NCBI GenBank assembly: GCA_946699065.1
Contig: CAMPDV010000056.1
Span: 930,001-994,000 of the forward strand
Direction of reading: 5' to 3'
DNA: 64,000 nucleotides
Origin: Loxodes magnus
Taxonomy: Eukaryota > Ciliophora > Karyorelictea > Loxodida > Loxodidae
Position numbers and translations under genes: made by a program. Numbering within the stretch: the first letter of the stretch is position 1; every line of letters starts with the position of its first letter. The notes beneath the pieces were generated by a model that was given only the letters and a program-made list of their open reading frames with translations, was not told the origin of the DNA and ran no database searches. Of this stretch, positions 1 through 64,000 are shown piece after piece.

Positions 1-247
1 ATTGAATCTTTGACTTTTACTTTGCAATAATTATAAAGTGAAAATCAATGACTAAAAACATAATTAAGAAACAAAACCTCAAACTCTCAACTTAGTGAAG
101 AACTGAAAAAAACGGAGTTTAAATTATAATAAGATAGTAGGCAAAATAATTAGTAATAACTTTTTTTCCTTCATAATGATCCTATGATTGTGTAATAACA
201 GAATTAGAAATTTTTTCTAATCGGAAATTTTTTTTTAAATACAAAAA

Positions 248-644
248 ATGTTGAAAATCAGAACACGATACAAAAAACTGCATTTCAATGATGTTTCTAC
301 TGTTTTAAAATAGGAAATTTATATAAAAACTGTAGACTTTTCCAATTTAAATAAGAATTAGAAAACTAGAAAATTTGAAACAAAATGACTAAACTTTACT
401 GCGCTGCAAATTGAAAATATTTAGAAGAAAATTGTACAATGAATACCAGCTTCTGGAAGACATTGATAATGCATAGGAGAGAAGAACCAGACTAATATTC
501 GGCAAAGACTGAGATTGAAACAAAATTCCAATAGTAAAGAGGGAACAAGTCATCACCGGAAGGTACGTAATGGAAGAAATTGATTCTGACGAAAAAATTC
601 ATGAAAATGGAGATAAATACCAATTATTTTTTAATCAACCGTGA
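248..644 (+). CDS. small unknown protein, two exons
   Basis: No family is recognised. The ATG frame from 248 runs to 433. A 16-nt GT-AG intron (434-449, GTACAATGAATACCAG) shifts it into the frame that ends at TGA 642-644. The spliced product is about 126 residues. The second exon has a soluble composition, with a stretch LLEDIDNAQERRTRLIF, then DWDWN, then an acidic EEIDSDEKIHENGD segment. Both Trp of DWDWN are TGA. Two other frames are also open here, so the model rests on the intron matching introns found in recognisable genes and on the composition of exon 2. No transmembrane segment or signal peptide is seen. A hairpin repeat lies about 160 bp downstream. Confidence 0.5.
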
Positions 645-2127
645 TTATTCTATTGAAGGCAGTTATCACGTTAATTGACTTATCTTATAGTTAAATTAGA
701 AATTAAAACAAAGGATTCTAAATTTGCAAATAGAAAATATTACTCTAATTATAAATTTATTTAATTTAGTATATATAAACTTGAAATTATCTTGCTTTAT
801 TATCAAAGAGCTGCGCACCAACGAGGTGCTACGCGCTCTATAATCAAATTTATTTATTTATTTATTATTTATCAATATCTTCACAATAAAAATGTGTGCT
901 TTTAATTAATCTCAAATTGTCTATAGAATCTAAAAATAACTTTTCTTTTTTATTTCATCATAAACTTTATTAAAGAAATTTTTATTTTTTTCAACATTCA
1001 ATACAACTATTTTAAAACTTTATGCCATTTCCTCCAAGTTTTTGAAATATCTCAGATTAGTAATATTAATTTGCTATATAGAAAAGTAATATCAGAGTAA
1101 GGATTTTTTTAAGTTTCTTTATCATATTCTAAATTAAATTTCTAATGTTTCATAGTTTTTTTGTACTCAAAAGTATTCGATATAAGTCTATGAAGTAAGA
1201 TTCATTAAATTATGAGTTTGAATCTTATAAGGCACATCTTGCTACTTTTTTTAACTAATGTGTATATTTTTCTTGATTTTTTCAATGCCATGTAGAATTG
1301 ATCATGAAATAATATCTGAATAATATTATGCTTTAGGGAGGAAAAAGACTTGGAAAATCTATTTAAGGTTTAAAGGAGTGATTTTCTAATATTTTAACTA
1401 CTTTAACATGGTTCTGTTAATACATTTTGAATAATTTTACCATATTCTTAACAATATACTTTATAATATTCGTTTTCATGAAAAGGTTATCCCAAGTAAG
1501 TTACCTTCTTAAATTTTTATATTTCCTAACTATTAAAATTAAGTTAGTATTAGTGAATTTTTGTTTTAATTTAGCTCTAAAATACATGTGATACACTTGC
1601 TAGCATTAGTGCTTAATTTTACTCATACAAACTTTTTATATGCTGTTTTAATAAAAAAATACATATGAATTCATTAAAAATCAATAACAGATTATCTGCA
1701 CAAGCTTTAGTAGCAAATATACTTCCATAGTTTAAAATTAAATTAGTTTTTAATAAGTTTCTAAATACCTAATAACAATATCATAGAAGATAATAGCAAG
1801 AACTGGATTATATAAACTTGCTTATAGTATTTCATTACTATATAATAAATTTCTTGAAATTGTATCAGCATAATACAAAAAAAATTATATTAATATAAAT
1901 TTATTCAAAGCAATTAATAGGGATATGAGATAGTTTGTTCTACGTTAATGATTGAACAATAGTATTCTATTAATAGTATCAGTCATTTTTTATACATCTA
2001 TAAGGGTTGTAAATAGATGATTAGATATTCCCCATCTTCTAAGTAAATAAATATCTGACTATAATGTTCAAACATGATGGTTTATTCTAAGCAAATAATA
2101 TTACAAAAGAAACAATAGAGTTAAAAT
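645..2127. other. AT-rich spacer
   Basis: No gene is recognised. Apart from the GC-rich hairpin repeat at 807-862, the stretch is plain AT-rich sequence without motifs I can name. Confidence 0.5.
807..862 (+). repeat. GC-rich hairpin repeat, copy 1
   Basis: A compact GC-rich palindrome in very AT-rich surroundings. The ends GAGC/GCTC pair, then GCG/CGC, then CACC/GGTG around an AACGA loop, followed by a TTTATT-rich flank. A near-identical copy lies on the other strand at 39861-39915, so this is a dispersed element and not chance. It is not coding. It could be a small non-autonomous element, a structured RNA or a recombination site. Confidence 0.75.
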
Positions 2128-4750
2128 TCAAGTATATAGCAAAAAAGGAAGTATATTTTAGAGAACTCTAATATTTACTTCTTCTTTTTCTTATGCTTTA
2201 AGTTCTTAGCTAAATAGCATAATATAATATAACTTTTTTATATTAAATTTGATTATAAAATTCCGCTTAAAAAGTTTAAGATTCAATCATTATGAAAATT
2301 TACATTATTCATTTTAATAATCTTTTTCATTAGCACTATAAATTTTCTATTTGCTTTGATTATCCTATAAAATCTAAAGTTAGTTATAAAGTTTATATTT
2401 GAAGATGATAATAATATTTTTCAAAAAATTGACTTAATTAAGAAGAAATATTATTATCTATCTTTTACTAATTAAATGATTAAAATGAAAATAATAATTC
2501 CTTTTTCAAGAAAGGAATCTTTTGCTTTAAAATTGTTAAGAGTTTTTATTTTTTCTTATAATGTTAATTTTAGTGTTTTTATCTACTTTATTGTCTATAA
2601 TTAATAAAAAGAAAGTTCCTTCTATTTCATTTTAAAGGTATAATCTTAAGGTAATTTAATAATCTTTAAATTTATATTTTCTTTTCAAGTCTCAACTTCA
2701 GGCCTTTCACTCCAAACTGCTTTCTTCATATCATATTTTAATAAAATTCCATTTTAATCAAACTGATATACTATCTAAAATTGATATAATGGATTTGCAA
2801 TATGAGCTAAATCAATAGATGGAAATTTATCTCCATGTGTGACAACTTTGTAACTATCGTAATCAAATAAATAAGTTTCTAGATTTCTATGTCACTAGTT
2901 ATAAACACAAGCGCTTTTTTTATCAGTTATATTAGCTGCTGAAGCAGTTCCTTATTGAGGTAAAGTTTAATTTAACTGTATTCATTCATTTCTAACAACT
3001 TAGAATTATAAAATTTTATCTATTTTTTATTTTGATTATCCTCCAAATGTAAAAAGTTGGTTCTAGTGATAGCAAACACCGAAACTAAAGCAATAAAAAG
3101 GGAAATCGCTTATTTATTGCTACATTTTAGTCTAAATGCTTAAAACTTCACATTTGTTCTATTAATTTTAATCCGCTAGAAAGTAAACATTTTACTTATT
3201 GTCAAATTCTACTCCATGTTTTGCTTTTTTATTTATCAAATTTCCTTCATATGGATGTTCTCAATCATTCGTTTAAATAATAGTAAGTCTTTTAGAATCC
3301 CCTCCACTTATTATAATTTGATCATTTTTGATTTACAATACACGAGCATAGTTAGCATTTATCTAGCCAGTTTAAATCTTTTGCTTTGTAATTGTTTTTT
3401 ATTTAAAGTCATATGCATGAAGTAAGTTTTTACCACATTCTACTGTATAATATTTATTATATTAGGTAACTAAATTTGGGAAAATTTCGTACTTAACCAC
3501 ACCTAATCCTATTTTTTTAAAAATAGAAGTATCCTTCAAAGAGTCGTTCTTTCTTAGCAATTTTCTCAAAAATAGAACTTCTATAAAATATTAAGTTTTA
3601 GTTTTATGTTAAGTGCTCATTTTTAAAAATTTAATTAAAGCTCAAATTTACTTAAAACTCATGCAAATATCCAGTTAAATTCAATTTTTTAATTTGTTCA
3701 TATATTTTAAATAATTAGATATCATAAGCATTTTCCATCTTAAAAAGAGAATCATCTTCTTTTTTTTAAACTATCAAGTTTTCTTCCCAATTACAACTTT
3801 TTCTCTATACTTTATCAATAAAATCGCAGTTAAATTCTTAATCTCCAAATATTTATTTTATTAACCTCGCTTTTATTTTAATTTTTGAATATTAATTAAT
3901 TATAAACTCTACTAGCATTTTCTGTTACTGATGAAAGAGAAAAAATTATAATTAAAACTTGTCTATGTTCGCATAGTTTATTAAATAGCTTATCTTATAT
4001 ATTTCATTAAAAATAGACTCTCATTTCTTTTATGACTTTTAAGTTTGTGAAACAAAATAAAATCCTTGCTTAATTAATCACTTGCTTTTCATTATTCATT
4101 TAAATAAAAAGTATAAGCTCAAATAATTATTATCTTGTCTTTTTTATTGAGATTTGTAGATTTTTAATTTAAGCTTTTTTATTTTTTAAGTTTCAGAACA
4201 ACCTTTATGACTAAAAATATTCCTATTTTAATTCCTTATATTTAAAATAGCTTATTTAGTTAGATTTGCTCATATAAACTTAGCTGTTTATTAATTAACT
4301 TACTTTCAAATCTACCTAAGTTAATTAATATTAAATTCCATGAAACCTCTACTAATTAGAATATACCCATCTTATATAACTAGAGTTTAGGCTTTATTTT
4401 ATTAGGTGCTTGTTTACTAAAATGCTTATTTCTAAGATCTTTTATAAAAATGAAGGTATATTGACTATTAAGTTTGATGTAATCTCTATTTTTATACGTT
4501 TTCGCTCTAAAATTAAATTTAGCTTTTATATATTTAAGGACTAAGATTTCTTCAGTTTTTATCTAGTCAAATATCTAGCTTTCAAATTAGTCTCTTTCTT
4601 TACTATTTTTATTGTTTATAAAGGATCTAGTTAATATACTAATGCTCCTTCTCTTAAATTAATTTACCTTAATATAGATAAATTTGCAATTCAAGTCTGT
4701 TTTTAATTTTTCTTTATTCAATAGAGAGCTAATAAGAAACATTTAGCCAT
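2128..4750 (-). CDS. kelch-repeat protein with long N-terminal region (exon structure incomplete)
   Basis: Probably a beta-propeller scaffold or adaptor. The C-terminal third (about 2650-3450) reads through kelch-like units: IISGGDSKRL, LFTFGGQSKQ and ETYLFDYDSYK are blade-type strands with the Gly-Gly pair. Trp is encoded by TGA in several places (NDWEHPYEG, RNEWIQLN). The N-terminal part is charged and helical, with a clear frame MENAYDIQLFKIYEQIKKL from 3738. The N-terminal and kelch frames differ, so at least one intron lies near 3420-3500; I could not fix it. The ATG at 4750 is the furthest start I would support, and the true start may be nearer 3738. The end is the TGA at 2128-2130. Confidence 0.6.
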
Positions 4751-4780
4751 TTAATTTTAAATATATCGATATCTAATTAT

Positions 4781-6598
4781 GAAGGTTATAAATATTAGTC
4801 TCATTTTCATTTTAAAATTAAACAATTTTGTTTTTATTCTAACTATTGTCATCAACAGCTTAATATTTATAAATTCAATTAAGAACTCATTTTAGTAAAT
4901 CGTCTGGACAGGGAGTGGATATAGCTTTGAGAGGAATAAATAAAATAAACTTAAAATATAGACTTAATTTATACTTTTCCATCATAGACTTTTCGAATTA
5001 TGCTTTATTATTATGCTTTAACTTATATATCTAATATTTATCTAAATACATTAGACTTAATATACTCTGCTTCTTTTATAAAAAATAGATTTTTGGTTAA
5101 ATAAACTACTTTAAAAATTATCTAATACTATTTCTAAAAGGGACTAAACAGTTTGAAGCATCTAAGAGATTAAATTAATTTAAACTAATTACAAACAAAC
5201 TTTCTTTATTCTACTATTTATTAATGATCTTTACATAAAGAAACCATTTTTCCTAAATAGAGTAAAAAGCAAAAAAGTGAAAGTTGGTTACTATTTTATT
5301 ATTTTTTATTTGATTGTATAATATTTTTAATTTAGATTATTAATATCTCAGATCCGTAGTGATAACTCTTAAGCTATTTTAAATCAAGACTTTAATAATA
5401 TTTTTAAGTTTCCTAATCAAAAATACTAAAATCGTCTTCTTTGAACATAAAATAGAAAAATGCTAATTTGACTTAATATCACTAGTTTTATTAGTCAAGC
5501 CTTAATTACATACTAGTCTAATATTAATTATCTAAATAATAATTGACTTCACTTCTATTTTAATAGATGATTCATTTAAGGAGTTATAAGGAGGTTATTA
5601 TCAATAGAAACCAAAAGAAAAGCTTTTATCTTTATTTTATTTTGATAATGATATTTATAATTAGCTAGAGCAAGTAGCCAATTTGTTATCCTTAAAGACA
5701 AGTATAAACTATTTGTTATTAAACCTTTCTTCTTCAATCTAAGTCTTTAAATATTTGCTATAAAGTACTTATAATCAAAACGCTAAGGATATTATCAGTT
5801 TTCATATATTATGATAAAAGAGTTGGTTATCAAATAAGTTTAATTTTAACTTTACTTTATATCGAAGAAATTAATTATAGATATTAAAGTTAAGTGAGTA
5901 AATAAAAGAAACTATTAAGCTATTTAAGTAAAACAAAGATCCAGAATAAAAAATAGTCTTCTTCTATTTAAGGTAAACATATTAGAGGTATATTAAAAGG
6001 ATTTAAGATAGATAAAGCTAAATAAATGATATTTATACTTAATTTATGTAAAAAGGAATATCTAAGTTTAAAATAAATGGAATACAGTCTAAATTATATT
6101 AGATAAGAGTTACCTAACTAATTTAAAAATATCTTATTCATTTTGCCTTATATTTTAAAATTAATATGTTCCAATATAACTAACAAAAACAAATTAAAAA
6201 GTAAATTTTCGACTTAATTAAGAATAAATTTCTATGAACATATCAAGTTGAGTTTAGATCAGTTTAATCTAAATAAAAGTGGAAACATTTAGATATAGCT
6301 AAATAAAATTAAATGCTAAGTATTTTCTTATATGGATAAGTTTTTTAATCCTTAATAAATTGAATTATTTCTTAGTAATAATAATTGCTTTAAGAATGAA
6401 GAAGAAATTATTATTTCAGCTTTATAGATCTTCTTAGTTTTTTATTTAATTTGATAAAAGAATGATTCGTAAATTAAAATAATTTATAAATAGAGCATTC
6501 AAGTATAGATACAAAATTAGAATTTTAATAAACTATAAATTTAATTTCTAAGTTTGTGCTTATTTCAAAATACTTTCATTTTTTTAGAATATCTTTGA
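4781..6598 (+). CDS. uncertain plus-strand gene, unknown protein
   Basis: Not recognised. From about 4800 to the TGA at 6596-6598 one frame holds only a few TGA codons in roughly 600, fewer than chance would give. The last part has a protein-like composition, with LDQFNLNKSGNIQ resembling a degenerate EF-hand loop that lacks the final acidic residue. The start is unclear: ATG 4781 is in another frame and would need an intron. Between 5300 and 5650 a different frame has a faint DENN-like pattern. It starts head to head with the kelch gene and its end overlaps the tail of the minus-strand gene at 6576. Spurious reading is possible. Confidence 0.35.
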
Positions 6599-9500
6599 AT
6601 TTGAATTTTAATCTATCTTCTTTTTGATTATTAAATTCTTTCTTTAAGAAATTTTTAATTTCTTGTAAATTGAAATAGAATTCATTTTTGTTTCTTGCTT
6701 TTTGCTTAAGTTCTAGGTTACTATAATTTTCAAAATTTATATCATTTGAAATTATTTCAGTCTTTTCATTTTTAGATAAAGAGCTTGCTGTACTTTTGTA
6801 CATGTTATTATTAATTTGATTAGCTATTGAAAGCTATATAGGGTAGTAATAGGATAAATTCTAAATGGTTACACCTTTGAAAATCAATTTCTTTTGTAAG
6901 TTTTAAATCATTTTACTAATTTCAGTTGCTTTATCGAAAGAAACTGCAAATAATTTTTCGTTCTTTTATTATTTCACTATGTTTTCCTCTTGTCATTCTG
7001 AAACTTCATCAAATCAGATTTTTTTTATTTTTTGATAAGATTCAGGAAGAACTCCATCAGAAGTAATAGAAAACATCACGTTTAGCTGGGTTTTTATTCA
7101 TTATTCTTCATTCTTATTAACTAATTCATCTAGTTCTGAGGTATTTACAAGCTTTGCTTAAGAATCACTTTATTTCAGAAAAGCAAGCTTAACATCTTAA
7201 TAAACACATTTGAATAATTCTTACACTAATTAGTTACTAAAAAAGATATTTAGTTCCTCTTTTTCTGAAATCAGCATTTTAGGACAATAAAACTATTCAG
7301 GTTAAGTAAACTTAGAATTTATGACTTTAATGCTTTAAGCTTGCTAATTTTGCTGCTTTATTTACTTTTAGATTTTGCTTAAACAAAAGAAGAATTTAAT
7401 TGTTTTATTACTTTAGTCTTGTATGTTTGCTTTAATTAGTTAGTTCTATTTTAGTATTTTTGTAAGTTAGATATATATATTTACCATCTCTATGTTCTTT
7501 ACTAGTAAATCTAACTTTTTTTACTCAATTTCGTGGATAAAATTGTTGTAAAGGAATGTAAAACCATTTGCATTTGTATACTCTTGAAAGATCTAATGAA
7601 AAACAACATTTCTTTCTTCGTTATTAAGAGCTTGAACAGTCATTAGAGCACACATAGGTAGAATGATAGTATATTCTTATGAAAATAATTGAAACCCAAA
7701 CCTTTAAAGGAATATAGAAAAGAAGCAAAACTTTCAAGTATTAAACTAGAAGTTCAAAGCTATTTGCTTCAAATATTCATAAACAGAATCTTTTATTTAG
7801 CTTTTGGGAAAATTATCTTCATATCATAATGATAAAGCTTTGCAAAGCTTTTTAACTTGTGGATACTAATATTTTCTGAATATCTATCTACATATTTTAT
7901 TATTTTCTATAGCAAAAGTAGAAAATTAGTAAATTTCATTGGAATTTAAATAGTTATCTATGCTATGGCTTATTTAATTATATTTCCTTTTAATGTTTTC
8001 ATAATTCTAAATAAATTTTAGATTTTTTACATTTTCTTTCGCTTATTTTATTAAGCATTTTAAATCTTAAGAGTGCTTTATTTATCTATCATCCTTAGTA
8101 GTTGCTGCTTCGTTATTAGATACACTTATTTAATATAATTCATTTAATTGCTTTATGTAAGAGTAAGCTAATGTAGCTTTATTCTTATTTAAATTTTACT
8201 AATATTAGCAATTAATTTAACTTCTGGCTTAGATGTTTATTAGTGATTACTATATATCAGAAGGATTTATGTTATTTTAAGTATTTTCTTATGCTTTTAA
8301 AGAAGATATGGTTTTTGTTGCTGAATCTTCTTTTTTTATTTTATTTTAGCTTAAAATAAATTCTTCAAGGTATTTAATCCTAAAATGATTGATCTATTAA
8401 TCAAGTGTGAATACATACTTGCAGAAATCTAGAAAGGCTATGTTTAAGCAATTTTATTTCAATATCTACAAAAACAGAGTCGAGAAGCTATAATGATTTT
8501 CATTAAGAAATTAGCAAGTTTGCTTATAGATTTGGTACTATTCGATTTAACTTGTAGCTAATTAAAAATCTTGCTTCTGGATCATATAAAATGTTAGAAA
8601 AATAATTTGGTGCGTAATAAATTGATCAATGTTAATCTCCTCTTACTTTAGCATTTTATTTCTTTAATCATAGCTTAAGAATTAATATTGTTATATCTAT
8701 GAATGCAGTACTAGTCAAATGCTTTTCTCTTCCTCGAAAAATTATTTAGAAACTGGTTAGTTTATTAGTCTAATAAACTAAAAATTTTCATCAGCTAAAA
8801 TTGAATCAGGAGTTAGTAATAATGATATCTTGTCTTTTACATACAATTAAAGACAAACATATGTAAGCTCATATAGAAAGCTTTCAGCAATTAGGTTTTT
8901 TATTTTAGGAATATTTTTCTTTAATTGGGATAAAGGTAGCAAATTGTATGCTAAGCAAGTTTAAGTTAGCTGTATTTCTTGAATTTCTATAAATGTATTT
9001 GCATCACTATAATAGTTAATTACTTTTTATTAAGCTAAGCAAGCATCATATAGATCTTAGGATTATAAAGCTCTATTTGTATCCTTATATTAAACTATTC
9101 TAAAGAACTTCGTATTTTCAATCTAATTTTGAGAGTTTGTCTCATTTTATTTTTTTGTGATTGCTAAGATAAATATTTCTAGAAAGCCTTTTCCTAAGAC
9201 TTAGATATTTATTACTTTATACTTTTTTACTTTTAGTTATTTTAATGTCTAAATATCTAGATATTTAACTTAGGCTTTTTCTGCATAGCTTATGAAATTC
9301 AGTATTTATTCGTTATGCTTATATAAAACTTTAATATTTTTAAGAGGCTATTCATTAAATATGCTATCTATAAATTATTCTAGGCAATCTATTTTATTAG
9401 TAGTTAAATATTCCTGGTGATTAGGCTAAAAGGTTAGCAACTAGTTTTGTTAGAGTATATTAATAGTTCATTCTACTTATTATTTTTATTGCTAGTAAGC

Positions 9501-10328
9501 TTAAATTAGAGTTTCTACTATTTTAGACAAGTAACTTATATCTAGCTTTTGATTCTTTTCTAACAACTATTTTAGATAATCCAAAAGTAAGTTTCCATTA
9601 TTTTTATCGCTATTAGTTAAGACTTAAAGGTGGAAGTTAGTATCTGATGATATCAAAGCTTACTTTATTTAACTAAATGTTAGTATTTCACTTTTTCTAT
9701 TTTAAAGAAGATACAAAAAGGTACTAATTAGTTCTTCAATTCTAAGGTTTTAGTTTGTTCTTTAAATTTAGTCTTAGAGTTAAAAGTTAAAAAGAGGAAC
9801 TTCATTATTACTTAATGTAAAGTCTATAATCTTTATTTACTTTTAATCTACTACAAATAAAAGTGGCTAGTTTAGTATTTATCTCCAGAAACCCTGAGAG
9901 AAAAACTAGTTGCTTTTCTGTAAAAATTAGGTTAATTTTAATAGTAAAATCAATCTTATCTCATATTCATCTTCTTTCTAAGGGCTTCAGTTTATCCATT
10001 CAGAAGAACTAAGAGGAGGTAGACATTGAATCTCTAAATCTTAGAAAATGATTTTAGGATTTTAATCTGAAATGTATTATTCAGCTTCTAAAAAGAAATC
10101 TTAAATTTAAGTTTTTTATTAAAGTAAGCTAAGCAATTAAAATTCATTGGCTGAGGTAGCTCTTATATCTACACCTTAATGTTCTTTAAACTCTTTTACT
10201 ATTTTCACCTATCTACCAATTTAAGCTTTGTATATTTTATAGTAATCAGTTTCAATTATTATTTCAATAAGTTCTAATTTAGTTGAAGGCTAAGTTAATA
10301 TATCATATCATTGGAATTTCGAAGACAT
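6576..10328 (-). CDS. 1,250-residue orphan protein, single exon
   Basis: I do not recognise the family. One uninterrupted frame runs from ATG 10326-10328 (MSSKFQWYDILTQPSTKLEL) to TGA 6576-6578. Only about nine internal TGA codons occur in 1,250, well below chance, and all sit where Trp is plausible (KKIWFDEVSEWQEEN, SLWYEDNF). The composition is that of a soluble, mainly helical protein with alternating hydrophobic and charged stretches, like a repeat-helix scaffold. No signal peptide, clear transmembrane run, zinc site or nucleotide-binding motif is seen. The C terminus is Lys-rich (KEDRLKFKFKDILKK). It could be a large scaffold or a divergent member of a known large family; only profile comparison can tell. 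Confidence 0.8.
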
Positions 10329-12446
10329 TTAAACTTTTATATAATATTTGATTATATTATGAATTTATACTCTAGAAATGTAATTATTTCTATAATTTTA
10401 TATTATATATGCAATCTAAGCAAATTATCAGAGCTCTATAGCTGCTTCTTATAATTTTATAATATCTAACTAAATAATTAATTATATTTTAGTTATGCTT
10501 CATGATGAAATATAGTAGATTTGGATGATTCTAACATCTTTTGTCAGAATTTTACAAATAGATTTATTGAAAAATTTCATTGCAAAGCTTTTCAAACAGT
10601 AAGCAATCAAAGAAGATAATATTGAGAGTTATCTATAATTTCATTTTTAGTGATTATAGGTACATTTATAAAGTCTAAATTAAGAATACAATATATTCTT
10701 TTAGTTTTAGTTAGACATTCTAAAATACACTTAGTAATTAATAGTTAAAACACGAAAGCATTTTAAATCTCAGAATCTTTAGTAATTTACTAGTTTAATA
10801 TAAGGTAGACTTCTGATTTATTTTTATCTTCTTATAAGCTTTAATAAATAATAAGTTTGAAGCTTTTAGTTAAGTCTATTTAATTTCTAAAGATACTTTT
10901 TAGTTTAGTTGGATTAAACCTGTGATAAGTTTAAAACCTTTATAGATAAAACTAAAGCTATATTAACTTTATCTCGCTAATTTCCTTTTAATAACTTAAA
11001 TATTAATATATCAATAGCATTTAACTTCCTTTCTTTTTTACCCTTATTTAAGTAAAAAAACTAAACTCATTGATAGTTAGATCTTAGTAACTCAATTGCA
11101 ACTACTAATATCTTCCTTGTGATTAAAATTTTAGATTTACATTTAAAGATAAGACAGAGATGTAAAAATAAGTAGGATTAGAGGAAAGATAGACATAATA
11201 AAATAGACAAATTAAATTAAAAGTATTATAGTTCCTTCCTTTTTAGTTGAGATATGTATAACCTACTTAGTTATTAAATTATTCAAAACTTAGGGTTTTA
11301 TTAATTTAGATAGATTTATATTAATAAATAGGTAAGAAACTAAGAGAATTATAGACTAATTTAAAGAATATTATAACCCTTTTTATAATTTTAAATTAGC
11401 TATTATAATATTTTATCAGTTACTAATATGATACTTCCACCATTTTTAGAGACTATTTAGTCAATTTCCTTTAATTATTTGGTTAGAAGAAAGCTTCTCG
11501 TAAGAATTTTGGTTTTGAAGTAATATTTTATTAACGTAAAATGAAGGGGGTAAGGAATATATTAATTACCCAGATTTAATTAATTTAAGATTCTTTAATA
11601 GAGATTCTTATTCTCTTTATCTGAGAGTGCTTATAATGAATCAATGGTTATAACCAATAGCAATATCTTTGTATCGCCATTCATATTTTTACCTTACAAT
11701 GCTTTATGAAAATCTTTGTGTTTTTAGACTTATTATAGATCTAATTTTTACTTGCAGTAATAAAATAAATAGGAAAAGTAATATTTATTACCAAAAGGAT
11801 TCGCTAAATTATTTGGAGATACAGTTTTAAACTTTAAATAAATCAGTTTAAATATCAAATATAAGCTTAATTAATTCAGCAGAATATTAGATAAAATGAT
11901 AAGAGATATATGAATCAATTTAAGGTAATTATACTATAAGCAATCTTAAAAACCATCTACTTAAATAAATTCAGGGTTACAAATTTCTTAGAAGTATAAT
12001 TAAACAGTATATAACAATAATTCTAATTACAATGTAATATATATTATTTCTTTGCTATTTAAGTGAAGATAAAACTCAATCTATGTCTGAAAGTATTTAT
12101 ATGAGAAAATGGTATTGTAATAATTAACTTAAGCTCATATATATTAATTTGTTTATATATTTGAGAAGCCATAAAAATTATCAGTATATTAAAATGTGAA
12201 CTAGACCATTTTCTATACTTTTATAGAGAAAAAAGAAAATTAATTTACGTATTCATTCAAGATAATAAAGCTCAATTAGTATAATTTTAGAATCTTAATA
12301 TTACAAAAGTTTAAATAAATAGTAATACCATGTTTAAGTAGTATATAGAAAGAATAGTTACTTGTTTTGATAAAATTTTGTAAAGTAGAAGCTTTAGACT
12401 TAAGATTTTAAATTGATTATTTAATTTTTTTAATTATAAAATAAAA
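10329..12446. other. AT-rich spacer with an ambiguous open frame
   Basis: Nothing is recognised. A plus-strand frame from about 10498 stays open to about 12050 if seven TGA codons are read as Trp. That TGA density equals chance, so I do not call a gene. A short stretch near 11620-11900 is somewhat more protein-like and could be a decayed exon. Confidence 0.4.
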
Positions 12447-13211
12447 ATGTCCAAAAAAGAACTTCCAATAACTTAAAGGTGGCTTGCTGATGTTATTGCA
12501 GGATCAACAGCTGGTTTGGCTTTGAGTCCATTTATTACTCCTATGGATGCAGCAGTTACTGCTAGTATGTCTGGAAAAACAACACTTGCATAATCACTTA
12601 CAGAATCAGGAAAGGAAATTTTAACAAAGCCCCATCGTTATGCTTTAAGACCTGAATTTAAAGTTATTTTAGGTGTTTATGCCGCTACTTATGGAACGAA
12701 AAATGCCGTAGAAAGTTATTGTGAGGTTTTTAAGAAATCCAACGAAGAGACAGCTTTCTGGAAATTCTGGCTTGTTTTATTCGTAAATGGATCATTGTGT
12801 GTTTTTTGGAGAGATCCAGCTTTCGCCAAAATATTTGGTACTAAAGCACCAACTTCAGTCCCAGCTCTTAGCTATTCTCTATGGGTAACTAGAGATATTG
12901 CACATACATTAGGCGCAGTTGTTGCTCCTGACTACGTAGAATCAGCCTTTAAACTAACAAAAGACTAATGGAGAATGTGCTAACTCACTTTTCCATTGTT
13001 AGTTCAATTTGTTACAACTCCTTTACATTTACTTGGACTTGACTACTACAATATTAAGGAAGATACTGTAGGAACAAGAGTTGCAAGAGTTGCTGGGAAA
13101 TATATCCCCACTGTCGGTATTAGAATGGTGAGAATGTTCCCACCTTGGTCAGTAGGTTTAATTGTCAACAGAAGCATAAGAGATTCTGTGACTGACGCCT
13201 TTAGAAGCTGA
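12447..13211 (+). CDS. divergent mitochondrial-carrier-like membrane protein
   Basis: Likely a carrier-fold protein of the mitochondrial inner membrane, substrate unknown. The 254-residue frame has no intron and no internal TGA, uses TAA for Gln (PITQRW) and ends at TGA. The first helix carries GSTAGLALSPFITPMDAAVT, a form of the carrier signature P-x-D in which the usual following basic residue is missing. Further hydrophobic segments follow, with small basic loops (RPEFKVILGVYAATYG, VGLIVNRSIRD). The length is slightly below the usual 280-300 residues, and the three repeats are hard to see beyond the first. It could belong to an atypical SLC25-like group. The GC content is clearly above the flanks. 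Confidence 0.65.
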
Positions 13212-14824
13212 AACAATTCAACATTCATAAATATAGTTATATTTTCAAACTTTATAATAGAATATTTATATTATCATCAATATCACTTAGTTGTTTATTT
13301 CCATTACTCTCATATATCTTTCGCTAATTTTAAATGTATTCAAGGAGTCAAATAAACTAGAATTTTTTTCTTTCATTTACAATAAATTAAGTATTAACTC
13401 TTTATCATTCTAATAATTTCAATATTTCATTAAAAAAAGGAAGCTTTATTTGATTAGAAATCGAAGGAAAAATATGAAGTAAGTACTCAAAATGAATTTA
13501 ACTTTCTTTTTTTTTAATTTAAAATTAAATTAGCATCAATCTAGCTTCCCATATCAGCATATATACACTTCTAACTTAATTATACAATTATATTAATCAA
13601 GTTATTACATAACTTTGGATTTACTAAAATATAATAACGAATTATTTAAAAACGAAACAAAGTGAAAATAAAAATTTATTTGGTATGTAAAAAGCATAGA
13701 ACTCTCTAGGGTGATATTTGTATTTAGACGGGTAAGCTAATTTAATTTACTAAAATAATATCTTAGAGTTTATTTAATAGTTAAGCTGGGGAAAATAAAT
13801 TTGAAATATCATGAGAAGAAAGTTTAGAATAGAATGTAGATAGTTATATTAATGCTATATAATTCACTTTTATAAGCATATTATATACATACTTAGAAGA
13901 TATTTCCGTTCTTTTAATCTCTTTTTTGATTTGAATAGAAGATTTCTTACAATTAAAAATATTGCTATAACTATGCTTACCATAAATTTTAGTTTCTGAG
14001 AGCATATTAAGTAACAAATAATTAGCAATAATGAACCTTTTAGAAATATTGATTGAAATAATATAGAAAAGTACGAAGATAGGGAAATATGCTTAGATAT
14101 AAAAGCTAATTTTAGTCTGAATTCGAAATCTTTATTTATATTAGAATCTTATGCTTATAAGGGAAAAAATAAATTGTTGGGTAAATAGAATTGAAAGGTT
14201 TATAAAAATCTAAGGGAAAACAAATCTATAATCCATTTAATAGTTTAAAGCCTTATATATAGCTTGAATTTATTTCTGAAGATTCAGTCTAAATATTTTA
14301 ATTCTTTTACTTGTAATAAATGTAAAATATTTAAAATCATACTGTCTAATGTTTTTAAGAGTTGCTTAGATTTATTAAAAAAGAAATATTTAAATGGTAT
14401 AAGCTTGAATTAATAATTAAGAATATATCTATGCTACTTTTTATATACCAAGAGCTTATATTTTTCAAATCTAGTAAATACAAACTTTAATCGCTGACTC
14501 GAAATTACTCTTAGTTTCATAGAATAAAAATTCTATTGTATTAATCTAGAAAGAATAGTAAATAGCTATCAGGTATTTATTCTAGATTTGCTAATTTACG
14601 CTATATTAAAGATTAGAAGATTAAATTTGTTACCAAATAGATATATCAACTATAAATAGAAGTATAAAATTAGATTTGAATAGTCTTAGCAGCTTTTGAT
14701 ATAAGATATAGAGGTTTAATTTAATCAATTGATTTCAGAGAATTTTAATGATTTGAAATAGTAAAATAATAAACTAGCTTTTATAATGGATTCATTTTAG
14801 GAGTTAATGTGAAGTGCTGCTAAC
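13212..14824. other. AT-rich spacer
   Basis: No gene, RNA or repeat is recognised between the carrier-like gene and the TPR gene. Confidence 0.5.
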
Positions 14825-16171
14825 ATGAAAACAGCTATGATTCATTCAAGAAGGAAAATTTTTGAAAAATGGCCTAAGTTCCATCAAGCAGCACTTTATA
14901 TATTTGAGAAAGTCCAAAAAGTTTCTAAAGAAGAAAGAATTTCTAAAGCTAAAAGTCTTAAAGAGGAAGGAAATAAAATTTTAGCTACTGATCCTGTCAA
15001 AGCTTTGTATGTTTATGAAGAGGCATTAGGATATCTTAGAGTTGTTAGTTGTGCTAGATCTGATTGATAATAAGGTTTTGACGATGAAGAACTAATAATT
15101 GAAATTGATGAAAGTGGTGAAGGTAAAGAGCTTATTCATAGTCTGTATTTAAATATAAGTCTAGCTTGTATTAAAAACAAATAATATGAATTAGCTGTTT
15201 AAGCTTGTGATGAAGCTTTGAAATAGAAACTTACTACTAAGGCTTTTTATAGACGAGCACTTGCTTTAAAATTAGATCCAAAATAAGATAACTTATAAGA
15301 AGCAATCAAAAACTGTAAGCAAGCTCTTGAAATAGATCCAAATAACAAAGAATCATAAAATCTACTTTAAGAATGCTAAAACCAAAGTAGCAAAGATGTG
15401 TAAAGCAAGAAAAAATGAATGGGCTTTTTAAAGCCACAACATGATTAAGAGGAACAAAAAAAAGAAAAATAAAAAGAAAATGTTAAGGAAGAACTTACTC
15501 CTAGGACTAAACGTATAAGAGAAATGGAAGAGGAAATAAAACAGTCCGAACAATTAATTATTAATTTTAGAAATGCTAAACTAACTAAAGAAGAAAGAGG
15601 ACTTATGAAAGAAGTTAGGCAATATAAAAAGATATTGAAACAAATGAAAGAATCTCGAGAATTGGAAGAAGAATAAAAAAAACAAAGCGAGATCGATTTA
15701 TCGAATCCTACAGAAGAAATGATAAAAATGGCAAAAGAAAAATTTAATATTAATTTATCAGATCCTCAAGTAAAGTAAGAGTTTTAAAATTATGTAAAGT
15801 AAAAAGAAAAATAGGAATAAAAAGATTAAACAGTTGAAAATACATAGAAGGAAAGTTAAAGTTAAAGAACCAATAAAAGAGTAGACAAACCAGAGTAAAC
15901 ATAATAAATTAATCAACTTGAAAATAAATAGAAGGAAAGTTAAAGTTAAAGAACCAATAAAAGAGTAGATAAACCAGAGTAAACATAATAAATTAATCAA
16001 CTTGATTTTCAAGGATAAAAAGATAAAAAAGATAACTAAAGTACTTAATAATAAGTACCACGAGAAAATTTTAGAACATATTATTTTGTGAGCTTTTTTT
16101 TAATAGCTCTGGCAATTGCGTATTTTTATGAAATATTGTGGAGCTAGGAAGAAGAATATCAGTTTCATTGA
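14825..16171 (+). CDS. tail-anchored TPR protein related to the TPR part of large FKBPs
   Basis: Probably a co-chaperone adaptor bound to a membrane. The 448 residues form one exon. The start is ATG 14825; an in-frame ATG-TGA seven codons upstream is possible. TPR units occupy about residues 40-75 and 110-185, with the spacing AKSLKEEGNKIL, LYLNISLACIKNKQYELAV, TTKAFYRRALALK and NCKQALEIDPNNKE typical of FKBP-type TPR clamps. No peptidyl-prolyl isomerase domain precedes them. A charged coiled-coil follows, then two 28-residue repeats, then one hydrophobic helix (about 425-441, YYFVSFFLIALAIAYFYEIL) and a short acidic tail ending at TGA. That order suggests a C-terminal anchor. Two internal TGA codons encode Trp. 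Confidence 0.85.
15836..16003 (+). repeat. two tandem 84-bp units inside the TPR gene
   Basis: Two almost identical 84-bp units (15836-15919 and 15920-16003) encode a Gln/Lys/Asn-rich 28-residue repeat with the core QKESQSQRTNKRVDKPEQ. The length is a multiple of three, so the frame is kept. The near identity indicates a recent duplication in the linker before the membrane anchor. Confidence 0.95.
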
Positions 16172-16842
16172 TCATAATATTTAAATGTTTTACTTCTATC
16201 ATTTTAATTATTTATCTATTCCACTTTATTTTATTTTTTGGACTGAACAAAATAAATAAAAATCTTTAAAGTAGTAATTCATTAAATATCTATCCTTTAA
16301 GATTGTTAAATTTTAAATAAAATGTTTTTTTATTCTTTTATAAATAACGGATCCTCTTATAACTTTATTTATTAATGAAAGACTTAAAAAAAATTATTTG
16401 ATAGTAGTTATTAAGAAAAAAGGAGCAATAATAACTATTTATTTATTAAATAATAATTTTAGCTTTTTTCTATTTAACTTAATTAATTTTTCTTTTTAGT
16501 TAATCTAGTATGAAAAAAAGAAACTTTAATAAACTAATCAAAAAAGATTAGATTATTATATTTCTATGATAAGAAAAATGCATTAGAAATTTTATATTTA
16601 TCACTTTTTTCACTTCTTTTAAACTTGAAAAAAAGTGATTTTAGATGCTAATTTTAAAAGAAAACGTATAATTATGTGAGATAGTGAAAGAAATAGTTTT
16701 ATACAATTCGCTCATACATATTATGTGATGACTAGCACTTAATGGATCTTAACTATTAACCAATTACATTTAGCTGATTTTATATAATTTGATATTTTAT
16801 AATTATAAGCTTTATTGTATAATTATTATGATTAATAATAGC
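16172..16842. other. AT-rich spacer
   Basis: Between convergent genes. It holds a perfect 11-bp inverted repeat (16600-16610 with 16629-16639, ATCACTTTTTT and its complement) able to form a hairpin. Nothing else is recognised. Confidence 0.5.
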
Positions 16843-17670
16843 TCAATTCATTTAAAATGAATTATCAAACATAGGCTTTTGTATACTACACTAGAATTAG
16901 GTTTGACCTAATTTCAATATCATTCCATCTATGATTTCAGTATAATCTTCACCATATATTCAAGTTCCAGTTTTCGAAGCTTTTAGACCATCTCCATCAC
17001 TTAGAATTCAAGAACAAGTTTCCTAAGAATATGTAATCATGCATTAATATCTTGACACTGAATTATCGTTAAACCTAATACTACAGTCACTCACTTTTCC
17101 AATTAGAATATTTTTTTCCACATTTGAAAATTTATAAATTTCATCTATTTTAGGTCCATCAAGAAATTTAAAAGCAATGTGGAAATTTTTAGAAAGGGCA
17201 ACTGACATATGAGAATTTCCAAATAGTATAATACTTCCTTATCTAAGGGTTACAGGTTGGTCTATTTTTATAAATGTTCCAGTACCATCACCAAGATCCT
17301 TTACATAATAAGTCAAGTTTTCAAAGCTATATGTAATAACCATGTGTTTCTTACCAATGCCTTTTTCCTCTTTTGGAAAAACAAAATCACACACAGGTGT
17401 TTTCGATCCTTTACTCTCATAGGCTTAATTGCCAAAATATACAGTGCCATCTTATCTCGCGCCACCCACTAATCCATTAGATTGAATTATAAACTCAGCA
17501 CCTATTTTAAAATTCTGAGCTTCGACAACAACAAGTTTGACTATAGGATGTATCTAAGTATTATCAAGTATAGAAAGCTCTCCCTAGTTAAAGTAATTTT
17601 AATACCTTTACTTATATAATTCGTTCTCTTTTAGATCTGTTCTACAGCACCAAGAAAATATATTTAACAT
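16843..17670 (-). CDS. protein with two FHA-type domains
   Basis: FHA domains bind phosphothreonine peptides, so this is likely a signalling adaptor. The 275-residue frame is a single exon from ATG 17668-17670 to TGA 16843-16845. The first domain centres on HMVITYSFENLTYYVKDLGD, then GTGTFIKIDQ. The second has LIGKVSDCSIRFNDNSVSRY, then ILSDGDGLKASKTGTWIYGE. The usual FHA elements are visible: a Gly before the first loop, the Ser of the recognition loop (SVSRYQ, where His is more usual after SR), and the late Asn/Gly position changed to KTGTW. The N terminus MLNIFSWCC has a Cys pair that could be acylated. Two Trp are TGA codons. It is divergent from the acidic protein gene, with only 5 bp between the ATGs. 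Confidence 0.85.
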
Positions 17671-17675
17671 TTATA
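17671..17675. promoter_or_regulatory. 5-bp gap between two divergent start codons
   Basis: Only TTATA separates the ATG of the FHA gene from the ATG of the neighbouring plus-strand gene. Any promoter elements must therefore lie inside the two coding regions, or the true starts are further in. Both frames are well supported. Confidence 0.6.
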
Positions 17676-18368
17676 ATGAAAACTTTTAAATAAATTTTAT
17701 GCTGCTCTAGTCCTAGAACATCTAAGGAAGAAAGTATTGGGATGCCTTGCTCAGAGAGGAATTTGCTATAATCATAAAGGACTTAGTAAACTAATAATAA
17801 TGATAATCATACATCTTCTTAACAGGCCAAAATTAACTCATAATAAGACAGTAAACAAAACCAAAAGCTGGATTCTACTGAAATCGAAGAAATTTAATTG
17901 CCATCACCTTCCAAAACAAGCAAACAGAACCAGAATTATTTGTAAAACTTAGACAAAATTTCTTTATTTAACTAAGAGGAAGATTTAAACATTCCTGAGG
18001 AAAATAGTGATCATTCTGATGAAGAAAATATACAAACTGCTTTAAAGGAAGAGTTCAATACCATTTTCCAAGAACATTTCTTATCACTTAGTTCTTAAGA
18101 AGCCAAGAAAGAAGTTGATTCATTAGTGTACAGTACCGAATAGTAGTCATTTAAAAAAAATAATATTTACAGTTCTTTAGAATCACCTAAAGAAGAGCAA
18201 GTCCCTAATAAGCCTCACTGCCTGACGTAAGATGTATTTTCTGATAAATTTTACGAATTTAAAGAAAAGTAAAAAAGTAGCACTTTTCATTTTACTCCAA
18301 CTTACTTTAGTAAAAGTACTGAGAAATCCTCTTTTAAGAACCTTCGTGATGCTAAGAAATATATTTGA
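17676..18368 (+). CDS. acidic Ser/Gln-rich protein, unknown
   Basis: No family is recognised. There are 230 residues in one frame with no internal TGA. The N terminus MKTFKQILCCSSPRTS has a Cys pair that might be acylated, mirroring the Cys pair of the divergent FHA protein. A Gln/Asn/Ser-rich region follows, then an acidic segment (NQEEDLNIPEENSDHSDEEN), a helical part and a basic C terminus (FKEKQKSS, STEKSSFKNLRDAKKYI). It looks largely disordered. The absence of TGA and the composition, much richer in Glu, Ser and Pro than spacer DNA, support it. Shared regulation with the FHA gene is likely from the 5-bp gap. Confidence 0.75.
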
Positions 18369-20157
18369 TTATTTATTTATGTTTATAAGCTCTTACTTTT
18401 TCCTCTTTTCCTTAATTAAGTCTACTATACTATATGTACCTCTACTTTTTAATACTATTATTTTAACTTTATTTTGAAAGTTGTTACGATATATTAATAA
18501 TAGGGATTATTTATTATAAACAAAACTATAACATTTTAAAGGCCTTTAGCTTCTTAAAGACTTAAAGAAAAAAATAGCGAGAAGATAGTAACATAATATG
18601 ATTGATATTGGTAGCATATGTTATCATATTAGAATAAGTTAAACTAACACTCAGCTTATTTCAGTCTAATATCAATAACTAGTTTTATCTGTAGAATGTG
18701 AGTCAAATTAATAAATAGGTAATAACAGTTTTATATACCCTTTAGATACTTTAGATAAGTAAATAGTTTAATTATCTAATAGATGATATTAATATAACAA
18801 ATAGATTATATGATAAACATTAAGAAAGCTGCTAGTATCTTTAATAGGATAAACAAGTATATTTATATTTATTATCCAAAATGATCTTTAAAAAGATATA
18901 AAGGCTTTCTTAGGTTAATAGTATTTTAAATATTAATAAAATAGCTAAATTATTAAAAATTGAGCTAATGTAAATAAAGCAAGGAAGCTTAATAGCACTT
19001 AAACATAATTGAAACATTTAGTCTTATAAAGCAAAAGATAGGAATACTAGATTCTTTTTTTCATTAATTAAATACTTAGAGCTAAGAAGAACTTTACTGT
19101 AATTTAATTAAAAAATCTTAGATACTTCAGTTAATAAAACTATGTAAATAATACTTTTATAATTTTTACAGGGTATATATAAAAAGCAAAAATACTAAAA
19201 TTAGAATTATAATAATTATTCCATATCTATAGGTATATTTAAACTTTAAAAGAGTACATTAAAGTATCTTAAACTAGATTATTAACTAATTAATGAAGCT
19301 AATTAGTTTGATTATAGTTTTAAAGTTGCCAAATTAAGAAACTTGGGATTAGAATCTCTTTTATAAATGTTAATCAATCTTAGTGAATTCAAAAAATAAA
19401 AAAAAGAAATTAAAAAGCAGAAAAATAAAAATAGTAATGGTATGAAAGGAATAGCATTGTAATTATTTAGCTTTTAAACAAACATTATAGTTAATCTAAT
19501 TGGTAAGCATAAATTATCATAAGCTTAGATTCCAATAAACTGCTATTTAAATCTGATTTTAAATTAAGATAAATACATTCCTCTAAATCAAATATTTGAT
19601 CTATATTTAAAAATACATTTTTGAAATCTAAATTCTATACAATACAGAAAATCAAAGATATCTAACTTTCTCATTCATAAAAGAAGAGAAAATTATGAAT
19701 GATGAGAAATTTAAATAAAAACAGAAGCATTTTTCTATAGAAAAGTATGTTAGACAAAAAGAAAAATAATAGAATATTAGATTTATAAGAAGTTTATTTA
19801 TTTAAAATGCTTAATCTAATAAAAAGCATTAGAAGCTATTTTAATTATAAAATATAACAGTAGCTTAGTAAATCCTTAGCTATATATTTTTTATTTGTGA
19901 TATTTTTATAGAGTTTTTATCTTTTAATGAAGTAATTAGTTTGGAAAAGTAAAATTTTGTTTTATTTACTTTATTTCTAAGAAGGAAATCGTAAGATATA
20001 AGTTGCTGAAGTTTGAATAGAAGTAGTAAGTTAAAATATTATAACAGATAAGAATGGTAGAAATATAAGGTTAAATGATAAAGGAACTATGCTTTTTTAT
20101 GTAGTATTAACTCAAATTTTTTAACTCAAATTTAAAATAATTTAATCATATTAAAAA
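18369..20157. other. AT-rich spacer
   Basis: Long open frames appear (for example about 19430-20009), but TGA density and amino acid composition match chance. No domain is seen. Confidence 0.45.
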
Positions 20158-20789
20158 ATGAAGCCTAAAGCCTATGAAACACCTAAAGGCAAAGCATTTA
20201 GCTTCCAGAACTTTTATATTTAATATGGAAGATTTCATAACAATATTGTTAATCTCTGCATTCACATTCTATTTGTTCCAAGTATTGTATTCTCTTTAGT
20301 TGCAATGGTAAGTCATATTCTTACCAAAACTATCGATTACGGACTCATAATTATCTGCGCATTAACCTTAGTTTATCTATATATGGATATTCTAACTGGA
20401 ATCTTTATACCATAGGTTTTTATAAAATTAACGCTATAATAAAGTTACATGATTAAGACTGAATGGGAAGAAACTATTTTTATTATATGATTGCTCTCCT
20501 TATTCTTGCTTTTATATTTTAATTTATAGGCCATTAATTTTTCGAAAAAAGAGCACCTGTTTCCTCAGCTAATATTTCATTTGCTTTTATAGCCCCATTT
20601 TTCGCGGTTTTCGAAGTGCTTAGTTTTTTTACAGGCTACAGGAAAAGGGAGGTAGAAAAGTTTAAAAAGATAATAGAAGCAGATAATCATTATTACATCT
20701 ATCTAATTTTATACTGCTTAAATAGTAGAAAGCTTCTTGTTTAATTAGGGAAATATATAATTTCTTTATAGATACATTTATATTTATGA
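20158..20789 (+). CDS. Mpo1-like (DUF962) membrane protein, two exons
   Basis: Members such as yeast Mpo1 are ER dioxygenases acting on 2-hydroxy fatty acids. The N terminus has the family pattern FQNFYIQYGRFHNNIVNLCIH followed by hydrophobic helices (VPSIVFSLVAMV, LIIICALTLVYLYMDI). The C-terminal part shows AFIFQFIGHQFFEKRAPV, then APFFAVFEVLSFFTGYR, matching the family GH..FE.R.PA and aPfFv..E motifs with their conserved His. The halves lie in different frames. A 29-nt intron at 20416-20444 or a 14-nt one at 20444-20457 joins them; neither has the usual 16-nt length. The start is ATG 20158; the end is TGA 20787-20789, after a tail longer than in typical members. Confidence 0.75.
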
Positions 20790-21318
20790 ACGAAAGTAAC
20801 TTTTATTTGTAATTAGTAGGATAATAAAACTTAAAAGCTCTTTGAACTAATTTTTAGAGATTTATATAATTGAAGCTTAAATCTTTTTGCATAGGAAAGC
20901 ATTAATAAAATGCCATATCATATGTCATCGTTTTAAAGGAAAAAAGATATGACTTAAAAAGAAGAACTATAATATGAAATAAGTAAGAAGTTTCAAACTA
21001 ATAAGATAAAGCTTATAATTAAATAGGCAATTAATATATAATAGATCTGCATTCTATACGAATTATATATCATTAGAATTACGAAATCTATTTAGTTAGT
21101 AAGCCTTTATATTATCTTAAAAAGTCTATTATTTAAATAGATTTATATTTTCAGTTTCCGAATTTTTTTCCGTTAACTCTTTGATAAAAACCCTGGGCCT
21201 TTAAAAATTTGATCAAATAGTAGAGTTGATAGGAGTTTCAAAAAGAGAAAGTGTAAGAACTTAAAGGAATTAAAAAAGAGAAAAATCAATATAAATTTAA
21301 CTTTTTATTTAGCTTAAA
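20790..21318. other. AT-rich spacer
   Basis: No feature is recognised between the Mpo1-like gene and CEP104. Confidence 0.5.
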
Positions 21319-23478
21319 ATGCAGAAACTTAATTTTATTATCGCTTCTTGTACTTCAGAAGATCCTGATTTTCCTGCCACTGAATTAATTGAGCATAGCT
21401 CGAATACTAAAGGTTGATAATCTTCCAGGTTTTGCTAATTTCCTCAAATAATAGTGGTTTAGTTTGTTACACCTTCAAGACTTAAGCAAATTTAGTTTTT
21501 ATCACATTAACACAAAATAGCTACCCGAATTGACCTTTATACTTACATGCCTTAAACTTAATCCTTCTAGGTTATGGATTTCCAAAGATTAGGATATATA
21601 TCATTAGAAAGTAACGAGAAATCTAATTACTAGGCACGAGAACTTAAATCAGTTTATGTAAATGTTGAATGCCAATTTTTGAAACTCGTTTTTTAATAAC
21701 CACACTTAAATAGGATAAACCTAACTGGCTAAGTTTCACTTGTAGCTCTTAATTGTATAGGCCATCCTTTGGAACCTCTACCTCCTGAAGTTCGTCAAGA
21801 GAAATCTTAGACACCAAAGCAAATAGAGAGACAAGAACCTTAAAAAATGGACGCTGGGGTATTAGAAAAATTAAAAGCTTTGGAAATAGCAAAAAATGAG
21901 GCAGTATCAAATGAAGACTTTGATGAGGCTTAAAGAATAAAAGAAATAATAGATACAATATAATCTCTAGGATATCAAATAGCTTAGCTTGAATAAAAAA
22001 AGTAATTAGCTATCTAGTAAGAAGATTTCGAAAGTGCAAAAATCTTTAAACAAGAAATATATCGTCTGTAAGGTGTTTTGGAAAATCCGCCTGACTAACT
22101 TCAATAAACTTAGTAACAGAAGCCTGATCAAGAATATCAGATAATTTACTAGCAAATTGAACAAAATGAAAAAATTCAAAATTTAGAAGCTATTACTGAA
22201 GTAAAGCCTGAAGAACTTCCAGTCAGCCACGATGAGCAAGTAATTCCTACCTTGAAGTAAAAAAACGTTTAAGAATAATAAGAAGAATAAGCAACTACAA
22301 ATAAAGAAAGTAATGGACCAGAAGCCTTAGGATCACACCAAATGAAACTTGCAGAACCTTTATTGCCCTATTTGGGAGAAGATTTATGTAAAAAACTTTT
22401 TTCCAAGCAATGGTCTTTTAGAGAAAGTGCACTAGAATAAATATTTAAAGAAATATAGCAAGGTTCGGCTTTCTAAATAGATTAAGCATCTCAATTCAAT
22501 ATACTGTCTCAAGCTTTAAAATTCGGTATTAATGATCAAATTTAATAAGTTTCAATTAAAGCAATAGGAATGGTTAAACTTTTACTAGATAAAACTCATC
22601 CTCCATAAGCAAATAGAGGAAATGCCTCAGAAGGAGTTAACAACATTCTTATAAATCTAATTGATAAATCTGGAGATTCTAATACAAGAATAAGAGAAAA
22701 TGCTGAATAAGCATTTATGCAAATTACACGTTCGCCTTGTTGTGGCTAATCAAATTCTGTGAATATTCTATTGAAACCGTCAAAGCATTAAAGTAACAAA
22801 TATTTGATAGGAAAATTAAATCTTCTTACAAAAATAGTGGAAGAATTTAAATGTGCAGAACCTGCTATAATTTAGTAAGCTCTTGTCGGTTTTAAAAACT
22901 CAAACTCAGAAATTCGAAATGCTAGCTATCAACTTCTGCTAAATCTTAATTCTGTGCAAAATATATAAAACTATCTAACTGATCTTAGGCCTGTTTAGTT
23001 AGAAATGCTAGAAAAGGGTTTTGCTGAAAAAGCAGGTACTGAATATGTTGTGAAAAAGAAGTAAACAAAAGTGAATTAAAGAGAGTAATAAGGTGCTATA
23101 GTAAAATGTAATTTCTGTGGAAAATAGGATTCTAGTTTTACTAGTTAAGATAAGCTAGACATACATTTTTGGAAGGATTGTCCTATGCTTTTCAAATGTT
23201 TGGGTTGCAAATAAATAATTGAAATACTCAGATTAAATTCTCATCTTTTAAACGAATGTGATACAAAAACTTAATACAAATAATGTCCTCGCTGTATGGA
23301 ATCTATTCACATAGAAGAATTTGACTAGCATAGTGAAGAATAATCTTGTATTGAACAAAAAGCAGTCAGATTAGCTAACAGATGTCCACTCTGCCATTAG
23401 GATGTGCAACCTGGAGAAAATGGTTGGAAATAGCATATCCTAGTAGAAGGTTGTCCAAATAATGAAAGAACTCCCTGA
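21319..23478 (+). CDS. CEP104: CEP104 ciliary-tip protein
   Basis: CEP104 sits at ciliary and axonemal tips, binds tubulin through a TOG domain and helps set cilium structure. All four parts are present in 719 residues without an intron: an N-terminal beta-sandwich (about 1-165, with VMDFQRLGYISLESNEKSNY and ELKSVYVNVECQFLKL); a UVR-like hairpin and coiled coil (about 180-260, EDFDEAQRIKEIIDTIQ, QQEDFESAKIFKQEI); a TOG domain (about 338-560, VSIKAIGMVKLLLDKT, NTRIRENAEQAFMQI); and a Cys/His zinc array (about 596-719, VKCNFCGKQD, CPMLFKCLGC, CPRCMESIHIEEFDQH, CPLCHQD). Many Gln are TAA or TAG; one Trp (KGWQSS) is TGA. The end NNERTP-TGA follows the last zinc finger as in relatives. Length is near that of protist homologues. 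Confidence 0.93.
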
Positions 23479-25837
23479 TTAAATTTATTTCTTTCAAATA
23501 AATAAATTAACTATTAAATGATTATTAATAGCCAGCTTCCTCTATAATATTTCAACTAAACTAAATCCATTATTTCTTTAAATAATTCAATAAAGTCTCA
23601 CACTCTCTTATAAATTAATCTAAACAAAGTTAAAAATCAGACTGTTTTATATAGTAAACTAAATAAGATAAATTTAGTATAGCAGAGCTAGTTATTTAAG
23701 GATGATTAGATCCTTAAAAAGAAAAGCAAGATTCTATATAATAACGAATACATACTTGTAAGCTAAACAAGTGATAGACAAATGTTAATAGGATATTGAA
23801 AATAAACTGAAGTTATTAAATGTTTAAATACTTACTAGTAAGCTTGTATATTTGTATCTATTATTAAATATACTCCTATACAAATTAAGGAGTTTTTCTA
23901 TCTCTATCTTATTTTTCTATTTAAGGGGCTAAGTTAATTACTAATATCTTAAGATAGATACTTATAAAAATTATATATAAAGAGACATAAGAAAGGATTC
24001 TAATTGTAGAACGGTACTAATGATGATAAATAATGTTAAATTCTTTCTATTCTTATCAAATAAATAAAGTCTAAAAGATAACTAGTAATAGAAGTATACA
24101 TCATACACAAATTTTAGATATCAATAAGGATTTACTTTGATTAATAATATAAAGAGTACTCGATTTAGCAAAGTTGATGATCTATAAAATTTATTTTGTG
24201 TTTAAATTATTATTTTTTAAATGCATCAAACTAAAAGAATGCAAAATTCATGCAAAGATTTACTTCTTTTTCAAGCGATTTATAGAATAAACTTCAGCCA
24301 GCTTTTCAATCCTAATATTATCTTACACTGAATTTTGTAGTTATTAAATTAAGCGGGATTTTGGTTGCAATTTTATCAATCCAAAGTATTTGAAATAGTT
24401 ATATTAAATTAAATTTAGTGAAGTTAAATAATAAAGTCTTTTAGCAATTATTTAATTAAAAATAGAAAGAAAAAGCAGCATGATAGCATTAGGTCATTAA
24501 ACACTTCTATCATTTCAAGTTTTTTATAGCTAAAAAAAGCGAGATTTATATACTTTTCCAAGTCTCTTAAATGCTAAGAGGGTAATTAAGATGAAATGAT
24601 CTTTCCAATAATCTTTAAAATTTTTCTCTAATTACATATTTTAGGCATTATAGCTTTAGGAACTATGGATTCGTATCTTTTATCTTATAAATACATTAAG
24701 TTCTTCAAAAATTTCACCAATCAGATTTGCTTAAACTCTCTCTTCATTAAATCTAGAAGCTAATTTTCTTCTTATTTCAACTAGCAATTTTAGGTAGATA
24801 ATGTCACAATAATTTGAAATGTCTAGGTTTAGAATGATTTTTTTAGATAAATGATGATCAAAAGAAGAAAAGTAAGGATAATGTAAATTATCTTAGTTAT
24901 CAAAGCAAAAATTGATTTTGGAAGTTAAAATTTAAAATGCAAAGCAAATTAAAATAGAAATTTAAAGCTACCCGTTAGAAGTAAAACACTTAACATATCA
25001 TAAGAGATATTCATTGATATATGAAAATTTATCTTTAAAATATAGTTAAGCCAAATAAACTACTTTCATCCCATTTAGATACACTAATTAATATTTACCA
25101 AGCTAGAAGCTTATAAAATGTTACCAGTTTTAGTTTTATCACTCCTAATTTTAGTTTTATTAGTTAATAATTATAAAACTACAGCTGATAAAAGATAACA
25201 TTACTATAATATTAATATAATCAGTTGAAAAAAGCAAGCGAGTTATAAAAATAAACCACTAAGATATGAATTTATTTCCTCCTTTTTATACCCATTTTTC
25301 ATTAAGACATTCTGTTGATTTATAAAATACTAAGTAATTTAAGAAAGATAGCTACTATATTTCACGATTGTTTCTGATAACTGAATATCCTAGTTAAATA
25401 AATTATCCAGTATTATGAGAATATCAAATAATTTAACTATGAATCAAATAGAGCTAGTAAGTTAAGAAAGAGTTAGTTTAAATAAATAGTATTATTAATA
25501 AAGCCTAAGAAATAGTTAGTATAACTGATAAAATTTCAACTATAACTCTAAGTAAATACTAGTCAAGCAAATCATTTTATAGTATTAAATTTTGATAATA
25601 TTATGCCTTTTTTAAGAGATTTAATTCGCTATTAATGTTGATATTTAATAAATGTATTAAATTATTTACTATGAAGTACTTATCATTGCTAAAGCTCATT
25701 TGTTTAAGATAGTCTATCAAATAATTTTAGTAAAGAAAACCTCAAAAGGTATCAAAATTAAATCGTTTGATTAAATTTTTATCCTTAGATTTTCAATTTT
25801 TATTAAAGAAGTTGAAAGTAAATTATTACTAAAATGG
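23479..25837. other. AT-rich spacer with chance-level open frames
   Basis: Plus-strand frames at 23518-24177 (219 codons, one TGA), 24221-25024 (267, three TGA) and 25118-25885 (255, four TGA) are open if TGA is Trp. Their TGA density and low Gly, Ala and Asp content fit random AT-rich DNA, and the last overlaps the casein kinase gene. The first, with one TGA, is the only one worth an expression check. Confidence 0.45.
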
Positions 25838-27106
25838 TCATACATAATATATAGCAAATTAAAAAAATTCATTTACTTTTAATGACTTCTGATTATTTCT
25901 TGGAATAACTCTAGATTATGAAAGAGGCGATCCGTATATCTCGGTATTTCTTAATTTGTTTTTAAATTCATTTTTTGGGATAGATCTTGAAATCCCAATT
26001 TTTTATAAACTACTTTATGGCTCCTCATTATTTGTATCTAATGCTTCTTCTTCATTTTCTGTTTCTGCCTTCTTCCTGTTCTTTTTCCTGTTGTTTTCTT
26101 TTTTTGGAGATTTTTCTTTCTTTTTTTCAGAAATTTCTTCTTATTTAATTTCTTACTAATGATTAGTCAGATGCTGCTAATCATCGAAGTTCTATACATT
26201 AATTTAACTTACATTTCTTAAATACGTTCAGTCAAATATAAAGTCGCAGGCTTATCCAGAAGCCATATAGAGGTTTCTGAAAATACTTTTTAAATATCCA
26301 TAATCTGGCTTATCAACGAACCTCAAACTTCTGCAATATTCCATATAATGCTAAAATTCGTTTGGAAGTCCTTTACAATAAATTGCTGGCGAGGTGCTTA
26401 ATTTAAGCTCCATTATTTTATCTTATTTTTCTTTCTTGTTAACTTACGATATTCCTTATCAAGGTAGTCTTCCTTAAACAAGGTACAATAAAACATAACC
26501 TAAAGCTTCTAAATCATCTTTACGACCTTATTCATTTCCTAAATGAGCATTTATTGCCGCATATCTTGCTGTTCCGACCATACTTTTCCCTTCTTTGTAT
26601 TTTATATGTTCAAGTGTTCTAGCATTTCTATATTTTTTCGCAAGTCCTAGGTCAATAACATAAACAAGATTAGACATTTTTCCTAATCCAATTAAAAAGT
26701 TTTCAGGTTTGATATCTCTGTGAATAAAATTTTTATTATGAACATATTCAATTCTTGCTATTAGCTAATCAGCTATCATAAGAGTTGTCTTTAGTGAACA
26801 TTTTTTACCACATGCATTATAAAGATCCTCTAGAGAAGGACCTAATAAATCCATTATCATAATATTAAAATCCCCTTCAGTGCCAGTTCAAATAACATTA
26901 GGAACGCCTATTCCTCCTTATAAAATTTTGTATAACTTAGATTCATATAACAATTATGGACATTTAGTCTTATGATTTTCTATTTTGATAGCAACTAATT
27001 CATTTTAAACTGTATCTAATCCTAAATAGACTTCTCCAAAGGATCCAAATCCTATTTTTCTTCCTACCTTGAATTAGTTATTTATTATTATTTCTTATAT
27101 TTGCAT
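25838..27106 (-). CDS. casein kinase 1 family protein kinase
   Basis: A CK1-type Ser/Thr kinase of 422 residues in a single exon. Visible are the Gly-rich loop [15 protein letters not shown], the catalytic Lys of [19 protein letters not shown], the CK1 hallmark [21 protein letters not shown] (relatives have GTARYASINTHLG) and [20 protein letters not shown]. The Trp of LPWQG, invariant in CK1, is a TGA codon. The metal-binding motif reads DLGLAKKY where DFG is usual. After the kinase domain (to about residue 295) comes a Lys/Glu/Gln-rich tail with [19 protein letters not shown], perhaps a nuclear or centrosomal localisation segment. The start ATG is at 27104-27106; the end is TGA 25838-25840. 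Confidence 0.92.
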
Positions 27107-29391
27107 CTTAATTATTTATCTTTATACTACGATAAAGCATTTGAACCTTTATTTAAATTCAGTAATTCATTAATACCATCTAATCCTTTTTATTTGCTTT
27201 CAGATACTTTAACCTATTATTTTTCTTATTCTAATATACTTCTAGGCAGCTTATTGTATATAAATAGGATATTAATTCTATTCAATTTAGAGCTTATTAG
27301 TTAATATGTGGAAGCGTATTTATCAATTTAGAAAATAGTTCTTCTATTTTCCAAGCTTTATCTTATTATATCTAGTCATCTAAAATTATCAACACTGTAC
27401 TTAAAACTGGCTTTAGGAGGTTTATGATATAATAATTATTAGAAGCATATCAGAGTGATCTAAAAATAGTTAGAATATATATAAAAGCTATAACTATTTT
27501 TTGGAACTTAGTTTATAAACCATTTTATCAAGCAAACCAGAAAAATAGTTAAATTATATTTTTTGAAGCTTAAGATAGATTAATAAAATAGCATCATTTT
27601 ATTATAAAAACGTTAAATCCTTGATAATAATAGTTTACTCGAACGAAAATTATAAATAATAGCACTTCTAACCTATAAAATGTTATTTAATAATGGTGAA
27701 ATAAGTTAAAGACTAGGGTGTAATAACTATATAGATAGTTACTTAAAAATAATTCTACTTAGTTAGCAATTTATATACTTCTATCATTTTTATAGTTTGT
27801 CTCATTAAATATATCTATTAATGATGCACTATTTAAATAATGGCTACTTATAATTTTACTTTTTATAACTGAATGAGAAGGAAATGAAGTAACTGATATA
27901 ATTATATAAAGGAACAAGCTAGTTTTATTGATAAACTCCTAACTTAATATTTACATATCTAGCTATTAATTATTAGTTATAAGCACTACTTTAAGCATCT
28001 GCTAGAATAAATAGATAATAGGTAAGTCTTATTAACTGTACTGAGTACTTACATAGAAATGATTATAAGTATTTAATATTTAAGCACATTATTAACTAAA
28101 ATTGTCTTGCTTAGTTAATTAAATTATAAGGATTTAATAATTACTCGCTATTATTTAATTGATCCCCTATTATTGTAATAGTTACTTTTTATCTTCTTCG
28201 TTTTTGAGTGGGAAAAGATAACTATTTTGCTGTTTTATAAGAATGAAAATATTTAAGGCCATTAAAACGATTAAATTAAGAGAAGGTTCAAATCCGAATC
28301 TTAAGGAGGTTGATAGTACTTAGTTGTATATTTATAAGATGCATTGATAAGTGATTTTCAAGCGAGAAATTATAGATCTTAAATACATATTTCGAAATTA
28401 AGACACCAAGATATAAAGACATAATCCCTTATAATGATAAAATTAAATTGAACATTTTAAATAGTATTATTAGTGACTAAGCAAAAATATACGAATTGCC
28501 ACTTAATAAAATACAAATAGACATGATAAAAGATATATAGGAACTAAAAGCATAACTATGAATTACATATTTAATATCTCAGATAATGAATGCTTCTCAA
28601 ACTGAATCTACAAAATAAAAACAAGAATTTTTATAATTTCAATATTAAGTGCAATGGCATAAAGATTTTCTATTATTATCTTCTTATATCTTTTACTTAA
28701 TGCAGAATTTAGTAATTTAACTACAAGAAGGATATTTCATTAATAGTATATCATAAAATTTAAGATATTATAAATAATAGAATACATCTATCTTACAAAG
28801 TGTAAGAGCTATAGAGGAACAAATAAAAATCTGAAGAAGACATGCAATATTCTTTAATATTAATCGAGCATTAAATTTTTTCAGAAATATCAAACTATTA
28901 TTAAATCAAACAATTTAAAATGAAATGAACTAGATAATATATGCTTAATTATTTCCCTCCAATATTTTCATTTATTAAATATTATATAATCTTCTGAGTC
29001 ATGAGCATTAGTGCTTAATATTCTTTATAATTTTCGTTGGCAAGAAGATAATTGCTTCAATAACTTTGTTAAATAATGTTTTGTACAGTTATTATTTATT
29101 AAGAAAAGCTTTTGTGTGATTTTATAACTTAAGGTAGTTAATCGATAAAGTATCTTTATAGAAATCAAACTGCTTCTGTTAAAACCATGCTGATATTCCT
29201 CATTTTAGCTTAACTTAGAGATATGAAGGTTTATTTATATATAACTTATTTCAGTTAAAGCATAATAAAGAAGTTAAAATGAACGAATATAAATTTTTAA
29301 ATGCTTAGCTTTTATAATAGAAGACATTTTGATAATGAAATCTGCTTTTACTTTAAAAGTAAGTATAAGTTAGTACTAGCTCTTATTATAA
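27107..29391. other. AT-rich spacer
   Basis: No gene is recognised. A tRNA-like string GGTTCAAATCC at about 28285 lacks stems and is not a tRNA. Confidence 0.5.
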
Positions 29392-30966
29392 TCAGATACT
29401 CTCAGAATCAAAATATTGAAGAATTTCATCAGAAGTTGGTGTATTATCGTAATTTGGATTTTTATAAACAAAGTTCTTAATATTTTATCCTTCAAACAGA
29501 ATTTATTCGCTACTACTAGGCTACATTTCATTTATATTCCACTTACTTGCTATATTTGCAATCTAATCTTCTTAATCTTGTATTTATTCTACTTTAGAAA
29601 GCTCTTCATTCTATTCTAGGGATTTTTGAGTAGAAAAAATTTTTAAATTAGGAGAGGAAGGATCAATAGAGTTTAAAGTAATAGACCGTTGACTTTCACT
29701 TTAAAGTATGTCAATATCTTTCGAAACAATTTGGTTAGTTTCATTAATTTCAATTAAAGTTACTTACCTTTATTACTATTCTGTCTCTTAAGATCCCTAA
29801 GATTGTTGCTTCTAAATTTCATTTAAAAGAGGCTCTAGTTCAAATGAAGTATCTTTAGATTGTGTTTTCTATTTGCTTTGTTGTTATTGATCAAATTTAG
29901 TAATCAGAGGCTTAGGTCTATTTAAATTAGCATTAGAAAAATACCTTTCTTTTTTAGGAGAACTGTCTAATTATATTTAAACTACTTTGTTATGCAGCTT
30001 AACTACAATTTGATTTACATCAGTTTCCTATATGTTATATCCCATTTTTTCTAGCTATTTAAGAAGCATTTTTCCTCTATTTCTTGTCTAATTTTCATTT
30101 CTTCCTTCAATAAAACTTGCAATTAATGCTCATTTTTTTTAACCTAACTCTTTAAACTTTGATAGAAGTATTAAATCTTCCTCAATAGATCATACAGTTT
30201 TCTTGAGAGTGGGATCTAAATGATTGTTCCAACGTTCGCGAACATTCTTTCCATTTCTAACATTTTATCCATGATGAATCTCTTTATTAATAACATCTCT
30301 CAGTACGTGTCATTTTATTGTTGGTTTTTCCATCTTTAGCTTTAAGAAAAGTTCATCTTCTTTTTCAGTTCATTTTTTCTGTGCGACAAATCGATTTGAA
30401 TTGTTATAAACAGTTTAATTTCTTTAAGGTCGGATCACTATGTTTCCACTTGAATTTGATCTCTTTTTTTTCTTTTTTTTATACTTTCCCACAGTAGACT
30501 CTTTGTTGGTCTTGTCTATTTTTTACTCCAGATCCTTTAGATTAATTCAGTTCAATTATTTTCTGTTTTTTTATTACTTTTAAATTAATGAACTTTTTTT
30601 ATAATTTGACCAGTAATTATTTTATTTGATCTCTATCTCTGTTTCTAAGAACTCCTATTGATTCAACTTTTCTGGAATATTCACTACATTTTTGAATGAG
30701 TTAGTAGCATCTTCCTCCTTTATCTTCTAGATAATATCAGTTATCGAAAACATTGAATCTGATCTTTTTAGCACTTATTTTTAGAGATTAATTTCCTTCT
30801 ATAACTAATTTTTATCACTAGTACTCGCTGCTTTAGTAATGAACCTCTTCTTATAAATAGGATTTTTAGTTTCTCAATTGTTTTGAGTTTCGTTATTGAT
30901 AGAAGGTTCATTAAGTTGATTCTTAAAAGATTCCTTGGCCATTTAGTTAAACTCCTTAGTATTCAT
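29392..30966 (-). CDS. two-repeat Myb-type DNA-binding protein
   Basis: Likely a transcription factor or chromatin-binding protein; 524 residues, single exon. Two Myb repeats occupy about residues 193-305: KKWTEKEDELFLKL, then HVLRDVIN, then RERWNNHLDP; and VWSIEEDLILLSKFKELG, then KKWALIASFIEGR. The second repeat ends NQTRNRGKMLLKQ, where NRWN-like text is usual. Of the conserved Trp, four are TGA (KKWTEK, IKWHV, TVWSI, KKWAL) and RERW is TGG. This is strong evidence for TGA as Trp, while TGA 29392-29394 ends the gene. The N terminus is charged and Lys-rich (KYKKKKKKRSN, a likely nuclear signal); the C terminus is Gln/Ser-rich and acidic, like an activation region. Confidence 0.9.
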
Positions 30967-33265
30967 TATTATATAATCTTTATTCCTGTTAATATTTAGC
31001 ACTAAAAGTGTTTAAATACTGTGAATAATGGCTTATTAATTCATTTATACCATAGAATTCAAGCTTTAAATACGAGACCTATCTTATATCTTTCATCTAT
31101 TGAGTTTAATCAAAAGTCTCATTGATTAGTATGCATTCATAGTAAGATATCAATACCAATATTATCAGAAATTTTGACTTTCTTAGTAATCAAAAAAGAA
31201 CTGATATACACTTTAATAAACTTGCTAATTAAAACTCCTAAAATGTGCTAAAAAATAGCTTGGAAGTACTTAAAATAATAAAGCAAGCGTCTTTAATAAA
31301 CTGTAAATAGCTTAATTACGTGTAAAGATGCTCATAACTAAACCTTACTAACTGTTTCATATAAAATATAGTAGTTATTACAATAAATTAAATAATTAAG
31401 GATATTGAGCTAACTAACTCTTCATTTCCATTAGTTTAGATTAATCAACTATAACTTTAACTTTCATCTTCACTATGAAAGAGAAGAGGCTTATTTATCT
31501 AGTTGGCATTTATATATATATGTTTCTAATCTATAAGGGAAGTTAAATAAACTGTTTAGACAGATATTACAGTCTAAGATACTTTAAGTAGTTAAGAACT
31601 CAATATAATTAAATAATTGTGAGAATAATAGTTATTGCTTAAGAGATACAAGTAGCACATTTAAAATATGTAAATATTTAGCTAGAAAGGAAAAAGCATT
31701 TCTAGATTTCGTTTATCTAATAAAAGTTCCAAGAAAGAAGTAAACTTTAAGATAAGTTGCAATTATATAATTAAGCTAATGTGAGTTAAATTGTTACCTT
31801 GCAACTAGATAATCTATTCCATCTGAAGTTACTCAACTTACCTCTATAATAAGAAGAATATAACTTATTACTTAAAAACTAACCTTACAAAGAATATATT
31901 TATAAGCAACATATATGCTCATTTTACTCTCTTGATCAAATCTAATATTCTTATTATAGTTTAAAACGGAGACATTGGGAACTTAATGGTACCGTTTGAA
32001 AGCAAATTAGTATAAGATAGAAAGAATTAAAATTTAAAGGGGTATATATTATCTACTTTCCCTTTAACTAGTATGCCTACAATAAAGATAAGCATTGTAA
32101 ATACTAGATAATAAAAGGCTTTATAAAATAATCAATTATATGTTTATACGCTATAATTTAGTTTTACTACTAGTTATTCACTATGAACACATAGGATAAA
32201 TAGATAAATCTACTTATTAGTAAAGCATAATAACTGATTTCTATATAAATGAGAAGCATTTCCTTATTAGGATTATATCCTCAGTTAATATAACTGTCAA
32301 AAGCAGAACTTGTATAGATTTGTAGTGATAAATGTGACTAAATAATTAATAATTCTTATTTAATAGTCTTAATGTATTGTAATCATATCGATAGTTTTAA
32401 ACTTGCTTTAGAAAATATTGCAAATTAAATTTATTATATTTATAGAATGCTTATTTAAATGAAAGGCAGTGCTTATTCTAACATGACTTAAAGGAATGTT
32501 ATTGAATGAAGGTCGAATTGAAGAAGAAATGATTAATAGCCAGTTTTAAAAATTACTATAGATAACTGGAATAATTAGCTGAGATTATATATTTGAAGCA
32601 TTGCTAAATTAACTAGAGTTAGATATAAGTTTGAAGGATTGGAAATTATAGAATTGATTGGAATAATTAATTAAATGATTTCTAACTAAGATAGATTTTA
32701 AATAGTCTAAAATAGCCATTAATATAAGTTAACACATCTTAAATATATGAGTTTATTCCAGATTTTGTCTTTATTTGATTGAATATAGCAACTAATTTAA
32801 TAGCAATAGTCTTAAGTTAGACTAGTATAAAATAAAGTATTCATTCTATAATTTCTGAAGGTAATGAAGGAAATAAGAAAATATAAGAAGGCTATCTTTT
32901 AATTATAATATTTATAAGAAGGATGAGATCTTTTTACTTTGGTCTAACTTAGTTTTTACATAGTATTTATACAAGATATGGAAAATACAATCTATTTATC
33001 TTGCTTAAAAACTAGTGTAATCATATATTGAAACTTTAGTAGATTATTATTAATAGTCATTAACTAAAATTATAATAGTAGTTACTTAAAACTTAAGGAA
33101 TTAGAATCTATTGTGGAAGGTAAAGAAAGCTTTTATATCTTTTTATAATAATTTTGTTTATTAAAATTGATTGAGTGAAAATAGAAGTTGCTGGTGGATG
33201 AAGAGTATTCAGATTATTAATTAGAAGATATTAATTAATTTAAATAAAAAACTATAATCACATTA
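30967..33265. other. AT-rich spacer
   Basis: No gene, RNA or repeat is recognised. Confidence 0.5.
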
Positions 33266-34722
33266 TCATACATTTACGCATACAAGCCTTACAACAGATC
33301 CACTACTGTAATATTAAATTACTTTTTGATAGGTTGAATCTTCACTATCTTGATAATCATCTGAATTTAGATTAAGACTTGGAATGATCTAGTTCATGTT
33401 TCTCTTACGATTCTAATTCATTATTTATACTACCTTTTATTATATTTTCTACTCCTGGTTTTGAACATTTTCTGTGGTACGTTCGCATTAATGTACACTT
33501 TCTCTAAAGCTTTACAATTAAGTCTAACAGTTAAGAGAAGATTATTCTAGATTTAAATGCTTGATCTAATTGAATTTTATTTAGGGGTTTATTCCTACAT
33601 TTTAGGTAGATATGTTCTAAATTTGAATCTCTTCTATTTTAAGAGTAACAGCGTTTGCAGTATTATCTTAAACTTGACTCCTTTGATGGAAAGACTATTT
33701 CATAGGATATGTCTTTCCTTAAGTATCGTTGAAAAAAGAGGAACTTTCTTCAGTCATTACCATTAATAGCGAGTTCTTTACTTACTCACTTTAACTTTCA
33801 ATCTTAAAATTTGAAAGATCTTAATCTGAAAAAAGATGACTAGATTTCGAGGATAAATGGGAAGGCTTTGATTAAAACTCCGAGGAAGATTTGGATAAAT
33901 TCATTTCAAGAGATTACTTATTGAAGTGCTTTGCTTTAATATTGTGAAGTGAAAATTTTCTGAACTTAGATTCTTTTGAGTTCTTTCTTATTCCCTTTTC
34001 TTATTAAAACTCTTCAATTTACCAGCTCTAAAATAAAAAATTACTCCTATAGATGAGTTGCTTAGTTCATTAGACATTAGTTCTCTTTGTATTTATTACT
34101 CAAGTGCTCCAGAAATCTTATTATGATTTTTTTAATTTTGCTTAAGTTACTGAATCACTTACTTTAAATATTAAAATTGCTTTTCTTATTATTGATTTAC
34201 CTTTCTAATGCCTAACCCTTAGTTTGTATAAAATACTCCTTCATTTATCTTTTCAGTGCTAAGAATATGACTATCTTCTTCCTCAGGAATCTATTAACTA
34301 TTATCTGAAAATTTAAACCTTGGAGTAGAACTCATTGACTTATTTTACGCTAGTGGGTTCTTTCTTTCTTCCTTTTGCTAGTCTTGCCTCTAATTAAGTT
34401 CTTTTTAGATTACATTTTCAGTTTATTAATTTGAAAAGCTATGAACATTCAGTTCCCCACCAGCTTCAGTACTTTAGATTGCTTGAAATTCTTAACTCTT
34501 ATCAGAAGGCAATTAAGGTTAAGCGATTTTAATCAATTTTTAAAAATTTTCCTCTTGAGATTTAATTTCATAATTCTACGAGACGCATCTTCTTGAAGTA
34601 TGGATATTAGGATGTTGTCAACGTCTCTTGGAAAGTTCAGATAAGGATTCATTTAGGTTTTTGAGAGTAGAAGGAGTATTAATTCGAGAAGACAATGGGG
34701 CTTTTGAAAAATCTGTCTCCAT
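33266..34722 (-). CDS. Ser/Gln-rich protein with a short coiled coil, unknown function
   Basis: No family is recognised. ATG 34720-34722 opens METDFSKAPLSSRIN. A 17-nt intron at 34028-34044 (GTAATTTTTTATTTTAG on the coding strand) restores one frame to TGA 33266-33268, giving 479 residues (1,440 coding nt). Without the intron the reading falls into a poor frame, so splicing is well supported. The protein is mostly low-complexity: Ser, Gln and Glu clusters, a helical stretch around residue 200 (QQQEKQFQYLKQVIQQLKQN), and a polar C terminus with NLNSDDYQDSEDSTY. Many SP and TP sites fit a phosphoregulated scaffold, but that is inference. Composition is clearly not spacer-like. Confidence 0.75.
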
Positions 34723-36746
34723 GAGATAAAAGTTATGAATTATGCTTTTAATTTAATTTATTTATTTACCAAATTAACTATCCACTTCTACCTTATCAAT
34801 TGCAACACCTTTTTCTATCCATTCTATAAATACTACCTTTATTAGTTATTTCTTATTAAGCATGAGGTGCTTTACATGGAGTATGCATTTGGAAATAGTT
34901 TTATAGAGCTAGGATTTAATAGTAAAGTTAATGGGATTATAAGGAATACTAGTAATCTATTATATTATATGCTTAAATTACCTAATTAATCATCTTCAAT
35001 TTATACCCTTTTTATCATATTAAGCTATTAAATTAGCAACTAACTTAGTTTGGTATTTCTATGCTGCTTACCAAACTTAAAGTCTTGCTTATTCAATTAG
35101 AGAGTGAATGCTAAGATTTAGTAAAGTATTATATGGAATTGGTAAGATTTAAAATTAATTAATAAAAGTACTAGCTTTTAAAAGGCAATGCTAGCAGATT
35201 AATGACAACAGAGCTATAAATGCTTAAGCCTTAGCGAATCTAAACTTTATAATTTTCATCTATTAAAGAAAGTTAAACTTAAGTCAATATCTTTACCTTT
35301 ATTAGTAGTTTATGATAATGCTATCTTATGTCTTTTTACCCAAAATTTGAATATTAAGAGGATTCTAAGAATAAAATAAAGGTTGAAAGAATAGTATTTT
35401 AAGATAGATATTCTTTAAATCTATAATTCAGGTTTATTATAGTTTGATTTTATAAGCTACTGTTTATATATCTCTAACATTCCTAATGAGCATGATTTAA
35501 TATAAAGTATCTTATAGGCTAATTTAAGGTAACTAGTATAGTAGAAGTATAATATGTATATATTTTATTTTATAAATAATAACTTAAAGTACAAGAATAA
35601 AACTAATCTTGAATGGTCCAAAGATCTAGAAATAACTTGTTCAGCTTACTAACTAAGTAAAGGATATTAAGTATAAAGGAATTAATATAATAGAGCTTTT
35701 ATTTTAATCAGTTTAGATTAAAATAAGAAATCAGAAGAAGCTTTATAATCTAAATATTATTATCTCTCTGTTAAGCCTCTTTTGTTAATATGCAATATAA
35801 GTTTTGCTTTTGATCAAACATATGCTACTAATATAAAGGAGATTGATAGTTAGTATAGTTTATTAGAATTTAATAATAAGAGACGTATTATAAGTATCTG
35901 TCTGATTTAAATAGTTTTTACATTACTAGCATCTTAATAGACTAACTTTATTTAACAGCTTCTATACAATTTGCTAGCTTTTGTAACGTATTGCATTGAA
36001 GAAAAACTAAGCAGAAGCTTGTAGAGTATCTCTAAGTAATTATCAAGACTATTTCTATAATTGATGCTTGAAGTAAATATCAGCAGGGATTTTCAACAGT
36101 AAAAGGAATTCTTTTAAATCTGCAAACCACACTAAAGTTTACATTAAAAGAGCATTCCATTCAAAAGCAGATATAATATATTATTAATAATCTTAAATAA
36201 TTACTATAGACATAACACTAAAATAGTAAAAAATATAATCATATTTTCATTAAAAAATGCAAATAAACTAAAATTAAGCATAGTAAGAAATTAAGGAATC
36301 AGATGCTCTTAAACTAATTTTCCTTTTATATTCATTAATAAAAATATTAGCACTAGTTGTCTAACATATTGAGAGTATTTTTGATTATAAGCTAGTATAA
36401 CAAAGAGTAAGTTAGCATATTTAATATCTAGCATTAGTTAGAACTACTAACTATTTTAAATTAGCAGCTTATAATTTATTTTGGAAGGTTAACAATCTAT
36501 CAGCTTGATCTATTTCTTAATCTTCTAATAAATTTTAAGAACTTTGGTTAAACTGAGTTTATATAAGCTAGCTATTAAATATTAGCCTGCCTATCTGACT
36601 ATCTGTATATAAATAAAATTTATTCTATAAGTACTAATATTTTAGGCTATTTCTGTATTGATAGTTGAATAAATGCTTCTTCAAGCTTTTAATATTTTAA
36701 CTTTCATAAATCCTGAAAAAAATCTAGTTATAAACATTAATGAAGA
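34723..36746. other. AT-rich spacer
   Basis: No feature is recognised. If the TPX2-motif gene starts at 37344, as its composition allows, this spacer extends to there. Confidence 0.45.
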
Positions 36747-38340
36747 ATGATTTTTGAAAAGCTAGGATTATAAATTAGATTGAAAGAGCGAAATCTATTT
36801 AATTTTATAAAAGAGACATTTCTAATAGCCATAAATAGTAGAATAGCTAAATTGTTTCTATCTCTTCAATATTCAGAAAGAAACAATTTTAAACTTTGTA
36901 TGGATACCTATAAAAGCAAGGTATACATCTAAATAGCTATAATTAATATATCAGTAGCATTATAGAAAAGACAACTAAGCTATCAAATATATTTAGCTAT
37001 TTCTCATTTTATAATCTTCTTCAAAGCTATTTTATTAAGATCAAAGCTATTAACTTTCAATTATTTAATTATAAAGTTCTTATATTTAATAGCCAGAAAG
37101 TATTGGTATAAAAAAAGGAGATAATAGGATAGAAAGAAATAAGAATTAGAATAGATTGATTCAAATAAGTTTCTGTAGAGGTTTGAATTAAATTAGAATA
37201 GATTTATAGGATTACCATATATAAAAGCACTTTTAAATTTCTTAATTAAATATTTAAAAATCCTAAAGAGGAATTTAGAGGGAATTTATGATGCTTAAAA
37301 ACCTATTAAGAAAAGACTGTTCAACTCGAATATATCTATTAATATGTTTCCAAATGCTCAGAGTGCAAATTAATCAGCAGCTAAAAGTGTTCCTGCTTTC
37401 TGCTTTAATAAATAAAAGGTATAAAATACTTAGGCTTTTTAAATGGGAACTAAAAGTTCCTAGTAAAATGACTTAAAGATCTAATTAACCAATTTAAAGT
37501 AAAGTCCTATTTAAAATATTTAAGAAACTAGAGTTAGAAAAGCTCTTAAGCCTATACGTCCTTTTCCAGATTAAAAGCCTCCATCTGGCTTAAAATGCAC
37601 AAGAGGATAAAATAAAGTTTAAGCTATATCTAATTAAAAGGTATTTTAAGATTAAAGTTTAATAGTATAAAAAGCAGCTACTCAGGAATCTAATCTATAA
37701 TGCTCTAAAGAAAATTCCTTTTCTAGAGCTAATTTATCTTTTGAAAGTCAGCCATTTAACTATTAATTTAAGGCTAAGCCTATGCCTAATTTTGAGAACC
37801 ATTTTAAGCCTTTTCCCTTAAATTAGTAGCCAACTACTCCAATAGATTTTGTTTTAAATAGCGAAAGAAGAGCTTAATAAAGAGTAGAATAGCATTAGCA
37901 GATTATGAAGGTAAAGGAAGAAAAGCTTTAATTTTAAGAAATGATAGCAAAGTAATAAAAAGATGCTGAAGAACTTTAATTATAGAAAATTAGAGAACTA
38001 ACTATATTTCATGCTTCTCCTGTTAGATCATATAAAAATATTGAAATCAATAGGAGCTAGAAAGAATTAACTATTCCTTAAGCTCCTTTGCTAAGAACTT
38101 AACTTCGTGCTCAACAAAACAATGAACAAGTCAATGAAGTCAAGCAAATATAATCCAAAAAAAACTAGCTAGATAGGATCAGAACTATCGATAAAGAAAT
38201 GGACAACGAAGATGGTATTTTTGGAAATATGGAAGTAGAGCAATATTTTAACAATTTTTATGATTATCAAGCTTATTACCACAATGTACAATAATCAACT
38301 TTTCCTAATATTTTGTAAATCTTTTTATTTGTTTAGATGA
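36747..38340 (+). CDS. TPX2-motif microtubule-associated protein
   Basis: Related to the C-terminal microtubule-binding repeats of TPX2 and plant WVD2/MAP20 proteins. Two repeats are visible: FKAKPMPNFENHFKPFP, then TTPIDFVLNSERRAQQRVEQ (residues about 342-380); and FHASPVRSYKNIEI, then KELTIPQAPLLRTQLRAQQ (about 421-460). They match the K-A-x-P and T-x-P-x-F-x-L-x-[ST]-E-x-R-A pattern. A coiled coil (KVKEEKLQFQEMIAKQQKDAEEL) lies between. The frame from ATG 36747 has no TGA over 520 codons. A 22-nt intron at 38315-38336 places TGA at 38338-38340 just after QSTFPNIL. The first 200 codons are hydrophobic and AT-rich, so the true start may be ATG 37344 (MFPNAQSANQSAAKS). Confidence 0.85.
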
Positions 38341-40020
38341 TATTTTAAAAAGAAATATCATATTAATTATTTTTAAGTATTCACTTTTATTTCTTTAATA
38401 CTCCAAAATTTCCTTTTATTAACTATAATCCAATAATTTAACTAACTGTTCCTAGTGTAAAAATCTTACCATTAGAAAGACTATTTTAAGTATCAAAAAG
38501 CAATTACAACTAGCTAAACACCAAAATTTTAGCGATCATTAATATAGCTTTTTTAATGCTTTACTAGTTCCTCAAAAATTAGCAATTATCTTCTATTTAC
38601 TAATGCTAAAACTAGTAGAGGCTGTAATGTTATTTACTTAATGTTTTGACTTATTAAGTTTCTTTTTAAATATTTTAAGTGTAAGATATACAATTTAAGG
38701 ATTATAAGCCTTTTAATTTAAATTATCCTATTAACTAATGATTTAAGAATAATAAAAGTAACTATACAAAACCAATTTAATATCCTTATCTTAAAACTAG
38801 GCTTTTATTTAAAGTTACTAAATACAATGTTTGTATCATTAGATTCTAACATTTTATACATAAAAGAAAGGAGAAAAATAAAGATTTGTTTATACTTTTA
38901 AGTGAATATTTATAATTTACTTCAATGATTACACTCCAATCGTATTTAAATAACTAATTTATAGTAATTTAAATGTCAGATTCTAGATAAACTATATGCT
39001 TTTAGAAAGGGTTATAATTGAAATATGTAGAACCTTAGAAATAAATAGAATAGTTATTTGTCTAAATTATCTTTTTTGATAGCTTTAAATTAACTTATAG
39101 AAGGTAAAAAGTTTAATGATGCTCATTTAAGCATGAATTTCTATTAAAATAAATTAGAGCATTCGAAAAATTTTTTCTATAGATCAAGGATATAATAATT
39201 AATTAAAAAGTCTAAGTTGGAGTATTTATATTTATAAATCCAAATATCTCACAAAAAGTTAATGGCAAGAAAATTTGAGATTATAGAAAGTGAGAAAGCA
39301 AAAAAGGAAGAAATTAAAGATGAGAAGTAAATAAGAGGATATGGCCAAAAGTGAGGAGGTTAAGAAAAGATTAAAAGCAAATTATAAATATTAACTAAGT
39401 CTATATTTGAAGGAAACAATTCTTGCAATTAAATAAGTCAAAAAACTCTTTTAGTTTAAATTAAGTTAAATTATCTATTATATTTCCTTATAGTAAAAAA
39501 GTATCAAATCTAGAAGTAGATTAGGATAGTATTCCATCTTATCATCATTATAATCCAAAAAATAAAAATAGTAATTTTAATATCTAATAAGGTTCAAAGT
39601 TTTCAACTCAGATTCTTACTTTACATCTACATTTTTCCTTAGTAACTTTCTTAGCTAAAGAAATAAGTTATGCCTTCATATTATAAAATATGAACTGAGG
39701 AACTTTAATAATTATTAATTTAAAATAAAAGCATTGTATCTGTAAATAAATATAAGCAAATCCATTTAATAAATGATGTGCTATTATTATCAATACTATT
39801 CAAATATTATAGATTTGCTATCAAGTTTAGTTAAATTGCTTATTTATTTTCGTTCATAGTTAATAAATAAATTTGATTATAGAGTGCGTAGCACTCTCGT
39901 TGGTGCGCAGCTCTTAAAAAAAATGTTTCATACTGACAAGAATGTTTGTTACTGATAAAATTATCAGATAATGATAAAAATGTTCAATACTGATATAATT
40001 TTAGAATACTCGTAATCTTT
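38341..40020. other. AT-rich spacer carrying hairpin repeat copy 2
   Basis: Nothing recognised except the dispersed hairpin repeat at 39861-39915. Confidence 0.5.
39861..39915 (-). repeat. GC-rich hairpin repeat, copy 2 (inverted)
   Basis: The reverse complement of this stretch matches the repeat at 807-862 over about 50 bp, with small changes in the arms (GAGTGCG for GAGCGCG, and two added bases near the loop). The arms can still pair, partly through G-T pairs. This suggests selection on structure, or a mobile element with terminal symmetry. Confidence 0.75.
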
Positions 40021-40026
40021 AATACT

Positions 40027-40325
40027 TGCTGGAGGTCCAAGGACATGGCAGGATTGCGTCTCATTGCATCACCAAAGCAGAGGACGACATGTGTCAATTA
40101 TGGGTACTTAAATTCCCCACATCTGATGAAGCTCGCAATATTATTTCTTTTTCGTTCCAGAATTAAATCCAAGTTAAGCCAGTGCCGAAGGTCTAAGAAT
40201 CTTATGTCTCGAGGCCAAACCAGAGCAGAGGAAGACATAAAGTCGATTATGGGTACTTAACTTCCCCAACCTCTGATGAAGATGACCTTGTTGTTCACCT
40301 TCGAACAACTATGGCGATTTTAAAA
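40027..40325 (+). ncRNA. GC-rich island of two diverged ~148-bp tandem units, possible structured RNA
   Basis: This stretch is far richer in G and C than anything nearby. It consists of two diverged units of about 148 bp. The best-conserved cores are 40077-40131 and 40225-40281, both running from GCAGAGGA through TTATGGGTACTTAA to CTGATGAAG. They differ by two single-base indels, which break any common reading frame and argue against coding. CTGATGA joins a box-D-like CTGA and box-C-like TGATGA. The second unit ends in a perfect 7-bp hairpin (GTTGTTC at 40290-40296 with GAACAAC at 40303-40309). A snoRNA-like or other structured RNA, or remnants of an inserted GC-rich sequence, are possible. 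Confidence 0.45.
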
Positions 40326-40605
40326 AATAATATAATAAAAATATTTATCTAATAGGAAACACTTTAAGAAAATAGGCTTCTTGTCTTATAACCTTCTGTA
40401 TTCTGTATTTTTAATCTTTATACCTCTTAAAACATCTATCATTTCTTTTAAACCTCTCTATTTGCTCTCTTATTTTCCTTTATTAAGAATATAATTCCAT
40501 AATAGAACCTACTATCTTCAAGCAGTTTGCCTAAATAACCAATAATGGAGAGTATATAATAATAATTATTATTAATTAAAGTGATACCACCTTTCATTAG
40601 GATCA

Positions 40606-41295
40606 TCACTGATATAATGTTTATAAATGTAAAAAAAAAGTATTCTGGATATATTCTTCATAGTCTTCTTCTGTCTTATGCTTCATTATTACATATCGAC
40701 TATTACTTTTTTCTCCAGGTTTTATTATAGGGATTTGGTTAAAATCTAGTTCTTTTCCAATTATTTACTCTAGTTCTTTTCCAATTATTTACTAGGGTCT
40801 AAATCATATATTTTCTTCAGGTCCGATTTACTAATTTTTTACGTTTGTTATCTTAAGTCTATAAATTTTACCCTCTTGAGCAGCATACAATCTGCTTAAT
40901 TTATTCAGTGTTTTTTAAATTCTTTTATTCTCTTCATTTTGTTTATTTTAATATTTCCAGCATTGTCTTACAAAATGACCAGGTTTTCTGCAGAACTAGC
41001 ATTTAGGTTTTTCCTTCATTCTATTTCTTTTTGCCGGTTGAATTGCTGGCTCTATATCCATAGGATCGTTGTGAGAGAGATTTTTTAGAAACAGACTCTC
41101 AGTAATCTCAGCGAATTAGTTTAATTTTTCTTCTGTCTGCTTGATTCTCTAGTTAAATTCTAATAACTAAGGATGATTGGTGAGTTCAGTCTTGTAGTTA
41201 CTATATAGTATAATTAAGAATAAATAGCAAGCATATTTAATAAAGTAACATATAAAAGAAAGAGTAACTAAAGCAGACAATAACAAAAGAAGCAT
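40606..41295 (-). CDS. CCHC zinc-knuckle protein with N-terminal membrane segment
   Basis: The 229-residue frame opens with a hydrophobic segment (MLLLLLSALVTLSFICYFIK), then a polar coiled region. At about residues 109-122 it has a zinc knuckle CQFCRKPGHFVRQC, the C-x2-C-x4-H-x4-C form that binds single-stranded nucleic acid in retroelement Gag and in cellular proteins. A small duplication follows (QIIGKELE, QIIGKELD), made by two adjacent 24-bp units at about 40749-40797. It ends with two consecutive TGA codons (40606-40608, then 40603-40605), consistent with secure termination where TGA alone is ambiguous. No protease or reverse transcriptase is nearby. The start at 41293-41295 is less sure than the knuckle. 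Confidence 0.7.
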
Positions 41296-41588
41296 TTGAA
41301 ACGATTAGCTTAATTTTATATTTACATTATATAATTAAAGCTTTACATCTTAAGAATGCTAAGTTGCTTGTATAGAGATAATAAATCAATAGAAACCACT
41401 GATAGTAATAATTAAGTTTACTTTATTGAATTAATTATAAGGTTAGAAATTCTAAAATTAGTTTAATTGAAAATGAAAAGTGTTGGAAGTGTATGATATG
41501 CATAACTCCTTCATTTATAGGTAGAAAATAGATATTTACTTTAAATTAAATAGTGACTAATATAAGCAAAGTAGTATTTTAGATATAT

Positions 41589-43313
41589 ATGAAATCAATA
41601 TTTTTACTTCTGTTTTTTAATTTTTGCTTGAGTAAGATAAAGATTGGACTTACTCCTTGATCTCCTTTGACTTATTGCGATCCCTTACCTTTTAGTATGC
41701 AACCTTTTTCTAAAGATATCCAGTAATAATGAATAGGATGATCGCCGGACATGTGACGTTAAATTAGTGTTTTAATGGGGATGGAAAAATATGATTGAGA
41801 TTTCTATTGTGTTGAAATATCTAATTTGAGTATGCTAGTAGCATAGGGCTAAATTGATTTTTCAGTATCAGGTGCCATTATTAATCATTAAACTTTTTAG
41901 ACTTACAGTATAATTTATCCAGACTACAATGCAGGCTTTAAACTTTTGGTTAGAACTAAAGAATACCCTGACTATCTTAAAATTTTTACTGTAATGGATA
42001 TAAGAATCTGGCTTTTATTAATGAGTTATAGTTGCATTTGTGGAATTCTGGTATGATGTTTTGAATCGATGTTCCTTTTAAAGCAAAAGGTATAATACCA
42101 AGATATTAGTGATTATGTTTATCATTTCTATAGTTGCATTTTCTAAATGCCCTTCAAAATAACTTTTTAGTTTTCAAGTAGACTCATTCAATTTGGATTC
42201 TGGTTTGTAGCACTTGTTATTATATAAGCTTACATTTCAGAACTAACAGTTCATTTATCTCAAAAGCAACTGACTCCAGAATATCATAATTTAAGAGATA
42301 TAGAGTAATAAGGAGGGAAAGTACTGACAGTAAGTGAAACACTTAAGTTTCTGAATATTTCCTTTGGAAGTGTTAATTGAGTTACCTTTAACATCGATAT
42401 CTTTTAGCAAAATATTACAGAAACTAGATAATTTCTATTCCAATAACTTACTTCTAGATCTGTCGATGGAATAATGGTTGACCAACCACTGGCTGAGTAC
42501 ATGGCTGCGACTGATTGTTCAATAATTGCAGTAGGAAATGTAGAAATTCCAATTTTTTACGCTTATACATTCAGTAAAAGTTTTGATATACAGATGAGCT
42601 AATAAATAATGGAAAACTAATACAAACTGAAATATTACAGCATTTCTAGGCAACTTTATTAAAAATACATCCAAAATGAAAGAAATTAGTGCCATATTGT
42701 TAAAACTGACTCTTGGAATATAAAAAGCTTCTTAGGAAGCTTTTTAATTATTATATCTGCCTTGATAGCTTCAATTCTAATCTAATTTTTCCAATTTTCT
42801 TATAAATCATGCAAAAGGAGAAAATAGATATCTGCTGAAAAATCGAATTAAGTGGAATGAATGTAAGAAGATAAATCATAGAAATCTCAAAACTATTAAG
42901 CTTAGGATGAAGTATGAACTTTTAAGAAGGAAGAAGAAATTTCATTTTAAGCAGAAAATATTCCTTTTAAAGAGTTAGCCAAATAAATTAATAAGAAGCA
43001 TTTATAAGAATTTTATGCATTATATGATGAAATCCATAAACACTTAAAGAACTGTTATATCGATAATAATGATAATGAAGCTGAAACAATCAACAACTCA
43101 TTAATAGGTTAAACCCTTTAGTTGTAATTCTTTTTATCTAATATAAACCAAACTATCAATAACTCTATAAGACTTCTAATCTATTACTACCACATTTCTC
43201 ACTTATCACTTACATTATTTACTATCTCAAGTGTAAATAATATTATATAAATAGATAGATCTAAGAATCTAGTTAATCGATAAATTAAATAACTTAGCCT
43301 GTAGAATGCGTGA
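41589..43313 (+). CDS. ionotropic glutamate receptor-like channel lacking the amino-terminal domain
   Basis: A ligand-gated channel with eukaryotic iGluR order. A signal peptide (MKSIFLLLFFNFCLS) leads directly into ligand-binding half S1 (IGLTPWSP, GWSPDMWRQISVLMG, IDFSVSGAIINHQTF, IIYPDYNAGFKLLVRT). Then come M1 (about 136-157), the pore loop and M3 (about 180-222, ending AYISELTVHLS where SYTANLAAF is usual), S2 (SVDGIMVDQPLAEYM, IFYAYTFSKSF) and M4 (about 380-403). A cytoplasmic basic and acidic tail follows. The usual 400-residue amino-terminal domain is absent. About nine Trp codons are TGA, several at alignable positions. The first TGA not explained as Trp is 43311-43313; the low-complexity last 80 residues may be overextended. 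Divergent from the zinc-knuckle gene, 293 bp apart. Confidence 0.87.
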
Positions 43314-43423
43314 TATTGAAGGCTATAAAACAAATTGCATATAATAGGCATTTGATTCTGAATTATTAAAGAGCTTATAGGTTTAAATTAAGATGCATAG
43401 TTCATAGAATAATATTTTATTTA

Positions 43424-43993
43424 ATGTAAACTACTAAGTCTGTTATTTTCGTATGTCTTGGGAATATTAATAGAAGTGCTATTGCTGAAGCTTTACTTCG
43501 CATTCATGCTCCTAATATAAAAGTTAAAAGTGCCGGAACAGGTGGACACTTCACAGGTTTATCCGCTAGCTAAGGAATGATATCATCTGCAAAAAAGAAG
43601 AACATTGATCTTTCATATCACAGAGCAAAATAAATAACATAGAATGATTTCGAAGAATTTAATTTAGTAATTGCAATGGATAGTGATAATTTTGAAGATT
43701 TGCTATCAATAGCTCCTAAAAGTTAAGCTCATAAGTTAAAGTTATTCTTACCAACATATGCTCCACATTTAAATATATAAGACACACCTGATCCTTACTA
43801 CGAAGGAAACTATTCAGAAGTAATAGAGATTGTGGAAGAAGGAATTAAAGGATTGATTACAAAAGAAAATCTAAGCATAATACATTCTAAACTTTAATAT
43901 TATTAAATAATATAGGAAATAAACTATTCCGGCTATTTATTTAAGATTCATTAAAATATAGACCAATTGCCTCTTTTATACTAATTGAATTGA
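43424..43993 (+). CDS. low-molecular-weight protein tyrosine phosphatase
   Basis: A small cytosolic acid phosphatase acting on phosphotyrosine. ATG 43424 gives MQTTKSVIFVCLGNINRSAIAEALL; the P-loop CLGNINRS fits C-x5-R-S, with Asn in place of the second Cys of animal CLGNICRS. SAGTGG, AMDSDNFEDLL and the general-acid motif DTPDPYYEG are all present. The family normally ends after the last helix, here IKGLITKENLSIIHSKL at about residue 157. The frame instead continues through TAA and TAG codons to TGA 43991-43993, adding about 32 residues of AT-rich sequence. Either the protein has an extra tail, or TAA at 43898-43900 stops translation, or a small intron lies near the end. Confidence 0.9.
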
Positions 43994-45247
43994 TTTAAAA
44001 AATAGTTAAACTATAAAGTTAGTTGTTCTCCTTTTGAGTTAATTAAAAATAAAAGCTTATATGTAAGAAGCAAATCTTTAATTCAATTTATTAATTCCCA
44101 AGTTTCATACTTTTTAGCGTTTTGCTTGATTCTACTAAATTAGCAAAATAAAGTTCTTAATACAATCATTTATATCCTTTAGTATATTACTTTTTACTAA
44201 AGCATAGACTCAATATGATGTTATGAACATAATCATAGTTTTAATTTATAAGCTAAAAATAAGGAATAAAAAGGAGGTACTAAGCTAAAGTTCTATAAAA
44301 TAGTTTCAAAAAGACTTAAGAATGTAAAAAGTTATGATAAAGTAGTCTTACTATTTTAGATGCTAGCTACATCTATATTATATCTAATTAAATACTTATA
44401 TGCATTTCATTTTATTGTATATCAAAACTAAAAATATATCTTTAGTTTTAACTTTAAGTTCTCATCTAACTGTATTATCATATTAAATCAGCTTAGGCTA
44501 AAAATACACTTTAAAATTATTTGGTTAAAACCAGTCTTAACACATATGTTTACTTTTTCTTCTGCTTCAAGACTAGTGCAACACTTAAGGGAATCAGCAT
44601 AATTTATTAGCCTATAGAAAATTAGCTATTTTGTTTCAATCTTAGCCTAAATAATTACTAAGCATATTAAAAGTCATAAAGATAGATAGTGACCATTTAA
44701 TAGCATAAGAGATAATACTTTTACAATAATACTAATAATGCTTTTAACACTTGACTCATTATTCTACTTATTGCTAAAAACCACCTGCACTCTCTCACAG
44801 ATAAATAATAAATCTCTTTTCCTTTACAAAGGCACTCTATTAATAGCTTTAATAGAAGGATTAGTAAGGGATGATAAGTAATTTATGCTCTCATTACTCT
44901 TTAAGAGATTTTCTTAAAAAGAGATTAAATATGAGGCAATTAGATGAGAAAGTAGTTAATGTTTAAGAAAGTAAAATGTATGATTAAAATAAATTAGAAT
45001 GCTATATTTACGTTTAAGAATAACACTATCTATTTATTAGTACTAAAGCACTTTATTCATTTACTTCTTTAACAGTCTTCAGTTTGGAAGTAAATATACA
45101 GATGTGAGTTGATGAAGATTTTGAGTGACTTAAGAATATGAATAAGAAGCTTTTTTATGTACTATATTGCTTAATGAATGATTAGAGAATTAAATTAAAT
45201 GATGACGATTTTTTGTGTCATTTAACTATTGATAATTAGACATTAAA
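43994..45247. other. AT-rich spacer
   Basis: No feature is recognised. Confidence 0.5.
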
Positions 45248-46487
45248 ATGGGGAATTGCAATTTCAAAACTGATAACTTTGATCCTACAGTAGGTACTTT
45301 TTAATGCAGAAATAAGTAAAAGTCAATTCAATTTTAACTATGTAATAGGTAAAGGAGGATTCGGTAAAGTGTGAAAAGTAGAAAAGAAAAAGGATTGTAT
45401 AATATATGCTATGAAAGAAATGAGTAAAGCTAGAATTATTGCTAAAAGATCAGTTAATTCAGTTATGAACGAAAGGAAACTACTTGCTATGCTTAGACAT
45501 CCGTTTTTAGTTAATATGCATTTTGCCTTTTAAGATAGAGAAAATTTAAATCTTGTAATGGATCTTCTAACTGGAGGAGATTTAAGATATCATCTTGGTC
45601 GTTAGCGACATTTTAGCGAAGATCAAACTAGTAAGTGCTAATATAGAATTTTTTGTAGCTTGCATTATTATAGGGCTTGAGTATTTGCATACAAATGGTA
45701 TCTTACATAGAGATATTAAGCCTGAAAATTTAGTTTTAGATTTGCGAGGATATTTAAGGATAACTGATCTTGGAATTGCAAGAATTTGAAATCCTGAAAA
45801 TGCTTAAGATACTTCAGGCACTCCTGGCTATATGGCGCCTGAGGTAATGTGTAGATAAAATCATGGAGTAGCTGCAGACTATTATGCTGTTGGAGTAATA
45901 TGCTATGAATTTATGACTGGAAAAGTAAGTCTTTATATAGAGACCGTATACTGGGAAGAGTAGAAAAGAAATTAGAGACTAAATTTTGGCTCGTTAAGTC
46001 TAATTGAAAAGACATGAAATTCCGGAAGGATGGAGTTTAGAAGCAGCGGATTTTATAAATAAGGTATCTAATCATACAGCTAATTTAAAGAAAGCCTGTA
46101 AATAGATTAGGTTTAAATGGTCCCATAGAAGTAAAGACTCATATATGACTAAGAAATTACCCTTGATAAAAACTCCTTGAAAAATAAATAGAGCCAGGAT
46201 ATGTTCCAAATTCAAAGGAAGATAACTTTGACTTAAGATAAGTAAAATAAGATTTATGAAAAGAATAAAATGAAGAGCTTCTTAAACAAAATAGTTTGCT
46301 ACTTCGAAGAAATTCGGTTCAAGCTTTATTTAATGGTTATTATTATGAAGCAAGCAACTAGAAGTAAGAGAAAAACTAATTAAAAACTTAGAATCTAACA
46401 AAAAGTCTATCATTTGCTTAGTAATAAAACTCTGCTGTTGAACTCCAAATTTAGAAATCACTTCCTATATCATCTTTAGAAGTTTGA
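45248..46487 (+). CDS. AGC-type Ser/Thr kinase with myristoylation motif, five exons
   Basis: Four 16-nt introns (45294-45309, 45631-45646, 45925-45940, 46064-46079) join into 391 residues; each restores a conserved kinase segment. MGNC at the N terminus fits N-myristoylation with a palmitoylation Cys. The domain shows [15 protein letters not shown], catalytic Lys in [21 protein letters not shown] in place of DFG (ITDLGIARI), [10 protein letters not shown] and the AGC-like [13 protein letters not shown], then WLRNYPWQKLLEKQIEPGYVP. Trp in GKVW, IARIW, HIWL and YPW is TGA. The C-terminal tail is Gln/Asn-rich without the classical FxxF motif. It suits a membrane-tethered PKA/PKG-like or calcium-responsive kinase; its activator is not evident. 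Confidence 0.92.
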
Positions 46488-47450
46488 TAATTAATAGCTT
46501 TAACTTTTACCATTTAATTTTCCACTCTTTTTCCTTAATTTGCTTTTTTTTGGACTTTTTAAGCATAAATTAAAAAATGCACCATATTAATTTCCAAGAT
46601 AAATGTTATTTTAAGACCAAAAAAGTAGTTTAAACAATGACTTATTTAATATAAGACGCTACATAAAATAGATTTACTAAGACATCAAAAGAAAGAGCAA
46701 TAAATGAAAAGCAGTTTTATTATAGTTCTAATATCTTCTAAGGTAAGAAAAAGTAAGCATTAAGTTATCTACTTCAAAAATTAATTTCTATTAATGCTAA
46801 AACCTTTAATCAATCTATGCTAGCTAGATCAAATTATTTTTAATGCATAGTTATTTAGTATTGTATTGTATAAATGCCAAGTAATATGGTTCATAAAAAT
46901 ATACTACAGTGTTAAACTATTTCAATTGTCTTTTTTTTTTATCATTTCTATAGGAATTAAAAAATTTTAAGCTTCCATATAGATTAAAAAATCTAGAATG
47001 TAAAGGATATATAATTGAAGCCATTTTCTTTTTTATGTACTGACTAGAGATAGCTGGTTTTATATTTCTATTGTAATTACGTAGTTAAATATTAATATAA
47101 TAGATATAGATAAATTAAAAATAAGCTGCATATTTAAATACTAACCAAGCTTTATGTCAGCATTATTTTATTATACTTCTTCTAGTTTCATTCTTTCTAT
47201 TAAATTCTTTCCTTTATTTCTAAATCTCGTGGTTATGCATCTTAAGTTTTAGCTTTATGATAATTGCTATTTAAATTAGTTCTCTTTAATTGAAATATCT
47301 TATTGATGATATTCAAAAATAATTAGGAAGCTTCTATTTTATTTAGTTGTAAGTATAAATTTATGCTCTAAGTTTGATATTTAGAAAATACTTAGCTATA
47401 CAAATGAAAATGATGCTATTATTGAAAAGAGGACAGATTATTTGTAGTAT
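46488..47450. other. AT-rich spacer
   Basis: No feature is recognised between the kinase and the ABC transporter. Confidence 0.5.
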
Positions 47451-50350
47451 TCATTTGGTTATTTTAAAACTCGTTAATGAAGAAAGGAAAGTTAAGAAAG
47501 ATGGAAATTAATTGAGAGTTTTTACTTAATTGGTTCCGCTTTTCTCTTTGAAAGAGTTATTTACAGTTATAAAAACATCTTCAAGAGTCGCGTTAGAAAA
47601 TGTCCATTCCATAATGAGGTTTTTTATTTTCTAGTTTTCATTTGTTTCAAGAATCTAGCAGAATTAAATTCCTAAGTCTAAATATTCTTAAGGTAAAATA
47701 AAAATAACGCTTCCTGCATTTTTGTCAAGTATATTCACACATGGCATTAGGGTGCTTACTTCTTAAATTAGCTAATCTACTTAATCAGGTTATGTAACTA
47801 AATGAAAACGATAGAATTTGCAAATTGTATTTTTGAGAGATAATGAAGTGCCAATACATTAAACTTACCCAGATGCAATTACTGCTATTCGATCAGACAA
47901 AACATCAGCTTCCTCCATAGAATGAGTAGTTAGAATTACTGTTCTATTCTTCTTTAACTACTAAATTAATTCTCATACTTATCTTTTTTACTTAGGGTCC
48001 ATTCCTGTTGTAGGTTCATCCAAAAACAGTACTTTAGGATTTCCAACACAACTAATGGCAACTGAAAGTCTTCTCTTCATTCCACCTGAAAAGGTTCTTG
48101 ATTTCTTATTAGTTACATGTGATAAGCCTACTTAGTTTAACAGCTCACTTATTTTTTGATTTAATTACTCTTTGGATATGTCCAGATTTTTAATTTTTGC
48201 AAAGAGATATAAATGTTCATAAGCAGTAAGTTCATCTCATAGTATATCATGCTAGGGACAATATCCAATAATACTTCTTAACTTTTAGATTTCAAAAGCG
48301 TTTTTGTGAATTAGGCAGTCAAACACTTTGGCATATCCTTCTGTAGGATCTAGAAGTCCAGTTAAAATTCCTATTAGCGTAGTTTTACCAGCTCCATTCT
48401 ATCCAAGTAAGCCTAAGCATTCATTATCTTTAATTTATAAATAAGCAGATTAAAGGGCTTATACATCACTTGAGGATTTTCATAGATATTTCATATAAGT
48501 TTTTGAAAGATTCACTAAACGAATGCCCTTAAATTAAAAGGCATTATCAGAATTCTCGTTTGCAATTATGTTACTTTTTTCATGCTCAACTGATACAAAA
48601 GATATAGGTGAAAAGCTATCCATTTGAATATTTTGAACCATGTTTTAATAAGTTTATCCTCTCTTACAATTTAACCCTCAATAGCTTGGTGTCAAAAAGA
48701 AGTAATAAGGGCTGTATTATATCTTACTATGATCGGCCCCCTCTATTATGTGCTATTATATGATCGAAGTACCATAGTAGAACCAAAAAAATGAATGCAT
48801 CCATAAGTATAAAGCCTACACTTGTAAAATCAGAAGGTACATCGTAATCAATTCCTGCCCAGTTAATTGAACCAGTTTTACTATTAACAAAGTCTGAGTA
48901 CTAATAACCATCACCTTTAACCTTTCTTTATTCATCTTAATCATAATGATTACAAGCTTCAGCTCCTATATTCTTAATTATTTTAGAAAAGTGAAAAGGA
49001 GGATAAAAGGAAAAAAAAGTTCTTATAGTGATTCCTCATTCTGGAATATTATTGGAGTAAATGAAAAGAAATAGAAACTAATCTGACATAAATGATTCTA
49101 AAACTAAGCCAACTAAAACAAAGGCAAAACTTAGTGCATATGCTACTTTTGTATTTTCTACCATACTACTAAGACAAAAAGCTAAGCAAGTCATACTGAA
49201 ACCAAAAGCAAAGAACAAATAAATTTAAATCCTAAATTAAAACTTACGGAAGGGGAGAGTTTTTAAATCAATCCATTTAGAAAGCTCAACCAAAAAAGCT
49301 TAATATGCATGACAAAATTAAACAGAAAATAAAAGCAGCAAATATCCAGCTGAGTCAAAAGGGAAATTATCTCATTCCCATTACAATCATTCCTGTTCGT
49401 TACTTATTTTCTTTTTCTCGGACTACTTCTGTGAGAAAAATTACAAAAACAGCTATATAAGGCATAAAAAAATAAAAAGGACCAAAATCTCCTACTACAT
49501 CGGAATCTTGTACATAACGATTAGGAAGAATAGGATAAGATTGCTATTCAGCATTTATTCAAAGTTTTTTCCTTTTTGAATTGGAATTAAATTTATTCTA
49601 TACAGAACTCTGATAATCAATTATTCCATTATCAACTGCTATTTTAACGGCTAAAGTTTATGGATCTGTGAAAACAGGTTTGTTAAAACTTCTAATGAAA
49701 CTCCGAATTTCTATAAGAGAAGCGTTATATAGTAATGTGTAGACATATAAATTAAAAGTTTTATCTTCAGTTTAGCAAGGTAAGTTTACAGTAAACACAT
49801 CTTGGATTTAAATTTACCAATCATTTGTACAAAAGAGGACTCCTGTCTATATTTTTCTAGGGTTATTTTGCAAATAATTAAGATATCCTGATGTATTCGC
49901 GCTTAATAGTTTTATATCTTTGTTCAATTTTAAATTATAACTTTCACCTAAATATCTTATCACATGAGTAGCCCATTCTTATTAACCATTTGAGAAACCT
50001 ATTCCTATTGTTATGCAATCATCATCCAGAAATTCATTTCTGGAGCATTTATTAATTTAAGTTAGATCGTGTATAGTTGTATCCGTATCTTTATGTTGAA
50101 ATTTTCCATATACAACTTTTTGAAGTAAGAGCAAATATAAAAGAACTAAAACCGGACTTAAAAGTATCGAAAGTGAGAGTTTCAAATTTCTTTTGAAAAA
50201 AAGGAAATTTTTTCAAAGTAAAATTCTAAACTAAACTCAGAAGATAATGCAATAGTTTTCTTTTTTATCCTTTTGCTTTATCTTTAAATCCTTATCTTAG
50301 TGATTTGAATCATCAACACTAAATTCTTTTAACTCCTCACCAGTTTACAT
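47451..50350 (-). CDS. ABCA-type half transporter, three exons
   Basis: An ABC transporter of 955 residues with one membrane domain followed by one nucleotide-binding domain in ABCA order. A first helix ([20 protein letters not shown]) is followed by a large extracytoplasmic loop, then helices such as [16 protein letters not shown] and [18 protein letters not shown], and FFLTPSYWGLN before the ATPase. The ATPase shows Walker A GQNGAGKTT (Gln is TAG), Q-loop GYCPQHDIL (Gln is TAG), signature [10 protein letters not shown], Walker [13 protein letters not shown] and H-loop TTHSMEEAD. Two 16-nt introns (48712-48727 and 49232-49247) join the frames; the coding total is 2,868 nt. About ten Trp are TGA. 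The last 20 residues before TGA 47451-47453 extend past the usual ABCA end. Probable role is lipid export. Confidence 0.93.
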
Positions 50351-52215
50351 TATATTTAAAAATGATATAAAAAAAGTAAATTTTATCTATTTTTAATAGT
50401 TAAAATAAACAAAAGCGAATCTGAATTTTTAAGGCTACATATTATTGCTTGTTTCTATACTTAAGTCCTAATTTTGATTATATTGCTTATCATCTTCACT
50501 TTTTTTTCAATTATTATTAAATACTTTAATTAGAACTACAATTAGATATATTAATCATTTATAGTTAATTTGGCATTTTTTAATTTAAGAAAGAGACTAT
50601 TTATTTTATTCTTTTTAACTATTTTCATAGTATTATAAGCCTAACTTTATATAAATGACTATATTATTATTTAAAGAGTAGCTGTTTTAAACCATAAAGA
50701 GATTTTAAAAATTTTATCTTTTGTTTTTGAAACAAAAAATGTAATCTTTTAAAAAAATCTTTATAACTTTAGCTTCATTAATTCAAATAATAATAGCGAT
50801 AGTAAGTTACAAAATTAATTTGTCATTTTCATACAATTTCACTGCTTCAAACTACCATTTTGTTTTTAGGATGGCTGTCAGTTGCTTAATTGATTTTATT
50901 TTTAGTCTATGGATTCTTGTGAGTTACATAATTTATTTTAATTGTATTTCAAACTATTCAATTTACAGCAAATAGGAGACTTTTACATTTTTTTCAAAGC
51001 AGAGATTTGAATATTTCTGAAATTAAGGAAAATGCTTGCATTATTTATTTAGATGTTTGGCTAATTTACAGAAAATGTATTTCTTCACTTTTTAACTGAG
51101 ATAGTTGAGACTTTAAAAATTTTTCTACCTAATTTAGTCTTAAATGAAGATCCCTATAATTTTATATTTCTTCTTAGTTATTCTGTTAAGCTTCAATCTG
51201 CATTAAATCATTAGTTCAAATTTTACTAGATCAAGTTAGATTTGCTCTAACTAAAATCTGTTCTTCTGAGCAAAAAGAATAAAAGTTAGTGAATTTAGAT
51301 AAGTTTACTTCAACCAATAGTTACAATACATTCCATAGCTCTCTTATTAGTTAGAAGAAATAAAAATTAGACTTCTCCAATCCTTATATTGTTTTATGTT
51401 TATTACACTTAATATTAAGATTCTTTATTAGGTAATTATTTGTCTATATCTTTCTCCAAAATATATCTTCCTTTTACTTTCATATGATAGCTTTAGTTAG
51501 CTTACTATTATTATTTCTCTTCCTTTAGTCTTTTTAGTTATTTCTTAGATATTAGTATCTATTTACTTAGTATTTTAAACCTTAAAATGCTTACAAATTC
51601 AAATTAACCAATTATCATATAACTGCTTTTATTCAAAAGCTTAGCATATTAATCTTAATATTAAATAGCATCTGCTAAATGCTAGTAATAAACTATAGAA
51701 GTACTAGTTAGCTCTATAATAAGTTAATAGTAGATGATAAAAGAGAAAGCTAATTAGAAGTAAGGTTAATTTGCTAATGCCAATATCTTTAAATATTGCT
51801 AGTTAGTTATATTTAGTTAAATTAATACCAATTATAAAAGATAGTTATACCAATATAATATAGCTCCTTACACTCTATACTTCAATATAGTCTATTAATA
51901 AATACCTCTTAGCATCTATAAGAAGCAGGCTCTTAATCTTGGTAATAAATTGATAAGATAAAAGCAATGTATGTATCTATTGTATTTATAAGTATTAGAG
52001 CATGAATGAGATAGGATAGAGTTAACTAATAGCTTAGCTATGGATCAATCATCTCCATAGAAGTGGTTTTTATAACCAGAACTAAACAATTAAATTTATT
52101 TAAAACTCTTATATTTCTCTTTAGCTTAAGATGGAAAACAATATATAAAACTCCTATAAAACTAACTGTTACAATAACAAAAGACTGACAAAAGTTAAAA
52201 AAACTTAGATATATA
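50351..52215. other. AT-rich spacer, possible small membrane-protein gene
   Basis: A plus-strand frame from ATG 50739 encodes hydrophobic helices (KKIFITLASLIQIIIAIVSY, LIDFIFSLWILVSYIIYF) for about 90 codons. It might continue in another frame to TGA 51097-51099 through an unresolved intron. Support is weak. Nothing else is seen. Confidence 0.35.
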
Positions 52216-53096
52216 ATGAAAGAGCTCAAAGGCTTGAGTTTTGTGATTTTAATCTCACTTATATTGAGTTGTTGGGCGTCAAGTTCACTCAAAGTTCAAG
52301 ATCAACTACGAAAGACACATGAAAGAGTTTTCATGTAAGCTAAAGATTCTACTTCACCACTGGAAAATGATGAAATGACTTCAGAAGATGCTATTGAATT
52401 TGACATTGGTGAAATCCTAGATAAGGAAGAAGTATATTTAGATGTAAGTTAATTAATATTCAGAGCGAAGGATTTATGTCATTTAGATGCAAGGAAGGAT
52501 TAAAAACTTAAACGATCGAAGAATAGGATAAGTATCCTCTCATTATTAACGATATCAAAAAAAATTTCCAAGGATAAGTTGATCCCGGAGTTTGGTCCTT
52601 TTTTGATGAGACAGGACAAGGTCACGCAGATGACACATGTATAGCAAGTATGACAGATTTGCTAGAATAATTTTATGATGAATATTCTCAAGGAGACTTT
52701 TATATTGATGAAACTGTCAAGTTATGCTTAGAAACAGCTGTTTTAGATTTTATAGGAAAAGGAGCTGAAGAAATGTGCGATTTTATAATTCACGACATTT
52801 TCTATATTCTAGGAATGCAGGAAAATCTAACTGCAGAAAATGCTTGTGATTTATTATATATGTGGGGCTATGCTTATTGGGGTGCTAATGCAGTAGATGT
52901 CTCTTTAACTTATGATGAGGAAGTAGAAACGGAAAGTTTGCTTTTAATACAAAAAGCTGAAATATCAGTTTCAAAGACAAATGGTTATTATAAAAGAAAA
53001 TTTAAAGGCAAAAAAATTTATAGGCCAAGAAGAGCAATTCTAACTGAAACTGCTAAGACTGAAGATGTTATGAAATATTTCAAACTTTTGAATTGA
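52216..53096 (+). CDS. secreted or vacuolar protein, unknown, two exons
   Basis: No family is recognised. A clear signal peptide (KGLSFVILISLILSCWASS) starts a 286-residue protein. A 20-nt intron at 52444-52463 (GTAAGTTAATTAATATTCAG) joins the two frames. The mature part is acidic with seven or eight Cys, several spaced in helices (DDTCIASM, VKLCLETAVLDF, EEMCDFIIHD, NACDLLYMWGYAYW), suggesting a disulfide-bonded helical domain, followed by a basic C terminus (YYKRKFKGKKIYRPRR). There is no internal TGA, and the Trp codons are TGG. It ends at TGA 53094-53096. It converges on the CAP-like gene, 260 bp away, whose precursor begins with the same MKEL. Confidence 0.75.
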
Positions 53097-53356
53097 TCTT
53101 ATTAAAATTTAAGTTATTAATTGAAAATAAATGATTTTCTTCAAAGTTTTAATTTTTAGTTAAGTTCTAATATTTACAAGAAATCTAAATATTTAGAATG
53201 ATATAACTTAATTTCGGTTTTTTTTGGGCTAAAGTAACTAACTTATATATCCTCTTATTTCTAGGATCTAAATTTAGAATAATATCTCTTATTTTGACAT
53301 TTTTAATATGAAAATGCTATTGAAGATTAAGCGTAAAGTAAATAAAAAGTTATTTC

Positions 53357-53806
53357 TCATACGTAGTAAAGAGCAGTGAACAAATAGGTTTCTTTATCTT
53401 TAGGTCCAGCAGCCCAATAAGCATTCACAACAAGATATTTCACGTCTTTTGCTTACAAGACCTCGCTGCTTTTCAATTCTTATTTCCAGGTATCTACAAT
53501 ATTTTTAGGAGCTTGAAAGCCTGTTCCAGCATAACCTATTGTTTCAAAGCACTTAACTTTCCCTGTACATCTTTCATTTAATCCATCATGGTTAAGACTG
53601 AAATCCCAATATTGATTTTAGTTATGGATATAAGCATTAAAGTAATCATCTTAGGAGCCCCATTCCAGAGGGCTTAAATTAATGCTTTGACGATAGCTGT
53701 TTATTTGATCGAATGTATCATATGATATACTTGAAGCGTAATCTGGCTTATCTGCAAGGGCAATACCTAAAGAAAGCAAAAATAAAGAAATGAAGAGCTC
53801 TTTCAT
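53357..53806 (-). CDS. secreted CAP/SCP-like protein
   Basis: A 149-residue protein with signal peptide (MKELFISLFLLSLGIALA) and a domain that resembles the CAP superfamily (PR-1, antigen 5, SCP). Visible are FDQINSYRQSINLSPLEW, matching the family start lN.yR...gl.pL.W, then NERC, then KCFETIGYAGTGF in the ENIGY-like position, then a late IVDTWKQELKS helix. The two Cys could pair. Some metal-site His of true CAP proteins are not obvious, so the match is moderate. It is one exon ending at TGA 53357-53359. CAP proteins are extracellular and often lipid-binding. Confidence 0.65.
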
Positions 53807-54881
53807 TTTATTTTATTATTCTTTATACTTTATTTAAATTATTCTACTTATTTTCTTTTATTCCCCTAACTCCTCAACCTTCTCTATTTTTCAAATTTGC
53901 TTATTGATAGCTGTTTAATACACTATTTTTCTAAAGATCCACTTAGATTTTGCAAGTAATGCTATCCTATAATGTCTATATTAAGCAATATTTTATCTTA
54001 AATAACTAAATAGAATCTAATAATTAAGCATGCTAATTTCTATGAATTAAGTGTAACTTAGACTATGAAAATACTTACTTATATCAGTATCATTAGTTAA
54101 TTTGCTCTTTTTCCTCGTATTTTATTAATTATCTTTAACTATTTTCTAAAGTTTGAAGCATTTCTTTTGAAAGTAGATAACTATTTCTAATCTCTATATA
54201 CTCAGAACTATTATATCACTCTTATAAAACTACCTAAAATTTATTATCATTAGATACGCTTTAAGATTGATAAGGACTACTTTAATACACTAGCTTTAGT
54301 AATTTAACAAGCTTGGCTAAATAATTAAAAATGAATAAATCCTGATAGCAAATTAATTAATTATTAGCTAACATTTTAAAATGCTTTATTTAGCATTATG
54401 ATAAATATGCTAATTAGAAATTCTTCCATATTTACACCTTAAACATATTATTAGATATAAACACTAAACAGTCTTTATTAATCATTTAACTCTTTTAATG
54501 CAACTTTGGGTATTAAAATTCTATAGTAGTTAGTAGAGTTTAGGATATTAATTGAAAATATAGAGCATTTTAAGGTAGCTTGTGGAAACTTAATTCTATG
54601 ATTGTATAATAATATTCACTTTCTATTGATTACTTTAATCTTAAAATCTGCTTTATTAATGAATAAAAGAAGTAATATATAGAATAAGGAAACTGGAATA
54701 TTAGTATGATAAAAAGACTGTAAAATCATATAGAAATTATTAATTTTGCTTAAGTTATATTCTCAAAGGATTTAAAGAGCATGGAAGCTTCTTAGCTTTT
54801 AATTAAATTTTCTAAGGATTAAAAATAAAGAAATTATAATTTAAATTACTTAACTATTAGATACTAAAATAGTTATAAAAA
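53807..54881. other. AT-rich spacer
   Basis: No feature is recognised. Confidence 0.5.
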
Positions 54882-55459
54882 ATGCAATATCCTTAACCTT
54901 AATAGCCTTTTGTTATTTAAAATTAGGGAATACCTTAATATGGAGCGCCTTATCCAAGATAACCAGTTGTAGTAGTTTAAACTAAAACAGCAATGCCTGT
55001 TTAATCTGCCTAAATTTTGCCTTATTAGAATCCACCTACAGTTATTTTATAGAATTAGCCTCCAATGTAACAACCAATTTATGCTTAAAACCTCGTAAGT
55101 TCATAAAATAATATTTAGTAAAATCAATCCATGTAAATGAATCTTTAAAATTAATAATTTTCACCTAATAAAGTTGCTGGGGCTTTTAGCTCTAGAGCTT
55201 CGTAAGATTTTAATTTAGACCTTTTTCATATCAAACTAACTGTTGCAACTAATCTTGTGGAAAATTGATCCAAACGAACGTACAAAAAAAGCATGGTACG
55301 GCAGTTTGACTTTGGTGTACTGTTTTATGCTTAGTAGGATTATTTCCTTTCAACTATTTACCATTTTGTATGGACTAATGTTAAGATGCAGATCATTATT
55401 GTCCTTATTGCAGTACCCTAGTAGGTTAGCATAGAGCTTTGTGAAAAGGAGTTTTATGA
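54882..55459 (+). CDS. LITAF-domain protein with Pro/Gln-rich N terminus
   Basis: LITAF (SIMPLE) domain proteins sit on the cytoplasmic face of endosomal membranes through a zinc-stabilised hydrophobic hairpin. The first 110 residues are Gln/Pro-rich (MQYPQPQQPFVIQNQ, QNQPPMQQPIYAQ). A 17-nt intron (55202-55218, GTAAGATTTTAATTTAG) leads into the domain: TNCCNQSCGKLIQT (first Cys knuckle), AVWLWCTVLCLVGLFPFNYLPFC (membrane hairpin), then DQCQDADHYCPYCSTLVG (second knuckle with the family H-x-C-P-x-C). The first Trp of AVWLW is TGA. The Pro-rich part would carry PPxY-like partner motifs in relatives, but none is exact here. There are 186 residues; the end is TGA 55457-55459. Confidence 0.9.
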
Positions 55460-56439
55460 TTTTTTATATTGAATACATTTTCACTATGTAATACAAAAGA
55501 ATTCTAAAAGATTATCTTGCTACTTAATTATAAAAGCTTTTAACAAACCTTCTCTTTTATTTAAATACTCTATCTTACAATTCGATTCATAGTTCATAAC
55601 TTTAAAGCAATATATTTTTCATTTAGTTTGACTTATTATTAATTAAGCTATTCTTCAAATAAATAGAATATGATATAGAAAGATATTAACCCAGTGAAAG
55701 AAACTGCTATTGCATATCCAAGAATTTGTTTAATATTATTGAAATTGTTCGATGTAAAGTAGAGTTTCAGTTAAATTTTATGATGATAATTATAATTTAT
55801 TTTCCATTCTATTTTATATCTCCATAAGTAGCAAGAAAACACATCATTCAATTGACTTCATTATATATCATTAATGCAGAAGGTATACCTTTTTATCAAG
55901 AACATTATCAAATCACTTTTTGCTATTTTCTTCTTAATCTTTTTTTAAAATGAATAGTATGGATATAAGTGATTATTATAGGATGTTAAGTTATAAAAGA
56001 GATACATAAAATAAAATATAGTAGAATGATTATTGGAAATAAAAAAGAAATAGATCTTATATTTAAATATTTCTAATAATAGTCCTATATTATATTTAGA
56101 CCATATTAAACTTTATCTATTTCATTTATTTTAGACTACTGTCAAACCTAAATTTTATCTTTCTGATTTTAAACTTTTTAACTTATTTTTGTAGTGACTT
56201 TCAGATTAAATAACAGTGCTTATAGACCTAATAATTAGTTAGGTCTTTAAATAAACTGCTTAAATAGTGTATTATGCTACTAGGTTGCAGATACTTAGTG
56301 AGTTATATATTTTATGATGCCTTAAAATAAGACTTGTAGCTGACTAGATGGAAGTAGCTGTAAGAGTTAGAAAAAAGTAGATTTAAATAATAACGAGGAA
56401 TGATTTAATATTGCATAGTTTCTTAAAAATAATTATAAA
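55460..56439. other. AT-rich spacer
   Basis: No feature is recognised between the LITAF and PLAC8 genes. Confidence 0.5.
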
Positions 56440-56814
56440 ATGTCTAAATAACCATTAACGGGTTCTAGAGAATGGGGTAGCGGTCTTTTTGAATGTCTTA
56501 GTGATATTCCAGGATGCTTAGCCGTGTATTGCTGTGGATGCTTTGTTAGAGGCTGCATTTACTATTCTGTTATTAAACCTGATAAAAAGTGGGCTTAAGC
56601 TGCGTGCTTAATTAGTTTAGCGGGAGGAAATCTTGGACAGCGCTATCACTTAGCAGAAGTTGAGTAAATTAAAAGAGATCCTTAAATGGATTGCATTATG
56701 GCTTGCTTGTGTGGAGCTTGCGCATTATGCTAAGAGTATCGCTATATGAAAATCAAGTTGAATAAGCAAGACAAGGGACCTATGGAATTTTACAAGGACA
56801 CTTTAGGGTCTTGA
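56440..56814 (+). CDS. PLAC8-family cysteine-rich protein
   Basis: A 124-residue single-exon protein. It has the PLAC8 layout: WGSGLFECLSDIPGCLAVYCCGCFVRG (W-x-x-x-L-F-x-C-x-x-D, then a Cys cluster), a middle linker, then MDCIMACLCGACALCQEYRYMKI, equivalent to the C-terminal C..C..C.LCQ.yRE segment. Members are small membrane-associated proteins in metal handling, cell-size control or calcium entry; which applies here cannot be told. No TGA occurs inside the frame. GC content is well above the flanks. The end is TGA 56812-56814. Confidence 0.88.
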
Positions 56815-57552
56815 AAATTGACTTTTACTTTCTCATTAGTTTCTTCAATAATAACTATTTATATATCTCTTGCTTCCATTAAAGTTCTTCAAACTATTCC
56901 TTGACTGTATGAAGGATATAAATTGACTCTTGCAAGCATTAAATTAAATTTAATGCACATATTGATATTCAATCTATGATAACCTGCTTATTTTATTATT
57001 TCTTTAACTTATTTCAGTTCAAAAATACTTAATGCTAATCCTATACTTTCCCTTCATAGACTATTTAGATATTTTATAGATATAAGTATGTGATAAAGTG
57101 ACGTTTAGCAATGTATTTCATAAATTAAGATCTAAATATTCTTTTATTATAGCTAATTTCCAAGGCTTTAATTATCAACCTCTATTTCTCTAAAAACTTC
57201 TATAGTTCTTTAATCCTCTTTTAGGTGAAAAGTCTGGATAATATTATATTAGAAGTTCAGGAAAGGCATTAAGCAAAATGAATTAAAATATAAACCTAAT
57301 TATAAAGTAACCTTTTTAGGTATTCCCTTAAATATAAGTTAATTCATTTCAAACTTCTATTTTAAAGGCTTTTTATAGTAGTCCAGTTAACTATTGATCT
57401 GTATTTATCTTGAATTTTTTAAAGCAGCTTTATGGTTTAAGAAAATTTGTTTACTTAGCTACTTTAAAAGTTTAAATGATTATAGTTTTAGTATGATTTA
57501 GGTTGATAGAATAGCTGCTTAAAATAAAAAAGATAAAGCTAAATAAATAAAA
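56815..57552. other. AT-rich spacer
   Basis: No feature is recognised. Confidence 0.5.
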
Positions 57553-58494
57553 TCAAAATAAGTCAATAATTTTTGTTTCCACTTTTTTTGTCTTCTTTGG
57601 TTTTTGGGAAAGCTGTTCGTTCATTTCTTGCTCAAAGACACCAAGCTTAGAGTTAAGTTTATTCATTATCTCATTTGCTTTATCTTAGCTTTTCCAGTAG
57701 ATTTCATCACTTGTATCCTATTTAATAGTTACTTTCTAAATTTTATAATGCACATGACTTTTATTTTCCAGTTCTCTTACTTTTAACTAATCTTAAGTTA
57801 AAGTTTCTCTATACTACTCTATTTTTGCTTTTAGTTCATCTCTATATTCTTCTTGCTACTCAAGTTCTCTTTAGAATAAATCAATATCTTCTTATATGGA
57901 AAGTTCTTTTGTCTCTATTCTTTCTTAATAGATATTAAGCTGAGTAACTAAAAGCTGGATAAGTTTGTCCTATTTATCTAACTTATGCTTTTAGATATAA
58001 GTCAACAACATATTTAAACTTACTTTATGCTCTGTTTACTGCTATTCCATTTACTTCTAGAGCCTAATAATTTTTTCTTCTAGCTCTGAATTCTTTTACT
58101 TTAGATCTTTTACTTGCTGAATCTTGACTCTATCGTATCCCTTTAACTATAGCTTTTAAAGCATTCTTTCATTTTTCATAATGGTTTAGGCATCTTGACT
58201 ATGAAGCTCCTACAAATTTTCTAGTTCATGATTCTAGAATTCAAGGTCCTTTTCCATTTGATCAATTTAAGTTTTAAGATCAACTTACTCCCTCTTATTT
58301 ATAACTTCTCTAGTAGCTAGATAATTTATTTTTGTTCTAAACTTTTCCTATATTTTAGTATCATATTATTCATCCTCTTCTGGTATTAACACTTCTCTCG
58401 TGGTAACGCATGTAAAAGGAATTTGTTTGTAACTAGGAGTGCGAAGTTTATCGGTGTTGATAGAGCTAACTTTAGGATCCGATTTCGATTTCAT
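57553..58494 (-). CDS. coiled-coil protein
   Basis: A 313-residue single-exon protein, nearly all predicted coiled coil from about residue 45 to 290. The heptads are clear in KDLEFQNHELENLQELHSQD, KDLKQKNSELEEKIIRLQKQ and QRELEQQEEYRDELKAKIEQ. The N terminus is short and Ser/Thr/Pro-containing (MKSKSDPKVSSINTDKLRTPSY). There is one TGA-encoded Trp (EIYW is TGG, DLFW would be the TGA read as stop here). The end is TGA 57553-57555, just after a basic stretch (KPKKTKKVETKII). The family cannot be named; axonemal or basal-body structural proteins often look like this, but that is only compatible, not shown. Confidence 0.78.
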
Positions 58495-59110
58495 TTTTAT
58501 AAATATACTTAAATAGTTTAAAATAAGTGTGTGATTATGCATTTATTCCTTAACCTTTACGCTCTTTATCTCTCTTGCTATCATTAGCACTTACTACTTC
58601 TTATTTATTTCATCAGGCATGAGTCTTTACTTAATCAATAGTATAAGAAAATGCTCTAAAATAGATAAGCAGAGATAATAGAAATGAAAAAGACAATAAA
58701 TCTAGCATACTTTTGTTAACAGTATGTTGCATTATAGATAAAATCAAAGATAGTGGATAGTTAGAAGTATTCTATAATAAGTCTACCACTCTAGTTAGAT
58801 CCCTTTAGTAGCTTATAAAAGGTATTGCATCTTATTGAAGCTTATTGTAACTATAAGTAGATAGCTATCATTTTAGCCTATGTATCTTACTTGCTTGTAT
58901 TATATCTACTTTATTTTTCAGTAAGATTAAAAGGAAATTTCAGGTTTGATTATAGCTAAATCGGGTAAATGCTTAGTACTTTTCAAATAATTGAGTTTTT
59001 ATTAAAAGTAGAATAGCTCAGCAGTGTTATAGAAGGTTAAGTATGACATTAAGATATAAACTATTAAAAATACCCTAATTTTAATTCAGTTTCAATTAAA
59101 TAATAAGTTT
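58495..59110. other. AT-rich spacer
   Basis: No feature is recognised. Confidence 0.5.
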
Positions 59111-60739
59111 TCAACATCCATCAGGCCTTACAAAGTCTGGAGCGACACTTGGGCAGTGTTCATTCATTCTGGGATATGGATCGATAGTGCCATAAAGTTC
59201 TCCTAAATCGATTCTATAGTTTCCTATAACTTAGCAGTAAGGTAGTCCAGGATCTGCAGCTTTACATTATAACGGTAATTCTGCGTTCTTATCGAAAATA
59301 GATAACATATAGACGTCTTTTGGTGTTTATTCAGTGGATTGTAAATCCATGTCTCCAAATAAACCAGCTTCCATATACATTCTAAAGACAAATGAAGAAC
59401 AAACCATATTTTAACCCTTATTGCGAGTATAAACCCATTCATCTTATTCTTTAATTGCCCAAACATCTGCAAGGGTCATTCCTCTTTTGGCTGCTTCGTT
59501 TGATAACTCAATAATAGAAAGATTTGTTGTGCCGAGACGTTTATTTAATCCTTCTCCAATAAACATTTGTACAATACTAGGCATAATTGCTTCTGCAACT
59601 GCGAACAGCTATACTGCTTGTCTAGCTGGTAGCCAATTGGGAAGATTTTATTCAGCAGTATCAAGCCATCCAAATAAGAAATTACTGTATCCATAAGGAA
59701 GGCCAACATATTTATTGTTAAATGCATCCCATGCTTTTTTTTCGTCAAATTTATCTCTATACTCCTTTTTCAAAGGTAAAATAGCTACGTTAAATCCAGC
59801 ATTTTCAGCCCACTAGATCCAATCACTCCATTTCGTTTTTTAGATTCCATGATTAGGCCAATACCAACCATCTTGACTTTCAACAATATAAAGCTATCTT
59901 TTTCCTTCTTCATCAAGACCCCATAAAGCCATTGTTGAATGACCTACTCTGCTTCCTGTTCCCCATCCAATCATAGGATCAAGTCCATCAAGCCTAATAA
60001 TTGCAACAAAATCTCCTGATTTGATCCATTTATTCTCATCAATATATACTTTTTTTACTGTTCTCTTCTCCATTTTGTATCCAGTAGCCTCTTATAAAAA
60101 TTCAACATTAGCTTCTTCCATTTCAGCTGGTGGCTAGAAATGTACGAATGGAAGATCAATAATGCCTCCTAAAAACAATTTAAGCGTTAACAAAAAGCTT
60201 TCTGTAGCTTTAGCAACACCCTCACAGAAGCCAAATACGTTAATTCCTCTATTACTAATATCCTCAATATCTTTCTAATTAAGGTCTTTGAAATTTACTA
60301 AATGACTTCCTTCCTTTTCTACCATTACTAATTGCCAATGGTTTATGCTAGCTACGAAGTACCAGTCATAGCAATCGTTTGATTTCTTTCCTCCAGCAGT
60401 AATTGTTATCTAGTAATTAGTTCCATCTCCACTTAAGGATACAACATTTTACTAGAAGCAATTTGATTCATATATTTAATCTTATTAGTCTGGTTTCACA
60501 ACAGCAGATGTATAAATAGGTAAGAAATGATAATAGTTAGATTCCTCTCCCTAAAAGCATTAGTTATACTCATGAGGTTCAACAGGTCTCTTAAGCTTGT
60601 GAAGAACCTTTTTAATACCATCTTTTGTATCGGGGAATATTTTGTTAGTGGCAAAATGTTCAGCTACTAGCTTTCTAGGTAGAAAACTTAGAGATAAATT
60701 AACCAGCACAAGAAGAATTAAAAGTGTTCTTGCTGACAT
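59111..60739 (-). CDS. secreted protein with permuted NlpC/P60 (papain-like) domain
   Basis: A 542-residue single-exon protein with a signal peptide (RTLLILLVLVNLSLSFL). The second half has the pattern of a circularly permuted papain-like hydrolase (YiiX/LRAT-like group), where His precedes Cys: SGDFVAIIRLDGLDPM, GSRVGHSTMALWG (candidate His, about residue 263), a Trp-rich insert (DGWYWPNHG), LPYGYSNFLFGWLD, and much later NMVCSSFVFRMYMEAGLF (candidate nucleophile Cys, about residue 445). The N-terminal half has a Cys-containing lysosomal-type region (KKSNDCYDWYFVASINHWQLV). The C terminus is Cys-rich (LPLQCKAADPGLPYC, EHCPSVAPDFVRPDGC) and ends directly at TGA 59111-59113. It probably acts in food vacuoles or outside the cell; the substrate is unknown. 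Confidence 0.8.
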
Positions 60740-61952
60740 ATTATTTATTGAATCTATACTGTATTTTTAGCAACTCACTTTTATAGTAAAGCTATTTATT
60801 TCAACTAGCACTTTAAATATGTTACACTGGTAAACTTTAACTTACTCATATACAGAAGAGTCATATATTTATAGCCAAAGTAACTTAATATAGATTAACT
60901 TCCTTCATTCCTAGCTAATTTAAATAAGTGATTGTGAGATAGATTAAGATATCACACTAGAAGGATAAATTTAAGTAATGCTAATGTTAATACCATTAGT
61001 TTATCAGTTTAGTTAATAGCTAAACTTCAACACTATCTAGATATGCTTATAGATTAAATTTACTATTCCTATATTAATTAACCTCTCACTAATAGCTTAA
61101 CTCTATAATACCTAATAAAAAGGAATATGTGTAATATAATCTAAATTTAGGATGTTATAAATCATCTAAAAATCTAGCTCCTTATTCCATTTTAATACCT
61201 TAGGTTCTAATAATTCTATGCTTATCTATATAATCAACTTATATATTACTTAATACATAATATTCAATAATTGAAGATCTGCTATAAATTAAAATATTAA
61301 GAAAGGCTAAATAAACTACAAGATTGAATATAGCTTAATTAGATAAAGGCTATTATAAGTTAATTAAGCATTAATCTATTAGGCTAGTTTTAAATAACTT
61401 ATATAGAATCAATTAATACTTATGATATCCTATACTTATTTACGAAGATATATAGGATGATTAGATTATGTATGTGAAAATGGAGAGAATTTAAAATTAT
61501 GGTTGAATAGTAATTAAGGAAAACCATTAAACTACCAAAAATAGAATAAAATAATAGCTATTATACCCTTTTTTATTAATTCAGATAATAGTACTAGAAG
61601 CTATTTAATATGTATACTTTCTTTAAATTTTATTAAATTTCTTAGTCAAACTACTTTTTTAAAGAAAGAGAGTATGTATAGTGATATATAGATTTTTGTA
61701 AAAAGTATAGAGCAAATAGCAAAAGAGGTAGAAATAAAGCATATAGAAATATCATAAATCTAATAATTATGCTAATTGATGATTTCCAGAAGTAGCATAA
61801 ATAGCAGATATAATAAATATCAGTTTGGTATAAAATGAGAAAGGGCTCTAATAAGCTGTTTTAATTATAACTAATCTAGAATCTTTATAGTTTTGAAGTA
61901 AAGAGAAATTAAAACTTAATTAATAACTCAATAAAGCTAAAAAGGATAAAAT
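60740..61952. other. AT-rich spacer
   Basis: No feature is recognised between these divergent genes. Confidence 0.5.
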
Positions 61953-62948
61953 ATGAAAGCTTTAGTTCTTAATAAAAATAGATAAATTGAATTAAAAACA
62001 GATGTTTAACTTCCAAAGCCTGAGTCAGGATAAGTTGTTGTTTAAGTGCATTATGCTCCTATAAACCCATCTGATTTACTGTTTTTGAAGGGTCATTATA
62101 ATACAGCTTATCTTCAAAAAACTAAACCTTTACCAACAATACCAGGCTTTGAAGGATCAGGAGTTGTTATAAGTGAAGGGAAAATATTCAAAAAAGGAAC
62201 AAATGTTTGCTTTTTAGCTTCTAAAGATAGCTATTATGGATCATGGGGAGAATTTACAGTTGTTAACGAAAAAAACTGTATTGATGTTGGTGATTTAAGT
62301 TTAGATTAAGCGGCTTGCGGATTTGTTAATCCATTATGCGTGCTCTATATGCTGAATCTAGCTCTTAAAGCTAAAGCTCAATATGTAATCCAAACAGCTG
62401 CAGCTTCTCAATTAGGTCGTATGTTTATCAGAATTGCTAAGTAGTATAATATTGGAACTATAAATATTGTTAGATCTTCTAAGATTTAAGAATAGCTTTC
62501 GACTCAGGAAGAAGCTAAATATGTACTTAATTCCTCTCACCCTGATTTCGAGAGTGATCTATAATAATTATGTGAAAGCAAGGATATTCACATAGCTTTT
62601 GACGCAATCGGAGGTTCTATGACTAAGATTCTAGCTAAAAACATTCAGCCAAATTCTGAAATTTATGTTTTTGGAGCTTTAGAAGCAAAACCTTGCCAAG
62701 TTTAATAATCAGACTTGATTTTTAGAAATATCATAATAAAAGGTTTATGGGTTTATAAATGGATGGAGTAAGCAGGCCACTACGATTTTATAGGAAATCT
62801 GCCTAATTTACTTAAGAAATAACTTCGTAGCGAGATTAAGTCAAAAATTCCACCAGAATAAGCTAATGCTGCTTTTGATTAATATTAGGCTAGCATGAGC
62901 TCAGGAAAAGTGCTTCTTAGTTTTAATCAAACAAAAGCAAAGCTATGA
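61953..62948 (+). CDS. zinc-free MDR oxidoreductase (quinone oxidoreductase / enoyl reductase type)
   Basis: An NADPH-dependent reductase of the medium-chain dehydrogenase family; 331 residues, single exon. The N-terminal GroES-like part has VQVHYAPINPSDLLFLKGHY and PTIPGFEGSGVV, as in quinone oxidoreductases and mitochondrial enoyl reductases. Zinc ligands of alcohol dehydrogenases are absent. The cofactor fold has IQTAAASQLGRMFIRIAKQY, the A-A-x-S-x-x-G form typical of zinc-free members, then AFDAIGGSMT and EIYVFGAL. The C terminus SSGKVLLSFNQ matches the family's GK.vL. Gln is often TAA or TAG and no internal TGA is found. Which substrate it reduces cannot be told. Confidence 0.92.
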
Positions 62949-63356
62949 CAATACTTAACTAATATAAATAACTTATTTCTCTTGCTTACTTATTTACTTT
63001 TATAATTATATAAGGTACTTTATTTCTTCTCTATTTAAGTAATAACTCATAATTTAGACTGTAAACTTATAATTAGTTATTTAAAGTACCTTAATAGACA
63101 TAATAAGCATAGTAAAGCTTATTAACGAATAAAATAAAAGTCTATATTTTGGGGATCTTAAACCAAAATTTGTGATCACTTAAATATTAATTTGCCAGAC
63201 ACTTTTAATAATTTCCTTTCTGCAACTCAATTTATATTATAAATTTCTTATAACCAATTTCGCTTAGAGCAGACATTAATTATAAGCAATTAATGAGTTT
63301 TGAAAATAATAAAGGAGTGCAATGTCCCATTTTAGTTAAATATTTATTCACGAATA
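62949..63356. other. AT-rich spacer
   Basis: No feature is recognised. Confidence 0.5.
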
Positions 63357-63794
63357 TCAAATTTTTATAAAAGACTGATTTTGATTTTTCTACTTTTAAT
63401 TTCTTTCTATTCTAACTTTTTTTACTTGCTTACTTAATAGAAAATACTTATTTAATGCAATTTTCCGTGCTTTTTATATAAAAATTTTAATTTTATACAA
63501 TAATGACCTAATGTAAATTATCTAGTTATCAAGAAGGTCCATAAAGTCTTTATTTAATCATTCTTTATTATTTTCCAAATTCTTTTTTAAGAAATTTCAA
63601 AGCTCTGAGCTTTTAATATAGTTAGATACTTTTATCTTATCCTTTTGTTCTTCGTTATTCTTAAATAATTTTTATTTTTTAGATTTTTCAGCTTTTTAGT
63701 TGGATTAATCTTATTCTAGCAATATTTTATATACAAGGAACCCTTTTTATTATTGACGTACAAAGATAAGCAACAATAAAAGATTCAAATTCAT
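63357..63794 (-). CDS. small Lys/Asn/Gln-rich protein with signal-like N terminus
   Basis: No family is recognised. ATG 63792-63794 starts MNLNLLLLLIFVRQQQKGF, a hydrophobic leader, followed by a charged helical stretch (EQDQSNQKAEKSKKQKLFKNNEEQKDK, split here only by convenience) and ELWNFLKKNLENNKEWLNKDF. The charge density between about 63540 and 63720 is above that of spacer DNA. The first candidate stop is TGA 63357-63359; a second lies three codons on at 63348-63350. The last 40 codons are AT-rich and may not be real. Upstream sequence to the window end could belong to the same gene through an intron. Confidence 0.45.
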
Positions 63795-64000
63795 TCAATT
63801 TTATTATGATGTAGTCAGTATATCAGTCCTTTAAGCTAGGACCATTTTTACTTGCATTTAAACTTAGATCATCCCATATTATTTAAATCGCTCAATCAAT
63901 TATTTGTTTTAAGATGAATTCCACCGATTACTATCTAAGATTCTTTAACTAGAACATTTATTTCATCAATAAATGATTAATAGTTTGTAAGGCATATACA

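Follow-up and report, generated by a model that had tools for sequence, protein, structure and literature searches.

A stretch of DNA in which TGA lies inside conserved reading frames and also closes them raises the question of how one codon could serve as tryptophan and as stop in the same genes, and of what TAA and TAG then encode. The window, by which the whole analysed stretch of 64,000 nucleotides is meant, comprises positions 930001-994000 of contig CAMPDV010000056.1 of Loxodes magnus (GCA_946699065.1), and the genome that holds it consists of 7843 contigs with 705,730,643 bases in all. Loxodes belongs to the karyorelict ciliates, and Seah 2022 is reportedly a further earlier paper on its code. 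The excerpted text of PMC11441545 gives the L. magnus MAC assembly as 706 Mbp, assigns it NCBI table 27, in which TAA and TAG encode glutamine, and names UGA as the only stop codon and also as a tryptophan codon. The reading favoured here, with a rough probability of 0.95, is that the window belongs to the macronuclear genome of this karyorelict and is translated by table 27. UAA and UAG would be read as glutamine, UGA in the gene body would be decoded as tryptophan and UGA close to the mRNA 3' end would act as stop, its meaning being set by proximity to the tail and not by a sequence motif. The poly(A) proximity model is found in the excerpts of Swart 2016 (PMC4967479), an earlier paper on ambiguous stop codes. 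The code seen in the window is the karyorelict ambiguous code already published for the L. magnus genome and is not novel; a preliminary description of this DNA, which had suggested a code of karyorelict type in which termination depends on context, is borne out, the codon evidence agreeing with table 27.

The following genes of the window were used:

21319..23478, plus strand: CEP104 (Pfam CEP104_N, TOG and ZnF), with an internal TGA at 21415 that was not aligned.
25838..27106, minus strand: casein kinase 1 (CK1; structure alignment), with sense TGAs whose first bases are 26890, 26461 and 26230.
29392..30966, minus strand: Myb gene (Pfam Myb; structure alignment), with sense TGAs on Myb-repeat tryptophans at 30372, 30312, 30192 and 30132 and further in-frame TGAs outside the aligned domain at 30876 and 30549.
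41646..42551, plus strand: part of a glutamate-receptor-like ion channel (Pfam Lig_chan, E 1e-8).
43451..43993, plus strand: low-molecular-weight phosphotyrosine phosphatase (LMWPTP; Pfam, structure alignment).
45348..46487, plus strand: part of an AGC-type kinase, modelled with three inferred 16-nt introns (45631-45646, 45925-45940 and 46064-46079) and, in the spliced model, sense TGAs at 45372, 45787, 46146, 46164 and 46257.
47451..48662, minus strand: ABCA-type nucleotide-binding domain (Pfam ABC_tran; alignment to ABCA3/ABCA4), with in-frame sense TGAs at 48482, 48239 and 47975, a TAG in Walker A (48401-48399) and a TAG in the Q-loop (48254-48252).
49370..50122, minus strand: upstream membrane part (sub-threshold Pfam match) with one in-frame TGA at 49561, presumably belonging to the same transporter as the preceding domain.
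61953..62948, plus strand: zinc-type dehydrogenase/reductase (ADH) without internal TGA.

Table 27 translations of four proteins were aligned to solved structures, one chain being used per protein. Eight of the nine aligned TGAs fell on tryptophan and the remaining one on phenylalanine (p ~1e-14, against a background of 11 tryptophans among 804 aligned residues). All three TGAs of CK1 and all four aligned TGAs of Myb met a tryptophan, and of the two aligned in the ABC domain one met tryptophan and one phenylalanine; one of the three TGAs of the ABC domain and two of the six of Myb were left unaligned, and LMWPTP contains no TGA. The 37 aligned TAA and TAG codons lay on glutamine in 10 cases (p ~2e-6) and on other residues in 27, glutamine being the commonest single residue for TAA and likewise for TAG. 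The preliminary description had placed internal TGA at conserved tryptophans and had read TAA and TAG as glutamine, and both statements agree with these alignments. It had also put TAA or TAG at catalytic glutamines of the transporter, which is right for the Q-loop, where TAG stands for a conserved glutamine, but not for Walker A, where TAG occupies a variable position that is histidine in a relative. Among loci fetched from the same genome, all 16 matches to the kinase DxWS pattern, several of them mutual paralogues, have TGG (12) or TGA (4) as the codon of the invariant tryptophan. A frame control on 15 of 20 scanned segments, those with a Pfam match (one of them sub-threshold), found 32 in-frame TGAs in 4722 codons, the two alternative frames containing 62 and 195. 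These data indicate that UGA is read as tryptophan inside genes and UAA and UAG as glutamine.

From the output of an intron-aware gene finder, which fused adjacent genes and failed to recover CK1 and the ABC gene, only the model of the AGC kinase was used. With the inferred introns removed, the TGA at 46164 falls on tryptophan, those at 46146 and 45372 fall on phenylalanine, that at 45787 falls on no tryptophan and that at 46257 lies beyond the alignment; because of the same introns the TGA at 46015, one of the 32 counted above, comes to lie out of frame. The glutamate-receptor-like gene contributes a count, seven in-frame TGAs in 302 codons. When introns are left in place, this gene shows no in-frame TGA up to 50 codons from its coding signal. 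One further point of the preliminary description had to be corrected: CK1, which it had located within 29392-50350, lies outside at 25838-27106.

Repeated DNA also occurs in the window. Positions 9340-10804 form a 1.5-kb interspersed duplicate with 94% identity to positions 1-1468 of a locus upstream on the same contig (L009), and positions 39862-40337, coding-like in several frames, are an interspersed repeat with 87% identity to L009:8566-9077. Short pieces of the latter recur at 806-858 and in L010, and positions 796-864 also match L012. The minus-strand frame at 40654-41136 carries what we take to be a CCHC zinc-knuckle-like motif; a Pfam search of this frame gave no match, and it is perhaps a retroelement remnant. 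Within the gene of a TPR protein, a unit of 84 nt (28 codons) occurs as a tandem pair at 15834-16005. The dehydrogenase 3' end together with downstream DNA (62660-63300) is duplicated in L014:1750-2356 at 69% identity with a decayed frame, and this degraded duplicate was set aside as evidence for the end of the dehydrogenase gene.

The use of TGA as a stop was approached through the ends of the same genes, for which the following terminal codons were assigned:

23476-23478, plus strand: stop TGA of CEP104, the structure alignment reaching to 3 codons before it.
25840-25838, minus strand: probable stop TGA of CK1.
29394-29392, minus strand: probable stop TGA of Myb.
46485-46487, plus strand: probable stop TGA of the AGC kinase.
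47453-47451, minus strand: probable stop TGA of the ABC gene.
62946-62948, plus strand: stop TGA of ADH, relatives aligning to about 8 codons before it, near their own C-termini.

Each of the four probable stops (AGC kinase, Myb, CK1 and ABC) is the TGA met first in frame beyond the coding signal, located with a coding score that counted TGA against coding. The CEP104 structure is that of a construct, so the end of its alignment is no proof of a natural C-terminus. The TPX2 gene, with introns likewise left in, has no in-frame TGA up to 50 codons from its coding signal.

Paralogues offered a more direct view of gene ends. The ends came from 12 kinase loci, paralogues being chosen by an all-against-all comparison that served this purpose alone; ends were not reached in L005, in L025 and in the first kinases of L020 and L026, and the ends of the latter two loci were taken from other genes. 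TGA was found at nine of the ten compared ends, in six directly and in three once an inferred intron is allowed for. The calcium-dependent-type kinase paralogues L001, L003 and L006 are similar up to the TGA and diverge beyond it, and other kinases (L004, L007 and L023) likewise agree until the TGA and diverge thereafter. In L020 and L026 the agreement extends to the TGA if a putative intron of 17 or 18 nt is spliced out, and L027 has a matching end and TGA in another frame, for which an inferred intron is needed. The excerpts of PMC11441545 report an intron length mode of 17 nt in L. magnus, with 93% of introns no longer than 25 nt. The tenth end, that of L022, is ambiguous: its first in-frame TGA comes 223 codons on, and with an inferred intron of 25 nt removed a TGA would fall where the coding signal fades. 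Both meanings occur within single genes, as had been claimed at the outset: L007 has TGA at the DxWS tryptophan and again at its end, and L023 carries a terminal TGA and an internal TGA at a kinase tryptophan that is TGG in L004 and L007.

A statistical comparison of coding ends was made over 260,145 bases. It left out nine of the 98 segments for their closeness to a sequence end, gave the three stop codons a neutral value in the coding score and sought codons from -3 to +11 codons around each end. TGA was present in frame near 39 of 89 coding ends versus 39 of 178 off frame (p 2e-4), whereas TAA (49/89 versus 96/178) and TAG (15/89 versus 37/178) showed no such excess. In the window alone, in-frame TGA was present at 14 of 25 coding ends versus 8 and 7 of 25 off frame. 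In a cruder ranking of all codons at coding ends CTG and GAG came ahead of TGA; a finer, posterior placement of ends by codon statistics alone gave 2.6 observed TGAs versus 2.5 expected. That placement lacked the resolution to identify the terminating codon, and the in-frame versus off-frame test was used instead of it and of the ranking. The paralogue ends and the in-frame enrichment at the 89 coding ends point to UGA as the stop codon, and probably the only one, with the end of LMWPTP unexplained and that of L022 ambiguous. As judged from DNA, the alignments and the gene ends together establish what the codons mean, that single genes hold UGA in both senses, and that TGA, rather than TAA or TAG, is used at gene ends.

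The LMWPTP gene does not fit this pattern. Its homology to relatives ends at 43861-43867 and the coding signal is over by 43867 as well, but every frame is free of TGA from 43855 to 43985, and the first in-frame TGA, at 43991, comes 41 codons on (introns not removed), after an in-frame TAA at 43895. The 123 nt before the TGA at 43991 are UTR-like, with a GC content of 0.20 and a coding score of -6.4, and resemble the DNA behind other stops. Such an end would be explained either by a stop at the TAA or by 41 residues of random extension, and LMWPTP is a weak candidate for a UAA stop. UAA would then not be a pure sense codon in L. magnus but would end translation near the poly(A) tail in a minority of genes, and table 27 would be incomplete here. 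The scarcity of UAA before true stops, both in the present genes and in the published data excerpted from PMC11441545, would suit this possibility. Nevertheless, it rests on the sequence of one gene, TAA shows no excess at the 89 coding ends, nine of the ten paralogue-compared ends are TGA and the excerpts of PMC11441545 call UGA the only stop. Additional UAA stops are considered unlikely, and because of the general evidence on the code a random extension or an assembly fault is favoured for the LMWPTP end.

A separate question is what could mark a TGA as stop. Nine gene ends were compared with 13 homology-aligned internal TGAs; among the ends, Myb was placed by its coding boundary alone and CEP104 by homology ending 3 codons short. 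Over the 60 nt that follow the codon, GC content averaged 0.18 at the stops versus 0.30 at the sense TGAs. The AT-rich DNA that the preliminary description had noted behind terminal TGAs is therefore real on average, but the ranges (0.13-0.22 for stops, 0.22-0.37 for sense TGAs) overlap at 0.22, one sense TGA having a downstream GC content as low as the highest stops. The AT-richer DNA after stops could be taken to mean that a local signal beside the codon, and not the distance to the poly(A) tail, marks TGA as stop. Apart from the overlap in GC, the +4 base gives no separation, stops being followed by T, A or C and sense TGAs by any of the four bases, and a necessary motif is rejected for ambiguous codes in the excerpts of Swart 2016 (PMC4967479), with evidence from Condylostoma. 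A local signal is thus held to be very improbable. Published values excerpted from PMC11441545, a GC content of 33.5% in coding DNA versus 18.6% in 3' UTRs and a short 3' UTR (median 41 nt, from transcripts), describe the surroundings of L. magnus stops.

The codons that precede the nine stops were also counted. In this small sample of partly paralogous genes, TAA accounted for 2 of the 180 codons nearest the stops (the last 20 of each gene) and for 35 of the 720 upstream of these (two-sided p 0.02); the corresponding counts for TAG were 6 of 180 and 11 of 720. TGA was absent from the last 20 codons (0/180) and equally from those further up (0/720). In the roughly 20 codons before L. magnus stops, according to the excerpts of PMC11441545, UGA and UAA are depleted and UAG is not; the scarcity of UAA seen here, not shared by UAG, agrees with this published pattern. 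The idea that internal TGAs are never translated, being removed by introns or editing or belonging to pseudogenes or assembly errors, can draw on the inferred short introns and on the displaced TGA at 46015, but is hardly credible when most tested TGAs lie exactly on conserved tryptophans with homology unbroken on both sides and TGG and TGA exchange at the same residue between paralogues.

Among known codes, karyorelict table 27 (Loxodes, Parduczia) shares with the window UAA and UAG as glutamine, UGA as tryptophan within genes and as stop at their ends, and AT-rich DNA after the stop; no difference was found except for the one unexplained gene end of LMWPTP. The code of Condylostoma magnum has stop codons of context-dependent meaning as well, but in the excerpts of PMC4967479 all three codons also terminate, whereas here TGA alone of the three is enriched at ends. 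Common use of UAA and UAG as stops in the manner of Condylostoma does not appear to apply, rare use being possible. The Blastocrithidia nonstop code resembles the present one in that three stop codons are reassigned and one is also a stop; there UAR encodes glutamate and UAA is the stop, whereas here UAR aligns most often to glutamine and the stop is TGA. Searches of the window for tRNAs and against Rfam found none, and the tRNA search of 28 loci returned one tRNA-Phe only. A tRNA-Trp with a four-base-pair anticodon stem has been identified in Loxodes according to the excerpts of a 2026 paper (PMC13092985).

CK1, Myb and the AGC kinase in the window, with paralogue sets elsewhere in the genome, serve as clean worked examples, and one gene end, that of LMWPTP, is at odds with the pattern. 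A code without a dedicated stop codon is a test of how ribosomes separate sense from stop, and its importance is already established for Loxodes and its relatives.
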